Source: Planctomycetia bacterium (lineage in GTDB: Bacteria; Planctomycetota; Planctomycetia; Gemmatales; Gemmataceae). From it: 64,000 bases of DNA. Shown here piece by piece: positions 1-64,000 of this stretch. The notes under the pieces were generated by a model that was given only the letters and a program-made list of their open reading frames with translations, did no database searches and had not been told where the DNA came from. Every line of letters begins with the position of its first letter. The stretch's first letter is position 1. The position numbers and the translations under genes are program-made. The stretch is taken from NCBI GenBank assembly GCA_005772955.1, contig SXID01000002.1, forward strand, positions 42,593-106,592, read 5' to 3'.

Positions 1-1
1 G

Positions 2-760
2 GAACAGCCGTTCGACCGGGCCGCGTTCGCGCAGTGGCGGTGCTTGTGGCCGTTCAGCGGCGGGCCGTTCACCGACATGCTGACGCATCACGTCACGCGA
101 ATGAGTGTTGCGATGGGACTCCGCTTCCCGGCTCGCGTCACCGCGGGTGGCGGGTTGTACCTCGAATACGACGGCCGCGACGTGCCCGACGTGGGAACCG
201 TGGTCGCGGACTACGAGGAAGGTTGTCAACTCGTCGTCACCGCAACGACACTGAGCGGCTACCCAATCGAAGAAGTAATTCGCGGGAGGCTGGGGGCGAT
301 CAAGTTCGTGAAGGGCGGGTTCCAACTCTTCAAGGACGATCCGACACGCGGCGCGAGTTTCCCCTCGCGGATGGAACAGGCGCCCGAACCGGCGTCATTC
401 GAGAGCGTGGAACCGCCACGGAACGACACCGAGGCGCTGTGGGAGAACTTCCTCGAATGTGCGCGGTCGCGTCGGCAAAGCACGTTCAGCCCACCGGACT
501 TGGGCGCGGTGGCCGTCACGACTGCGGCGATGGCCGTGCAGAGCTACCGCACCGGGGAGGCGTTGTTCTGGGATAAAGAGAAACGTGAGATCGTGACCGC
601 CGATTCGACGTGGGCGAAGCGGTGGGAGAAGCGCAGTCAGGAACACGCGAAGCCAAACCAGGTGTTCGGGTGGAGCGGCGGCGATGGCGGCGTTGTGCAG
701 CCGCCGCCGCACCAGTCGCTCTCCGGCCCGTGGGTGAACGGCAAAGACCCGGCAGGGTGA
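2..760 (+). CDS. Gfo/Idh/MocA-family oxidoreductase, C-terminal part (truncated by window edge)
   Basis: Frame is open from base 2 (EQPFDRAAFAQWRCLWPFSGGPFTDM...). Contains VDxx/FTDMLTHHVTRMSVAMG and an ENFLECARSRRQ motif typical of planctomycete oxidoreductases. Confidence 0.7.
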   Translation, partial: EQPFDRAAFAQWRCLWPFSGGPFTDMLTHHVTRMSVAMGLRFPARVTAGGGLYLEYDGRDVPDVGTVVADYEEGCQLVVTATTLSGYPIEEVIRGRLGAIKFVKGGFQLFKDDPTRGASFPSRMEQAPEPASFESVEPPRNDTEALWENFLECARSRRQSTFSPPDLGAVAVTTAAMAVQSYRTGEALFWDKEKREIVTADSTWAKRWEKRSQEHAKPNQVFGWSGGDGGVVQPPPHQSLSGPWVNGKDPAG

Positions 761-781
761 ACAAATCCCAAATCTCAAGTA

Positions 782-829
782 ACAAATCCCAAACAGAAGA
801 AGGCGATCCTTCTTCTGTTTGGGATTTGT
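782..829. repeat. Perfect inverted repeat (22-bp arms, 4-nt spacer) between convergent genes; candidate bidirectional terminator
   Basis: acaaatcccaaacagaagaagg / ccttcttctgtttgggatttgt read directly. A partial direct copy (acaaatcccaaatctc) lies just upstream at 761. Confidence 0.85.
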
Positions 830-831
830 CC

Positions 832-1290
832 TCAGTTCCGTGCGGCACCGAGTGCGTCCGAGGCCGGTCGCGATTGCTGGGCGGGCAGGTTCAGTTTGCC
901 CACGACGGTGTCCGCGGTGCCGAGCATCTCACGCAGGGTCTTGCGGAACATCTCGTACTGCGTTTGCAGCATGTCGCGCTCGCCGGTGCGGGCCCTCACT
1001 TCCGCCTTCAGCGCGTCGCGTTCGGTCGCGGCCACGATCTTGGTTTGTTCCAGTTGGAGTTCCAACTCCTTCTTGGCCTTCGCGCTCTGTTCCTCACTCG
1101 TCGCGAGCTTCTGCCGGAACTGGTCGCGGGCCGCTACCGCACTCCGGTAGTCTTCTTCGAGTTTCTGCACTTTGGCATTCGTGGTCGCGTTGTTCTCCGT
1201 CGTGACCGCGGCGCCCGGCCCCTTCGCGCACCCGTAGGCACCGAGCAGGGTCACGAGCAGGAAGCCGAGAATCTTGTGCGAACGCGCCAT
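832..1290 (-). CDS. Small putative lipoprotein with coiled coil
   Basis: MARSHKILGFLLVTLLGAYGCAKG lipoprotein-type signal followed by heptad-rich Glu/Lys region. Confidence 0.7.
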   Translation of the reverse strand: MARSHKILGFLLVTLLGAYGCAKGPGAAVTTENNATTNAKVQKLEEDYRSAVAARDQFRQKLATSEEQSAKAKKELELQLEQTKIVAATERDALKAEVRARTGERDMLQTQYEMFRKTLREMLGTADTVVGKLNLPAQQSRPASDALGAARN

Positions 1291-1506
1291 GAGTGAATTC
1301 TCCTGGTGAACCGGGCGCTCCGCTCCCCGGTCGGGCGGGCGCCCGGAATATAATGGAGGGCTTCGCTGACTTACGTCAGTCACTCATCCTGCTTCGGCAC
1401 ATGCAGGCTACTCTCTTCACGCAATTTTCCCCAATTTCCGAACCGGTACAGCTTCTCCAATGCAAGTCCGTGCCGAAGGGATCGGTTGTGTGACGTGTAA
1501 CGCCGC

Positions 1507-2715
1507 TCACTCCTCAGCGGGGCCGTGGAAGAGGTTCAGGTAACTGTGGTAGCGGCGACTTGTCACGAACCGGCGGGCGACGGCGTCCTTCACCGCACAA
1601 CTCGTTTCGTGCGTGTGCGTGCAGTCCGGGAACCCGCACAGAGGCACGAATGGTCGGAACTCCGGGAAGTAGCCCTCCATCTCTTCCGGCCGCGCGGCCC
1701 ACAGCGCGAGTTGCCGCACGCCGGGCGTGTCCACCACCCAGCCGCCGAAGTTCAACTTGATGAGCTGCGAATAGGTCGTGGTGTGCCGGCCCTTCTGGTT
1801 CACCTCACTCACGGATTTCACCGCGAGCGCGAGGTCCGGTTGGATCGCGTTCAACAGCGACGACTTGCCCACACCGGATTGCCCGGAGAACACCGTCGAG
1901 CGTCCGCGAAGTTGTTCGCGCAGGCGTTCGATGCCGAACCCGGTGCGGGCGCTGCACAGGAACACCGGGATGCCGAGTTGCGCATACAGGCCGATGAGCG
2001 GTTGCAATTCGACCGCGTCCGCGAGGTCGGACTTGTTCAGGCACAGCACCGGGTTCAGCCCGCCCTGCTGGGCCACCGCGAGGTAACGGTCGATGAGGTG
2101 CGGCTTCAGGTTCGGCTCGACCAGCGACATGACGATGACGAGTTGATCGACGTTCGCGACGACCACGTGTTCCCGGCGCCGGCTCGCACGTGTGAGAACC
2201 CCGTGCCGCGGTTCGACGCGCTCGATCACACCCTCTTCGGGGGCAGAGGACAGCGAACAGAGGTCAGAGGACAGTGAAGACACATCCGTCGGTTCGTCGC
2301 TTTCTGACTTCTGTTTGCTGCCCTCTGCCCGCGCCGGGCGGATCCACACCACGTCGCCCGTGGTTACAACGCTCCGCTCGTCGGTGGCGAGGCTTTTGAG
2401 CAACCGGCGAACGGCACAGCGGAACACGCGTCCGTCGTCGGTTTCCACGACCGACGCCAGTCCGTGAACGCGCAGCACACGCCCGCGGAGGCATTCGTTC
2501 GCGTCCGTCGCGGGCATGCTGGTGCCGTCGTCCGCTTCGGTCTGCATCACAGTGCGGTAGCGCGACAGGCTGCCCTTCGCGCGCACCCGCTCGCCGGACT
2601 GCGCGTCGTCGGCACGGCCGTCGCCTTCCTTGAAGTCGCGGGTGATGTCGTTCTCGCGCGGCGGCTTCTCCCGGTTCTTCCGAAACTCGACGCGCACTTT
2701 CTTCTTCTTGCTCAT
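1507..2715 (-). CDS. rsgA: Ribosome small-subunit-dependent GTPase A (circularly permuted GTPase)
   Basis: LNKSDLAD then FSGQSGVGKSSLLNAI, DTPGVRQ, and Cys-rich C-terminus CGFPDCTHTHETSCAV. Confidence 0.95.
   Translation of the reverse strand: MSKKKKVRVEFRKNREKPPRENDITRDFKEGDGRADDAQSGERVRAKGSLSRYRTVMQTEADDGTSMPATDANECLRGRVLRVHGLASVVETDDGRVFRCAVRRLLKSLATDERSVVTTGDVVWIRPARAEGSKQKSESDEPTDVSSLSSDLCSLSSAPEEGVIERVEPRHGVLTRASRRREHVVVANVDQLVIVMSLVEPNLKPHLIDRYLAVAQQGGLNPVLCLNKSDLADAVELQPLIGLYAQLGIPVFLCSARTGFGIERLREQLRGRSTVFSGQSGVGKSSLLNAIQPDLALAVKSVSEVNQKGRHTTTYSQLIKLNFGGWVVDTPGVRQLALWAARPEEMEGYFPEFRPFVPLCGFPDCTHTHETSCAVKDAVARRFVTSRRYHSYLNLFHGPAEE
2241..2330. repeat. Inverted repeat (about 25-bp arms, 3 mismatches) inside the rsgA coding sequence
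   Basis: gggcagaggacagcgaacagaggtc ... gacttctgtttgctgccctctgccc. Translated in frame as a low-complexity SKQKSESDEPTDVSSLSSDLCSLSS stretch. Confidence 0.8.
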
Positions 2716-2842
2716 GGTGGAATGTTACACGAGTTGGTCGCGCTCCGCTGCGCGTCGCGGCTACGCGATTGGTGGTTGGTAGATTGACATCCGCCCCCGC
2801 CGCGCTGACACTACACACACCTTCCCCAACAGGAGCCTCTCA

Positions 2843-3859
2843 ATGCGCTGCTTGTTCCCTGTTCTCGCGCTGCTCGCGCTGCCCGCGTTCGCCGCGGCCG
2901 ACGACGTGACCATCACCGTCGGCAAGGACGTGATCGAGTTCAAAGCCGGTACGACCGTGGTCGCGAAGTACGCCACCGCGGAAACGGTCGCCAAGCCGTA
3001 CCTGTACCCGCTGCTCGCGCCCAACGGCGTGCTGCTCACGCGCCCGTGGCCCATGGAAGCGGCCCCGCCGATGGGGACCGTTGACCACCCGCACCAAAAG
3101 TCCGTGTGGTTCTGTCACGGCGACGTGATCCCCGAAGGCATCGAACTGAAGGTGAAGTCGGCGAACAAGGCCGACAAGGGCGTGGACTTCTGGAGCGAAG
3201 CGAAGGACAAAGACGGCCCGCGGCACGGGAAGATCAAGTGCGTGAAGGTCGGCAAGCCGACGCAGCACGCGAAGAACCACGCGAGCGTCGAGACGCACAA
3301 CGAGTGGATCACCCCGGACGGCGTGAAGATCCTGGAAGAAGTGCGCGTGATTCACCTGATCGACGGTAAGGAAGGCCGCACGTTCACGTTCGACATCGTT
3401 CTGAAAGCGACGGTGTGCCCGATCACGTTCGGCGACACCAAAGAGGGTTCGTTCGGTATCCGGGTTCGCGACGAACTGCGGATGGAGAAAAATACGAAGT
3501 ACCTCGGTGGCGACGGGGTGATGACGAACGCCGCAGGGAAGGCCGTGGAGAAAGAGATCTGGGGCTTGCCGAGCGAGTGGGTGGACTACTCCGGGAAGCT
3601 CGATGGCAAGGATGTCGGTGTGACGGTGTTCGACCACCCATCGAACCCGAAGGCGTCGTGGCACGCCCGTGGTTACGGGCTGGTGGCCGCGAACCCGTTC
3701 GGCCGCAACCACAGCGGGTTCCCGTCGCAGAAGGGCAAGGAAGACCTGCTGAAGATCACAAAGGGCGGCGAGATGAAGCTGAAGTACGGCGTGTACGCGC
3801 ACACCGGCGACACCAAGACCGGCAAGGTCGCGGAAGCGTACGAGGCGTTCAAGAAGTGA
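2843..3859 (+). CDS. Secreted PmoA-like / DUF6807 family protein
   Basis: Signal peptide MRCLFPVLALLALPAFAAAD. TRPWPMEAAPPMGTVDHPHQKSVWFCHGDV is characteristic of this planctomycete-rich family. Confidence 0.75.
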   Translation: MRCLFPVLALLALPAFAAADDVTITVGKDVIEFKAGTTVVAKYATAETVAKPYLYPLLAPNGVLLTRPWPMEAAPPMGTVDHPHQKSVWFCHGDVIPEGIELKVKSANKADKGVDFWSEAKDKDGPRHGKIKCVKVGKPTQHAKNHASVETHNEWITPDGVKILEEVRVIHLIDGKEGRTFTFDIVLKATVCPITFGDTKEGSFGIRVRDELRMEKNTKYLGGDGVMTNAAGKAVEKEIWGLPSEWVDYSGKLDGKDVGVTVFDHPSNPKASWHARGYGLVAANPFGRNHSGFPSQKGKEDLLKITKGGEMKLKYGVYAHTGDTKTGKVAEAYEAFKK

Positions 3860-3870
3860 CGCTCGCAATT

Positions 3871-3892
3871 GCGGGTGGGCCTTCCCACCCGC
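3871..3892. terminator. Hairpin between convergent genes
   Basis: gcgggtggg-cctt-cccacccgc, perfect 9-bp stem, 12 nt after the stop of the + gene and 8 nt before the stop of the - gene. Confidence 0.7.
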
Positions 3893-3899
3893 GTCGCCC

Positions 3900-5153
3900 T
3901 TACGCATTCTCCCCACCGGTGACGCGAGCCGGCTTGCCGTCTTCGTACAGCGTCAGCCGCGTCTGATAGTCGGCGCGGCGTTCCTCGTCTTCGATCAGGT
4001 CCAGCGCCTTCTCCTGCCACTTGATTGCATCATCGAACTCGCCGCACTCGGCACACGCCGCCGCGAGCGTGTCGAGGTATCCCGGTTCGCTCCACTCGGT
4101 CAGTTCACACGCGCGTGTCCCACACTCGCGTGCCCGGTCGCCGTTGCGCACATCTGGATCCGGGCACGTCGCCCAGATCCACGCGAGCTGGTTGAACGTG
4201 CCCGAACTGCGCGGGTCACGCTTCAGTGCGTCCATGTGATCGCGCACCGCAGCGGTGTACTTCTTCATCGCGTAGTGAACGCCGGCGCGGTAATTGTACG
4301 GCATCACCGCGTTCGGCGCGAGTTTCACCGCCTCGTTGAAGTCCGCCAACGCGCCTTCAAGGTTGCCGAGCACTTTTCGCGCGTTTCCGCGAATCTCGTA
4401 CGCCTTCAGCACGCCCGGCATCTGCTTGATGACCTCGTCGGCGTCGGCGTCCGCGCCGGCGTGGTCGCGCACCAAGAACCGGCAGATCGCGCGGCCCAGG
4501 TACGCGAACGGATCGCCCGGCTTTCGCGCGAGCGCCAGCGTGAAGTCTTCGACAGCTTCCGCGTACTCGTTCGCCTGCTGATGAATCGTGGCGCGAAGGT
4601 GGTACGCGTCCGCGTTCTTCGGGTCGGCCGCGATTACCGCCGCCGCGTCGTCCGTGGCCGCCGCGTAGTTTTCGAGGTCGAGGTGAAGTTGTGCGCGCCA
4701 CAACCGGTAGCGTGTCGCGTTCGCGGGGTCGAACGTGATCGCGTTGTTGAAGTCGGCCAGTGCCTTCTCGCTGTCGCCGCGATCCGCGTGGCACCGAGCG
4801 CGCAGCCCGATCAGCCCAACGCGGGTCGGGTCGAGATTCAGCGCGCGGTCGCAGTCGGTGACGGCCTGATCGTACTGCATCTGCGCGAACAGTTCGGCAG
4901 CGCGGTCAGCGTAGAGTTGGGCGTCAGCCGGCGTGAGGCGAATGGCGTGGTCGAGGTCGTTGAGGGCGCGGACGCGGTCGCCCATTTCGAGGTACGCGTG
5001 CGCGCGGAAGCGATACCCGGCGGAATCGCCGGGTCGCAACCGGATGGCGCGCGAGTAGCACTCGACGGCCTCCTGGTAGTCGCCGGCGGTGAGCGCGCGA
5101 TGGCCGCGAGTGAACAAGTCCTGGGCGTCGTCGATGGCGCGGTCGCGTGGCAT
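3900..5153 (-). CDS. Tetratricopeptide repeat protein
   Basis: Consecutive about 34-aa TPR units (e.g. ALTAGDYQEAVECYSRAIRLRPGDSAGYRFRAHAYLEMGD). Confidence 0.9.
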   Translation of the reverse strand: MPRDRAIDDAQDLFTRGHRALTAGDYQEAVECYSRAIRLRPGDSAGYRFRAHAYLEMGDRVRALNDLDHAIRLTPADAQLYADRAAELFAQMQYDQAVTDCDRALNLDPTRVGLIGLRARCHADRGDSEKALADFNNAITFDPANATRYRLWRAQLHLDLENYAAATDDAAAVIAADPKNADAYHLRATIHQQANEYAEAVEDFTLALARKPGDPFAYLGRAICRFLVRDHAGADADADEVIKQMPGVLKAYEIRGNARKVLGNLEGALADFNEAVKLAPNAVMPYNYRAGVHYAMKKYTAAVRDHMDALKRDPRSSGTFNQLAWIWATCPDPDVRNGDRARECGTRACELTEWSEPGYLDTLAAACAECGEFDDAIKWQEKALDLIEDEERRADYQTRLTLYEDGKPARVTGGENA

Positions 5154-5287
5154 GGCGGCTACGTGTGTCCTGAGTAGTCGTGGCGTACCGAATCGTGCGA
5201 ACGGTCATCGGACAGGATCGGCGGCGCGGGCGCCCGGTTCGGGTATCTTATCCGAGACATGCCGCGCAGTGAAACCGAGATGTAGCG

Positions 5288-6205
5288 ATGCAAGTAATCG
5301 AACTGCCCGAACCGAATTTTGAGCCGCTGTCGCTCAGGTTCGCGCCGGACGGGCTGTTGCTCGCGGCGTGGAGTTGGGGGCGTGTGTGCGTCCTCGACAC
5401 TGCGCGCGGAACGGCCGTTGCGATGCTCGGCAAGACAGACGTTGGCCTCGGCTCCCCCGGCGTCGGGTTCACCGCCGACGGGCGCGCGGTCGTCGCGAGT
5501 CAGCACCACGCCAAGCCGCCGGTTCACGTCTACAACCTCGAATCCGGTGAAGTGCTGCGCCAGTGCCCGGAGCTGCACGGGTCCGCCATCGAAGTGGGAC
5601 CGGGCGGGCGGCTCGTCTACCTCACGGTCAACTGGCCCGGCTACTGGGTCGAGATTGTACGCTGGAACCCGCTCACCGGCGAACGCCTGCCCGCGTTCGG
5701 GAAGCACAAGGACTCGCTCAACCAGCTCGCGGTCTCGGCCAACGAGAAGTGGGTCGCGGGGGCGAACGGCGACACCGTTCGCGTCTGGAACCTCGGCGGT
5801 CCCAAGTTGCCGGCACGAGCCACGCGACAATTCACCGCCGACGAATTCACCGCTGAGCACAACCGCCACGGCATCCGCGGACTTGCGATCGCTTCGGACG
5901 GCGCGTTCGTGGCGTTCAACGGGCCGGGCGTGCAGATCGGGAACGTGCGCACGGGCGCATCGTGGACCGTGTCCCCATCTGGAGTGCGTTGGGGTCGAGA
6001 AGTCGCGTTCCACCCGTCGCGCCCGATTCTCGCGTACAGCGGCATGAGTCGTGAGGTCGCGTTCTATGATGCGGTGATGCGTACCGAGTTAAAGCGGTTC
6101 GCGTGGAACATCGGCAACGTGACCGCGACCGCGTTCAGCGAGGACGGGTTGCGCTGTGCCGCCGCGGGCATGGACAAGGTGGTCGTGTGGGACGTGGACT
6201 TGTGA
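5288..6205 (+). CDS. WD40-repeat protein
   Basis: Repeated blades ending VRVWNL, VVVWDVDL; VAGANGDTVRVW, AAAGMDKVVVW. Confidence 0.8.
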   Translation: MQVIELPEPNFEPLSLRFAPDGLLLAAWSWGRVCVLDTARGTAVAMLGKTDVGLGSPGVGFTADGRAVVASQHHAKPPVHVYNLESGEVLRQCPELHGSAIEVGPGGRLVYLTVNWPGYWVEIVRWNPLTGERLPAFGKHKDSLNQLAVSANEKWVAGANGDTVRVWNLGGPKLPARATRQFTADEFTAEHNRHGIRGLAIASDGAFVAFNGPGVQIGNVRTGASWTVSPSGVRWGREVAFHPSRPILAYSGMSREVAFYDAVMRTELKRFAWNIGNVTATAFSEDGLRCAAAGMDKVVVWDVDL

Positions 6206-6311
6206 CCCGCGCTTTTCCTGGGAGCGTGGACGTCCCGCCTATACCACAACAAGACCCGCCTTCGGGGGAGATTATCTTCACGCCGTTGTCTAACTGAGGA
6301 GGTTCCGTCAG

Positions 6312-6566
6312 ATGAGTTTCGCCGACCGCGTCCGACGCGAGCGCTCCAACAACGTATTCCTCGTGCGCGGCAACGACTCGACTGGCCGTCCCGCGTGGTA
6401 CTTCCTGCTGGTCGATCCGGCGAAACGTGCTGCGTTCCGCAAGGCCGCGGCGGACCAACTCGAACTGAACGCGTACGGGCGCATCATCGCGTCCGGGTAT
6501 GGCACGGGCCCGCCTGAAGTCGTGCGCGAGCGCATGAAGACCGAGTACGGCTTCACTGGCGAGTGA
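6312..6566 (+). CDS. Small conserved-looking hypothetical protein (84 aa)
   Basis: Good start context (gaggaggttccgtcag atg); coding-like composition; no clear family. Confidence 0.55.
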   Translation: MSFADRVRRERSNNVFLVRGNDSTGRPAWYFLLVDPAKRAAFRKAAADQLELNAYGRIIASGYGTGPPEVVRERMKTEYGFTGE

Positions 6567-6681
6567 GGGTCGGGTGTCTTCCCTGAGAATCGTGCCGGCT
6601 CCTCGCCCGGTCTTCAGACTCGTTCCCCTCACCGCTCGCTCACACAAGAGGGGCGAGCCGAGATAAGACGGAGCATCTCCC

Positions 6682-7413
6682 ATGCTCGACGGCTGGACGC
6701 GAACCACTATTGGCACGAAGCCCGCTGACGTGTTCGACTCACCCGGCGCACTTCCGCAAGCACTCCTCTACCTCCATTCACTCGCGGAAGAATCGCCCGC
6801 GACCGACGCGACCTTCACCGCCCTCTTGCGGCAACACCGGTTGCGGTGTGTCGTGCCGCACGGTGGTCCGTGCTGGTGGGCTAATCGTGTCTGTGCCGAC
6901 TTCGATCCCGAACTCACGCCGGAACGCTACTTGTTCGACGCGGTCGTGCCGTGGTGTGAAGCCACGTGGCAACTCGGGCCGCGTGCGCTTGCGATTGCGG
7001 GCGTGGAGATGGGCGGGCAGGGCGCGGTGCGACTCGCGTTCAAGCACCCGGAGCGATTCCCAATTGCCGCAAGCATTTCCGGCGCGTTCGACAGCCAGGA
7101 CTGGTATGGTCGCGGTACGCCGCTCGACGAGATGTACGACAGCCGCGAGCGTGCCCGTCAGGACACGGCAGTGCTTCACATCCACGCGCACCGCTGGCCG
7201 CCGCACCTGTGGTTCTGCTGCGTGCCGACCGACGCGGCGTGTTATCGCGGCAACGACCGATTGCACGAGAAGCTCACCGCAATCGGCGTTCCGCACACCG
7301 CCGACATCGACACACACGCGAAACCCGGCGTGCATTACGAAGAGCAGATGGCGGGGCCGATGCTCGCGTTCATTGCCGAGGCACTGGCGAAGGAGTCGAA
7401 GCGGCTAATGTGA
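6682..7413 (+). CDS. Alpha/beta-hydrolase, esterase-like
   Basis: LAIAGVEMGGQGAVRLAFKHPERFPIAASISGAFD nucleophile-elbow-like region and C-terminal His. Confidence 0.7.
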   Translation: MLDGWTRTTIGTKPADVFDSPGALPQALLYLHSLAEESPATDATFTALLRQHRLRCVVPHGGPCWWANRVCADFDPELTPERYLFDAVVPWCEATWQLGPRALAIAGVEMGGQGAVRLAFKHPERFPIAASISGAFDSQDWYGRGTPLDEMYDSRERARQDTAVLHIHAHRWPPHLWFCCVPTDAACYRGNDRLHEKLTAIGVPHTADIDTHAKPGVHYEEQMAGPMLAFIAEALAKESKRLM

Positions 7414-7459
7414 GCGGGTCCGCTCGCTCTTCGCCGCGATCCAGTCGTATACCACCCGG

Positions 7460-8947
7460 ATGAGCGAGTCACCCAGTGTCTTTGAGTTGGGCCGCGCCAC
7501 TGTCGTTCGCGATGGCGGGAGTGTCTTCCGCGACTTCAGTTGGACGATGCGTGAGGGCGAGGCGTGGGCTGTCGTCGGGCCGACCGGTAGCGGCAAGACG
7601 ACGCTCGCGGAGGTACTGTTTGGGCGCCACGCGCTCAACGGCGGTTCGCTCCGGTGGCCGCTGTTCGAGCGGTTGCGCGTCGCGGGCAGGAAGATCGACT
7701 ACCCGTCGCAGGTGGTCGCGCACGTGAGTTTCCGCGAAGACTCCAGGCTGTTCTCCTACGCGGGCCGCTACTACCAGCAACGGTTCGAGTTCGCGGACAG
7801 TGACACCCCGTTGTCACTTGAACAGTTCTTGCGCACCGGGACGCATGTGAGCGAACCCGACTTCGCGCGCACCTGCGAGCGGTTCGGGATCGCGGAACTT
7901 CTGGCGCAGCCGTTCATGACGCTGTCGAACGGGCAGACACGCCGCGCGAGACTGGCGCGCGCGATGCTCCGCGACCCCGAACTGCTGATCCTCGACGACC
8001 CGTTCATTGGCCTCGACGCCGCGGCGCGGGCCGACCTCGCCGCGATGCTTCACGAACTCGTGAACGACGGCAAGCGCCTCGTGCTGATCTGTCGCGAAGA
8101 CGCGGTGCCGAGGTGGGTGACGAGGGTATTGAGGCTCGAAAGACAACCTCTCCCCCCGGCCCCCTCCCCTAAGAAGGGAGGGGGAGTACCGCTCGCTGCG
8201 CTCGCGGTTTCCAACGGCGCGCCTTCTTCTCTGACTCCCCCTCCCTTCTTAGGGGAGGGGGTTGGGGGGAGAGGTTCTTCTGTCATCGACCTACGCGACG
8301 TGACGGTGTCGCACTCCGGTCACACGATTCTGGATCGCGTGTCGTGGAGCGTGCGCGCCGGCGAGCGGTGGGCCGTGCTTGGGCCGAACGGCAGCGGCAA
8401 GACCACACTTCTCAGCCTCTTGTGCGGCGATCACCCGCAGGCGTACTCGAACGACGTGAGGCTGTTCGGTCAGCGCCGCGGTACTGGCGAAACGATCTGG
8501 GACGTGAAACGCAACGTCGGGCTGCTGTCGCCGGAGTTCCACCTGTACTTCACGCAACCGCTGACCGCCGAGCGCGCAGCCGCCACGGGGTTCTTCGACA
8601 CGCTTGCGGACCGCGCCACGACCGAGGAACAGGACGCACGCGTGCGGGAGTTGTTCGCGGCGTTCGGGATCGCGCACCTCGCCGCCCACGCGTTCAAGTG
8701 CCTCTCGACCGGCGAACAGCGGCTTGTACTGCTTGCGCGAGCGCTGGTGAAGCGCCCACCGCTCGTGATCCTCGACGAACCGTTTCAGGGACTGGACGCG
8801 ACCGCGACTGTACGCTGCCGCGCCTGGCTCGAAACGGAACTCGGCGCCGACCAGACGTTACTGTTTGTAACGCACGAACTGGCTGAACTTCCGCGCACGG
8901 TGACGCAAACGCTGCGATTGGAGAAGGGCAAGGTGGTGTCGGGTTAG
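7460..8947 (+). CDS. Twin ABC-ATPase domain protein (ModF-like)
   Basis: Two Walker A motifs (VGPTGSGKTT, LGPNGSGKTT), LSNGQTRR and LSTGEQRL signatures, two Walker B (LLILDDP, LVILDEP). Confidence 0.85.
   Translation: MSESPSVFELGRATVVRDGGSVFRDFSWTMREGEAWAVVGPTGSGKTTLAEVLFGRHALNGGSLRWPLFERLRVAGRKIDYPSQVVAHVSFREDSRLFSYAGRYYQQRFEFADSDTPLSLEQFLRTGTHVSEPDFARTCERFGIAELLAQPFMTLSNGQTRRARLARAMLRDPELLILDDPFIGLDAAARADLAAMLHELVNDGKRLVLICREDAVPRWVTRVLRLERQPLPPAPSPKKGGGVPLAALAVSNGAPSSLTPPPFLGEGVGGRGSSVIDLRDVTVSHSGHTILDRVSWSVRAGERWAVLGPNGSGKTTLLSLLCGDHPQAYSNDVRLFGQRRGTGETIWDVKRNVGLLSPEFHLYFTQPLTAERAAATGFFDTLADRATTEEQDARVRELFAAFGIAHLAAHAFKCLSTGEQRLVLLARALVKRPPLVILDEPFQGLDATATVRCRAWLETELGADQTLLFVTHELAELPRTVTQTLRLEKGKVVSG
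8147..8274. repeat. Long inverted repeat inside the twin ABC-ATPase gene
   Basis: 41-bp arms with 2 mismatches (cctctccccccggccccctcccctaagaagggagggggagt / actccccctcccttcttaggggagggggttggggggagagg), translated in frame between the two ABC domains. Confidence 0.9.
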
Positions 8948-9309
8948 CCGCGAGCCGAAGGCGAGCGTAGACCTCTGGCGAAGCGGGTGCCCAACCAGAG
9001 CATACTCCAGGCGAGACCGATCCCCGCGAGACCGGTGCCCATACCGCTACCGCACGAGCGAAACGGTCCGGTGCGCTGAGGCTTGCTCGGCGCGGCCGGG
9101 TACATCGGCGGTGGCGGAGGCTGTTCGGTTTGAAGCACGTTTGGCACCACTGGGCCTTCTGCGACAGGCGCGGGCGGAGTCCATTGCCGGATCGGACGCT
9201 CGGGACGTTTCGACCACGGGTATGGCCCCGGTATGTCGGCCCGCACCGGGGCGGCTTCGGTCGCGAGGAACACCAGAGCGAACAATCCCAAGCACAACGC
9301 GCGAGTCAT
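8944..9309 (-). CDS. Small secreted/membrane proline-rich protein
   Basis: Signal peptide MTRALCLGLFALVFLATEAAPVRA and one C-terminal hydrophobic segment. Confidence 0.6.
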   Translation of the reverse strand: MTRALCLGLFALVFLATEAAPVRADIPGPYPWSKRPERPIRQWTPPAPVAEGPVVPNVLQTEQPPPPPMYPAAPSKPQRTGPFRSCGSGMGTGLAGIGLAWSMLWLGTRFARGLRSPSARG

Positions 9310-9437
9310 CACTACCTCAGGGTTAGTGGCGAAGGTGAATAGCGGCGCGCGGCCAGACGTGGAAGCCGAGTTTCGACCGCGAGGCACGGCCCCGCCGGGG
9401 CCGACGCTAACCCAGGTTGGAGATGCGCCGACAGCGT

Positions 9438-10934
<1,497 letters not shown>

Positions 10935-10956
10935 CCCGGCCACAGGAACCCCTAGC

Positions 10957-11031
10957 AGAGGCCAGACGACAGAAGACAGAAGACAGAAGACAGCTTTTTG
11001 GTCGTCTTCTGTTCTCTGCCCTCTGTCCTCT
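10957..11031. repeat. Imperfect inverted / short tandem repeat (gacagaagacagaagacag family)
   Basis: agaggccagacgacagaagacagaagacagaagacag ... gtcgtcttctgttctctgccctctgtcctct in the gap between two minus-strand genes. Related in composition to the element inside rsgA. Confidence 0.75.
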
Positions 11032-11034
11032 GAT

Positions 11035-12393
11035 TTACTTCTTCCCTTCGACTTCGACGATCTTCTTCGTGACACTGAGGCTACGCACGATGCGCGTGAC
11101 TTCGGGTCGCAGGTCCGCATCAGTGGCGGGCAATCGCGCCGCGACCGTCAGCCCGCCGTCGGTCTGTTTCAACACCGCGTACTCCAACCGCAACTTCTCC
11201 ATGCCGAAGGTCGCATCGAGCGAAAAGCGGTCCAGTTGTACCGGTTCGGACCGGATTCGCACCGGCTTCTCGGTCGCGGTGATTTGCGCCTTCACTTTCG
11301 TCAGGTAGCCCGACACCTCTTTGAGGTAGTCGTCCGGGTTGGGCACCTTCGCGGGTGCTTCGACCGTAATCAGGATGCCTGCGCCGCGAGCGTGGTCGAG
11401 CGTGAGTTGCTTGCCCTGTACCGCGCCGACTCGCCAGCCGCGCGCGTAGAGGAAGCGAACCCCCAACTCCAGGTTGTCGTAGAGGAGAAGAGTGTTCTCC
11501 GCGTTCGGCTTCAGATCGAGCTCGCGGAATGAGGCGTCGGTGAGGTCGGATGGCATCTTCGCGACCGGCGTGCGCGTCATCGTGAACTGCCCTTCGATCG
11601 CGCCGACCGTTTGCGCCTTCCCATCGAGCAGTTCGTGCGTGCCCTTCACTGAGAGATAGGTGAGGACGTTACTTTCGAGGTCGAAGTACGCGGTGCCGGT
11701 GAGCGTCTGCCGGTTCGGGCCGTCCTCGTTCACGCCGCGAACCGTGCCGCTGAGCTTGAGCCGCGCCATCCGGCGTTCGTTCACGCGCGCGACACCCACG
11801 AACTCGATCGCGATCGAACCCTCCTCGACCTTCTCCATGTCGGTCAATTCCGAAACGGCCGCGGCGGAGGCCTTCCACGACTGACCCGGTTTCACCGCGG
11901 TGGCTGGGAGCAAGCCAGGAATCAGCGCCGGGTTGAATACGTCGGTGCGGACAACGTCGATTTCGCCCCACGTGAGCGGGCCGTCAGGTGAGAACGGCGC
12001 CTTACGTTCGCCCGCCTTGATGATGACCATCCGCCGCACCGACGGTCGGATCCCGGCGTCCTGCTTCGTCTCGCCCACGGTACGCTCGAAGGAAACGTCG
12101 CGGTAGGCTCGCACCGTTTTGAGCAACTCCGCGTCGTCGGGTTGTAACAGGCGCTCTTCATAAATGAGTTTGCTCGTGCCCACGACCGCAACGAGTTGCG
12201 GTGCCTTTCCTTTTTCAGTTGCGGGGAGGGCGAGTTTCCCCGTGAGTTTCACCTGGACTTCGACTTTCGTGGTGTGCCCAGGCTTGAAAGGCTCTGCGAG
12301 CGTGACCGCCTCTTGTGCGCTCGCGTGGGCAGTAAATGACGCGAGAAGCAGCACTGGAACGGCAACGCTGCTGAATCGACTGGCTGTTTTCAT
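11035..12393 (-). CDS. Secreted hypothetical protein
   Basis: MKTASRFSSVAVPVLLLASFTAHASAQ signal peptide; continuous coding frame. Confidence 0.7.
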   Translation of the reverse strand: MKTASRFSSVAVPVLLLASFTAHASAQEAVTLAEPFKPGHTTKVEVQVKLTGKLALPATEKGKAPQLVAVVGTSKLIYEERLLQPDDAELLKTVRAYRDVSFERTVGETKQDAGIRPSVRRMVIIKAGERKAPFSPDGPLTWGEIDVVRTDVFNPALIPGLLPATAVKPGQSWKASAAAVSELTDMEKVEEGSIAIEFVGVARVNERRMARLKLSGTVRGVNEDGPNRQTLTGTAYFDLESNVLTYLSVKGTHELLDGKAQTVGAIEGQFTMTRTPVAKMPSDLTDASFRELDLKPNAENTLLLYDNLELGVRFLYARGWRVGAVQGKQLTLDHARGAGILITVEAPAKVPNPDDYLKEVSGYLTKVKAQITATEKPVRIRSEPVQLDRFSLDATFGMEKLRLEYAVLKQTDGGLTVAARLPATDADLRPEVTRIVRSLSVTKKIVEVEGKK

Positions 12394-13052
12394 GGTGTCC
12401 TCAGAATCGCGAGGATCGCGCGTCATTCTAGCGCGATTCTCCTTCCGTTCCGGCACGAACTTGGGGCAAAGGTAGGTTCCTTTTAGCGGTGTGCGTAATC
12501 TGTGCCGGTTATTTCAGTCGCGAGGAATGCGTGAACTGGTGCGGCGCAAACCCAATCGGCAATGGCGATTTGCAAAAAAGACCACATTGGAAAAAAGTAA
12601 TCGCCTTCCTGACAGGATGACGTTCGAAGCGCGTAACCGGGGTAGGAAATCCCCCGCAGATGCGCCGAACGTAAGTTACGATTGATTCAGGACTCGCGAA
12701 CAACGTGAGGGCGCGATTCCGACCGGTGCCGGTGGTTTGGCAAGCGACCTGCATCAAGGTGAAATGTCTTCGCAGTCAGCCCCGAGAACCAACCTCCGAG
12801 ATCACGCTTGCTGAGTGTCCCGTCCTTCGAGAACAGGCAATTTGGGTGAGGTAAAGTGAACCTTTGGCATTGGACATGTATCAAATCCAACGGATTGGTG
12901 CAAGTCCGAGTTCCGAAATCACCTCGCCCGTTCAGAAATTTGGGTAAGAAAGGCTAGTTAGTGAGAGTATTTCCTGAGGAAGGCAACGAGGAACTGAAAA
13001 CCCGCGATGGGTGGTAGCGAACACCAAGATAGAGTCCTGACCTCATCTTACC

Positions 13053-13071
13053 GCCGGAGACGTGCTCCGGC
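13053..13071 (+). promoter_or_regulatory. Hairpin in probable 5' leader of sigma-factor gene
   Basis: gccggag-acgtg-ctccggc perfect stem (8 bp counting the flanking c-g pair), about 55 nt upstream of the proposed GTG start. Confidence 0.45.
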
Positions 13072-13126
13072 GTTCAGATACGGATATCACACGAGCGGGC
13101 CGTACGCCCGCAGCCGGGAGGAGCCG

Positions 13127-14827
13127 GTGACCACTTTCAAGAACCACGCTCTGAAGGAACTGACCGAGCAACAAACCCGGTTCGCCCCCGCTGCGCGCCG
13201 ACGAAGCCAGATCGCCAACGCTCAGAAGCTCTTGAGTGAGGTCGAGTCGGGCAAGGCGTACCCATACCAATACGTCTGTTTCCGTGTCACGGAGTACCGG
13301 TCCGACGCCTACCCGGATCTGCGGATCCCCGGCGACGACCTGCGCCACGACCTCGCGCAATTCATCCGCCGCGTCGAGCGGTCGGTTCCGCCGCAACCGA
13401 TCGAGCAAACCGTCGAGCCGATGCTCACGCTCGACGAGGTAAGCAAGAAATTCAACGTGTCCACGAAGACGATCTCTCGCTGGCGTGTGAAGGGCCTGGC
13501 GGCCCGTCGCGTAAAGGTCAACGGGCGCAGCCAACTCGGGTTCCCTACCGTGGCCGTTGAGAAGTTCGTCGCGGAACACCGGATTCTGGTCGAAAAAGGT
13601 GCTAGGTTCAGCCACCTCACCGATGAGGAGAAAGAAGACATCCTCAAACTGGCACGCAAACTGCGAGATGCTGGTGGGACGCTCACGGAGGTGAGCAAGA
13701 AGATCGCGACCCAACTGAGCCGCAGCCCGGAAGCGGTGCGCTACACGATCAAGAACTTCGACCGCAGGCACCCGGACGGCGCGCTCTACCCGCACACAAC
13801 CGGGCCGCTGAGCGAAGCCGCGAAGCAGGAGATTTACCTGGCCAAGCGACAGCACGAGATCGATTTGAAGAACGCCAAACCCACGGGGGATACCGTGAAC
13901 CTGATCGCCAAACGATTCGGCCGCGCCCGGTCCAGCATGTACCGGGTGGTGAACGAAGTGCGGGCCAAGGAACTGGTTCGCCAGCCGGTCGATTACATCT
14001 ATAACGCCGAGTTCGACGACCCGACGAAGGAAGACGCGATGCTGGCCGAGATGCCCGCGCTCGCCGACTTCGAAGCCAAGCGCGTCGGCAAGACGCCGCC
14101 CAAGGACGTGCCCCCGCACATGGCCCACCTGTACGAGTGGCCGCTGCTCACGAAGGAGCAGGAACAGCACGTGTTCCGCAAGATGAACTTCCTGAAGCAC
14201 CTGCTCCACCAACTTCAGGACGCGATCGACCCCGCGAAGGCAAAGGTCAACGAGTTGATGCGGATCGAAGAACTGAAAACTGGCATCCGCGAGTGCCGCG
14301 ACACGCTCATCAACTGCAACCAGCGGTTGGTGTACGCCCAGGCGAAGCAGAAACTCGCGATTGGTGAGAACATCGACGACTTGGTGAGTGACGGCAACCT
14401 GTCGCTGATGCGTGCGGTGGAGAAGTTCGACTACGGTCGCGGGTTCAAGTTCAGCACCTATGCGACGTGGGCGATTATGAAGAACTTTGCCCGGAGCATC
14501 CCGGACGCGAAGACGCACCAGCAGCGCTATATGACGGGCCACGACGACCTGTTCGAAGCGAAAGCCGACGTGCGGTCCGACGAGCAGGAAGCGCTGGCGG
14601 TGGCGGATGCCGCTCGCGCTCGCGTCAACCACCTGCTCGAGCACCTCGACACCCGCACGCGACAGGTGATTCGGATGCGGACCGGGTTAGACGGCTCCGA
14701 GGAGATGACGCTGGAGCAGATCGGCCAGCACTTCGGGATCACGAAGGAGCGGGTGCGGCAGATCAATGTTCATGGGATGAAGATGCTCCGCGAGTGGGCC
14801 GCGAAGGAAAACGTCGAAATGCCGTAA
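13127..14827 (+). CDS. Sigma-70 family RNA polymerase sigma factor with HTH-rich N-terminal extension
   Basis: Region 2 (NLSLMRAVEKFDYGRGFKFSTYATWAIMKNFARS) and region 4 (MTLEQIGQHFGITKERVRQINVHGMKML). N-terminal LTLDEVSKKFNVSTKTISRWRVKG HTH. Confidence 0.9.
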   Translation: MTTFKNHALKELTEQQTRFAPAARRRSQIANAQKLLSEVESGKAYPYQYVCFRVTEYRSDAYPDLRIPGDDLRHDLAQFIRRVERSVPPQPIEQTVEPMLTLDEVSKKFNVSTKTISRWRVKGLAARRVKVNGRSQLGFPTVAVEKFVAEHRILVEKGARFSHLTDEEKEDILKLARKLRDAGGTLTEVSKKIATQLSRSPEAVRYTIKNFDRRHPDGALYPHTTGPLSEAAKQEIYLAKRQHEIDLKNAKPTGDTVNLIAKRFGRARSSMYRVVNEVRAKELVRQPVDYIYNAEFDDPTKEDAMLAEMPALADFEAKRVGKTPPKDVPPHMAHLYEWPLLTKEQEQHVFRKMNFLKHLLHQLQDAIDPAKAKVNELMRIEELKTGIRECRDTLINCNQRLVYAQAKQKLAIGENIDDLVSDGNLSLMRAVEKFDYGRGFKFSTYATWAIMKNFARSIPDAKTHQQRYMTGHDDLFEAKADVRSDEQEALAVADAARARVNHLLEHLDTRTRQVIRMRTGLDGSEEMTLEQIGQHFGITKERVRQINVHGMKMLREWAAKENVEMP

Positions 14828-14859
14828 CCCGAAGCCGATCACGGCTTCGCAAGTAAACG

Positions 14860-14891
14860 ACGCGGCCCACCCCTTCCTCGGTGGGCCGCGT
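14860..14891 (+). terminator. Intrinsic-terminator-like hairpin after sigma factor
   Basis: acgcggcccacc-ccttcctc-ggtgggccgcgt followed by tcatttta. Confidence 0.8.
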
Positions 14892-14991
14892 TCATTTTAT
14901 CGCTCTGCGGGCGAGTTGACTTACCACCCCCGCACCGGGACAATTCAGATGTTTCCGCTGTTTGAACGACGCGAGGCGCGCGAGCGAAGTC

Positions 14992-16563
14992 ATGTCCGAC
15001 CGGATTCTGTTTTCCTGCCCATCGTGTCGGGGTCAGATCGCGGGAGATGTCGCGGACCGCGACACGAAGTGTCGTTGCACACGATGTAACACAATCTTCC
15101 AGATACCCGCGGACGCACAACTGGAACCGAAGCCAGTCAGCCCAAACGCCCCGCTGCCGCTCGCGCCGGGACCGGATCGGCCGTTCCCCGGCAAAGTTCC
15201 ACAACCGAAGACAGCGGAACCGCAGCCCGTCGAACGGGTTCCCGAACCGCCGAAACCCGAACCGGCTTCACTCCCGCCGACAACCGTTCACGGTCACCCG
15301 CGTACCGAGGGTCGCACGCGGTTCCTTGAGGTGCCGTACGAGCCGGCAACTGCCGCCGCGATCGTCGCGGCCATTTCGTTCGCTCGCGAGGTCGGCCGAA
15401 ACTGCTTTCACTCGGTCGATCTGCTTCGCGGTATCCTGTCTGCAATCCCCGACCCGACCGAACCGGGCGTGGGCGCGGTGTTCTTCCGCCGCTTGCGAAG
15501 CAAAGCGGAGCCGTTCAACCAGTTGCTCGCGGGAGTGGTGGTGCGCAATGAACCGCCGGCCGATCTCTATCTGCCGTGCGGGCCGTCTGGCGAGGTCGAT
15601 CGCCTCATTCGGACCGCGGAGTCCCAATCGCGGATGTCCGGGGGTGAGCGGGTTCAACTGTGGGATCTCCTCGCGGCGATCGTCGGGGAGGACAATTCCC
15701 CCGCCGGTGCCGCGACTCAGGCGTTCGTCAAGACGGACATCGGCCGCACGATTCAGTTGGCTGTGAGCGAATTGCACGCCTTCACTCACAACATCGGCAC
15801 CGAGGCGCTGTCTGGTCAATCGCTGTTGTCCGCTCTCTGGCACACGGCTCGGGGTGTGAACGCGACAGCGTCCCAAGACTATGACGCGGCCAACTCCTTG
15901 CTCGTCACTCTCGGATTCCCGGCCCCCGGTCGGCGGTACAGAATCTTCCGGGCGACCAACAAACCCGATGCCGCGGCGTTCCTCGCGGAAGGAGCAGAGG
16001 GAGTCGAATTCTTCTGCCCACTGTTGCGCAGCAGCGCACTCATTGAACTGACGCGAACGGCGCCGTACCGCGAAGTGGCGGAGGCGCTCCTCAACCACCT
16101 CCTGCCGAACGGACTGTCCGACCCCGAGCGGGACAAACGGCTCGATTCCACACCCGGCGAGATCGAAACGGCTCTTAACGCAATGTGGACACCGATCCCC
16201 AACCCGCTCGGCACACGGTTGAGCGTGGTAGAACTCCTTGCCGTATCTGAGAAGGCGGATGAGGAAGTGGCTACGCCGGGGAACGATGTCACCGAGATGC
16301 ATCCCGGTGGGTTTGGACCGAGGCGGGATACAAGGGAAACAATCGACAACTCCGCCGTTCGCGAGCGCGGCCGAGCGGGACTGCTCGAACGGCGTGAGGA
16401 GTTGCTCCAGCGGTGCGAGCGATTGCCGAGCGTCCCGAAGGAACCGCAGGTGGTGGTCGTTCCATGCCGGCACTGTTGGGCCGGGTTCCGGCTCCCCAGC
16501 GCGCGCGTCGGTCAGCGCACCCGATGCACCTTCTGCGGACACGGGTTTGTGGTCGCGGAGTGA
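14992..16563 (+). CDS. Protein with N- and C-terminal zinc ribbons flanking a Clp_N-like helical region
   Basis: CPSCRGQI...CRCTRCNTIFQIP at N-term, PCRHCWAGFRLP...RCTFCGHGF at C-term. Central AISFAREVGRNCFHSVDLLRGIL resembles Clp N-terminal repeats (tentative). Confidence 0.6.
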   Translation: MSDRILFSCPSCRGQIAGDVADRDTKCRCTRCNTIFQIPADAQLEPKPVSPNAPLPLAPGPDRPFPGKVPQPKTAEPQPVERVPEPPKPEPASLPPTTVHGHPRTEGRTRFLEVPYEPATAAAIVAAISFAREVGRNCFHSVDLLRGILSAIPDPTEPGVGAVFFRRLRSKAEPFNQLLAGVVVRNEPPADLYLPCGPSGEVDRLIRTAESQSRMSGGERVQLWDLLAAIVGEDNSPAGAATQAFVKTDIGRTIQLAVSELHAFTHNIGTEALSGQSLLSALWHTARGVNATASQDYDAANSLLVTLGFPAPGRRYRIFRATNKPDAAAFLAEGAEGVEFFCPLLRSSALIELTRTAPYREVAEALLNHLLPNGLSDPERDKRLDSTPGEIETALNAMWTPIPNPLGTRLSVVELLAVSEKADEEVATPGNDVTEMHPGGFGPRRDTRETIDNSAVRERGRAGLLERREELLQRCERLPSVPKEPQVVVVPCRHCWAGFRLPSARVGQRTRCTFCGHGFVVAE

Positions 16564-16804
16564 ACGCCGAGCCTCTTTCCCGCAGGGCGCGATCGAAGCT
16601 GAAGTGCGCCGAAAACCACGGCCGGCGATTCCCCCCAATCCCGCGCGATTCGCGTCTCGTCTGAATTACAGCGGGCGCCCGCCTTTCCGCCCGGGGCGGA
16701 AATCCGCACTATGCTGTTAGTTGAGTTGCCGTAACTCGTCACACACAATCCCCAATCGGCGGCCCGACACCGCCCGTTACCATTCTCTTTTCGAGGCTTA
16801 CACC

Positions 16805-17830
16805 ATGCGGACGCGGATCGCTGCCGGCCTTGCCGTGCTCACGGCCGTGACGGTCGTTCTGGCGGGCGGCTCATCGAACCACGCCGGTGCGCAGGACAAA
16901 ACCAAGGTCACCCCGCCCACACACCTGTACGGTCACGACCTCCGGGTGCGCATTGGCGGCAAGGGGGACTTCGACAAGGACACCCCGCGAATCGGCGTCG
17001 AGTTCTTCCGCGACGACACGACGAAGAGCATCATCGCCATCAGCGATTCCGGTTCGATCGCGGTCACGAAAGCTCCGATCGGCGCGCTGGGCAAGGACAC
17101 GACGTGCAAGTGGCTGACCGCGCACGATCTGTCGTGCCGCAAGGCGGGCGAGGCCGAGTTCACGCAGAAGACCAAGAAGTTCGGTGTCGAACTGTTCCGG
17201 GATCTGGCGTCGAACACGCTGCTCTATGTGTGCGAAACGGGCAGTCTCGTGCTGGCCCCCGTGCCCGGCGGGCTGGTGACGGACAAAGGCCCGAAGTGGC
17301 ACCACGCGATGGAACCGAAGGTCCGCACCCCGGATCAAGACAAGTTCGACAACGCGAAGAAGTTCGGGATGGAGATCTTCAAGGACGAGAACACCGGTGG
17401 GTTGATCTACATCACCGAGAACGGCGGGATTGCCCCGGCCCTGGCGCCCGGTGCGCCGCCGGAAGCGAAGAAGATTCTGCCGCCAAAAACGATGTACGGG
17501 CTGGTACTCCGAGTTCGCGGAGCCGACGAAGAGAACTTCACTGACAAGACAAAGAAGATGGGTGTAGAGGTGTTCGAAGACCCGAACTCGAACGCGCTGT
17601 TCTACATTACAGAGGCCGGGTTCGTGACGACCGCGCCGAACACCGCGAAGATTCCCGCCGACGCGCGCGGCGTGACGTGGAAGAGCGCGATGGCACTCCG
17701 CGCCCGCAAGTCCGGCGAGGAGAAGTTTGAGAAGGCCAAGAAGTTCGGCATTGAGGTGTTCGAGGACAACCGCACCGGGAACCTGATCTTCATCAGCGAA
17801 ACCGGTTCGATCGCGGTGCTGCCGAAATAA
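16805..17830 (+). CDS. Secreted protein of five tandem about 65-aa repeats
   Basis: Five copies of LRVR...F..KTKKFGVEVF.D..T..LIYITETGSIA after signal peptide MRTRIAAGLAVLTAVTVVLAGGS. Confidence 0.8.
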   Translation: MRTRIAAGLAVLTAVTVVLAGGSSNHAGAQDKTKVTPPTHLYGHDLRVRIGGKGDFDKDTPRIGVEFFRDDTTKSIIAISDSGSIAVTKAPIGALGKDTTCKWLTAHDLSCRKAGEAEFTQKTKKFGVELFRDLASNTLLYVCETGSLVLAPVPGGLVTDKGPKWHHAMEPKVRTPDQDKFDNAKKFGMEIFKDENTGGLIYITENGGIAPALAPGAPPEAKKILPPKTMYGLVLRVRGADEENFTDKTKKMGVEVFEDPNSNALFYITEAGFVTTAPNTAKIPADARGVTWKSAMALRARKSGEEKFEKAKKFGIEVFEDNRTGNLIFISETGSIAVLPK

Positions 17831-17840
17831 TCGCAGGTCT

Positions 17841-17909
17841 CAAGTCAGCAAGTCTCAAGTCGAAGGCAGATAGCTGTCTTCGACTTGAGACTTGAGACTT
17901 GCTGACTTG
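17841..17909. repeat. Inverted repeat between convergent genes; candidate bidirectional terminator
   Basis: caagtcagcaagtctcaagtcgaa ... ttcgacttgagacttgagacttgctgacttg. Confidence 0.85.
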
Positions 17910-17913
17910 AGGC

Positions 17914-18822
17914 TCACAGCGAATGGACCCATCCCGTTGGCGCGAGCGGCGTGCTCACCCCGCGTTCTTTCAACCACAAGCCCGATTCAACGCACTCCCC
18001 GATCTTCGCCAGCCCCGGTATCGGCGGCTCGCGGAGCAACTTCTCGCCGTCCTGCGGCGACACCGCGAACACCAACTCGAAGTCCTCACCGTCGCCGAGC
18101 GCGTGTTGAAGCGGCGTCTTGCCCGACGTGCAACCTAGTAATTGTGCCGTGTCGGAGATGGGTATTGCCTCTGCGACCAGCACGGCCCCGCACGCACTCT
18201 CTTCGCAGATGTGGTTCAGGTCGGCCGCGAGGCCGTCGCTGATGTCGAGCATCGCGCGCAACTTCACTGCTTCGTGAAGAAGTAGGGCTTCGCGCACGCG
18301 TGGTGTGAAATCAAGGTGATGGCCGAGAATGCTGCCGCCGAGTGGACCCGTCACGAACAGCCAATCCCCGGGCCGCGCGCCGTTCCGCCGCACCGGACCG
18401 CGTGCGGTTGCTTCGCCCAGCGCCGTCACGGAGATCACGAGCGGGCCGTTCCAACTGTTCGTGTCTCCGCCGACGAGCGCGACACCGAAGGCGTCCGCGA
18501 CTTCGCGTAGGCCGAGGTAGAGTTCGGCGGGGAGAGGTTCTTTCCCTCGCGGCAACGCCACACTCACGACGGCGGCTGTTGGCGTGCCGGCCATCGCCGC
18601 GATGTCGCTGAGGTTCACCGCCATCGCCTTGCGCCCGGCGCGGCGCGGGCCGACTTCGGAGAGTACGAAGTCGGTGCCGTCCATGAGCATGTCGGTCGTG
18701 ACAAGAAGAGCACGCGTCGGTGGGCTGATTGCGGCGCAGTCGTCGCCGGGGCCGATCAGCACGCGCGGGTCGGCGGGTGTCTGTGATCGCAGCCACGCGA
18801 TGTACTCGAACTCGCCCGGCAT
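17914..18822 (-). CDS. thiL: Thiamine-monophosphate kinase
   Basis: GEFEYIAWL, IGPGDDCAAI, LLVTTDMLMDGTDF, KAMAVNLSDIAAMAGTPTAAVVSVALP, LDISDGLAADL. Confidence 0.93.
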   Translation of the reverse strand: MPGEFEYIAWLRSQTPADPRVLIGPGDDCAAISPPTRALLVTTDMLMDGTDFVLSEVGPRRAGRKAMAVNLSDIAAMAGTPTAAVVSVALPRGKEPLPAELYLGLREVADAFGVALVGGDTNSWNGPLVISVTALGEATARGPVRRNGARPGDWLFVTGPLGGSILGHHLDFTPRVREALLLHEAVKLRAMLDISDGLAADLNHICEESACGAVLVAEAIPISDTAQLLGCTSGKTPLQHALGDGEDFELVFAVSPQDGEKLLREPPIPGLAKIGECVESGLWLKERGVSTPLAPTGWVHSL

Positions 18823-18936
18823 CGGCGTTCCCCGCGGAGGTGTGACTTCCGCCGTCAGTATACGCGCGGTTCCGTCTTGCCCCGCCGCGGCACCCACGCT
18901 ATTTCCCGCCATCAGTTCGATAGATGGGGGAAGTCC

Positions 18937-19995
18937 GTGGCGCTCGTCACCAGTTCACCCGCATGGCTCGCGTTCCGGGGCGGCGTGCGTGCCGTTCGGC
19001 GGCGGGTTGCCTTCGCGGCTGGCGCGATGGTCGCGGCGATGGCGGCGTTCGCGGTCGGCGAACTGTATCTGCGAGCCGCGCCACCCGGCGACCTCGCCCC
19101 CTATCTGCCCGAAAGCGACCGCCCCGGACCGTTCCGAAACGACCCGACCTTCGGTGTGCAGTACCGTTCGCTCGACGCGCTCGCGACCGACAACCCCGGA
19201 CGGTTCGACCCATACCGACCTCTGTTCAACAACCCCGACGGGCCACGGACGTGGGCATTCTTCGGCAGTTCCTTCGCGCAAGCCCCCAAAATGCTCGCGG
19301 ACACGTCGCGACAGTTCGTGCCCCAACGAGTCATCTTCAACTTGGGGAAGAACGAACCGCTCGCGGTGCGGATGGCGCAGGCGTCGTTCCTCCTCGATAA
19401 CGGCCTGAAGCCCGAACGCATCTTCCTCGTGTGCATCCCGCTCGACGTTCACATGCTCGCGCTTCACGGTTTGGATCAGTACCGGGCGACCGAGTCCGGG
19501 GCGCTCGTGTACGCGCCGCGAGTGCCGCCGGTCGGCGGTGGGCTGATTCAGAGCAGCCGGCTCGCGCTGAAGGGGTGGACGCGGACCACGCTGCACCTGA
19601 ACCGACCGTTCTTCCCGGCGTCGGCGCTGTATTCTCGCGTCGATTCCGTGGTACGAGCGGACCTGCGCACCGCGTTCAGTGGGCTAGCAGAAACCACGGC
19701 GCGCCACCGCGTGCCGGTGACCGTGGTTCTGCTCCCCAGCTACGATCAGGTGCTGCGCGGGGCCGGGTTCGCGGTGCAGGACGCGCTCGCTGAGGACGCC
19801 CACGCGGTCGGGTTCGACGTGTGCGATACGCGTGCCGCGTTCCTCGCGTGGCCGAACAAGCCGGGACTGTTCATCCCCGACAAGCACTTCTCGGACGTTG
19901 GTAACCGGCTTCTCCTCGCGACCATCATCGAGCACCTGAAGGCGAACGACCCGGGCGCCGCGGACCTGCCGAACCCGGCGGAGGTACGCCCGTGA
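18937..19995 (+). CDS. Membrane-anchored SGNH-hydrolase-like protein (alginate O-acetylation accessory type)
   Basis: N-terminal TM; FFGSSFAQAPKML region; partner of downstream MBOAT. GTG start inferred. Confidence 0.6.
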   Translation: MALVTSSPAWLAFRGGVRAVRRRVAFAAGAMVAAMAAFAVGELYLRAAPPGDLAPYLPESDRPGPFRNDPTFGVQYRSLDALATDNPGRFDPYRPLFNNPDGPRTWAFFGSSFAQAPKMLADTSRQFVPQRVIFNLGKNEPLAVRMAQASFLLDNGLKPERIFLVCIPLDVHMLALHGLDQYRATESGALVYAPRVPPVGGGLIQSSRLALKGWTRTTLHLNRPFFPASALYSRVDSVVRADLRTAFSGLAETTARHRVPVTVVLLPSYDQVLRGAGFAVQDALAEDAHAVGFDVCDTRAAFLAWPNKPGLFIPDKHFSDVGNRLLLATIIEHLKANDPGAADLPNPAEVRP

Positions 19996-21449
19996 GTTTC
20001 GAGCAGAAGCCGTTTCTGATCCTGTTCGCGGTCGTGTTCGTGTGGTGGCGGCTGGTCCGCTCGCGCGAACGGTCGGTGGTCGCACTGCTGCTCTCCGCGA
20101 GTCTGCTATTCTACGCCTACAACCACTGGTTCCTGCTACCGATCCTGCTCGCGTACTGCGTGGCGAACTGGTTCGTTGGGCGGCGACTGGAACACACTGC
20201 GAGGCCGCGCCTGTGGGTGTTTCTCGGCGTCGGTTTCAACCTGCTCGGACTGTGTTACTACAAGTACACGCCGCTCGTGGTGCAAACCTTCGCGGACCTG
20301 CTGCCCGGCATGGTGCCGGCGCTGTCAGCCGGTGCGTTCGAGAAGTGGAGCATCCCCTACGGCATCTCGTTCTATGCGTTCACCGGCATCGCCTACCTGG
20401 TGGACGTTCACCGGAAGACCACACCAGCGGAACCGAGTTTCTGGCGGTACGCGCTGTCGGCGTGCTTCTTCCCGCACCTCGTCGCCGGGCCGATCTTGCG
20501 GCCCCACGAGTTCCTCGACCGCGTGCGGCCGGGACAGCTTCCGACCGATCCCAACGCGCCCGGCGAAGCGGTGTGGCTCATCGCGCGCGGGTTCTTCAAG
20601 AAGCTCGTCGTCGCGGACCGGATCGGTGCGACCATCGACCCGTTTTTCGCGCACGTCAACGACCCGACCACCGCTGGAGTGTGGGCGCTCCCGTACGTGT
20701 GGCTCTACGCGCTGCAAATCTACTTCGACTTCTCCGCGTACACGGACATGGCGCGCGGATTCGGGCTGCTGTTCGGCTACCGGTGGCCGGAGAACTTCGA
20801 CCGGCCGTATCTCGCAACGAGTGTCACCGATTTCTGGCGTCGGTGGCACATGACGCTGTCTCGCTTCCTGCGCGACTACGTGTACATCTCACTGGGCGGG
20901 AACCGGCACGGGCGGTTCCGTACGAATCTGAACCTGATGCTCACCATGTTGCTCGGCGGGCTGTGGCACGGGGCGAGTTGGGCCTTTCTCGTGTGGGGCG
21001 GTTTGCACGGCGCGTTCCTGATTCTGCATCGCATCTGGGCCGCTTGCGGCTTAGCGGCCTGGCTGAACGCGCGTGAAGGGTTTGCGCGACGTCTCTGGCA
21101 CTGCGTTGCTGTTCTGTTGACGTTCCATTGTGTGTGTCTGGCGTGGTGCTTCTTCCGGCTGACGCGATTCTCCGAGAGCGTCGCGTGCGTGCGGAAGTGG
21201 GTGGAGTGCGATCCAGCGAAGATGTGGTCTGGGCCGTGGCTCGACCCGGCGGTGTGGCTCGCGCTGGCGTTGTACGCCGCGCTCGCATGCGCGGCGCGTA
21301 TGCTCCGCGACTGGAAGCCGGGGCTGACCGGTGCGCGCGGCGCGTTCGGCGTGGGGGCCGCGTGGGGCGTGCGGTTCGGCACGCTTGCGCTGGCGGCGTT
21401 GCTCGCCCCGACCGGCGCGAAAGCCGCGTTCATCTACTTCCAGTTCTGA
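19992..21449 (+). CDS. MBOAT-family O-acyltransferase (AlgI-like)
   Basis: Polytopic; FPHLVAGPILRP, IYFDFSAYTDMARGFGLLFGY, FWRRWHMTLSRFLRDYVYISLGGNR, LLGGLWHGASW. Overlaps the upstream stop by 4 nt. Confidence 0.93.
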   Translation: MSFEQKPFLILFAVVFVWWRLVRSRERSVVALLLSASLLFYAYNHWFLLPILLAYCVANWFVGRRLEHTARPRLWVFLGVGFNLLGLCYYKYTPLVVQTFADLLPGMVPALSAGAFEKWSIPYGISFYAFTGIAYLVDVHRKTTPAEPSFWRYALSACFFPHLVAGPILRPHEFLDRVRPGQLPTDPNAPGEAVWLIARGFFKKLVVADRIGATIDPFFAHVNDPTTAGVWALPYVWLYALQIYFDFSAYTDMARGFGLLFGYRWPENFDRPYLATSVTDFWRRWHMTLSRFLRDYVYISLGGNRHGRFRTNLNLMLTMLLGGLWHGASWAFLVWGGLHGAFLILHRIWAACGLAAWLNAREGFARRLWHCVAVLLTFHCVCLAWCFFRLTRFSESVACVRKWVECDPAKMWSGPWLDPAVWLALALYAALACAARMLRDWKPGLTGARGAFGVGAAWGVRFGTLALAALLAPTGAKAAFIYFQF

Positions 21450-21456
21450 TCCCGCG

Positions 21457-22254
21457 TCACCGCGTGACGGGGTGCGCGTGTGCCGGCTCGCGACCCTGCG
21501 CGTCGACCATCGCGTTCAACTCCGCGACGATCTTCGTGCGCAACACCTCTTCGAGTTCGACCAGCGCCCGCGCCGCGGGCATTCCGTCCATGACGCGGTG
21601 ATCGAAGTGCAACCGCACGTCCACGGTGCCATCGTCCGCAACGACGCCGGTGTTCAGCGAGGTGGTGACCGGGCTGATCAGGTTCAGCGCGGTCGCCCCG
21701 CTTGCCCCGGTCAGGCTGATCCCGAACGTGCCGAAGGTCTTCGTTTTCACGCGCCCGGACCACGTGGTCGCGTACCACCAGAGGAGCCGCCGCAGCGGGA
21801 GCGGCAGTCGCGTGAACTTGATCAACGGGCGGAACGGTCTGATCTCGTCTACAGGCTTGGTCTTCCACTCGTGAAGCGCGAGCATCATGTCCGCGAGTGA
21901 AACCGTTTCCGGGGCCGTGATGAACCCGAAGAACACGCCCGGTTCGCCGTGGTAGTCGCGTTCCACGGCGATCGACGCGACGTTCTCGTCCGCTTGCCAC
22001 AGGAGCGGCCACGGTAACCGGAGGTACGTTCGTCGGAGTTCCGGGCGCCGGGCCGCGACCATGCCGTACGCCTTGGCGAACAGCAGTACCCACGCGGGCG
22101 GTTGGGCCAAACGCTTCCGTGCCGCGACCACCGTACCCAGTGCCATCCGCCGCTCGAACGTGATGATCGGGATATGCCGGGACGCGTGCAGCAGGTCGCA
22201 CACGAATCGGCGTGGAATGGAGAGACGCAATCGGTGGCCGGTGGATGGCGTCAT
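21457..22254 (-). CDS. 2-oxoacid dehydrogenase acyltransferase (E2) catalytic-domain-like / CAT-fold protein, stand-alone
   Basis: C-terminal VDVRLHFDHRVMDGMPAARALVELEEVL resembles the DHRxxDG active-site motif. No lipoyl domain. Confidence 0.65.
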   Translation of the reverse strand: MTPSTGHRLRLSIPRRFVCDLLHASRHIPIITFERRMALGTVVAARKRLAQPPAWVLLFAKAYGMVAARRPELRRTYLRLPWPLLWQADENVASIAVERDYHGEPGVFFGFITAPETVSLADMMLALHEWKTKPVDEIRPFRPLIKFTRLPLPLRRLLWWYATTWSGRVKTKTFGTFGISLTGASGATALNLISPVTTSLNTGVVADDGTVDVRLHFDHRVMDGMPAARALVELEEVLRTKIVAELNAMVDAQGREPAHAHPVTR

Positions 22255-22628
22255 AACGGCCCCGAACTCGCGAGAAGTTGGGTAGGATTTTCCGGCGCCG
22301 CGTGACGCCACACAACAAGGAAAGACCCAAACGCGAACTCCGATTGTAGCGACTGTAGAGCGTAGTACGAGCCGCACCGTTCGCAAACACCGGGGTAGCG
22401 AGAAGCCGGGCACGCCGGGCGTTCCGTTGGGGATCACGGCGCGGTACTGGCACTCACCACGCTGATCCTGGTCAGCGGGTTCTTCCCACACGCGCATCAC
22501 ATCCCGGCATCAAGCCGCCGAGACAGCGCTCAACAGATCCGACGCGAACAACAAACATGGACAGCCGTAGAGAATGCCGCGTGGCTCACCGGGGGAGCAG
22601 AGTTACGACGATCCCGATGTGAGACTCG

Positions 22629-25600
22629 TCAACGGCCTCCGTCCGAGAACGCGCAGAGCGAGCGGGTGTACTCGGACGACCCGTCGCGGAGCCAGCCGTC
22701 GAGTTGGGCCGGCTCTTTGAGCTGTTGACCGCGAACGCGAGGCACCGCGACGAAGCCGCAGTCCACCCCGGTCACCGCGGTCATGTCGCCCCAGAGTTTC
22801 TCGAACTGACACACCGGGTACACGTCCTCTTGCCCATGCCCCCAGCGTTTCTTCACGTCCTTCAGCGTCACATAAGTCGGGAGGCGCGCCGCCAGGCGGT
22901 TGATCGCGTCCGCGACCTTCACCGGATCCGACAAGTCGCTGCGAGTCAGACCGAACTGCGACAACAGGCCGTCCAGGTCCACCCAGGTCGTGAGCGAGTT
23001 GTAGAAGGTGAGGTTAAACTCTTCTTCTTCGCGCGGCATCGCCAGACCTTCGAGGATGCGCACCTTTCCGTCCACGCGAGCGATCCCGCCGCCGCAGTCG
23101 TCGATGCGGCGGCCGATCACCTCGTACATGAGCGTTCGGCCCGACGCGATGTGCAAGCCCAGTAAGCCCGGAGCAAGGTCCGCGCCGAGCGTGTCCACGT
23201 TGTGAACGAGCAGGTACTTCAGTTGCGGGCGTACCGCGAGCAGGTCGCGAAGCACGCCGTTGCGAAGCAAGTTCGGCACCTCGTACCAGTGGCCGACCGG
23301 GTGCAGGCACTGAAGCGGTTCGTTGTCGGTGTAGTCCGCACCTTCGCCGGCGGCGCGTGCCCACCCGATGAGCGCCGCGTGTGCGCTCTCTCGAACTCGC
23401 TGCTTGCGCTCGTCGAGCACTTGATGCGCGGTCTCTTCCCACGCGAACCGCAAGTCGCGCTCCATCGGCACCAGTCGCAACCCCACGGACATTCCGCGTG
23501 AGAGCCTCACCGGGCCGGGGTAGCCGTAAGAGCCGTTGCCCTCCAGATGCGCCGCGATCGGATCGTGAGTGAGATAACCCGTGGTGAACACGTGCGGGAC
23601 TTCTGCGCCAAACTGTTCGGAAGTGCGGCGGCTCTTCGCGAGGTGAATTTCGAGGAACGTGCGGTGTGTGGCCCCGAGCCGCACAAACGGGTGCAGCGCT
23701 TTCACCACGCCAGCGCCTTGCGTCCAGCGAGAACCGGCACCGGCTGAGAGCGTCACCACCGCGACCTCACCGGCCACCAGCGCCGCCTTCCCGCGTGCAA
23801 GGTGTTCGGCACTGAAGCCGCCGCGGGCGTCGGTCACGTCGCCCGGGCGCACGTCCTCGATCACGGTCGAAGCCGGCAACCGGTTCTGGGCCAGCCCGAT
23901 CAGGCCGCGGCGCAGGTCGGCGCGGATGCGCTCGTGCTGCTCGCGGTCGAAGCCGTTCGCGGCGAGCAGTTCGGTGATGTTCCCGCTTCGCGTGGCCGAC
24001 GCAGGCGCACTCGGCAACATCCGATCGAAGAGCGACTCGACCAATCCCGACAGGTCCGGGTTGCGGCGAGCGGCCTGCCCCACGCGATCGAGTTCCGCGC
24101 GCTTGGACGCGGGCACGGCGCGCGGGTCTTCGCGCAACCAGCGTGGCACGAGGATCGCGTAGTAGCCTCGCGGGAGCAGCGCGTTCTCCGTGGGGAGCAG
24201 GTCGGCCGTGGTGCCGTTCGAGTTGATCGCGAAGTCGTAGACAACCGGTTCCATCGCGAACGGCAAACTCGTTCGCAACGCGTTCCGTAGTCGCGACATC
24301 TCAATACGCAGGAACTGCTGCGCTTCAAGCTTCCGCCCCGGTGCGACGATGAAGCCCATGCCGCCACCGGACATACCGCCGAGCATCCAGAAGCCCCAGA
24401 AATCCGACCTGAACTTCGCGCTCGTGGCGTCGATCAAACCTTCGGTGAACGCGTTCGTCGCGGCCGGGATGATGGTCTGAATCGGACCGCCGAAGTTCGC
24501 GCTTGTCAGTTGCCCGAGTTGCTGGATGTCGCCACGTTCGAGAGCCGCGACGATCTTGTCGAAGAACCCGAGCGCGTCCTGGCGTGCGGTCCACTCGCGG
24601 TCCTCGCGGAGCAGGTACTTCTCGGTGACCATTTCCAGCACCGGCCCGACGTTCTGGGCCATCCCGCCGTGAACGAGGACGAGGCTGTCTTCGAGGCGCT
24701 GGCGCGCGTCGGGCGGAACACGGTCGGGACCGAGAACCGTGTGCTTCGGCAACAGGCGTCCGCGGCTGACGCCGAACTCGGGGTCGCCTTCGGCCGCGAA
24801 GGTTCCTTCGATTAACTTGATACCGGGCCACACGCCGCCGGAGTCCTGCCACCCACCGCCCGACCCGCCGAGCCATTCACCAAGGATCGCTCGCGCCGCA
24901 ACCAACCGGCGTTCCGATTCACTTAGCCCGCCAGTCAGTGCCTTCGCCTGACCGGTGGCTCGCATGCACACTGCGATAAGGGCCGCGAGTAAGTTCGTGG
25001 ACACCGCGAGCCGCGACCCCTTCGGAATGTCGTTCACGACACTCACCAACTCGATACCCAACCCCGGACCGACCAGCGCTTCGAGTACCTGCTTCAACTC
25101 CTGACGAACCCCTTCGAGGCCCGGCGGAATCAAGCCCGACGCGATGACCGCGGCCTTCAGCAACCCCAGGTAATCGCGGGCGAAGTCGAACACCTCCGCG
25201 AGCGACTTCACGTCGGTCGCCGCGTCGAGATCGACGCTCACCAGCCGCAACACCGGCTCGTCGATGACGCGGAAGTACACCTCGATGGGTGGTCGCGGGC
25301 CAGCGTCGCGCCCGTTCACACCCAGGTCGATGGAGACGTTCAGCACTCGCGCGCCTTCGGGGTAGTCCATACCCAGGAAGAAGATGTCGCTCCAGCACGA
25401 ATGCGATAAGTCCATGCGCACCGGCGTGCGCTCGCGCAGCACCGGGAACGGGCCATTTGGCCCCGACCGCGTGCGCAGTTCGCGCCGAACGCGCAGGGGA
25501 TGTTCATCAGCCGACCCCGTGCGGAACATCCACCGGTTGCCCGCGGCGCCGCGCACGCTCGCCCGCACCTGATCCGCGAGCGTCTGGAACGCGAGCGCCT

Positions 25601-25958
25601 GGTACGCCGCGGCCAGCGCGCTGCAGAGCGGATCGCTCGGACCGCGTGCGGCTTCTTCCGCGCGGAACAGCCGGACGGCTTCGTCGAACCGCCGGCCGAG
25701 AAGCCGCTCGACGCCGCTGTAAGGCACGCGCCCCTCGCCCGGAAGCTCGACCCGCGAGGGAAGGTGAAACCGGTCGATGGCGTAGAGGAAGAACAGCGCG
25801 CGGACGCGCGCGTAGAGGTTCGTGCTCTCGCGGCGGAACCGGTCGAGCGTGTCGCGTTCGGCGAGCAGTTCGCTGTAGCTCAGTTTGCGGCACGCGGCGG
25901 CGAGCGGCGTGTCCCGCACGGCCGGGTCCGTTGAGCGAATGATGTCGAGGAGCGGCAT
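22629..25958 (-). CDS. Fusion: GHMP-kinase-like domain + UDPGP-type nucleotidyltransferase (1109 aa)
   Basis: DIPKGSRLAVSTNLLAALIAV (GHMP motif-2-like), GGGWQDSGGVWPGIKL (fucokinase-like), WMLGGMSGGGMGF; C-terminal LSAGAGSRWTQGAGVVKALHPF nucleotidyltransferase loop. Confidence 0.75.
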   Translation of the reverse strand: MPLLDIIRSTDPAVRDTPLAAACRKLSYSELLAERDTLDRFRRESTNLYARVRALFFLYAIDRFHLPSRVELPGEGRVPYSGVERLLGRRFDEAVRLFRAEEAARGPSDPLCSALAAAYQALAFQTLADQVRASVRGAAGNRWMFRTGSADEHPLRVRRELRTRSGPNGPFPVLRERTPVRMDLSHSCWSDIFFLGMDYPEGARVLNVSIDLGVNGRDAGPRPPIEVYFRVIDEPVLRLVSVDLDAATDVKSLAEVFDFARDYLGLLKAAVIASGLIPPGLEGVRQELKQVLEALVGPGLGIELVSVVNDIPKGSRLAVSTNLLAALIAVCMRATGQAKALTGGLSESERRLVAARAILGEWLGGSGGGWQDSGGVWPGIKLIEGTFAAEGDPEFGVSRGRLLPKHTVLGPDRVPPDARQRLEDSLVLVHGGMAQNVGPVLEMVTEKYLLREDREWTARQDALGFFDKIVAALERGDIQQLGQLTSANFGGPIQTIIPAATNAFTEGLIDATSAKFRSDFWGFWMLGGMSGGGMGFIVAPGRKLEAQQFLRIEMSRLRNALRTSLPFAMEPVVYDFAINSNGTTADLLPTENALLPRGYYAILVPRWLREDPRAVPASKRAELDRVGQAARRNPDLSGLVESLFDRMLPSAPASATRSGNITELLAANGFDREQHERIRADLRRGLIGLAQNRLPASTVIEDVRPGDVTDARGGFSAEHLARGKAALVAGEVAVVTLSAGAGSRWTQGAGVVKALHPFVRLGATHRTFLEIHLAKSRRTSEQFGAEVPHVFTTGYLTHDPIAAHLEGNGSYGYPGPVRLSRGMSVGLRLVPMERDLRFAWEETAHQVLDERKQRVRESAHAALIGWARAAGEGADYTDNEPLQCLHPVGHWYEVPNLLRNGVLRDLLAVRPQLKYLLVHNVDTLGADLAPGLLGLHIASGRTLMYEVIGRRIDDCGGGIARVDGKVRILEGLAMPREEEEFNLTFYNSLTTWVDLDGLLSQFGLTRSDLSDPVKVADAINRLAARLPTYVTLKDVKKRWGHGQEDVYPVCQFEKLWGDMTAVTGVDCGFVAVPRVRGQQLKEPAQLDGWLRDGSSEYTRSLCAFSDGGR

Positions 25959-25972
25959 GGGGTTGGCTTTCC

Positions 25973-25996
25973 TTCACAGGGCGGAAGCCCTGTGAA
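25973..25996. repeat. Perfect 10-bp hairpin in the 51-bp gap between two minus-strand genes
   Basis: ttcacagggc-ggaa-gccctgtgaa. Confidence 0.8.
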
Positions 25997-26009
25997 CTGC
26001 GAACGCGAA

Positions 26010-26852
26010 TCAGCCCCGCTGGGCGAGGAGATCGACAATCTGCGCCAGGATTCGTTCCCGGTCCACACCGTCGAGTGCGAGCGCGAGTTGAGCAGCCAGA
26101 AAGCCGTACTTCAGCCCGGTGTTGTGGCGCTGCCCGGCGACTTCGAGGGCGAGATACCGCTCGCGGCGAGCGAGTTCGGCAAGCGCGGCCGAAAGGTCGA
26201 ACGGCCGCCCGGACCCCGCCTGCCCCGCCTGCTCACCGAGGATGTCCATCACGACCGGTGTGAGGACGTGGATACCGAAGAAACACAGGTAGAAGCCGGC
26301 CCGGACGCCGGGCACCGAGAGCACCTGTTCCGCCTCGCTCGGGGTCGGCTTCTCGACAACCTGTTGGATTTCGTACAGGTCTGGCCGGAGGGCGACGCGA
26401 CGACCGCCCACGGCCCCGTAGAACCGCAACACACTCTCGCGGGTAGGCTGGACAGCCGAGACCGCGCACCCCTCCGCGCAAGCGAGGTCCACAACCTGCT
26501 TCGCGGAGCGAGTCGCCCCGCGAGCGATGTAGAGATGATCGCTGACGAGATGGAGGAATGGTTGTCCCGCCGTGAATCCGCGTGCGAGCAGCACCGCGTG
26601 GCCGTACCCAAGCGGTTCCAGTTGCTCCACGAAGGTGAGCCGCGGCGCGTGGCTCCCCGCCGCGGCACAGTACGCGGTCTGGTCGCCGGGGGCGATCACG
26701 AGGCAGACCTCCTCGGCCCCGGCATCGACTGCCTCGTCGAGAACGATCTCAAGCGCCTTCTTCTCAACCCCGTCTCGGTCAACGAGCGTCTGGACGGGCA
26801 ACGCCCGATGACCCCGTCCGGCGGCTGTGATCACCGCTTTGGTCACTTTCAT
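26010..26852 (-). CDS. GalU-like nucleotidyltransferase with atypical N-terminal signature
   Basis: MKVTKAVITAAGRGHRALPVQTLVDRDGVEKKALEIVLDEAVDAGAEEVCLVI; FVEQLEPLGYGHAVLLAR; VEKPTPSEA. Confidence 0.8.
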   Translation of the reverse strand: MKVTKAVITAAGRGHRALPVQTLVDRDGVEKKALEIVLDEAVDAGAEEVCLVIAPGDQTAYCAAAGSHAPRLTFVEQLEPLGYGHAVLLARGFTAGQPFLHLVSDHLYIARGATRSAKQVVDLACAEGCAVSAVQPTRESVLRFYGAVGGRRVALRPDLYEIQQVVEKPTPSEAEQVLSVPGVRAGFYLCFFGIHVLTPVVMDILGEQAGQAGSGRPFDLSAALAELARRERYLALEVAGQRHNTGLKYGFLAAQLALALDGVDRERILAQIVDLLAQRG

Positions 26853-26979
26853 CGCATTCCACCCGCGTGCAGAACGAACCGGGCCGCGACGGGTAGAAAT
26901 ACGTGCCGCGAGCGCGAAAGACAAAGGCGGGCACGGTGGCGTCCGACCCTTCGCCGTGGTAATTGTGGTGGATAAGGCA

Positions 26980-27045
26980 ACCCGGCCGGCTGACGCCGGC
27001 GGTTCGACTCGTTCCCGTCGAACCGCCGGCGTCAGCCGGCCGGGT
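26980..27045. repeat. Perfect 29-bp inverted repeat with 8-nt spacer in a divergent promoter region
   Basis: acccggccggctgacgccggcggttcgac-tcgttccc-gtcgaaccgccggcgtcagccggccgggt. Confidence 0.92.
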
Positions 27046-27175
27046 CAAACCACACCGACACCACATTCCGTTACGGCACCCGCCGTGGAAAGCCCGGCTC
27101 GCCTCTTGCCCTCGGCTCGCCATCCGGTGACACTATTCCAGCACCCTCCCCTTCCACAACAAGGAACGACCCGCG

Positions 27176-29245
27176 ATGAAACGCTACCTCTCTCTTGCCC
27201 TGCTCCTGCTCGCAGGACCGGCCAGCGTCGGCGCCGCCGAGTTGCCCAAACCCCTCGTCGAGGGAATGGTTCTCCCGGAGTCCGTCGTTCTCGGGCCGAA
27301 CGGCAAGGTCTACGTCTCGATCATCGGCGGCGAAAAGGACGGCGACGGCTCCATCGCCATCATCGAAGGCGGCAAGGCGGTCACGTATGTCAGCGGTCTC
27401 GACGACCCCAAGGGCATCGCCATCTACCAGAAGTGGATGTACGTCGCGGACAAGACGAAGGTGGTGCGCATCGACATGACCGCGAAGGAACCGAAGGCGG
27501 AAGTGTTCGTGGACACCGCGAAGTTCCCCATCGCGCCGAAGTTCCTCAACGATGTCGCCGTGGACCCGGAGAGCGGGACCGTGTTCGTGAGCGATTCCGG
27601 CGACCTCAAGGGCGCGGGCGGCGCGGTGTTCCGCATCACTCCGCCGCCGATGCCGAAGGGCAAACTCCCCCAACCGCCGAAGGGTGAACTCAAGATCGAT
27701 CTCCTCGTTGACGCGAAGAAGTTGCCCGGCCTGCACACACCCAACGGCCTCGCGATGGACGGCCAGTCGCACATCCTGCTCGCGGACTTCGGCAGCGGCA
27801 TCCTGTACCGCGTCAAACTGATCGACGGCACCAGCGAGAAACTCGCCGACGGCATGGAAGGCGCCGATGGTCTCACCTGGGATCACTACGGCCGACTGTT
27901 CATTTCGAGTTGGAAGACCGGCAAGCTCTTTGTAATCGCGCGCCCCGGCGACAAGCCGATCCTCGTTGCGGAAGGCTTCAAGTCGGCCGCGGACACGTGC
28001 CTCGACGCAACCGGCAAGTTCATCCTCGTGCCCGACATGAAAGGCGGCACGCTCACCGCGATCCCGGCTCAGGTGCCCGGCGCACCGGTCGATGATAGCC
28101 CGCTACCGCTGAAAACGGAGGTCGCGTTCGGCGATCTGAAGTGGGCGGGCTGGAGCGCCGAGACCACCACCGGCAAGCCAAACCCGCTGCGACCGATCGT
28201 GCTCACGCACGCTGGCGACGGCTCGAATCGCGTCTTCGTCGCCATCCAACAGGGCACGATTCACGTGTTCGCCAATGACCAAAAGGCCACCGAGACGAAG
28301 GTGTTTCTCGATATCCAGGATCGCGTGAAGTACAACGACAACACCAACGAGGAAGGGCTGCTCGGGGTCGCGTTCCACCCGAAGTTCAAGGAGAAGGGCG
28401 AGGTCTTCGTCTTCTACACGCCGAAGAAGGAGAACAAGGTCAACGTGGTGTCGCGTTTCCGCATGAGCAAGACCGACCCGACGAAGCTCGACCCGGCATC
28501 GGAAGAACAGATCATCAGGTTCGAGAACAAGCTGTTCTGGAACCACGACGGCGGGACCATCTGCTTCGGGCCGGACGGCTTCCTGTACGTCATCCACGGC
28601 GACGGCGGGCAAGGCGGCGACCCGCAAGCGAACGGTCAGAACCTCGGCGTGCTCTACGGAAAGATTCTGCGCCTCGACATTGACAAGAAAGACGAGGGTA
28701 AGAACTACGCGGTGCCGAAGGACAACCCATTCGTGGGCAAGAAGGGCGTGCTACCGGAAATCTGGGCCTACGGCATCCGCAACATCTGGCGCATGAGCTT
28801 CGACAAGAAGACCAACAAGCTCTGGGCCGGTGAGGTGGGCCAGAACCTCTACGAAGAGATCAACATCATCGAGAAGGGCGGCAACTACGGTTGGAGCGTC
28901 CGCGAGTCGCTGCACCCGTTCGGGCCAAAAGGCGTGGGCGCAAGTAAAGACATGATCGACCCGATCTGGGAATACCACCACGACATCGGCAAGTCGATCA
29001 CCGGCGGCGGCGTGTACCGCGGCAAGGCGTTGCCGGAACTGGAGGGCCACTACCTGTACGCGGATTACGTGTCGTCCAAGATTTGGGCGCTGAAGTACGA
29101 CGAGACGGCGAAACGCGTGACCGCGAACCGGCCGATCAAGGACCCCGCGAAGCCGATCCTGTCGTTTGGCGAAGACGAACAGGGCGAGGTGTACTTCCTG
29201 ACCGTGAGCGCAGCCGGGAAGGGCATCTACCGCTTCGCGAAGTGA
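27176..29245 (+). CDS. Secreted SMP-30/NHL-like propeller fused to PQQ-dependent sugar dehydrogenase-like propeller
   Basis: Signal peptide. N-half PNGLAMDGQSHILLADFGSGILYRV. C-half GLLGVAFHPKF, FWNHDGGTICFGPDGFLYVIHGDGGQGGDP, EIWAYGIRNIWRMSFD, GEVGQNLYEEINIIEKGGNYGW. Confidence 0.85.
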   Translation: MKRYLSLALLLLAGPASVGAAELPKPLVEGMVLPESVVLGPNGKVYVSIIGGEKDGDGSIAIIEGGKAVTYVSGLDDPKGIAIYQKWMYVADKTKVVRIDMTAKEPKAEVFVDTAKFPIAPKFLNDVAVDPESGTVFVSDSGDLKGAGGAVFRITPPPMPKGKLPQPPKGELKIDLLVDAKKLPGLHTPNGLAMDGQSHILLADFGSGILYRVKLIDGTSEKLADGMEGADGLTWDHYGRLFISSWKTGKLFVIARPGDKPILVAEGFKSAADTCLDATGKFILVPDMKGGTLTAIPAQVPGAPVDDSPLPLKTEVAFGDLKWAGWSAETTTGKPNPLRPIVLTHAGDGSNRVFVAIQQGTIHVFANDQKATETKVFLDIQDRVKYNDNTNEEGLLGVAFHPKFKEKGEVFVFYTPKKENKVNVVSRFRMSKTDPTKLDPASEEQIIRFENKLFWNHDGGTICFGPDGFLYVIHGDGGQGGDPQANGQNLGVLYGKILRLDIDKKDEGKNYAVPKDNPFVGKKGVLPEIWAYGIRNIWRMSFDKKTNKLWAGEVGQNLYEEINIIEKGGNYGWSVRESLHPFGPKGVGASKDMIDPIWEYHHDIGKSITGGGVYRGKALPELEGHYLYADYVSSKIWALKYDETAKRVTANRPIKDPAKPILSFGEDEQGEVYFLTVSAAGKGIYRFAK

Positions 29246-29267
29246 TGCGTTCGTAACGAAACCGCGG

Positions 29268-29304
29268 GTGGGCCGACCACTGACACCAACAGTGGCCGGC
29301 CCAC
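29268..29304 (+). terminator. Hairpin downstream of the propeller gene
   Basis: gtgggccgaccactg ... cagtggccggcccac (15-bp arms, 1 mismatch). Confidence 0.7.
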
Positions 29305-29414
29305 GCCGATTATTCCCCGAGATTGCAGCACGCGCGTGCCTCGCGGCTTGACATCCCCCTCGTTCTCCAGTCTGATAAAATAACACAGTTCGTGGTCAAT
29401 TCACGAGACGTCCC

Positions 29415-30809
29415 ATGTCGCACGACGAGCAGTTGGTCGGCCGGTTCCACAGCCACCTCGCTCGCTGGTTCGTCCTCCGACAATCCGTTGCCGCTATCAC
29501 CGCGTGGGCTTTCCTCTGGGGCACCGCGATCCTGGTTCTCAAGGTCACGCAGGGCACATCGGTTCCTACACTGCTGTGGGGCGTCATCGGGCTACCAGTT
29601 GCGCTGGGGTTGGCCGCGTGGGTAGCGTTCCGCGGGTTGCCGGACCGGTCCGCGGTCCGGGCGATGCTCGATAGCAAGGGTGAATGCGGCGGGCTGCTCA
29701 TGGCGGGCGCCGAATGTAACCTGGGCGAGTGGGGGGCGAAACCTACGACCCCCGAGATGCCGAGGCTCCAGTGGCGTGGCCGACGCGCGCTCGGGTTCCT
29801 CGCTGTGGCGGTCGCGTACGTCGCACTCGCGTTTCTGTTGCCCGCACAGAGTCTCGCGGTGAACGGCACGCCGCTCGACATCAACCGCCCAGCGGACCGC
29901 CTCGCGGAGCAGGTGCGCGTTCTGAAGGAAGAGAAGATCCTCGACCCCGAACGCGCCGAGAACTTGAAACAGAAGGTCGATGACCTGCGCTCGCAAGCTG
30001 CCGGAAAAGACCCCGCGAAGACACTCGAAACACTCGACCACCTCAACGACGTGGTGCGTCAGGCGGCGCGACAGGCGGCCGAAAACAACGCCCGGCAAGC
30101 GAACCAACTCGGGAAGGTCGATGCCGCGGCCGAGGCGCTTCAAAAGACCGCTCCGACGCTCAGCCCACAGGACGCGGCCGACCTGATGAAGGAACTCGCG
30201 GCCCTCGCGCAGAAAGCCGCGACCGAGAGCGACGCGTTGCAAGGCGAACTCAGTAAAGAGTTGGCCGACGCCCTCAAGGAGGGCAAGTTGTCGCCCGAGC
30301 AACTGAAGGAACTCGCTGCTGCTGCGAAGAGCGGCAAGGAGTCGCTGTCGAAGACCGCCCAGAAGTTGCACAACGCGAAGCTCATCGACGCGGACCAACT
30401 CAAGGCGTGCGAAGGCGGCAAGTGCGACGCGGAAGGGCTTGCCAAGTACCTGTCAAAGAAGAAGGGCGAGAACAAGAGTTTGAAGGAAGGGCTGAGCAAG
30501 CAGGAAGGGAACGGCGGCGTCAACGACGACGGCCCCGGCGATACGCCGTTGAATTTCGGCGACCGTTCGACCGACGCCGGGACGAAGTTCAAGGAGGAAG
30601 CGTTGCCGCCTTCGGAACTCGCGGCGCTGAAAGAGAGTCAACTCACGGGCGTTGGTAAGGCACCGCCCAAGCGCGACCCGAACGCGGGTCCGCCGCAAGC
30701 GGGCGGCTTGACGGGCGCCGCGGCCGGTGGCGGTTCGGCGAACGCCGCACCGGTGTTGCCGCAGCACCGCGGCGCGGTCGGCCGCTACTTCGACCGACCG
30801 GAAAAGTAA
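29415..30809 (+). CDS. Membrane protein with Ala/Lys-rich coiled coil, start of MoxR/vWA cluster
   Basis: Two hydrophobic segments near the N-terminus, then long helical region; same strand and next to moxR-like gene. Confidence 0.6.
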   Translation: MSHDEQLVGRFHSHLARWFVLRQSVAAITAWAFLWGTAILVLKVTQGTSVPTLLWGVIGLPVALGLAAWVAFRGLPDRSAVRAMLDSKGECGGLLMAGAECNLGEWGAKPTTPEMPRLQWRGRRALGFLAVAVAYVALAFLLPAQSLAVNGTPLDINRPADRLAEQVRVLKEEKILDPERAENLKQKVDDLRSQAAGKDPAKTLETLDHLNDVVRQAARQAAENNARQANQLGKVDAAAEALQKTAPTLSPQDAADLMKELAALAQKAATESDALQGELSKELADALKEGKLSPEQLKELAAAAKSGKESLSKTAQKLHNAKLIDADQLKACEGGKCDAEGLAKYLSKKKGENKSLKEGLSKQEGNGGVNDDGPGDTPLNFGDRSTDAGTKFKEEALPPSELAALKESQLTGVGKAPPKRDPNAGPPQAGGLTGAAAGGGSANAAPVLPQHRGAVGRYFDRPEK

Positions 30810-30810
30810 A

Positions 30811-30946
30811 AGAGTACTCACCGCAGAGAACGCAGAGGACGCGGAGAGAAAACAAAGAGAGTTTGAAGAGAGTTTGAAGAGACTTTGATTCCAAAGCTCT
30901 CTGCTCTTCTCTCTGCGTCCTCTGCGTTCTCCGCGGTGAGTACTCT
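30811..30946. repeat. Inverted repeat, 40-bp arms with 2 mismatches (accgcagagaacgcagagg family)
   Basis: agagtactcaccgcagagaacgcagaggacgcggagagaa ... ttctctctgcgtcctctgcgttctccgcggtgagtactct. Confidence 0.92.
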
Positions 30947-30988
30947 TCATTCAAGACGGCGAACTCTTCGGAACCGAACGAGGACCGC

Positions 30989-32047
30989 ATGCCCGACAAC
31001 GCGAAGCCCGCCGCGCTCCTCGAACCCGACGAACTGAAGCCCGCTACCGAACTCGCCGGCCGGTTGCTCGAACAACTCGATACGCTGCTCTTCGGCCGGC
31101 CCGAACTGCACCGACTCGTGGTGATCGGCATCCTGAGCCGCGGGCACGTTCTGCTCGAAGGCGTCCCCGGCGTCGGCAAGACTGCACTCGTCAAGGCGCT
31201 CAGTCAACTCCTGAGCCTCGATTTCAAACGCGTGCAGTTCACTCCTGACTTGATGCCCGGCGACATTCTCGGCGCGCACATTTTGCAAGAGGTACCCGGC
31301 GCGGGCCGGGAGATGGTCTTCCGCGCCGGGCCGATCTTCACGCACCTGCTCCTCGCCGACGAGATCAACCGCGCGTCGCCGAAGACGCAATCGGCTCTGC
31401 TTGAAGCGATGCAGGAACGCTGCGTCACGCTGCTCGGTGCGACGAGGCCGCTGCCGGATCCGTTCTTCGTGCTTGCCACACAGAACCCGATTGAACTCGA
31501 AGGAACGTACCCGCTGCCGGAGGCACAACTCGACCGATTCCTGTTCAAACTCGTCGTCGAACCAGCGGACGCGGATGCGCTGGACCGCATCATCAGCACG
31601 CGGCGACGGGGCGAGCCGCCGCAACCGACGTGGTCGATGAGCGCTGGGCAACTGCGTGAGGTGTTCGGTGTGATGGACCGCGTCTTCTTACCGCGACCCG
31701 TTGCGCGCTTTATCGCGAGGCTCGTCGCCGCGACGCACGGCAGCGCAGCGGAATCGCCGCCGCTCGTGAAGGCGTACGTCGCGTTTGGGGCATCGCCGCG
31801 GGCCGCGATCGCGATTGCGGAAGCGGCGCGGGCCGCGGCGCTACTCGCGGGCCGGCCGACGGTCGGCTTCGCCGACGTTCGTGCCGTCGCGCCGCCGGTT
31901 CTGAACCACCGGCTCATTCTCAATTACAAGGCCCGGCTCGACGCGGTGACGACGATTGCGATCGTTCGCGAACTGCTCGACAAGACGGACGAGGCCGGGT
32001 TGAATCTGCCCCGCGATCTGACTGTTGCCGAGGTGAATCGTGCGTGA
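30989..32047 (+). CDS. MoxR-family AAA+ ATPase
   Basis: LLEGVPGVGKTALVKALS, FTPDLMPGDILG, LLADEINRASPKTQSALLEAMQE, VLATQNPIELEGTYPLPEAQLDRFL. Confidence 0.95.
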   Translation: MPDNAKPAALLEPDELKPATELAGRLLEQLDTLLFGRPELHRLVVIGILSRGHVLLEGVPGVGKTALVKALSQLLSLDFKRVQFTPDLMPGDILGAHILQEVPGAGREMVFRAGPIFTHLLLADEINRASPKTQSALLEAMQERCVTLLGATRPLPDPFFVLATQNPIELEGTYPLPEAQLDRFLFKLVVEPADADALDRIISTRRRGEPPQPTWSMSAGQLREVFGVMDRVFLPRPVARFIARLVAATHGSAAESPPLVKAYVAFGASPRAAIAIAEAARAAALLAGRPTVGFADVRAVAPPVLNHRLILNYKARLDAVTTIAIVRELLDKTDEAGLNLPRDLTVAEVNRA

Positions 32048-32103
32048 CATCGAGGATCGCAAAGTTGAACTCTTGGCAATTGGGTGGGCCGAGGTGTTGT
32101 CTT

Positions 32104-32235
32104 TGCCCTCTCACCTTGCGGGAGATGGTCGCCGCGCTTCGCGGCGGGATGAGGGGAGAGCCTCCACGGCGCGGGGTGCTTCCCCCCTCACCCGGCTCGA
32201 AGACTCGCCACCCTCTCCCGCAAGGGGAGAGGGCA
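32104..32235. repeat. Inverted repeat overlapping possible N-terminal extension of the next gene
   Basis: tgccctctcaccttgcgggagatggtcgcc ... gccaccctctcccgcaaggggagagggca. Core shared with the element at 37410-37438. Confidence 0.8.
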
Positions 32236-32303
32236 GGAACGTCCCTTGCCCCGTGCTTGACGGGGAGCGGCCTGCCCCACGAAAGCGGTTCGCCAGATTC
32301 GGT

Positions 32304-34088
32304 ATGCCTGTCGCGATCCTCGCGTTGCTCTTCACGTCGTCATTCGCCCCGGCCGCGACGTACGGCGACGTCGAGGTCACGCTCAAGAGCGAACCCCACG
32401 GCAGCGCGTTCCATGGGTATGCCGAGATCGAGTTCCTCGTCGTCAATCGTTCGGCGCAGGCTTCGCGCGAGGTTCGCGTCACCTACCCCAAGGCGAGCTA
32501 TTCCTACGGCGGGGACCACCTTCGGGCGGTCTCCCGGACCGTGACGGTCGAAGCGGGCAAGCGTGTCCGTGTGAGCATCGCGTACCCCGAACGACTCGAC
32601 CTCCGTGGCAACGGTGCGGGCGTCACCATCGATGGCCGTGAGTACGAGGACGTGATCCCCGTCGGTAGCGGCAGTGGCAGGCGCGGCTACCCGTCCGGCT
32701 CGTATCGCGGTTCGGGATCTCAGGCGATCGCTCTTTTCAGCAAGAGCGTCGATACCCGTTTCCCGGACTGGGTAAATCGCGCGCAGATGGAACTCCAGGC
32801 GGAAGGAAAGAGCTTTTCCGCCAATGTCTTTCGCGCGGACCAGGACGCGGCGCAGTGGAGTACCAACTGGCTCGGCTACACGCGATACGACGGCGTTGTG
32901 GTCACCGACGCCGACCTGCGGGCGATGCCGGCCGAAGTCCGCAACGCCCTGGGGCAGTACGTGGAGTGCGGCGGCTCGCTCTTCGTCTTCGGTCGCGACC
33001 CGTTGCTGCCCGGCACGTGGAAACTTACGCCCGATCCGCGCAGTTCCGTGTCCGTCGCGACGCCCGGCTTCGGGCAATGCGTTGTCACGAACCAGACCGA
33101 CCTTTCAAGATCCCCGGAGATCGTGCTCGGCCCGGCACTCGAATCGTGGAATGGTACGGCAACACCGTGGCAGCGCGTGCGCGCGCCGAGCGAGGCGAAT
33201 CGCGCCTTCCCGGTCGTCGAGGACGTCGGGATTCCGGTGAAGGGACTTCTCGTGCTGATGCTCGTGTTCGTGATCGTCATCGGGCCGGTCAATCTGCTCG
33301 TGCTGGCCCGCAAGAAGCGGAAGCTCTGGCTGTTCTGGACCGTGCCGGTGATCTCGTTCTTCACGTGCCTCACTGTGCTCGGCTACATGGCATTGACGGA
33401 AGGGTGGCAGGGGCGGAGCCGGGTCGAAGGATTCACGGTTCTGGATGAGAACAGTCGGCGTGCTTCGACGCTCGGCTGGACCGGATTCTACACCCCGCTC
33501 CTTCCCAGCGGCGGATTGCACTTCAGCCCCGAAACGGAAGTGAGTTACCAGAACGGCGAGGACCGGTACTCGTACAGCCGACGCGGGTCCGGCTCGGCGC
33601 TCACCATCGACTGGACGCGCGAACAACACTTCGCGTCCGGTTGGTTGACGCCGCGCGTGCCGGCGCACTTCGCGCTGCGTAAGAGCGAACTGCGCCGCGA
33701 ACGGATGACGATCTCGAAAGGCGCTGACGGGTCGGTCGAGGCCGTGAACGGCCTCGGTGCCGATCTGAGCGAGTTCTGGTACCTGGACGAAGGCGGGAAC
33801 ATGTTCCGTGCGGACGCGATTCCCGCCGGCGCGCGCGTGACCTTGCAACCCGCCAAACGCCCGACGGTCGCCGCGGGCGCGAAGGGGCTTCGCGGTGTGT
33901 ACACCGGCGACTGGGCGACACTTCCCGATCGGGTGAAGTCCGAAGGCCCGGCCATGCTCGCGCCGCGAACGTATCTCGGCATGATGGAGTCCGCGCCGTT
34001 CCTGGACGACGGCATGCCCGGCGCATCCGTTCGCAAGACACGCTCCCTCGTCTACGGCATCTTGAAGGAGGGCGGCGATGGAAGTTGA
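32304..34088 (+). CDS. Membrane protein of MoxR/vWA cluster
   Basis: Proposed start MPVAILALLFTSSFAPAATYGDVEV (signal peptide); TMs GLLVLMLVFVIVIGPVNLLVLARKKR and FWTVPVISFFTCLTVLGYMAL. Confidence 0.75.
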   Translation: MPVAILALLFTSSFAPAATYGDVEVTLKSEPHGSAFHGYAEIEFLVVNRSAQASREVRVTYPKASYSYGGDHLRAVSRTVTVEAGKRVRVSIAYPERLDLRGNGAGVTIDGREYEDVIPVGSGSGRRGYPSGSYRGSGSQAIALFSKSVDTRFPDWVNRAQMELQAEGKSFSANVFRADQDAAQWSTNWLGYTRYDGVVVTDADLRAMPAEVRNALGQYVECGGSLFVFGRDPLLPGTWKLTPDPRSSVSVATPGFGQCVVTNQTDLSRSPEIVLGPALESWNGTATPWQRVRAPSEANRAFPVVEDVGIPVKGLLVLMLVFVIVIGPVNLLVLARKKRKLWLFWTVPVISFFTCLTVLGYMALTEGWQGRSRVEGFTVLDENSRRASTLGWTGFYTPLLPSGGLHFSPETEVSYQNGEDRYSYSRRGSGSALTIDWTREQHFASGWLTPRVPAHFALRKSELRRERMTISKGADGSVEAVNGLGADLSEFWYLDEGGNMFRADAIPAGARVTLQPAKRPTVAAGAKGLRGVYTGDWATLPDRVKSEGPAMLAPRTYLGMMESAPFLDDGMPGASVRKTRSLVYGILKEGGDGS

Positions 34089-35025
34089 AATCCAGAACTT
34101 GCGTAAGGAGTACGGCAATACTCGCGCCGTGAACGGCATCTCGTTCAGCTTCGGCTCGGGTCAGATATTCGGCTTCATCGGCCCCAACGGGGCCGGGAAA
34201 TCGACCACCATGCGCGTGCTCGCCACGCTCGAAGAACCCACGTCCGGCAACGCGACCATCGACGGCGTCTCCGTGATCGAGAACCCGGAGAAGGCCCACA
34301 AGTACATCGGCTACGTGCCCGATAGCCTGCCCTCGCACCGCGACGTGACGGTTCACGAGTACCTCGACTTCTTTGCGCGGGCTTACAACATTCGCGGCGA
34401 GAAGCGGCGACAGACGGTTGAGGGCGTCGAGGAGTTCACCAACCTGCTCGGCATCCGCGACAAGACCCTCAACGCGCTGTCGAAAGGCATGAAGAATCGT
34501 GTGAGCATCGCGCGGGCGCTCGTTCACGACCCGCCCGTACTGCTCATGGACGAACCCGCGGCCGGGCTTGATCCGCGAGCGCGGATCGAACTGCGCGAGT
34601 TGCTCAAGGTTCTCGCGGGTCAAGGGAAAGCGATCCTCATCAGTTCGCACATCCTCTCGGAACTGGCGGAGATCTGCACCGGGGCCGTAATCATCGAGCG
34701 AGGCAAGATTCTGCGCGCCGGGACGCTGCAAGAGATCCTGTCGCGTGGTGGGAAGAACAAGCACGGTAAGGCGCACCGGACCGTCGTGCTGCGCCCGCTG
34801 GACCGCATCGACGAGTTGCTCACGACACTGCTGGAGACGCCCGGCGTGGAAGACGCGCGAATCGCCGACGGGTCTGTGGAAGCAGACGTCACTGGTGACG
34901 ACGAGGCGTGTTGCGCGCTGCTGGAAACGATCATCCGGGCCGGCTACCGGATTCTCGAATACCGGCCGCGGCGGGCCGACCTGGAACAGATCTTCCTGGA
35001 CGTGACACGGGGGGATGTGCAATGA
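34078..35025 (+). CDS. ABC-2 type transporter ATP-binding protein
   Basis: FGFIGPNGAGKSTTMRVLATL, LSKGMKNRVSIARALVHDPPVLLMDEPAAGLDP. Confidence 0.95.
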   Translation: MEVEIQNLRKEYGNTRAVNGISFSFGSGQIFGFIGPNGAGKSTTMRVLATLEEPTSGNATIDGVSVIENPEKAHKYIGYVPDSLPSHRDVTVHEYLDFFARAYNIRGEKRRQTVEGVEEFTNLLGIRDKTLNALSKGMKNRVSIARALVHDPPVLLMDEPAAGLDPRARIELRELLKVLAGQGKAILISSHILSELAEICTGAVIIERGKILRAGTLQEILSRGGKNKHGKAHRTVVLRPLDRIDELLTTLLETPGVEDARIADGSVEADVTGDDEACCALLETIIRAGYRILEYRPRRADLEQIFLDVTRGDVQ

Positions 35026-36539
35026 CCGCGTTCCTCGCGCGCCTCGGCGACCGCATCAACCCGATCGTGGTGAAGGAGACGCGACAGGCCGTCAACAGCC
35101 GGCTCGTCGCCGCGTTCCTGCTAATCTTTCTCGCCGTGCAACTCGTGGTCATGCTTCTCGTGATCACCGGGCGCGAGCTGTCGAACCCGGACGACATGAA
35201 CCTGCGGGCCGGTCGCGACATGTTCACAGTCGTGCAGGGGATTCTCCTCGGCGCGTGCATGATCCTGATCCCGACCATGACAGGCGCGCGACTCGCCTCC
35301 GAGCGCTCCGATGTGAACGTGGATCTGTTGTTCATCTCGTCGCTGACGCCGCGAGCGGTGCTGTCGGGCAAGTTGTTCGCGGCAGGTGCGCTGGCGCTGC
35401 TCATCTTCAGTGCGTGCGCGCCGTTCATGACCTTCGCCTACGTGATGCGCGGGCTAGACGTTCCCACCATCCTCGTCGTGCTGACCGCGGACTACCTCGC
35501 GGTGTTGCTGGGAACGACGTTCGCGCTGTTCCTTGCTTCGGTGCCCGCGAACCGCGGGTTGCGCATCTTGCTGGGCCTCGGCGGTTTCATCTTCATGTGC
35601 TACCTCGGGGCAGGGTTGCTGGCTCTCTCCTCCGAGTTCCTTCGCGGCAGTTCCGACTTCGACATGAGTTCCTGGGACTTCTGGCTCGGTGGTGTCGGTG
35701 TGGTGGGTATTACCTTCGGGTCGATGGGGCAGTTGTTCATGTGGTCCGTGGCGCTGATCAGCCCGCCGGCCGCGAACCGGGCGTTCGCCGTTCGGGTCTA
35801 CACGCTCGGTCTGTGGATCGTCGGGGGTTTCGGCTTCGCCATCTGGAGCCTGTACGTCGGCCACCCCGAACCCATGAGCGTTTGGGGGCTGCTGGGCTGT
35901 GCGGTCTTCTCGCTTCAGATGATCGTCGCGGTATGCGAGCGCGACCACTGGGGCGCTCGCGTCGCGTGTCGCATCCCGCGCCGCGCGTATTTCCGTCCGC
36001 TGGCCTTCCTCTTCTACAGCGGTGCGGCCGGTGGCCTCGCCTTCGGGGTCATCGGTGCCGCGGCTTCCGCCGTTGGCATCGTGGTGTGGTATCTCATCGT
36101 TCCCTCCACGCGGTCATCGGACACCAGTGTGTTGGCGCTGATCGCGGCTCTCGTTCCGGCGTACACGTACTGCTACTGTCTGACCGCGGCGCTGGTTCGC
36201 CGCTTGCTCGCCAAGTCCCTGTTTCGACCCGGCTACACGTGGATCATCGCCGGGCTTCTCTTCGGCCTCGGCTGCACGGTGCCGTACATCGTCCGTTTTG
36301 CGTTCTTGGAAAGCTACTCGCGCTACGGTTACTCGGACGAACTGACTCCGCTCTACGTCACGAACCCCGTGGTGATGATTGACGACGCGATCAGGCACTC
36401 GGACACATCCATTATTTTCACGCTCTTCTTCCTGGTGGTGTGGGGTGGAGTCGTGACAGCGGCGAACGCGCCATGGTTCATCAAGCAAGTGACGAAATTC
36501 CAGCCGCCCGAACCGAGGGAAGAAAAGGCGGACGAATGA
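35022..36539 (+). CDS. ABC-2 type transporter permease
   Basis: ATGA overlap with upstream gene; polytopic; INPIVVKETRQAVNSRLVAAF. Confidence 0.85.
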   Translation: MTAFLARLGDRINPIVVKETRQAVNSRLVAAFLLIFLAVQLVVMLLVITGRELSNPDDMNLRAGRDMFTVVQGILLGACMILIPTMTGARLASERSDVNVDLLFISSLTPRAVLSGKLFAAGALALLIFSACAPFMTFAYVMRGLDVPTILVVLTADYLAVLLGTTFALFLASVPANRGLRILLGLGGFIFMCYLGAGLLALSSEFLRGSSDFDMSSWDFWLGGVGVVGITFGSMGQLFMWSVALISPPAANRAFAVRVYTLGLWIVGGFGFAIWSLYVGHPEPMSVWGLLGCAVFSLQMIVAVCERDHWGARVACRIPRRAYFRPLAFLFYSGAAGGLAFGVIGAAASAVGIVVWYLIVPSTRSSDTSVLALIAALVPAYTYCYCLTAALVRRLLAKSLFRPGYTWIIAGLLFGLGCTVPYIVRFAFLESYSRYGYSDELTPLYVTNPVVMIDDAIRHSDTSIIFTLFFLVVWGGVVTAANAPWFIKQVTKFQPPEPREEKADE

Positions 36540-37402
36540 GTACGTCCGCATTCCTCCAGGAAGGCGCAACGGCGGCGCAGCGATTCGCGCTGGCGACGCC
36601 GCGCCACGGCCCCGCGAACCGCACCGGGCAGGCGCTCGGCGCGCGGGCCGGGTCGTCGCTGGAGTTCCGCGACCACCGCGGTTACGAACCCGGCGACGAC
36701 CTGCGGCATGTGGACTGGAACGCATATGCCCGCAGCGATCAGTTGAGCGTGAAGTTGTTTCGCGAAGAAGTGTCGCCGCACCTGGACGTGCTGATTGACG
36801 GCTCGAAATCGATGGCGCTGGCGGGTTCGGAGAAGTTACGCGGCACGCTGGCGCTGGCGGGGTTCTTCGCGACAACAGCGGCGAACGCGGGCTTTTCGCA
36901 CTCCGGGTGGCTGCTCGGCGCCGACGCGGTACCGCTCGGCGACCACCGGCGCCAACCGGCCGAGTGGGACGCGATCCGTTTTGAACACCGCGACAGCCCC
37001 GTGCCCGCGCTGACGAGTGCGGCGGCGCGATGGCGACCGCGCGGCGTGCGAGTCTTGCTCAGCGACCTGCTGTGGAACGCAGACCCGGGACAAGCGGTTC
37101 GCACGCTAGCCGATCGTGCGTCGGCCACGGTCGTTCTTCAGGTACTCGCGGCCACGGACGTGAACCCACCGCCGGGCGGTTACCTTCGCCTCCTCGACAG
37201 CGAGACGGACGAGGTGCGCGAGGTGCGGATTGATGCCGCTGCCGCCGCGCGATACCGCGAGAACCTGACCCGGCTTCAGGGTCACTGGCACGATGCTTGC
37301 CGCGCGGCCGGCGCGGTCTTCGCCACTGTTGTGGCGGAAGACGTGCTTCGCGACTGGCGGTTGGACTCGCTCGTCGCCGCGGGCGTGCTGGAAGTGGGGT
37401 GA
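36536..37402 (+). CDS. DUF58 domain protein
   Basis: GSSLEFRDHRGYEPGDDLRHVDWNAYARSDQLSVKLFREE; ATGA overlap. Confidence 0.92.
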   Translation: MSTSAFLQEGATAAQRFALATPRHGPANRTGQALGARAGSSLEFRDHRGYEPGDDLRHVDWNAYARSDQLSVKLFREEVSPHLDVLIDGSKSMALAGSEKLRGTLALAGFFATTAANAGFSHSGWLLGADAVPLGDHRRQPAEWDAIRFEHRDSPVPALTSAAARWRPRGVRVLLSDLLWNADPGQAVRTLADRASATVVLQVLAATDVNPPPGGYLRLLDSETDEVREVRIDAAAAARYRENLTRLQGHWHDACRAAGAVFATVVAEDVLRDWRLDSLVAAGVLEVG

Positions 37403-37409
37403 AGTGTTC

Positions 37410-37438
37410 TTGCCCTCTCCCGCAAGGGGAGAGGGCAA
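37410..37438. repeat. Short palindrome between operon genes
   Basis: ttgccctctccc-gcaag-gggagagggcaa. Confidence 0.85.
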
Positions 37439-37460
37439 GACAGAAGATCCGAGTCATCGC

Positions 37461-39227
37461 ATGATCCCTGTCCTCTCAACCCCCCTGGCGCTGCTCGGAC
37501 TGGTGTCGCTTCCGGCGCTGGCGGCGATCTACTACCTACACACACGATCGCGCCTTCATCCCGTTTCGAGTTTGCTCCTGTGGACCGACGCGCGGGTCGC
37601 GCCCGACGGTGGCCGGCGCGTCGATCGGGTTCGCCTGCCGCTCGTGTTCTGGCTCGAATTGCTCGTGCTGCTGCTGCTCGTGCTCGCGGCGACCGGTGTG
37701 CATCTGCCCGCAGTTACTGGCACGCGCCCGCTTGTCGTCGTACTTGACGATTCGTTCTCGATGCAGGCCGGTGCGCCCGATTCGGCGCGCAAGCGCGCCG
37801 CGGACGCTCTGCTCGATGATCTCCGCCGCACGCCGCGCAGTTCCGTAAGGTTCGTCCTCGCGGGCGATCGGCCGCAGGTTCTCGGTGATGCCGTCTCGCG
37901 CACGAGTGAAATCGAATCATTACTGGAAGGCTGGACGTGCCAGGCGAACACGGCGCGGCTCGATTCCGCGGTCGCGCTGGCCCTGGAACTTGGCGGCGAG
38001 TCCGCGACCGTTCTGGTTCTCACCGATCACGCCCCCGACCCGCCACCCGCGACCGGGCGCGTGCGCAGGTGGTCGCTGGGAACGGCCACGCCCAACTGGG
38101 CGTTCGTGAACGCGAGCCGCACCACCGGGCCGCGCGGCGACCGCCTCTTACTCGAAGTCGCGAACCTCGCCACGGAACCGCGCTCGACAACCCTTCGCAT
38201 CGAAGCGGGACAACCACCGCGCGAACTGCGCCAGTCGGAACTGCAACTCGCCGCGGGCGAAACGCAGCGGCTCGTGCTGGAAGTCCCGGAAGGCGCGGGG
38301 ACGGTTCGCGCATTCGTGGGTGACGACGCACTCAACTTTGACAACGCGGTGTCACTGCTTCCCACTGCACGCAAGACCGTGACTTATGAAGTGCGCGTCG
38401 TCGATAAAGAAGTGCGGCCCGCACTTGAGAAAGCGCTAAAAGCAACCGGCATCGCGACGCCCGTGACGGCACGGCCGCAACTCGTGTTTGTCGATGGCGC
38501 GGACGCGGCACCGGAAGCGGAGGATGCGTGGATCGTTCGCGTGGTTCGCGAACCCGAGGCAGAAGCGTTCACCGGGCCGTTCGTGCTCGATCGGTCGCAC
38601 CCATTGACGGATGGTCTGTCGCTCTCGGGTGTGGTCTGGGGCGGTGGCAAGTCGCCGCTCTCGGGTGCGCCCGTCGTGATGGCCGGGAACGTGACGCTCC
38701 TCACGGACACCGAGTTCGCGAGCGGTCGACATGACGTACGGCTGCGCCTCCGGCCCGATCTCTCAACCCTGACGCAATCCCCCGCGTGGCCCGCGCTCGT
38801 GTGGAACCTGGTTCAGTGGCGAGCCACATTTCAGCCGGGTCTTGCTCGCGCGAACGTGCGTCTCGGTGAGGAAGCGGTGTGGACGCTGAACGCTTCGCCC
38901 GCGTCGGCTGAGGTCACGCGACCCGACGGCGCAGTTTCCACCGTGCCGGTGTACGCTCGGAGAGCGGCAGTCCACGCGGAGCGTTCCGGGGTCTACTCTC
39001 TTCAAACTGGCGACGAGCAGGCCGAGTTCGCGGTGAACGTTTTGAACCGCGACGAATCGGACCTCACGAAGTGCGTGACCGGGCGCTGGGGTGACGAACG
39101 CGACGAAGCGACGCTCCGCAGCGACTACCGCGACGTGACCGCGTGGCTCGCGCTACTGGCCGTCGCGGTCGCGACACTGCACGTGTGGGTGCTGGCCCGA
39201 AAGCCTGGTACGGGAGCAACTCCGTGA
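37461..39227 (+). CDS. BatA-like membrane protein with vWA domain
   Basis: LGLVSLPALAAIYYLHTRSRLHPVSSLLLW, LVVVLDDSFSMQAG. Confidence 0.85.
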   Translation: MIPVLSTPLALLGLVSLPALAAIYYLHTRSRLHPVSSLLLWTDARVAPDGGRRVDRVRLPLVFWLELLVLLLLVLAATGVHLPAVTGTRPLVVVLDDSFSMQAGAPDSARKRAADALLDDLRRTPRSSVRFVLAGDRPQVLGDAVSRTSEIESLLEGWTCQANTARLDSAVALALELGGESATVLVLTDHAPDPPPATGRVRRWSLGTATPNWAFVNASRTTGPRGDRLLLEVANLATEPRSTTLRIEAGQPPRELRQSELQLAAGETQRLVLEVPEGAGTVRAFVGDDALNFDNAVSLLPTARKTVTYEVRVVDKEVRPALEKALKATGIATPVTARPQLVFVDGADAAPEAEDAWIVRVVREPEAEAFTGPFVLDRSHPLTDGLSLSGVVWGGGKSPLSGAPVVMAGNVTLLTDTEFASGRHDVRLRLRPDLSTLTQSPAWPALVWNLVQWRATFQPGLARANVRLGEEAVWTLNASPASAEVTRPDGAVSTVPVYARRAAVHAERSGVYSLQTGDEQAEFAVNVLNRDESDLTKCVTGRWGDERDEATLRSDYRDVTAWLALLAVAVATLHVWVLARKPGTGATP

Positions 39228-42013
39228 CGCTGCTCGAACCCCTGTGGTTGCTTCTCGCGGTGCCGCTCTTCGCGGCGTTGTTGCGATACCCGTTGTCCGG
39301 GCGCCTGCTGAATTGCCTTCGACTTGCAACGATTCTCCTGGCCGTGTTTGCGCTCGCTGGCGTGGCGCTGCGATTTCCGAGTCGCGCGGGCACCGTGGTC
39401 GTCGTCGTGGATCGCAGCCGGTCCATGCCAGCCGGTTCAGATGCCGACCACAAGGAGTTGATAGACCTGCTCCACGCCGGGATGGGTTCAAACGACCGGC
39501 TCGCGGTGGTGTCGTTCGGGGAAACGGTGGCCGTCGAGCGAGCGCCGGGCGGCGACAAGTTTACGGGGTTCACGCACGAAGTCGGCGCGGACGGTTCCAG
39601 TCTGGGTGAAGGGATTGACATCGCGTTGTCACTGGTCCCGAAGGATTCGCCGGGGCGCGTGCTGGTGCTCTCCGACGGGAGGTGGACAGGGCGCGATCCG
39701 GCGGCGCTCGCGGGCGTGGCCGCGGACCGGCGTGTGGCGGTTGACTACCGGCACCGCAGTCGCCCGGCCGCGGGCGATCTCGCTGTGGCACGCGTCGATG
39801 CGCCCACAGCCGTCGCGCCGGGCGAAGGCTTCATCATCACCGCGTGGGTGCAGTCGCCTGTTGAAGACACGGTGACTTACGAAGTGACTCGCGGCGAAAA
39901 GGTGATCGCCAGCGGCGAGCAGCGCATGACGGCCGGGCTGAACCGCGTGACGTTCCGCGACCGCGCCGCCGAACCCGGAAGCCAAAGCTACCGCGTGCGA
40001 GTTCGCGCCCTTGCCGACGACCCGGTGCCCGAGAACAACACCGCACGCGTGCTGGTCGGCGTTAGCGGTCCACGGCCGATCCTGCACCTCACGCCCATTG
40101 AGTCGTCGGGCCTCACGGCGCTCTTGAAAGCCGGTGGGCTGGACGTTCGCGCGATGCCGCCTGAGCGATTCAACTTCACGCTCGAAGAGTTGTCGGGCTA
40201 CTCCGCGGTGATTCTGGAGAACGTGCCCGCGGAGAAGATAGGCACGCGAAACATGGAAGCGCTCGCGAGCTGGGTGCGCGCGAGCGGTTCCGGTCTGCTG
40301 CTCACCGGCGGCAAGCAGGCTTACGGCCCCGGCGGGTACTACAAGTCGCCGCTCGAACCGATTCTGCCGGTGTCAATGGAACTTCGCCAGGAACACCGCA
40401 AACTCGCGCTGGCGATTGTCGTCGCGCTCGACCGTTCCGGGAGCATGGCGGTCCCGGCGGCGGGCGGCAAGGTGAAGATGGACCTCGCGAACCTTGGCGC
40501 CGCGCAAGTGCTCGACCTGCTTGGCCCGATGGACGAATTCGGTTGCTTCGCCGTCGATACGTCACCACACGTCATAGCCGAACTTGGCACCGTGAAGGAC
40601 AAGGAACGCGTCCGCGACAAGATCCTGCGTATTCAATCGCAAGGGGGCGGCATCTACGTGGACGAGGCGCTCACTGCGTCCGCCGACATGATCCGCCACG
40701 CCAAGGCGGGCACCAAGCACATCGTGCTGTTCGCCGACGTCGCTGACGCCGAGCAACCGGGGAACTACAAGGAGTTGCTCGAAAAGACACGCAAGGCCGG
40801 CATCACGGTGAGCGTCATCGGTCTCGGGAAGAACACGGACAAAGACGCGGCGCTGCTCGAAGACGTGGCAAAGCGCGGCGGCGGGCGGCTCTTCATCACT
40901 GACAGCCCGGAAGAGTTGCCGCGGCTGTTCGCACAAGACACGTTCGTCGTCTCGCGAAACAGTTTCCTCGAAGACCCGGTACTCATGCAGCCCACACCGG
41001 GGTTGACGGCACTCGCGGGCAAGCCGTTCGCGCTGGACCGCGCCATCGGCGGGTACAACCTCTGCTACCTGCGCCCCGAGGCCACGATGGGCGCGATCAG
41101 TCGCGACGATTACAAGGCGCCGCTGGTCGCGTCGTGGCAGGCCGGCGCCGGTCGTGTGCTGTGTTACACCGGGGAAGCCGACGGCAAGCACGCCGGCGCG
41201 TTCGCAAAGTCACCGGAGACCGGCGAGTTCTACACGAGTCTGGCACGCTGGGTCGCGGGTCAATCGGGTTCGCTGGCTGAAGGCATGGCAGTCACGCAGG
41301 AGGTTCGCAACGGCATCAACCGGATTCACTTGCAGCTCGACCCTGAGCGGAAGTCGGAACCGTTCGCCGGCGTTCCGCAACTTCGCACACTGCGGGCACG
41401 CCCCGGCGAAGCCCCGCGAACCGAGACCGTTCCGCTCACCTGGACCGGACCCGATACGCTGGTCGCGGAGGTTTCACTGGAAGGTGAAGAGACCGCGCTG
41501 AGCACGGTATCGGTTCCGGGGCAGAAGCCGCAATCGTTGGCGCCTGTCTGTTTGCCGTTCTCACCGGAGTACGCGCCGTCGCCGCTCGGTGCGAGTGATG
41601 ATCGCGGGCGGGCCGCGCTCGAACGGCTGGCACGGGCAACGGGTGGTGTCGAACGCATCGAGCTTTCGGGTGTGTGGAAAGACCTACCGAAGCGCCCGCG
41701 TTCGTTCCCGCTTGCCCCGTGGCTTTTGCTCACCGCCGCGGTGTGCTTACTGTTTGAAGTGCTGGAACGACGAACCGGCCTGGTCTCCTCGACCTTCTCC
41801 GCCGTCCGCGCGCTGCGGCCAGGAGCATTCCGTTTCTGGCGCAGAGCGATAGTCGCAACACCAGCTCCTTTACCGAGCGAATGTGCGACGAAGACTGCGG
41901 CAGCACCCGTGGCGGAACCGAAGCGAACGGAGACCGCACCACCGGTCGAAGTCCAGGGCGGCGTGCTCGATGCGATGAAGAAAGTCCGCGACCGCAAACG
42001 CGGCGACGGATGA
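39224..42013 (+). CDS. Membrane protein with two vWA-like regions and a GATase1-like region
   Basis: VVVVVDRSRSMPAG; LTGGKQAYGPGGYYKSPLEPILPV; IVVALDRSGSMAVPAAGGKVKM. GTGA overlap with upstream gene. Confidence 0.85.
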   Translation: MTLLEPLWLLLAVPLFAALLRYPLSGRLLNCLRLATILLAVFALAGVALRFPSRAGTVVVVVDRSRSMPAGSDADHKELIDLLHAGMGSNDRLAVVSFGETVAVERAPGGDKFTGFTHEVGADGSSLGEGIDIALSLVPKDSPGRVLVLSDGRWTGRDPAALAGVAADRRVAVDYRHRSRPAAGDLAVARVDAPTAVAPGEGFIITAWVQSPVEDTVTYEVTRGEKVIASGEQRMTAGLNRVTFRDRAAEPGSQSYRVRVRALADDPVPENNTARVLVGVSGPRPILHLTPIESSGLTALLKAGGLDVRAMPPERFNFTLEELSGYSAVILENVPAEKIGTRNMEALASWVRASGSGLLLTGGKQAYGPGGYYKSPLEPILPVSMELRQEHRKLALAIVVALDRSGSMAVPAAGGKVKMDLANLGAAQVLDLLGPMDEFGCFAVDTSPHVIAELGTVKDKERVRDKILRIQSQGGGIYVDEALTASADMIRHAKAGTKHIVLFADVADAEQPGNYKELLEKTRKAGITVSVIGLGKNTDKDAALLEDVAKRGGGRLFITDSPEELPRLFAQDTFVVSRNSFLEDPVLMQPTPGLTALAGKPFALDRAIGGYNLCYLRPEATMGAISRDDYKAPLVASWQAGAGRVLCYTGEADGKHAGAFAKSPETGEFYTSLARWVAGQSGSLAEGMAVTQEVRNGINRIHLQLDPERKSEPFAGVPQLRTLRARPGEAPRTETVPLTWTGPDTLVAEVSLEGEETALSTVSVPGQKPQSLAPVCLPFSPEYAPSPLGASDDRGRAALERLARATGGVERIELSGVWKDLPKRPRSFPLAPWLLLTAAVCLLFEVLERRTGLVSSTFSAVRALRPGAFRFWRRAIVATPAPLPSECATKTAAAPVAEPKRTETAPPVEVQGGVLDAMKKVRDRKRGDG

Positions 42014-42179
42014 CTGTGGCCGAGCATCATCTCGCTTGACTGACCGCATAACAGTGACGGTCGTGGCGGCCTCGGGTCGCCTACGACGGCAGTACAGAGG
42101 AGGCACCGACAGACACGAAACAACGATCCGGTATGATACACTAATCGCAGAACTCCTCTCCTACCGACGGAGCGCACTC

Positions 42180-43046
42180 ATGGCCGGACCCGCACTGCCG
42201 ATGGACGATCGCGATGGCGTCATCTGGTACAACGGACAACTCGTCCCGTGGCGCGAGGCCAAGGCCCACGTCCTCGTTCACAGTCTCCACTACGGCAACT
42301 CCGTCTTCGAAGGCGAACGCATCTACAACGGCAAGGTGTTCAAGCTCCGGGAACACTCCGAACGGCTCGTCAAGTCCGCAAGGATGCTCGCCTACGAACT
42401 GCCCTACAGCGTCGCGGAACTCGACGCGGCCACGAAACTCGTCATCGCCGAGAACAAGCTCGACAGCGGGTACGTCCGGCCGCTCGCGTGGCGCGGGGCC
42501 GAGGTCATAGGCGTGTCGGCCATCGGCACGAAGGTTCACGTGATGATCGCTGCGTTCCCGTGGGGCGCGTACTACGCTCAGAAAGCGATTAAACTCATCA
42601 CCAGCCGATGGAAGCGGCCCAGCCCCGAAAGTTCGCCCGCGGGCAGTAAAGCCGCCGGGCTGTACATCATCTGCACACTTGCCAAGGATGAGGCTTTAGC
42701 GGCCGGCGTGCAGGATGCGCTCATGCACGACTACAAGGGTCGCTTATCCGAAGCCACCGGCGCGAACCTGTTCCTCCTTATTAATGGGGAACTCCACACG
42801 CCCACAACCGAGACCATCCTGAACGGCATCACACGCCAGACCGTGATGGAACTCGCCCGCAATCGCGGCATTAAAGTGGTCGAGCGCGAAATCTGGCCGA
42901 ACGAACTCGCGAACGCGACCGAAGTGTTCCTCACCGGCACCGCGGTCGAGGTGCAACCGGTGTGCGCCATCGACAAGCAAGAGTTCGAGATCGGGCCGGT
43001 GACCCAGCAGTTGATCGCGGACTATAGCGCACTGGTGAGGAGTTAA
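42180..43046 (+). CDS. ilvE: Branched-chain amino acid aminotransferase
   Basis: HSLHYGNSVFEGERIY, VRPLAWRGAEVIGV, YKGRLSEATGANLFLLINGELHTP, ILNGITRQTVMELARNRGI. Confidence 0.93.
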   Translation: MAGPALPMDDRDGVIWYNGQLVPWREAKAHVLVHSLHYGNSVFEGERIYNGKVFKLREHSERLVKSARMLAYELPYSVAELDAATKLVIAENKLDSGYVRPLAWRGAEVIGVSAIGTKVHVMIAAFPWGAYYAQKAIKLITSRWKRPSPESSPAGSKAAGLYIICTLAKDEALAAGVQDALMHDYKGRLSEATGANLFLLINGELHTPTTETILNGITRQTVMELARNRGIKVVEREIWPNELANATEVFLTGTAVEVQPVCAIDKQEFEIGPVTQQLIADYSALVRS

Positions 43047-43048
43047 CG

Positions 43049-43861
43049 ATGAGGTCGGCGGTCACCATCTCACTTGTACCGGAAGCCCGCGGCGGGCCGT
43101 TCGTGTACTGGGACGACCTCGCCACGGGTTGTCGCGAAGCGGTTGCACGCGGGTTCGACGCGGTCGAGGTGTTCCCGCCAAGCGCGGACGCGATCGACCC
43201 CACCGAGTTGCGCACGCTGCTCGATGACAACGGACTGTCACTCGCCGCGGTGGGCACCGGTGCCGGGTGGGTAAAGCACAAGCTCTCGCTCACCAGCCCG
43301 GATGCCGCGATCCGCGACAAGGCGGTCGCGTTTGTGCGCTCGATCATGGACCTGGCCGCGAAGTTCGACGCACCCGCGATCATCGGTTCGATGCAAGGGC
43401 GGTGGGGCGACGGCGTCACGAAGCCGGAAGCGTTGCGATTCCTGGGGCACGCGCTGTTCAAACTGGACACGCACGCGAGCGACCTCGGCACCACACTCTT
43501 GTACGAACCGCTGAACCGCTACGAGACGAACCTCATCAACACGCTCGGAGACGCAGTCACGTTGCTCACTGGCATCGGCGTCGAGAACGTAAAGATCCTC
43601 GCCGACCTGTACCACATGAACATCGAAGAGCCGAACCTCGCGGACGCGATCCGCTCGGCGGGTTCGCGCATCGGCCACGTCCACTTCGCGGACTCGAACC
43701 GCTGCGCCGCGGGCTTCGGCCACACGGACTTCTTGCCGGTCGCCGCAGCGCTGGTCGAGATCGGCTACGCGGGCTACCTCTCAGCGGAGATACTGCCGCT
43801 GCCGGATTCGGACACCGCCGCTCGCCAGACGATGGACATGTTTCGCCGCATCGTGGGGTGA
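43049..43861 (+). CDS. TIM-barrel sugar isomerase (hydroxypyruvate-isomerase-like)
   Basis: LLYEPLNRYETNLINTLGDAVTLL, ILADLYHMNIEEPNLADAIRSAG, IGHVHFADSNRCAAGFGH. Confidence 0.85.
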   Translation: MRSAVTISLVPEARGGPFVYWDDLATGCREAVARGFDAVEVFPPSADAIDPTELRTLLDDNGLSLAAVGTGAGWVKHKLSLTSPDAAIRDKAVAFVRSIMDLAAKFDAPAIIGSMQGRWGDGVTKPEALRFLGHALFKLDTHASDLGTTLLYEPLNRYETNLINTLGDAVTLLTGIGVENVKILADLYHMNIEEPNLADAIRSAGSRIGHVHFADSNRCAAGFGHTDFLPVAAALVEIGYAGYLSAEILPLPDSDTAARQTMDMFRRIVG

Positions 43862-43867
43862 GTTCTT

Positions 43868-43940
43868 TTCTTAACGAGCCGCGACCGCAAGGGAGTGGTA
43901 GAGCTAAACCGCTCCCTATGCGGTCGCGGCTCGTTAAGAA
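43868..43940. repeat. Inverted repeat downstream of isomerase (terminator-like)
   Basis: ttcttaacgagccgcgaccgcaagggag ... ctccctatgcggtcgcggctcgttaagaa. Confidence 0.9.
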
Positions 43941-44257
43941 TGTCTCGTGCTGCACCTACCCAACTTCCCACTTCCCCCCACACACCGCGACAATCGCCCA
44001 GATTCACGCGCGCGGAAGCTCTGAAACTTGAGTCAAAACGCTTGACTGCTCCCGAAAGCCGAGATATAGCCGGCCCGCTTTCGCACACATTCTCTACGCG
44101 GGGCAGGACGCCCAGGAGACGAGAGTCGGGGGCCGCTGGGGCGGTTTCCTGACGCTTGTGCCGACAACTGCCCGACGGGTCGTACCGTTGGGCTGATGGG
44201 GGATCATTCCCTGTCGGCGAGACTCGTCACCCAGCGCAGGGGCAAAGGAGGCCATTG

Positions 44258-47200
44258 GTGTTCCAGGCAAAGAAGTGGAACTGGAAGCGGGTGGCGGCCA
44301 ACCTGCTGCTGGTGCCGGTGCTGACCGGGGGGACGGTCGCCATCGTTCACGCCCAGTTCGGTAAGGAAAAGAGCGGGAAGACAACGATGCCGACCGCGGC
44401 ACCCGCGACCCGCTCCGGTGGCGGTCTCGGCGGCGGGGCCGCGACCAGCGACCCGAAGCAGTTGATCAAGGATGGCCGCAAGGCGCTCGCGGAAGGCCGC
44501 TTCGCCGAAGCTCGCGACCTCGCCCAGACCGCCGAAGCCAACAACCCTGGCGGCAAGTGGGGGTTGTTCGACGACACCCCCAGTTCGCTCCGCAAGGACA
44601 TCGACTCCGCTCAGGCGAAGGCGCAGAAGGTGCAAGCCGAGCAACTGATGAAACAGGCGAAGACCACGGCTACGAAGCCCGCGGTCAACGACGCCGAACG
44701 CGCCTACAACCTGGACACCGCAATCCAGATGGCCCGCAAGGCGGACCAACTGCACGGGCCGTACTCGACGTGGGACACGGGCGACCGGCCCGACAAGTTG
44801 GTCAAAGATCTGCAAGCGGCACGGTCGAAGTTCAAGAACGTCTCGCCCGCACCCGCGAACCCGAATGGGAACGTGGTCGCCGGCACGGTCACGCCGACCA
44901 AACCCGATCCCACGGGGGTCGCGCAGGTCGGCGGTGCGGACCCGAAGAAACAGGGCGCGATGAAGCTCGTGGCCGAGGGCCGGGCGCTCGCGGACCAGGG
45001 GAATTTTGCCGCGGCAAAGGCCAAGTACACCGAGGCCGACAAGCTCGGCGCCGCCTTCAACCAGGGCGAATTCAGCCCCGGCTTCGCATTGCAGGATCTA
45101 AATACGCGGGGCTCTGCCGCCATCGATAAGTTCATCCGCGACGCGCACCTGTTCACCTCGCAGCAAGACTACGTGCGGGCCAACGCGGCGCTTACCAACG
45201 CAACCGGGGTCGCTGCTACGCTCGGGCTGTTCCCGAAACCGGTGGTCGAAGCGAAGGCCGCACTCTACGTCGCGTCCAACGGTAAGTTCGGCACCGCGTC
45301 ACCCAGCGGGATCGCCGCAACCGGTGGCCCGGAATACCTCGTCCCGGTCGCCGGCAACGGGGGCACGGACACAGTGCCGACGCTCCCGCCCGGCGTTCAG
45401 ACCGTGTACGGCGGTCCGAAGCCCAGCGCGCCAGTCACCGGCACCGTGACCAGTCGGCAACTGCTCGACCAGGCCGCGTACGAGTTCACGCGGGGTCAGT
45501 TCGACACCGCCTCCAAGCTCGCGCTTCAAGCGCACAACCTCGGCGGCGTACAGGACGAAGCACGCGGGCTGCTCAACAGCATCGACGCCGAAAAGCTGAA
45601 GCTGAAGCAGCGGGTCGCGATCGCCACGCTGGAGAACGCGAAGTCGTCCTTCAATAACAAGGACTACCAGCAGACCTTCAACGTGCTCGTCCTCGTGGAC
45701 GGGAACCTGCTAACGGCCGACCTCAAGGCCACACGCGACCAGATGCTGACCGCGTGCAAGGCCGAACTCGACAAGACCGGTAGCGGCCTCGCGACTGCGG
45801 GCGGCTTCCAGCCGCCGGACATGGGGCTGCCACCGGCCGACCCGATGAGCGGCATCACCGGCTCGAACCCGGCGGGCGTGGCTCGCATCACCCCGGACAG
45901 CCCGACCTCGCAAGCGGATGCACTCAAGAAGGTGCAGTTCCAGAAACTGCGTAGCGACGGGTTGAAGATTCAGGCCGACGCGCAAGCGGCGTTCGGACGC
46001 GGCGAGACCGACCTCGCCATGCAGTTGCTCATCGACTACTCGAACCGGGTCCGCTCGTCGGGTCTGGACACGTCGAGCGTCGCGATGCTGCTCCGCCCAG
46101 TGGACGGCCGTCTGGACACCTTCCGCCTGATGAAGGGTCAGACCGAAGCTACCGCTCGTCTGAACAAGGAGAGGCGCGACGCGAAGGAAATCATCGTCGG
46201 ACGCGGGATCGCCGAGGAGGAGCGCAAGAAGGAAGTCGCGATCCTCGTCCGCCGGTACAACGAGTTGCTCAAGAAGAACGACTACGCAACCGCCGAGCGG
46301 GTCGCGCTCCAGGCCAAGCAACTCGACTCCGACGACCCCGCCGTGAGCGCGCTGTACGAGGCCGCCAAATTGGGTCGCCGCGTCAAGGAAGCGGAGCAGG
46401 ACAAGGCGAACCGCGAGAAGTTCTTCCAATACGGGATGCGCGACGCCGAGAACATCGGGCCGCTCGTCACCACTGACGACCCGATCGCAGTTGCACTGCG
46501 GGCGTCCCAGCGGTCCGGTCTTCGCGGGTCCGGCGACAGCTTCCACCTGAAGAGCCGCACGCCGGCTACTTACGAGATCGAACTGCGGCTGGATAAGCCC
46601 ATTTCGGTCGAGTTCCGGCAGACCCCGCTCGATCAGGCGATCAAGAACCTTCAGACGCTCACTGGCGTGCCACTGTGGCTCGACGTGACCTCGCTCCAGG
46701 CCGAGCACATCAGCGAAGTGCAGTTGATGAACTTCGACGTGGGCACGTCGATCGCGGGCCGGAACGTACTCGCGTGCCTCCTCGAACCAGCCGGCTTGAG
46801 CTACGTGATCGAGAACGACGTGGTGAAGATCACCACGACGAAGAAGGCGAAGGGCCGGCTGTACACGAAGGTGTTCTCGGTCGCGGACCTCGTGACCCCG
46901 GTGCCGAACTTCGCGCTGCCCGACTACGCGAACTTCGACAGGATGCTGAACAGGACCCCGCTCAGCAGCGGACAGTTGATGATCCAGGGCGTGACCCCCG
47001 GTATGACCGGCCCGACGCCTCGCGACCCGGTCGGTGGGTTGGGCGGCGGAACCCCGGCTGGCGCGCTGGCCACATCTCCGGGCATCCAGGGTGCCTCGCA
47101 GACGGGAGGTGGCAGTCTCCAGACCATCAACCCGCTTGGCGCGTCGGCTAATGTGGTCGGCGGGAACAGCACCAAGCACGAGCAACTCATCAAGCTGATC

Positions 47201-48349
47201 ACCAGCATGGTGCGCCCGTACTCGTGGGACGGCCACGGAGGTAGCGGCAAGGTCGAGTTCTTCGACATCGGCAGCGCGCTGGTTGTGAACCAGACAGCCG
47301 ACGTCATCACGGAAGTGCAAGACCTGCTGGAAGCCCTCCGCCGGTTGCAAGACCTGGCGATCGCGGTCGAGGTCCGCATCGTGTCGCTGTCCGAGTCGTT
47401 CTTCGAGCGGATGGGCGTGGACTTCTCGGTGAACATCAAGACGAACACGACGAAGTTCGAGCCGTCGCTGACCAGCGGCACGTTCCGCCCGGCACCGTTC
47501 GTCAACGATATCAACACGAGCGGCACGACGATCGGGCTGACCCCGGCTGGGACGTTCACGCCGGACCTGGACGTGCCGATCCGGGCGACCAGTTTCCAGC
47601 GTGGCATCCCAGGGTTCGGGAACTACCCGAACTCGCCGGGCGACAACGGCGGCATCTCGCTGGGCCTCGCGTTCCTGAACGACATCCAGGTCTACACGTT
47701 CCTGGAAATGGCTCAGGGCGACCAGCGAGCCAACGTGATGCAGGCCCCGAAGTTGACGCTGTTCAACGGCCAGACCGCGACCCTCGCGGTTACCGACCAA
47801 CAGTTCTTCGTGACCAGCGTGCAGGTGCTTGCGGTAAACGGGCAGATCGTGTTCATCCCGCAAAACCAGCCGCTGTCCGGCCCGGACACAAACTTCCAGA
47901 TCAGCATCCAGGCCGTCGTGTCGGCCGACCGCCGGTTCGTGCGGTTGAACATGCCGATTAACCTGTCGGCTCAGTCCGGTGCGGTGGTGCCGCTGTTCCC
48001 GGTGACGACGTTCATCACGCCGGTGTTCGAGGGCGGTAGCCAGGGTCAGCCGATCCCGTTCACACAGTTCCTGCAACAGCCGTCGTTCACCAGTCTGGAC
48101 ATCCAGACGACCGTGGTGTGCCCGGACGGCGGTACGGTGCTGCTGGGTGGCTTGAAGACGCTGCGGGAAAGCCGCAACGAGTTCGGGCCTCCGTTCCTGT
48201 CGAAGATCCCGTACCTGAACCGGTTGTTCAAGAACGTGGGCGTGGGTCGCGATACCCGGCACATCATGATCATGGTGACGCCGCGCATCATCATCACGTC
48301 TGAGGAAGAGATCATCCAGACGGAAGGCCGTCTGCCGACCGGCCCGTGA
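44258..48349 (+). CDS. Very large secretin-family protein with TPR-like N-terminal region
   Basis: STN-like LDKPISVEFRQTPLDQAIKNLQTLTGVPLWLD; secretin core NVMQAPKLTLFNGQTATLAV ... LDIQTTVVCPDGGTVLLGGLKTLRES...PFLSKIPYLNRLFKNVG. Confidence 0.9.
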   Translation: MFQAKKWNWKRVAANLLLVPVLTGGTVAIVHAQFGKEKSGKTTMPTAAPATRSGGGLGGGAATSDPKQLIKDGRKALAEGRFAEARDLAQTAEANNPGGKWGLFDDTPSSLRKDIDSAQAKAQKVQAEQLMKQAKTTATKPAVNDAERAYNLDTAIQMARKADQLHGPYSTWDTGDRPDKLVKDLQAARSKFKNVSPAPANPNGNVVAGTVTPTKPDPTGVAQVGGADPKKQGAMKLVAEGRALADQGNFAAAKAKYTEADKLGAAFNQGEFSPGFALQDLNTRGSAAIDKFIRDAHLFTSQQDYVRANAALTNATGVAATLGLFPKPVVEAKAALYVASNGKFGTASPSGIAATGGPEYLVPVAGNGGTDTVPTLPPGVQTVYGGPKPSAPVTGTVTSRQLLDQAAYEFTRGQFDTASKLALQAHNLGGVQDEARGLLNSIDAEKLKLKQRVAIATLENAKSSFNNKDYQQTFNVLVLVDGNLLTADLKATRDQMLTACKAELDKTGSGLATAGGFQPPDMGLPPADPMSGITGSNPAGVARITPDSPTSQADALKKVQFQKLRSDGLKIQADAQAAFGRGETDLAMQLLIDYSNRVRSSGLDTSSVAMLLRPVDGRLDTFRLMKGQTEATARLNKERRDAKEIIVGRGIAEEERKKEVAILVRRYNELLKKNDYATAERVALQAKQLDSDDPAVSALYEAAKLGRRVKEAEQDKANREKFFQYGMRDAENIGPLVTTDDPIAVALRASQRSGLRGSGDSFHLKSRTPATYEIELRLDKPISVEFRQTPLDQAIKNLQTLTGVPLWLDVTSLQAEHISEVQLMNFDVGTSIAGRNVLACLLEPAGLSYVIENDVVKITTTKKAKGRLYTKVFSVADLVTPVPNFALPDYANFDRMLNRTPLSSGQLMIQGVTPGMTGPTPRDPVGGLGGGTPAGALATSPGIQGASQTGGGSLQTINPLGASANVVGGNSTKHEQLIKLITSMVRPYSWDGHGGSGKVEFFDIGSALVVNQTADVITEVQDLLEALRRLQDLAIAVEVRIVSLSESFFERMGVDFSVNIKTNTTKFEPSLTSGTFRPAPFVNDINTSGTTIGLTPAGTFTPDLDVPIRATSFQRGIPGFGNYPNSPGDNGGISLGLAFLNDIQVYTFLEMAQGDQRANVMQAPKLTLFNGQTATLAVTDQQFFVTSVQVLAVNGQIVFIPQNQPLSGPDTNFQISIQAVVSADRRFVRLNMPINLSAQSGAVVPLFPVTTFITPVFEGGSQGQPIPFTQFLQQPSFTSLDIQTTVVCPDGGTVLLGGLKTLRESRNEFGPPFLSKIPYLNRLFKNVGVGRDTRHIMIMVTPRIIITSEEEIIQTEGRLPTGP

Positions 48350-48376
48350 TGAGTGACGCGACGATGTGATAACCCC

Positions 48377-48401
48377 GGCCCGCGAGCGATGCTCGCGGGC
48401 C
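48377..48401 (+). terminator. Hairpin after secretin gene
   Basis: ggcccgcgagc-gat-gctcgcgggcc perfect 11-bp stem, 27 nt after the stop. Confidence 0.75.
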
Positions 48402-48410
48402 GCTTGCGTT

Positions 48411-48618
48411 TCGGCTGGATTCAGCCCCGGAGGGGCGGCGGAGTGTAGCCACGGGTGGAGCAAGCCGAAGGCGCCGCGCAACCCCTGGCGGGTCGACGCG
48501 TGAATCCGGCAACCAACGCCGTTCGTGGTCCGCGTTGGTACGCCAGGGGTTGCGCTCGCGTTGCTCACTTCACCCCTGGCTACGCGCCCACGCCCCTCCG
48601 GGGCTGAAATCCGGCCGA
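48411..48618. repeat. About 200-bp imperfect inverted repeat (cagccccggagggg / ccacgggtg / caacccctgg family)
   Basis: tcggctggattcagccccggaggggcg...cgcaacccctgg // ccaggggttgcgc...cgcccctccggggctgaaatccggccga. Confidence 0.85.
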
Positions 48619-48734
48619 ATCACCCGGCGCGATCGACCATTCCCCTCACCTTCCGCGCTTCTCCCTCTGGACCGCGGCGCACGGGCGCGCCATCATGAAT
48701 CCCACGCTGCCGTTTGTCGCCGCGCGAGGTATTC

Positions 48735-51302
48735 ATGCCCGCACCCGCGTTCCTGTCCAAGCTCCCGAAGCCGGCGCTGTTCGCCCTCTACGGGGCGCTC
48801 GGCGGGCTGATCGGTGCGCTCGTGTTCGGCGAGTTGGTGTGGTATCTGCTCCGCCCTGCGTCTGCGCCTGAGCCGCTCACGGTCCCGCCGCCTTTTCCGC
48901 AACTCGCGGTCACCGCGTCGCCGCAGGTGTCGGTGTACCCCGGTGGCTCGAACACGTTTGGCGTGCAGATCGCGCGCGACCGGTTCACCGGTTCGGTGAC
49001 CGTGACGTTCGACAAACTCGCGCCCGGTCTGAGTGCCACACCCATCGTCATTCCCGAAGGCGAGACGAACGGCACCGCGCGGATCGTTGCCACGGACGAC
49101 GTTCAACCCGGCCCATCGACGCTAAAGGTGACCGCGCGCGCGAACCCCAACCGTGAGGGTCACGCGCTCGCGGTGACGTTTGATAAGCCGGTGGAAGTGC
49201 GCGTGATCGAACTACCACCGGCACCGCCGCGCCTGGCGGTGAGCGTGTCGCCGAAGATTCAGGTGTACCAGCGCGGGAAGAACACGTTCGCGGTGCAGGT
49301 CGCACGCGGCGGCTTCACCGGTGAAGTCGAGATCGCGTTCGACGATCTACCGGACGGCGTGAAGGCACCGTCGATCCCGATCCGGGCTGACCGAAACGAG
49401 ATCACCGTCGAGCTTACGGCCGACGGGACTGCGAAACCGGGTGCGCAACCGGTGAAGGTCAATGCCCAGGCGAAGTTCAACGGCGCGCCGCTCCGTGCGC
49501 AAGCGACGACGACGGTAGACGTGATCAGCCCGCCCCGCGTCCCGGTGGACATCGTGTTCGCGCTGGACATCTCCGGCAGCATGCAGTGGGCGATCAACGG
49601 CACGAGTCGCGGCATTCAAAAGTTCGTGGACGAGCTTGCCAAGAATCAATTCGACGTGCGAGTCGGGCTGGTCGGATTCAAGGACACGACTCTCGGCCAG
49701 CCGCTCAAGATCGTGAAGGTCGATGGCGAGAAGATGACGACCAGTTTCGCCAAGTTTCGCGCCGAGGTCGGCGCGCTGCGCGCCGGCGGCGGTGGTGCCG
49801 AGGGCGAGAGCAGTCTGGACGGCGTCGCCGAGGCCGCGGAGTTCCCGTTCCGCGACCAGGTGACGCGGGTCATCATCCTTATTACAGACGAGGCGCCGAA
49901 ACGCCCCGACGGGCGCATGAAGAGCATCGAGGAGACGGCGAAGTACATCAAGGAGAAGAAGATCGACCAGATGCACATCGTCACGCTGCCGGAGTTGAAG
50001 AAGCCGTTTACGCCGCTGTGGGAGGGCGCGAAGGGACAATACTTCGACCTGAAGGCGCTGAACGAGGGCACGGAGAGCTTCGAGAAACTGCTGCCGGACG
50101 TAAGCAAAGCGATCGCGGATCTCGTCGCGGACCGGCCAGCGGGCAAGCCGGAACTACCCGGCCTTCCACCGCCGCCGAAGTTGCCGGACGCCCGCGCCGC
50201 GGGCACCGCGGTCACGCCCGCACGAGAGCCAGAGAAGCCGACCATCGCGCCGCCCGAAGTGAAGAGTTTGCAATCGAACGAGAAGTCCGCAGCCGGCACC
50301 GAGTGGCGGCAGGTTGCGCGCAGTTCGCTGTGGACGGGCATGATCGCGGCGCTCGTGTGTCTCGCGATCTTGTTCGGTCAGAAGAGCTACGTACAGGGCG
50401 GCTTGCCCCCGCTGAACGGCGTGCTCCTCGGTCTGGGCGGCGGGTTGCTCGTTGGGTTGGTCGGCGGTGCCGCGGGTCAAGGCTTGTTCCTGTTGGCGAA
50501 GACGGACAGCGCGGTTCTCGGCGCACTGTTCCGCGTGATGGGCTGGGCGATTCTCGGCGGCCTCGCGGGCGCGGGGCTGTCGCTGTTCATCCCGAACCTG
50601 GGCGTGCTGCCGGGGTTGCTCGGCGGCGTTGCAGGCGGCACGGCCGGCGCGATCGGCTACATCGCGGTGTCTGCGCTCACGGGCGACACGGTCGGTCGGC
50701 TCGCGGGCGGACTGGCGCTCGGCGCCGCGATCGGGTTAATGGTGGCGTTCGTCGAACGGGCGTTTCGGAAGGCGTGGTTGGAGGTGCGGTTCGGCGAGCG
50801 CGAGATGATTACCATAAACCTCGGCCCGGAACCGGTGAAGGTCGGCGGTGACGCGAAGGCTTGCGCCGTGTGGGCGCGCGGCGCGGCCCCGGTCGCGCTG
50901 CTGTTCTTCGTTCGCGACGGCGAGGTGATGTGTGCGGACACGGCCGACCGGTCGGAAGCAGTCGCCGTGAGCGGGTTCAGCCGCACCGTCGGCGCGGTGC
51001 GGGTCGTGGTGCGCACCGGCAACGGCGACGAACCGGTTCCGCTGCCCACCCCCGAACCCGCGCCGAAGAAGAAACGCGCCGCGACCGACGGCTGGGATCC
51101 GCTGCCGGTGTCCGCGAAGCCGAAGACCGCGAAGCCGGTTCCGCCGAAGCCGCTGGCACTCGACGAAGATCCGTTCCCGATTCCGGTCGTGAAGCCAAAC
51201 ATCGCCGCGCCGAAGGCGGGCGGCGGGTGCCCCAGTTGCGGGCGCAAGATACCCGGCGCGACCGGTACGCGGTACTGTATGCTGTGCGATGCCACGTTCT
51301 GA
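48735..51302 (+). CDS. Membrane vWA protein 1: TM + two Ig-like repeats + vWA + Gly-rich TM bundle + C-terminal zinc ribbon
   Basis: DIVFALDISGSMQWAING (MIDAS), repeated PRLAVSVSPKIQVYQRGKNTFAVQVARGGFTG, GxxxG-rich hydrophobic region, CPSCGRKIPGATGTRYCMLCDATF. Confidence 0.85.
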   Translation: MPAPAFLSKLPKPALFALYGALGGLIGALVFGELVWYLLRPASAPEPLTVPPPFPQLAVTASPQVSVYPGGSNTFGVQIARDRFTGSVTVTFDKLAPGLSATPIVIPEGETNGTARIVATDDVQPGPSTLKVTARANPNREGHALAVTFDKPVEVRVIELPPAPPRLAVSVSPKIQVYQRGKNTFAVQVARGGFTGEVEIAFDDLPDGVKAPSIPIRADRNEITVELTADGTAKPGAQPVKVNAQAKFNGAPLRAQATTTVDVISPPRVPVDIVFALDISGSMQWAINGTSRGIQKFVDELAKNQFDVRVGLVGFKDTTLGQPLKIVKVDGEKMTTSFAKFRAEVGALRAGGGGAEGESSLDGVAEAAEFPFRDQVTRVIILITDEAPKRPDGRMKSIEETAKYIKEKKIDQMHIVTLPELKKPFTPLWEGAKGQYFDLKALNEGTESFEKLLPDVSKAIADLVADRPAGKPELPGLPPPPKLPDARAAGTAVTPAREPEKPTIAPPEVKSLQSNEKSAAGTEWRQVARSSLWTGMIAALVCLAILFGQKSYVQGGLPPLNGVLLGLGGGLLVGLVGGAAGQGLFLLAKTDSAVLGALFRVMGWAILGGLAGAGLSLFIPNLGVLPGLLGGVAGGTAGAIGYIAVSALTGDTVGRLAGGLALGAAIGLMVAFVERAFRKAWLEVRFGEREMITINLGPEPVKVGGDAKACAVWARGAAPVALLFFVRDGEVMCADTADRSEAVAVSGFSRTVGAVRVVVRTGNGDEPVPLPTPEPAPKKKRAATDGWDPLPVSAKPKTAKPVPPKPLALDEDPFPIPVVKPNIAAPKAGGGCPSCGRKIPGATGTRYCMLCDATF

Positions 51303-51312
51303 ATGCGTTCTT

Positions 51313-51399
51313 GTAGGGTGGGTCAAGGCTTTGCGCAGCCCACCATCATCGCGATTGAATGCGCGTAGTGGGCCTGCGCAAAGCCTTGACCCACCCTAC
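51313..51399. repeat. Inverted repeat (gtagggtgggtcaaggctttgcgcag family)
   Basis: gtagggtgggtcaaggctttgcgcagcccac ... gtgggcctgcgcaaagccttgacccaccctac. Confidence 0.92.
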
Positions 51400-51421
51400 G
51401 AAAACACCCGGAGCCGCCGAC

Positions 51422-53758
51422 ATGCCCGCGCCGAAGTTCCTGTCCGGGTTGCCCAAACCAGTGCTGTTCGGCCTGTACGGGGCCGGCGGCGGGTTGCTCG
51501 GCGCGCTGCTCTTCGGTGAACTCATCATGTTGGCGCTCGGGCCGAAGGCCGCGGCCGCGCCGCCCCCGCCCGCAGCGCCGGAACCGCGACTCGCGATCGG
51601 CGTGTCGGACAAACTTCAAATCTACCAGGGCGGCACCAACAAGTTGCTCGTGCAGATCGTGCGCGAAGGCTTTGAAGACGACGTGACCGTTCACGTCGAG
51701 GGACTGCCACTCGGCATCACGCCGACGGTGCCGCAAATCATTATCCCAACGGGCAAGACCGCGGGAGAGGTCGAACTGCGCGCCACGTTCGCGACCCCAG
51801 CGGGCACGGAACACAAGAATCTCAAGGTGATCGCCACCGCGAGATCGGGCAGCAAGACCATCACCGCCGAGCCGGTCGAGTTCACACTCGCGCCGCTTGC
51901 CTCGGCGATGCCGCTCGTCGACATCGTGTTCGTCCTCGACGTGACGTCGAGCATGCAGCAGCAGATTGATGGCGTGAAGAACGGCATTGTCACCTTCGCG
52001 AAAGACCTTCAACTCGCGAAGGTGGACGCTCAGTTCGCGTGCATCGCGTTCCGCGACCTGACCGAAGGCGAGCCGAGTGAGATCCTCATGTTCAAAGGCT
52101 CGCAGTTCACGTCCGACGCGGGCGCGTTCAGCGCCGCGGTGGGCACGCTGCGCGCCAACGGCGGCGGCGACCTCCCCGAGAGCAGCCTGGAAGCCATCAT
52201 CGAAGCAACCAGCTTCGGCTTCCGCAAGGGCGCGACGCGGAACCTCATTCTGATCACCGACGCCGCGCCGAAGATCACGCAGGGACAAGGCGCGAGCATC
52301 AAGGCCGCCGCCGACGCGCTCACGGAGAAGAAGATCGACCTGTTGCACCTCGTCATCAACAACGAACGTGCCGACTGCGGGCGGGCAGAGTACCGCGAGG
52401 TGCAACGCGGCGCGCTCGGCATTACCACCGACAAGGGCGCAGATCGCGGCAAGGAATTCAGTCTCGACCGAACCGCGCGCGACTCCACCGCGTTCACCAC
52501 ACGACTGCTCCCGGAGATGACGAAGGCCATCATCGCGGCGGCCGAGGCGAAGCCCGCGGTGCGCCCAGAGTTGGCGAAGCAAGAGGTGGTGCAACCGAAG
52601 CTGAACACCGTGAAGGCGGTGCAGTCGGACCAAACCTACGACGCGAGTTCGACCGGGCAACTCATACTCGCGGTTGGCGTGTGGACCGGCGCCATCGCGG
52701 CGCTCGTGTGTTTGTTCTTGCTCGGCGGACAGCACCACTATCTGCGAGGTACGCTACCGTCCGCCGGCGGCGTGATCGCGGGTCTCGCGGGCGGAATGGT
52801 CGTGGGGCTAGTCGGCGGTGCGGCCGGTCAGGGACTGTTCCTGCTCGCGCCCGACAACAAGATACTCACGGTGATCTTTCAAGTGCTCGGCTGGACGCTG
52901 CTCGGCGGGCTGGCCGGTATCGGGCTGTCGCTGTTCGTTCCTAACTTGAAGCTCGTGCTCGGTCTCGCGGGCGGCGCGGTCGGCGGCGCGGCCGGCGCGA
53001 TTGGGTTCATCGTGGTGACGGCCGCCGTGGGCGCGGTCCTCGGCCGGCTCGCGGGGGGTTTGGCACTTGGGCTGTGCATCGGGTTGATGGTCGCGATGGT
53101 GGAAGCGGCGTTCCGGCGGGCGTGGCTTGAGGTGCAGTACGGGCCGCGCGAGGTCATTACCGTGAACCTGGGCGCGGAACCGGTGAAGATCGGCGGCGAC
53201 TCGCGTGCGTGTACCGTGTGGGCGCGAGGCGCGGCCGATGTCGCGCTGCGGTACTTCATCCGCGACGGCAAGGTGATCTGCACCGACGTGCCCGCCCGCG
53301 AAGAGTCCGCGGTAAGCGACGGCGACACACGCGCCGCGGGGAACGTGACGGTCGTGGTGCGGACCGGGAGCGGCACCACGCCAGCACTGCCCCCGGCTGC
53401 GCCGCGCCGACCCTCACCGCCGCCAATGCCGAAAGCAAAGCCCGTCGCGAAGCCGCTGGACATCGACGAAGATGCGTTGCCGCTTCCGATGACGCCATCC
53501 GCGCCCGCGCGACCGGTGAAATCCCTGAACATTGACGAAGACGATGCGCTGCCGACGGTGCCACGCCCGGCACCGGTGCCCGTGCCTGCGAAGCCGCAAG
53601 CGGCTTCACCGGTTCCCGCGCCGCCAAAGCCCGCGGCCCCGCCAGCACCCGCGGCGAAGCCTACAACCCGCGACCCAGACGCATGTCCCTCGTGCGGGCG
53701 CAAGACCCCCGGCCGACCCGGCACTCGCTACTGCATGGTTTGCGACCAGACGTACTGA
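51422..53758 (+). CDS. Membrane vWA protein 2, paralogue of the upstream gene
   Basis: MPAPKFLSGLPKPVLFGLYGAGGGLLGALLFGEL parallels MPAPAFLSKLPKPALFALYGALGGLIGALVFGEL. DIVFVLDVTSSMQQQIDG; CPSCGRKTPGRPGTRYCMVCDQTY. Confidence 0.88.
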   Translation: MPAPKFLSGLPKPVLFGLYGAGGGLLGALLFGELIMLALGPKAAAAPPPPAAPEPRLAIGVSDKLQIYQGGTNKLLVQIVREGFEDDVTVHVEGLPLGITPTVPQIIIPTGKTAGEVELRATFATPAGTEHKNLKVIATARSGSKTITAEPVEFTLAPLASAMPLVDIVFVLDVTSSMQQQIDGVKNGIVTFAKDLQLAKVDAQFACIAFRDLTEGEPSEILMFKGSQFTSDAGAFSAAVGTLRANGGGDLPESSLEAIIEATSFGFRKGATRNLILITDAAPKITQGQGASIKAAADALTEKKIDLLHLVINNERADCGRAEYREVQRGALGITTDKGADRGKEFSLDRTARDSTAFTTRLLPEMTKAIIAAAEAKPAVRPELAKQEVVQPKLNTVKAVQSDQTYDASSTGQLILAVGVWTGAIAALVCLFLLGGQHHYLRGTLPSAGGVIAGLAGGMVVGLVGGAAGQGLFLLAPDNKILTVIFQVLGWTLLGGLAGIGLSLFVPNLKLVLGLAGGAVGGAAGAIGFIVVTAAVGAVLGRLAGGLALGLCIGLMVAMVEAAFRRAWLEVQYGPREVITVNLGAEPVKIGGDSRACTVWARGAADVALRYFIRDGKVICTDVPAREESAVSDGDTRAAGNVTVVVRTGSGTTPALPPAAPRRPSPPPMPKAKPVAKPLDIDEDALPLPMTPSAPARPVKSLNIDEDDALPTVPRPAPVPVPAKPQAASPVPAPPKPAAPPAPAAKPTTRDPDACPSCGRKTPGRPGTRYCMVCDQTY

Positions 53759-53852
53759 CGGAACGGGTTCGTCGGGCGCAAAATGTCTTGCGGTCGCCAG
53801 AACTGGCCCTTACGTTAATCGTTGCACCGTTGCCCCTGCCACGTGGACCACT

Positions 53853-56084
53853 ATGGCCGCCCCCAATCCCCGGCCACGCGGTCGCGTTCTCCTGCTCGCC
53901 GCGCTCGTCGCGGTCGCGTTTGGGGGCGCGGCCCGCGCGGAACCAGCGGAACCAGTCACGCCGGAGAGGCTCGCCAAACTGCGGTACGAGTGGCACGAAC
54001 AGCACGCCCGCAAGGAAGCAGCCGACTGGGAAATCAATCTCATCGCGCCACCGCGCCCGATCGGGCGGTCGATCGGTCAGTTCCTGAACCCCACCTCACT
54101 TGTGAACGAACTGCACCCGGTCCTCGCCGGCGATTACGACGCGCTTCGCAACTCCGCGCTGAAACTCGCCGATGTCGCCCGCATCCGCCGCGAAGATGGC
54201 AAGAAGGACTGGGAAGAGGTCTACAAGCAACGGATCGCGTTCCGCAAGTACGCGGACGAACAGCAAGCCGCGTACGGCTTCGACATCGACACCGGCACGC
54301 TGCCAGGTTTCAAACCTACCGTGTTCGACGGGGTCGCAGTCGTGTGGGCGGCGGTCGTGTTCGTGGTGGCGGTCTCACTTGGCAAACGGGCACGCCGCGT
54401 CTCGACCCGCCGTGCGCGCCGGGCCGCGGTCGTTGCGGCGCTGCTGGTACTCACGACGGTTCCGGGGTGTTCAAACGGCCCCGCGCCCGGCTCCGGCGAC
54501 TGGGCCGCACGCGAGGAGGCCGAACTCGTCACCGGGACGAAGGACGCAACCGAGAAAGCAGTCGCCGCGACCGCCGAAGCCAACAAGAAGTGGACGGCCG
54601 CGGTGGACGGATGGGCGAAACTCGTCACGGTGCCGGGCGCGGCCGATGCGTCGGCTGAAATGGTCGTGCGCAATGGCGAAGCTCAGGTCCGCAAGCAGTT
54701 GCAAGCCACCGCCACGGACGCGAGGCTCACGGACCGGCTTGCGAAGGAGGCTGCGAGCGAGAAGACGCAACTCGCCACCGATCGCGCCAAACTCGATGAA
54801 CTCAGGGGCGGCGCCCGGTGGCGGACCATCGCGTTCGCAGTGGCGCGGTGTCTGGGGGCCGCGTTCCTGTTTGGGCTGGCTGTCGCACCGTACCGGCGTG
54901 CGCTTCGCAAAGAGGCCGCGATCGTGAAGGCCGACGCGAAGAAGTGCCCGCGGTGCTTCAGCGAGAAACTCGTCGTCGAGAAGACCGGCACGATCCCGGG
55001 TGCGGAAGAGTCTGCGCGGGACGAGGACGACGAGGACAACGAAGACGCACCGCGCCCGCGCTACCGAGCTGGCAAGCCGAAGCCGCCTGTCCGGCGCAAA
55101 GCCGCGCCCGCGGCCAAGTCCACCGCCGACAGCGGCGAGACTGGGTACGTCGAGTGCAAGACGTGCGGGTTCCGGTTCCTCCGCAGTTACCAGAAAGTGC
55201 GCCGGCTGTGCTTCCCGGTGGTCGGCGTGCGCAACAGCGGCAAGACGCACCTGCTCGCCACCGCTTACGACAAGGTGCGCAAACAGAAGGCGCCCGCGGC
55301 CGCGACCATCGTACCGGCCCCGTCGCTTGGGGACGAACGATTCGACCTGTACATCGACCTGATCCTGAACCTTAAACGCGACGCCGGGAACACGCTCCAC
55401 GACGTGAACACCCCGCCGGACCCGGTGATGATCCACGTTCGCGACACGGACCCATCCGGCGCGAACACCGCGCTGGTGAATCTATTCGACTATTCCGGCG
55501 AACTGGTAAACCAGAAGATCGACGTGGACCGCCTGAAGAAGCAGGCGGTGAAGATGGACGGCTTCATGCTGTTCCTCGACCCGACGCAGCTCGACGGCCG
55601 CTCCGGGGGCGTGACGCTCGACCGGCAACTCGCGGCGCTGAACGAGTTCATGGCCGACATGCGTGAGGCTCGCAAGGTGGATCCCGGCGACGTGATCCCG
55701 GTCCCCGTCGCGATTGTGATTCCCAAGTTCGACCTGCTCGTGACCCGCAACCCGATCGGCGGTCAGTCGGTGCCGTTCATCCGCCGGCTGCTCGAAGAGA
55801 ACCCAGAGCAGCCGAAACGGACCACACTCGACATCGTTCAGGAGCGCAGCGCGATCGTTGAGGATATGTTAGAGTTAATGTTCCGCGGGGTGGATGTGCG
55901 GGCGCTGGTGGAGAGTTACTTCGGCAACCAGGTGATGTTCTTCCCGGTGTCGTCGGTGAACCTGTTCGAGAACGAGTTGGGCGTCGAAGACCTGTCGCAG
56001 CGGACCATCGCGCCGTTCGGGGTCGCGGAGCCGTTTGTGTGGCTGCTGCACATGCATGGATACGAGGTGTTCGCAAATAGGTGA
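53853..56084 (+). CDS. Membrane-anchored zinc-ribbon P-loop GTPase-like protein (double-GTPase/DO-GTPase-like)
   Basis: Signal peptide/TMs, CPRCFSEKL...CKTCGFRF zinc ribbon, Walker A PVVGVRNSGKTHLLATAYDKV, NLFDYSGELVN switch-like, VAIVIPKFDLLVTRNP. Confidence 0.75.
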   Translation: MAAPNPRPRGRVLLLAALVAVAFGGAARAEPAEPVTPERLAKLRYEWHEQHARKEAADWEINLIAPPRPIGRSIGQFLNPTSLVNELHPVLAGDYDALRNSALKLADVARIRREDGKKDWEEVYKQRIAFRKYADEQQAAYGFDIDTGTLPGFKPTVFDGVAVVWAAVVFVVAVSLGKRARRVSTRRARRAAVVAALLVLTTVPGCSNGPAPGSGDWAAREEAELVTGTKDATEKAVAATAEANKKWTAAVDGWAKLVTVPGAADASAEMVVRNGEAQVRKQLQATATDARLTDRLAKEAASEKTQLATDRAKLDELRGGARWRTIAFAVARCLGAAFLFGLAVAPYRRALRKEAAIVKADAKKCPRCFSEKLVVEKTGTIPGAEESARDEDDEDNEDAPRPRYRAGKPKPPVRRKAAPAAKSTADSGETGYVECKTCGFRFLRSYQKVRRLCFPVVGVRNSGKTHLLATAYDKVRKQKAPAAATIVPAPSLGDERFDLYIDLILNLKRDAGNTLHDVNTPPDPVMIHVRDTDPSGANTALVNLFDYSGELVNQKIDVDRLKKQAVKMDGFMLFLDPTQLDGRSGGVTLDRQLAALNEFMADMREARKVDPGDVIPVPVAIVIPKFDLLVTRNPIGGQSVPFIRRLLEENPEQPKRTTLDIVQERSAIVEDMLELMFRGVDVRALVESYFGNQVMFFPVSSVNLFENELGVEDLSQRTIAPFGVAEPFVWLLHMHGYEVFANR

Positions 56085-56099
56085 TGGGGTGATTTGGTT

Positions 56100-56262
56100 T
56101 TCACCCTGAAGGGGTGGGACGACTTAGCCCAGGGCAACGCCCTGGGTCGGTTGCGTATTGGTTTGGCACCCTGAAGTGTCCCAGGTTTTCAGCCTGGAAA
56201 TCAATTGGCCTCGTACCCAGGGCGTTGCCCTGGGCTAAGTTATCCCACCCCTTCAGGGTGAA
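56100..56262. repeat. Long inverted repeat, about 48-bp arms (ttcaccctgaaggggtggga / cagggcaacgccctggg family)
   Basis: ttcaccctgaaggggtgggacgacttagcccagggcaacgccctgggt ... acccagggcgttgccctgggctaagttatcccaccccttcagggtgaa. Confidence 0.92.
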
Positions 56263-56283
56263 GAGGAAACACAAAGAAGAACG

Positions 56284-59214
56284 ATGGCATCCTGGCCGAC
56301 ACAGTCTGATTACAAGGATTCGCTGCAGAACCCGGACGCCGCGTTTCGCGACCCGGACCTGCGGCTGAGCCAGGCTGAGCGCAGCCCGATGGGCGTGCCG
56401 CGCGCCCGGTCCGGCGCGTTCGCCAGCGTGTACAAGATGACCGGACCGAAAGGCGTTGTCGCGCTCAAACTCTTCAACTTTCCCAACGAGGACCGCGCCC
56501 GCCGGTACAAGGCCGTCTCCGATTACCTCGAAAAAGAACTCGGAGCCAAGAAGCCGCCGTGCGTGGTCAAGTTCCAATACCACACCGAAGGGATGCGAGT
56601 CGGGAAGGCGTGGTACCCCACTCTCACAATGGCCTGGGTCAAGGGGGTATCACTTGGCGAGTGGGTCAGGCAGACCGTCGAGAAGAAGGTGCCCGACCTC
56701 GCGGGCATGCGCAAGATGGCCGACAGTTGGGTCGCGCTCATCCAGCAACTCCAGAACACGAAGATCACGCACGGCGACCTCCAACACGACAACGTGATGG
56801 TCGTCGGCGACGCGCCGGTACTCGTGGACTACGACGGCATGTGCGTGCCCGCGCTCGACCCGCCCGACCCGACAAAGAAGCTCGAACAACTCGAATTCGG
56901 GAAGCCCGCGTACCAGCACCCGGCACGGTGCGTCGAGAAACTCAGCGGCACCCTCGACCACTTCTCCGCGTGGGTCGTCTTCGTCGCCCTCCGCGCGATC
57001 GCGGCCGACCCGCGACTGTACGTCGAATACGTCCTCAAGACCGAGAACGAGAACCTGCTGTTCACCGTCGGCGACATGCAGACCCCGGCGAACTCGAAAC
57101 TGTGGCCGGAACTCATCAAGTGCAAAGACCCGGAGGTGGGTAGCTGGGCGCGCGCGTTGCGCACGTGCCTGGACAAGCCCTTCATCAACATCCCGCCGTT
57201 CTCGCTCGACCCGTTCGACCGGTTGCGAACGCTGGCGTCCGCGAGTTCGCGCGACTGGGCTCAGATCGAGGCCGAAACCGTTCTGCTCAAGAAGGCCGGC
57301 AAGGAGGTGCCCGCCGACCTTCGCGACAAGGTGAACCCGGTCGGCGCGCTGAAGGAGTTGTGCGACGCGCGTGTGAAGAACTGGCCGAACATCGCGGCCG
57401 AGGGCGAGCGTCTGCTCGCGACCGGGCGGGCGCTGATGCCCGACGTGAAGCCCATGTTCGAGGAAGCCCGCAAACGCGTGGCCTCACGCGACGCGGTGAA
57501 GAGGGCGTTCGACGAGAAGAATCCCCGCGCCGTGGTCGCCGCGTATCAGCCGGCGCTGATCAACGACTGGGCCGATGCTGGGCTTGTGGCGGGGGCGAAG
57601 GCCGCGGCCGGACAGGTGACGCTGCTCGACAAGTTGAAGGCCGCAGTCGCGGTGCCGGGCGACGGGCGCTCGCTGGTGAGGCTCTGGGACGACGCCGCGC
57701 CGAAGCTCGCGACCGTAGCGGAGGCACACACCTACGAGACGGCCGCGAACGGGTGGCGCAACCGCATCGGCGCCGCGGACGAGTTCCTTCGCGTGTTCGC
57801 CAAGTTCCCACCGACCGAGCGCGAACTCGCCGAAGCGTGGCAAGCGGTACTCGCCGCCGGACCCCTTCACCCCGGCCTCACCGACGCGCACCGCCGACGC
57901 GGTGAGGACGCGCTCCGCTGGCGGCCGCTGCTCGAAAAGCTGCGCCGCGTACCGAATGTTGCGACGCACGAGAACGACACCAAACTGATTGAGGCCTGGG
58001 GCAGTGGCTCCGCGCTCGCCGGGTGCGGCGAGGCGACCGTCTTCACGTCCCGCACGAACGACGCGCGAGCGCGGCTTGCGATGGTGGAGACGCTCGAACG
58101 CGCGATCAAGCAGGCCGACGCGGGCGGCTCCGAAGACGCGGTGGTTGCGACCGCGAGCAAGCTGCCGCCGGACTACCCGCACCCGTACACGACCCGCGTC
58201 GGCGAGGGGTCCGAAGCGATCCGCCTCATGGCCGAGGTTCAGAAGGCGGTCGATCAGCCGAAGCCATCGGACCGCGTCATCGCCACCGCGTTCGATCGAC
58301 TCAAGACGCGGAACCCGAAGCTCGCGGACCGGCTCGACCGCGTGAACCCGGCACTGTTCGCGGAGGTCGAGAGCGCGATTCAGAAGCGCAAGTTGCTCGA
58401 CCGGTTCGCGCGCATCGACGCCGAGGAGCCGCGCCTCGACAAGCAGGACCAAGAGTGGCGGCGGCTGTGGAAGGAGTATGGCAACGCGCTCGCGGACCGC
58501 GCCGACCGCGAAGAACTCCGCGCCCGGTACACGCTGGCCCGCGACCGCGTCGAGAAGTGGGGCAAGGTCGCCGAGTCGCTGAAGGCCCGCGACATGTTCG
58601 CGCTCCGCGACCGGTATTCCAAATACGGTGCGGCCCTCCGCGACTACCCGCCGCTCGTGGACCACATGTCGGAGATTCAAGGATTGCTGGCGAAGGCCGA
58701 TCGCGTGATCGGAATCAGGCAGAAGATCGATACGCGAGTTTCGCTCTCGGCTGACGACCTGACGTTCCTGCGGGACAATCACCCCGCGTTCGATGATACC
58801 ACGAAGACCGCGACCGAGGCGCACGTGCGGGCACGGCTGGCTGGCGACGCGAAGCTGATCCCCGCGTACCCTGCGTACTCCATCACGGGAAAGCGCGGCG
58901 GTCTGGTGAAGGCGTGCTGGTCGTGGGGCGGGCACGGTTTGATCGCGCACTGCGTGGTCGTGGTGGACGGCCGGCGGTTTCTGAACGACCCGTCAGAAGC
59001 GGACCCGTATTCGCGGCTCACCTGTTTGGCGGAGAACCACCAGCGCGAGGGTGGTGGGGTCACGTTGGTCCCGCCGAGTGGCGTTCCACACGCTTACGTG
59101 ACCATCTGGCCGGTGGTGGAACTGGGGTGGAAGACGGTCTACGGTGCGCCGCTGAACATCGGCCCGGTGCCGGTGGGCAGCGGTAGCGCGAGTTCGAGCG
59201 GAAGCCGGTGGTGA
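56284..59214 (+). CDS. Protein kinase-like protein (976 aa) with long C-terminal extension
   Basis: SGAFASVYKM, VVALKLF, ITHGDLQHDNVMVVGDAPVLVDYDGMCVPALD (HGD/DYDG in place of HRD/DFG). Confidence 0.82.
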   Translation: MASWPTQSDYKDSLQNPDAAFRDPDLRLSQAERSPMGVPRARSGAFASVYKMTGPKGVVALKLFNFPNEDRARRYKAVSDYLEKELGAKKPPCVVKFQYHTEGMRVGKAWYPTLTMAWVKGVSLGEWVRQTVEKKVPDLAGMRKMADSWVALIQQLQNTKITHGDLQHDNVMVVGDAPVLVDYDGMCVPALDPPDPTKKLEQLEFGKPAYQHPARCVEKLSGTLDHFSAWVVFVALRAIAADPRLYVEYVLKTENENLLFTVGDMQTPANSKLWPELIKCKDPEVGSWARALRTCLDKPFINIPPFSLDPFDRLRTLASASSRDWAQIEAETVLLKKAGKEVPADLRDKVNPVGALKELCDARVKNWPNIAAEGERLLATGRALMPDVKPMFEEARKRVASRDAVKRAFDEKNPRAVVAAYQPALINDWADAGLVAGAKAAAGQVTLLDKLKAAVAVPGDGRSLVRLWDDAAPKLATVAEAHTYETAANGWRNRIGAADEFLRVFAKFPPTERELAEAWQAVLAAGPLHPGLTDAHRRRGEDALRWRPLLEKLRRVPNVATHENDTKLIEAWGSGSALAGCGEATVFTSRTNDARARLAMVETLERAIKQADAGGSEDAVVATASKLPPDYPHPYTTRVGEGSEAIRLMAEVQKAVDQPKPSDRVIATAFDRLKTRNPKLADRLDRVNPALFAEVESAIQKRKLLDRFARIDAEEPRLDKQDQEWRRLWKEYGNALADRADREELRARYTLARDRVEKWGKVAESLKARDMFALRDRYSKYGAALRDYPPLVDHMSEIQGLLAKADRVIGIRQKIDTRVSLSADDLTFLRDNHPAFDDTTKTATEAHVRARLAGDAKLIPAYPAYSITGKRGGLVKACWSWGGHGLIAHCVVVVDGRRFLNDPSEADPYSRLTCLAENHQREGGGVTLVPPSGVPHAYVTIWPVVELGWKTVYGAPLNIGPVPVGSGSASSSGSRW

Positions 59215-59228
59215 ATCGCGGCGAACTC

Positions 59229-59354
59229 AACCCAGGGTCTCACGACCCTGGCTACGAACAGCCGCCCTTCCAGGGCTCAAGACAAAGAGTTGGTCTTGGT
59301 TCTTAGCCCCGGATGGGGCGGCCGTTCGTAGCCCGTGGGCGTAAGCCCCTGGTT
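59229..59354. repeat. Imperfect inverted repeat (ggctacgaac-gccgcc family)
   Basis: aacccagggtctcacgaccctggctacgaacagccgccc ... gggcggccgttcgtagcccgtgggcgtaagcccctggttt. Confidence 0.8.
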
Positions 59355-59380
59355 TCTTGGTCGAAGAGGAGCGTGAGCCA

Positions 59381-62155
59381 GTGGGACAACCGGAACGGCA
59401 CGCGAACAGTGCGGGTGGTGACCAGTTCTACGTCACCCACTGCACCGTCACGGACAGTGTGCTGAACAATCCGGGCTACACGGCGCGGGCGGCATCGGCA
59501 ACCGAGCCGACGGCGCTCGACGCCGCGTTCCACTACCCACCCTACGAGTTGCCCATCGATCTGTGGCGTGACCTGCCGCCGCCCGCGCTCGCGCCGCGCC
59601 GGCTCGCTCGCACCAAGAACCCGAAGGGTGGCGTGTGGGCGGTTCACTCGGCGTACCTCGCCAAAGATACCGTGGACCGCGACCGCTCGTACTTCTCGCA
59701 CCTGCTCCTGCTGCCGGACGCGGACCCGGCTGCCGTGCTGCGGTCGTGGGGCGCCGGCACCTGGGCGACGAACTACCCGCCCGGCGCATCGAAGGTTCTC
59801 GCGGGCGGTGCCGCGTTGCCCGTCGGCACGCTCGTGAACGACGCGGCGCTCACCGCGTTCCTCGGCACCGACCCCAGTGGCCCGACTCAACTGAGCACGA
59901 CCGTGTGCCCGGAGCGCCTGCGCGCGAACGCGCCCGCCCGGCGCGAACTGTTCGCGCGCATGTTGCGCGCGATGCTGGTTCTGGCGGAAGAAGAGAGCGA
60001 GGCTCGCCGCCGGCTCTACGTCCACGCGGAACCGGGACTGGTCGCGCTCCTCCTGTACGGCTGCGTACGGTTGCTTCCACCGGCCGTCACCGACGACCTC
60101 ACGTTCTCCACCTTCGAGGCGTATCACCGAAACATCCGCGACTACAAACTCGCCGAAGTGGTCGGCACGTATCTGGGCACGCCCGACCGCGGACTCGACC
60201 CGGATCTCGGCACCACGCGCGGCATCGCGCTGGACACGTTCGCTCTGAACCACTCCTCGCAGGAACTTCGCACGGGTGCGGTTCCCGATGGCCTGAACGA
60301 CCTCATCGACCTCGTCGCGACCGGCGAGTGGGGGTTGCTCCCGGTGGTTCGGCGCGCGATCGGTGAAGACCCTGGCGGGCTGCACAAAGCGGGAGCCGCG
60401 CTGGCTCGCGCGCGAGGCCTGGCTCGCGTCGATGCCGGAGCCACGACCATTGACGACCTGCTCTCGCTGCAGGCCGACAAGCTCGCGGCCGAAGAGTTGA
60501 AGTCGCGGCCGGGCAAGGTGTGGCCGGTGGTGAAGACGGCCGCGCTTACGCGCGCCGATGTGCGCACGGCCTTTCGTGAACTGATCGCACTCCCAGACCA
60601 TCTTCGAGAGTTATGGGAAGAGGCGATCGAGGCGCTTCTGAAGGAAGACTACCGCAAGTGGGACGCGCGCTGGTCGGTGATCCGCGCCGCGGGCGGCACC
60701 GAAGAGTCGCGGCGACTGCTCGACAAGATGGTGGGCCGCGAGAAGAACGAGCAGAAATTGTCGAAGCTCCCGACCGACATTCGGAACCGGTTGCGAACCG
60801 CGTGCGCGGATGTGGGGCTATTCCCGTCGCGCCCACTACTCGTGCCCATCGGGTTGGACGAGGTGGAACCGCTGCTCCGCGCGCAACCGGACTGGGCCGG
60901 GTACACCGCGTTCATCCTCATGGCCGAAGACAAGTGGGACTGGCTCAGCCACATCCCGGCCGCCGCGCGAGAGCCGATGCGCAATCGCGGGCGCGCCTTC
61001 CTGTTCGCCTCGCCCCCGGCCGCGATCGCCGCCTACGTCCGCGCGGCCCGCCCGTTCCTCGACACCGATTCCACGTTCCTCGCGACGCTCTTCACTCCAT
61101 ATTCGGCCAGCTCCGCGGCACTGATGGACAAGTTGCTTGTGTCCACCTCGCTGGAGCCGGGCGACTGGATGAAATTGTGCGAGTCGGTCGGGCTGCTCCG
61201 CGACGACTGGGGCAACTTCCTTCTGGAGAAGGACCGGCTCGCGAACCTGCTCGTGGGGTTGGGCGGCGACGGCGTCGGCAAAGATGTGTGGGACGGCTAC
61301 CTCGGGTTGCTCACGCCCGCGCTCGTCTCGCCCGACCTCATCGAGGTAGAACCCGGCGACGACCCGGTGACGATTCACAAGTGGGAACGGAAGGTTCACA
61401 CGCACCTGCGCGCCGCCGCGGCCAAACTCACGGCCGCCGACGCGCGGCTCGTTCAGGCGCTTCCGCCCGGCGGGGTGGCGCGTCTGTTCGCCGCGAATGG
61501 GCTGGTGAAGTGGGTGGATGACCCGACCTCCATTCCGGCCAGCGCACCGGACGAGGTGCCGCACGCGTGCGACACGTTCGAGGTAGATCGGCTCGCCTTT
61601 GTGCGGGCCGCGTACAAGAAGGCCGGGTGTGACCGGCTCGCGCTCCCGGAGCAGGCCGACAAACTCGCCCCCATTGTCGGACTGTTCCGCGCGTGCTTCC
61701 CGGTGGACGGCAACTTCAACACCGCGCGCCGAGCTGCAACAGAAGCAATCCGCCTCTCGGCTCATTGCCCCGACCGCACCCGCGGCGCGCTCCAGGCGCA
61801 CTTCGTTCTCGCGTGCGTGCCGGACATTCACTACGCTGCGATTCTGGAGGACACAAACCGGCAGCACGCGCTCGACCCGTTCGCCGTGGCCCGAATTCAG
61901 GAACGGATCGCGAAGTCCGCGAAGAAGGCTGGCCCGAAGTACGTTCCTCCGGGACCAGCGAGCACGCCCGAAGCCGCACCGGTAGAGCAGCCGTTTGAAG
62001 ACGAGACAGAACCGGACGAGGACGCCGCACCGCTGATCGACAAGCCCCGTAAGAAGGGGCGCAAGGTGTCGTACAAGAAGGGGAAGAAGTCCGGTTGCCT
62101 GGGGGCCGTGCTGTTCGTGGTCGTGGTGTGCGCGCTGGTGGCGCGCGCGATTTGA
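59381..62155 (+). CDS. GAP1-N2-like (GTPase-associated protein 1) protein with C-terminal TM tail
   Basis: N-terminal GGDQFYVTHCTVTDSVLNNPGYTARAAS...YPPYELP...RDRSYFSHLLLLPD resembles GAP1-N2. C-terminal KKSGCLGAVLFVVVVCALVARAI. Start uncertain (59357 TTG or 59381 GTG). Confidence 0.68.
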   Translation: MGQPERHANSAGGDQFYVTHCTVTDSVLNNPGYTARAASATEPTALDAAFHYPPYELPIDLWRDLPPPALAPRRLARTKNPKGGVWAVHSAYLAKDTVDRDRSYFSHLLLLPDADPAAVLRSWGAGTWATNYPPGASKVLAGGAALPVGTLVNDAALTAFLGTDPSGPTQLSTTVCPERLRANAPARRELFARMLRAMLVLAEEESEARRRLYVHAEPGLVALLLYGCVRLLPPAVTDDLTFSTFEAYHRNIRDYKLAEVVGTYLGTPDRGLDPDLGTTRGIALDTFALNHSSQELRTGAVPDGLNDLIDLVATGEWGLLPVVRRAIGEDPGGLHKAGAALARARGLARVDAGATTIDDLLSLQADKLAAEELKSRPGKVWPVVKTAALTRADVRTAFRELIALPDHLRELWEEAIEALLKEDYRKWDARWSVIRAAGGTEESRRLLDKMVGREKNEQKLSKLPTDIRNRLRTACADVGLFPSRPLLVPIGLDEVEPLLRAQPDWAGYTAFILMAEDKWDWLSHIPAAAREPMRNRGRAFLFASPPAAIAAYVRAARPFLDTDSTFLATLFTPYSASSAALMDKLLVSTSLEPGDWMKLCESVGLLRDDWGNFLLEKDRLANLLVGLGGDGVGKDVWDGYLGLLTPALVSPDLIEVEPGDDPVTIHKWERKVHTHLRAAAAKLTAADARLVQALPPGGVARLFAANGLVKWVDDPTSIPASAPDEVPHACDTFEVDRLAFVRAAYKKAGCDRLALPEQADKLAPIVGLFRACFPVDGNFNTARRAATEAIRLSAHCPDRTRGALQAHFVLACVPDIHYAAILEDTNRQHALDPFAVARIQERIAKSAKKAGPKYVPPGPASTPEAAPVEQPFEDETEPDEDAAPLIDKPRKKGRKVSYKKGKKSGCLGAVLFVVVVCALVARAI

Positions 62156-62195
62156 AATGCAAGCGACGAGTTTCACGCAACAAGGCTGGCCGAGT

Positions 62196-63668
62196 ATGAA
62201 CGGGATGAAAGGCGGCGCGCTACTCCTACTACTGGGTATCCCGTTCGCGCTGTATGCGGCGTGGCAGGTGAACGGCGCCACGCACATCGGCACGGGCGCG
62301 CCCGAAGCGCCCGCCGACAAAACCGCCACGAAGGAGCAACTCGACGCGTCGAGCGCGAAGGCGACCGCGTGGTCGGGCGAATCGCGGAAGGCGGTCGCGG
62401 TCACCTGGCAGTACCGCAAGGCCGGCCCGGACGCCTCGTCCGACGCGACCGTTGCCCCCGTGGTGAATGCCGCCGAGGCGCGGTCGGCCGACCTGAACGA
62501 CCTGGACACGTTCCTCTCCTCCGTCAAGCAGCCCGTGTTTACAGGAACCCCGCGATTGAAGCTCCGCTACACCGAGTGGGCGAGCGAGCGGGTCGCGCTG
62601 GACAAAGACGAGCGGGAGATCACCGACTGGTTCTCGCGCCCACCGCAGATCGCCACCGCCGCGGACGCGGACAAGGAGATGGTCGCGTTCATCAAACTTG
62701 TTGACCAGTACGTCGCACGCTCCCAGTTCGCGGACAAGGTCAAGGCGACAAACTGGCGGTGCCGCGCCCGGCTCGCGGTCATCGAGGCGCTGACGGCGCT
62801 GGCGACTTCGCAGTACCGAATCGCCACGAGCGTGAAACTGCCGCTCAAGGCGGGCACCAACGAGGGCACCGCCGCCGTCGCCACGCTGGGCGCGCTGAAG
62901 ATTCAAATCGCGTCCCTCGGCGTGGACGTGACGCAGGCCGACATCGACAAGGTGGCATTCGATGCGTCTTTCCGCATCGCATCCGAGACGAAGAGCGGGA
63001 ACGCCAGCGAGTACACCGCGCGCGAGGAATTGCTCACTCTGTTCGCGCAGCCCAAGCTATTCGACAACGCAAGCGGCGCGACTCAGTGGCTGAAACTGGT
63101 CGCGTCGCAGTACGCGAAGACGACGAAGAACCCGGAGGTGCAGGCGCTGATCCGCGACAAGGTGCAGGAGTTCGCCGACGCATTCGTTCCGGCCGTCGCC
63201 CGTCTCGATGACGACGTGATCCTCCTGGGTCGAGCTACGCCGCGCGACAAAGTTGTGTTCGAGTTCGAGGTGCAAGCGGGCGATGGCGTCATGAAGAAGA
63301 ACCTCTCCGCGAACCCGAACGAGTTCAACGAGTTCGTGCTGAAGAGCAAGCCGCCGGGCGTAAACCACGTCATCAGTTCCGTGGGCAACAAGTACGTGTT
63401 GGATGATCTCAAGCCGACGCCGTTGAGCAACGCGGCGGTGGCGTACAACGCCGCCCGTGCGAAGCTGGCCAACCGCCCAGCCCCATCGCGCTGGACGGCC
63501 GATTCGGTGGCGGAGCTAAAAAAGGCGTGCGAAGGGCAAAAGGAGTTGGTAGACCAGTTGAGAACACTCGATAGCGGACCGAAGGATGAGGCGAAGATCG
63601 CGACTCGCGTGGCCGGGCTGGTCGCTGGCATGGAAGCGAACAAGGAACTGTTCGAGGTCGTGCCGTGA
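62196..63668 (+). CDS. Membrane-anchored hypothetical protein of the GTPase/vWA cluster
   Basis: N-terminal TM GGALLLLLGIPFALYAAWQV, long soluble region; 40-nt gap from upstream gene. Confidence 0.7.
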   Translation: MNGMKGGALLLLLGIPFALYAAWQVNGATHIGTGAPEAPADKTATKEQLDASSAKATAWSGESRKAVAVTWQYRKAGPDASSDATVAPVVNAAEARSADLNDLDTFLSSVKQPVFTGTPRLKLRYTEWASERVALDKDEREITDWFSRPPQIATAADADKEMVAFIKLVDQYVARSQFADKVKATNWRCRARLAVIEALTALATSQYRIATSVKLPLKAGTNEGTAAVATLGALKIQIASLGVDVTQADIDKVAFDASFRIASETKSGNASEYTAREELLTLFAQPKLFDNASGATQWLKLVASQYAKTTKNPEVQALIRDKVQEFADAFVPAVARLDDDVILLGRATPRDKVVFEFEVQAGDGVMKKNLSANPNEFNEFVLKSKPPGVNHVISSVGNKYVLDDLKPTPLSNAAVAYNAARAKLANRPAPSRWTADSVAELKKACEGQKELVDQLRTLDSGPKDEAKIATRVAGLVAGMEANKELFEVVP

Positions 63669-63678
63669 GGCGCGTTCG

Positions 63679-63776
63679 CAGAGTGGTCCGCTCGCTCCGC
63701 GAGCGGCGCGACGCGCGGTTGAGGTTTCGAGACGAACGTATTCGCGAACCGCTCGCGGAGCGAGCGGACCACTCTG
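63679..63776. repeat. Perfect 28-bp inverted repeat
   Basis: cagagtggtccgctcgctccgcgagcgg ... ccgctcgcggagcgagcggaccactctg. Confidence 0.92.
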
Positions 63777-63810
63777 AAATGGCGTTTTCGATTCCTCCAC
63801 AAGGGCGGTC

Positions 63811-64000
63811 ATGAACCTGCTCGTGGCGTGGAAAAAGGTGCTGCTGTTCGGTGCGTTCGGCGCGGTCGGCTGTCTGGCCGGCTGGCTCGTCGGCGAGCCG
63901 TATTTGTACGCGACCACGTTCGTCGGCGACTCCGACGGCGCGGGCCGCGCGCCGTCGCTCATCTCCAAGCCGGTGCCGCCTTCAAGCGAACCGCCACCGC
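63811..64000 (+). CDS. N-terminus of a third paralogue of the membrane vWA family (truncated by window edge)
   Basis: Open frame MNLLVAWKKVLLFGAFGAVGCLAGWLVGEPYLY resembles the KPVLFGLYGAGGGLLGALLFGE N-terminal TM of the two vWA proteins. Absent from the ORF track because it has no stop in the window. Confidence 0.6.
   Translation, partial: MNLLVAWKKVLLFGAFGAVGCLAGWLVGEPYLYATTFVGDSDGAGRAPSLISKPVPPSSEPPP

Follow-up and report, generated by a model that had tools for sequence, protein, structure and literature searches.

In Gemmataceae, a TerY-P phospho-switch and a DO-GTPase/GAP1 switch are combined in one putative membrane signalling operon, whose most likely role, a judgement that we hold at about even strength, is standing envelope or stress signalling. 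Judged by the gene families it encodes, the whole locus is a merger of these two switches, which becomes apparent from its continuation on a second contig with the genes for TerY, a vWA-PP2C phosphatase and a protein that we call U866. In addition, the inheritance of the locus indicates which of its parts behave as units: a TerY-P core, near-invariant in Gemmata, versus a layer of GTPase, GAP1, MEM and U866 that was lost as a block.

The window, that is, the whole stretch of 64,000 nucleotides that was analysed, covers positions 42593-106592 of contig C85 in the source genome (G000), and its last base is the end of that contig (106592 bp). ORF calling and a codon-usage gene map place six complete genes on the + strand (48735-63668), followed by a truncated seventh (63811-64000); the seven consecutive co-directional genes reported in the first-pass annotation are thus all present where it had placed them. 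They encode two paralogous membrane vWA proteins, vWA1 (48735-51302) and vWA2 (51422-53758); a membrane-anchored DO-GTPase2 (GTP, 53853-56084); a protein kinase of the STK_OB type (KIN, 56284-59214); a GAP1-N2/M protein (GAP1, 59381-62155, with an alternative start at 59357); a helical protein with one TM segment (MEM, 62196-63668); and vWA3, a label that we retain despite the lack of a VWA match, of which only the first 63 codons (63811-64000) are visible because the contig ends inside the gene. The starts given for GTP, GAP1 and MEM are corrected ones. Between MEM and vWA3 lies a perfect 24-base inverted repeat, GTGGTCCGCTCGCTCCGCGAGCGG (63683-63706 and 63749-63772), whose occurrence in the window would not be expected by chance. 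Its 21-base core is also found in L046 (G013), in L050 (G003, just past the PP2C match) and in L090, and it is possibly a small interspersed element or a terminator.

Contig C213 of this genome carries TerY (L069:14436-15332), the vWA-PP2C phosphatase (PP2C, L069:12621-14357) and U866 beside a fragment of vWA3, which is cut by the contig end and holds the C-terminal 360 residues of the protein (L069:15503-16585). Since both contig ends fall within vWA3, C85 and C213 are most likely neighbours, joined by inference and not by a continuous read, with about 270 vWA3 codons missing between them. The kinase belongs to a complete TerY-P triad, which the first-pass annotation had missed because of the contig end. 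The order in relatives agrees: GTP-KIN-GAP1-MEM-vWA3 is followed by products of 298, about 600 and about 800 residues and then by vWA1/2, the three products being the TerY vWA protein, a PP2C that begins with a TerY-like vWA domain, and U866, respectively. The vWA1 and vWA2 genes, upstream of GTP in G000, stand at the far end of the cluster in most relatives in which it is contiguous. Some relatives carry further genes, namely a 23S_rRNA_IVP family gene (G008) or two genes of about 300 and 750 residues (G017 and G011) between GTP and KIN (L044, L035, L037), and, at the cluster end in G008 (L045:10487-18735), genes for an LRR protein and a long HEAT-repeat protein that flank two genes of the vWA1/2 type.

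The kinase is identified by the STK_OB model of PADLOC (1.3e-50) through its catalytic part (about 56290-57195; profile positions 2-288 of 562), where the motifs VALKLF, HGDLQHDN and VDYDGM are intact. Its long C-terminal region has no family match, and neither an OB-fold nor a zinc ribbon was detected there by Pfam or by the STK_OB match, which stops at profile position 288. TerY and PP2C match their PADLOC models at 6e-76 and 2e-24, the latter also PF13672 at 24.2 bits (cut-off 24), so that together the three proteins match all three TerY-P triad models; PP2C bears a second, N-terminal TerY-like vWA domain. Given these families and the catalytic motifs, the three are predicted to form a phosphorylation switch. 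TerY and PP2C are adjacent; in G008, G011, G261 and G178 the kinase is separated from TerY by GAP1, MEM and vWA3, and in G000 this stretch spans the contig break. The catalytic Lys, HxD and DYD are retained even in the clade of G007, G009 and G012. The G178 kinase (L205) has LAVRVF aligned where others have [VIL]ALKLF, possibly a Lys-to-Arg change at the catalytic lysine, and still has HGDLQHDN and VDYDCM.

The second switch is formed by GTP and GAP1, whose genes are separated by that of the kinase. GTP matches DO-GTPase2 (PF19993) at 35.5 bits (cut-off 27) and carries TM segments by hydropathy, a zinc ribbon (CPRC...CxxC, about 54945-55166) and the motifs GVRNSGKTH (Walker A), LFDYSGE (Walker B) and PKFD; an alignment of nine sequences shows conservation of G-x-x-x-SGKTH, the core of Walker A, and of LFDY-x-GE and PKFD. 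A DO-GTPase of this type occurs in a single copy per genus genome. In GAP1, a GAP1-N2 domain (about 59465-59788; 19.3 bits by hmmscan and 25.6 bits in a six-frame genome search, cut-off 24) is followed by GAP1-M (about 59924-60127; 25.0 bits, cut-off 24) and by a C-terminal TM segment predicted from hydropathy (62096-62152). Pfam at E up to 1 gave no GAP1-C match in the C-terminal part, a region that is conserved among relatives. The first-pass assignments of a zinc-ribbon GTPase, a kinase and a GAP1-N2-like protein with a C-terminal TM segment therefore stand, with the GTPase and GAP1 matched to DO-GTPase2 and GAP1 and not to unrelated housekeeping families. The same holds for the paired vWA proteins and the single-TM protein. 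A membrane segment in almost every component had also been predicted: vWA1/2, GTP, GAP1 and MEM have one or more, but hydropathy finds none in the kinase.

The paired vWA proteins match PF00092 at 34.9 bits (vWA1) and 37.7 bits (vWA2), with a cut-off of 23.8. In vWA1, an N-terminal TM segment is followed by two beta-sandwich repeats, the vWA domain (about 49548-49967, with the MIDAS motif DISGS), a C-terminal TM bundle, a probably cytoplasmic beta domain and a zinc ribbon. In vWA2 there is one beta-sandwich, the vWA domain lies at about 51920-52357 (MIDAS DVTSS), and a zinc ribbon is again C-terminal. Hydropathy gives both proteins a single N-terminal TM segment and a C-terminal bundle, and in an AlphaFold2 model of the C-terminal part of vWA2 (52658-53368; mean pLDDT 73) five TM helices precede the beta domain. 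Since vWA2 would then have six TM helices in total, its vWA domain should lie outside, and its beta domain and zinc ribbon inside; the cytoplasmic location of the C-terminal domains of both proteins is thus a prediction from a model of moderate confidence. Foldseek found no significant PDB match for this model. By eye, an FHA fold was suggested for the cytoplasmic beta domain of vWA1, vWA2 and vWA3, and we dropped this claim: there was no Pfam or PDB sequence match, and the Foldseek hits were all non-significant, 4g2s (E 0.63) alone overlapping the beta domain sensibly. As for vWA3, its relatives have the N-terminal TM segment, C-terminal TM bundle and zinc ribbon in common with vWA1/2, but in Pfam they have a DUF2135-like domain (above cut-off in G008, weak in G001) in place of a VWA match, and so the further vWA protein announced at 63811 was only partly right.

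Two further conserved proteins, MEM and U866, have no known relatives and are named here. MEM has one N-terminal TM segment followed by about 450 residues, which AlphaFold2 (pLDDT 76) models mostly as helices, predicting a helical array. With no Pfam family and no significant PDB match by Foldseek, its identification as a known toxin or pore was rejected. It is the fastest-evolving of the six components compared, with 59% identity between G000 and G001; TerY is the slowest, with 95%. U866 has no family match, and its N-terminus resembles that of a secreted protein. Comparing the profiles of U866, the GTPase, TerY and the kinase with solved structures returned nothing useful.

The first-pass annotation had proposed examining the neighbourhood across Gemmataceae, and it is indeed conserved. 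Many genomes keep the gene order, at protein identities of 32-84%: it is found throughout the genus (GTDB Gemmata) and in two or more further genera of Gemmataceae, and several genus genomes have the full order GTP-KIN-GAP1-MEM-vWA3-TerY-PP2C-U866. All 19 genus genomes have matches to KIN, PP2C and vWA2, and all except a fragmented assembly have TerY (18/19), which is 79-95% identical to that of G000 in those genus genomes that were compared. For KIN, GTP, GAP1, MEM, TerY and PP2C, the trees and the pairwise distances are congruent (r 0.83-0.98), a correlation that is equally expected from plain vertical inheritance. Three genomes of the genus, G007, G009 and G012, lack the genes for GTP, GAP1 and U866; G012 lacks MEM as well, and G007 and G009 have short, weak matches to it just upstream of vWA3. 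These MEM-like remnants score E 3e-4 in G007 (L072) and 6e-5 in G009 (L073). Since the three genomes form one clade in the kinase tree (support 1.0), the pattern is best read as a single loss of GTP, GAP1, MEM and U866 as a block, one event in one clade, with the TerY-P core and the membrane vWA proteins retained. This joint absence divides the locus into two modules. In G018, an assembly that is 65% complete, GAP1 was not found and GTP, MEM and U866 are present.

Outside the genus, 79 other family genomes were searched, and three of them (G178, G261 and G285) contain a kinase of the KIN type in which the catalytic and the C-terminal part are both present; a contig-cut copy occurs in G286. The order GTP-KIN-GAP1-MEM-vWA3-TerY-PP2C is present in G178, where U866 comes next, and in G261. 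The MEM match is weak in G261 (42 bits); in G178 it reaches 174 bits with local profiles, a copy that the whole-genome MEM search did not report. G285 has GTP-KIN-GAP1 and G286 has GTP-KIN, both cut by contig ends. GAP1-N2 itself is common, occurring in 124 of 250 Planctomycetia genomes, usually with an adjoining DO-GTPase in the neighbourhoods that were fetched. We considered the union of GAP1 and TerY-P as a general planctomycete feature and rejected it: among 37 GAP1 neighbourhoods outside the genus, TerY-P was found only in G178, to which the kinase search added G261 for the combination, and G285 and G286 for kinase and GTPase. Conversely, local profiles found no DO-GTPase/GAP1 in the fetched flanks (at most 10 kb, many contigs being short) of TerY-PP2C-kinase clusters from many phyla (L098-L168), a result that depends on the GTPase profile, since the local GAP1 profile is insensitive to distant GAP1 proteins. 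Within the genus there is also a compact relative (L041, L043, L081 and L082), in which TerY and a small PP2C accompany a kinase fused to WD40-like repeats, sometimes with more than one kinase, and in which L041 and L043 carry a fusion of GAP1-N2/M to TerY.

The main alternative to envelope or stress signalling is an antiphage or conflict system, in which the membrane vWA proteins would detect an attack, TerY-P and GTPase/GAP1 would set the threshold, and MEM or another component would kill or wall off the cell. We consider this possible, though on balance doubtful. The reading gains from the activity of TerY-P triads elsewhere: they protect Pseudomonas aeruginosa PAO1 from phage (PMC10889362), and TerY-P-like modules with an OB-fold kinase are stand-alone antiphage systems according to Gao et al. 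2020, as cited in PMC11090510. Moreover, a role in conflict is predicted for the GAP1-N2 class, which is enriched in multicellular bacteria (PMC7159879), and the rapid evolution of MEM would fit a variable effector. However, a kinase and a phosphatase present in every genus genome, with TerY nearly so and with congruent trees, are not patchy and mobile in the way of defence islands, and the locus lacks island-like turnover; no known effector domain was recognised in it, and the structure search with MEM gave no toxin or pore that stood out from the noise. The first-pass label of a conflict system thus finds no support in the distribution, and the pattern of inheritance weakens the defence reading without refuting it.

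It could also be speculated that the locus specifies an apparatus for building the cell envelope or for secretion, with the vWA proteins, MEM and U866 as structural parts whose assembly the switches control. A secretin gene (44258-48346 or 44258-48349; PF00263, 76 bits) lies directly upstream of vWA1 and vWA2 in the window, adjoins vWA2 in G001 and is three small genes away in G002, and the helical array predicted for MEM would suit such a structure. Nevertheless, the secretin-vWA2 pair and the GTP-KIN-GAP1 core are on separate contigs in G001, and in G002 some 80 kb lie between them, which limits the association to vWA2, and we regard an apparatus as unlikely. A chance neighbourhood of unrelated genes, which the splitting of the cluster over at least two sites in G001, G002 and G016 might suggest, is highly improbable and is refuted by the conserved order, common to at least three genera, together with the joint loss of four genes and the near-universal presence of the remainder.

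Since inheritance is vertical and near-universal, we prefer a role in envelope or stress signalling to a mobile antiphage island. In such a signalling operon, vWA1, vWA2, vWA3, MEM and the secreted U866 would form the extracytoplasmic side, sensing the state of the envelope, ligands or surface attack, and the signal would pass through the six TM helices of the modelled topology to the beta domains and zinc ribbons in the cytoplasm, where a reversible phosphorylation switch would be made up of the kinase, the vWA-PP2C phosphatase and TerY, a metal-binding vWA protein. The state of this switch would set the membrane-anchored GTPase and its partner GAP1. This link between kinase and GTPase is suggested at most by co-location, co-inheritance and co-loss. 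GTPase/GAP1, MEM and U866, the layer that was lost jointly, may therefore be a second, dispensable layer for output or threshold, the direction of signalling being our assumption. Tentatively, and well short of even confidence, we would go further and propose that Gemmataceae possess a lineage-wide machine for envelope signalling and not for defence, whose kinase/phosphatase pair, under a metal-binding vWA protein, gates a membrane GTPase, with MEM and U866 as sensor-side members of undescribed families. The system is passed on in the manner of ordinary cell machinery, in bacteria noted for their unusual membranes, and this makes testable whether such "conflict" systems are really defence.

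How, then, does the locus compare with known systems? Kaur et al. 2020 (eLife 9:e52696, PMC7159879) treat GAP1-N2 systems, which they record in planctomycetes, as NTP-dependent conflict systems, and besides their work, within the collection of papers searched, DO-GTPases appear only as a mention in a PSP paper. The membership of the DO-GTPase2/GAP1-N2 class and the membrane-centred layout that the first-pass annotation had proposed agree with this class: a zinc-ribbon DO-GTPase that has TM segments in its N-terminal part, a GAP1-N2/M protein that has one at its C-terminus, and many TM components. The locus also resembles their third theme, with an active-looking kinase, a PP2C and a standalone vWA protein. 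To call it undescribed accordingly goes too far, although that theme was called restricted to actinobacteria and the present locus is planctomycete. Unlike the published systems, it has no FNIII component (Pfam fn3, all components scanned), for which the beta-sandwich repeats of vWA1/2 might be candidate stand-ins; it has the extra conserved proteins vWA1, vWA2, vWA3, MEM and U866; its PP2C is fused to a second TerY-like vWA domain; and its kinase has a long unmatched C-terminal region, with a single DO-GTPase per genus genome. With the TerY-P triad (Anantharaman et al. 2012; Gao et al. 2020; both as cited in PMC11090510; see also PMC10889362) it shares the TerY vWA protein, the PP2C and the STK_OB catalytic part (1e-50), but the kinase differs in having no detected C-terminal OB-fold or zinc ribbon and in being separated from TerY and PP2C by GAP1, MEM and vWA3, with GTPase/GAP1 joined to the triad. 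Likewise, the stand-alone TerY-PP2C-kinase clusters of other phyla have the three families in common with it, there side by side, whereas the present locus adds the DO-GTPase and GAP1. On the evidence of its gene content, then, the class is already published, and what the present locus adds is the union of TerY-P with DO-GTPase/GAP1 and with a conserved set of membrane proteins; the kinase/PP2C/vWA theme that GAP1-N2 systems show in actinobacteria is thereby extended to planctomycetes.
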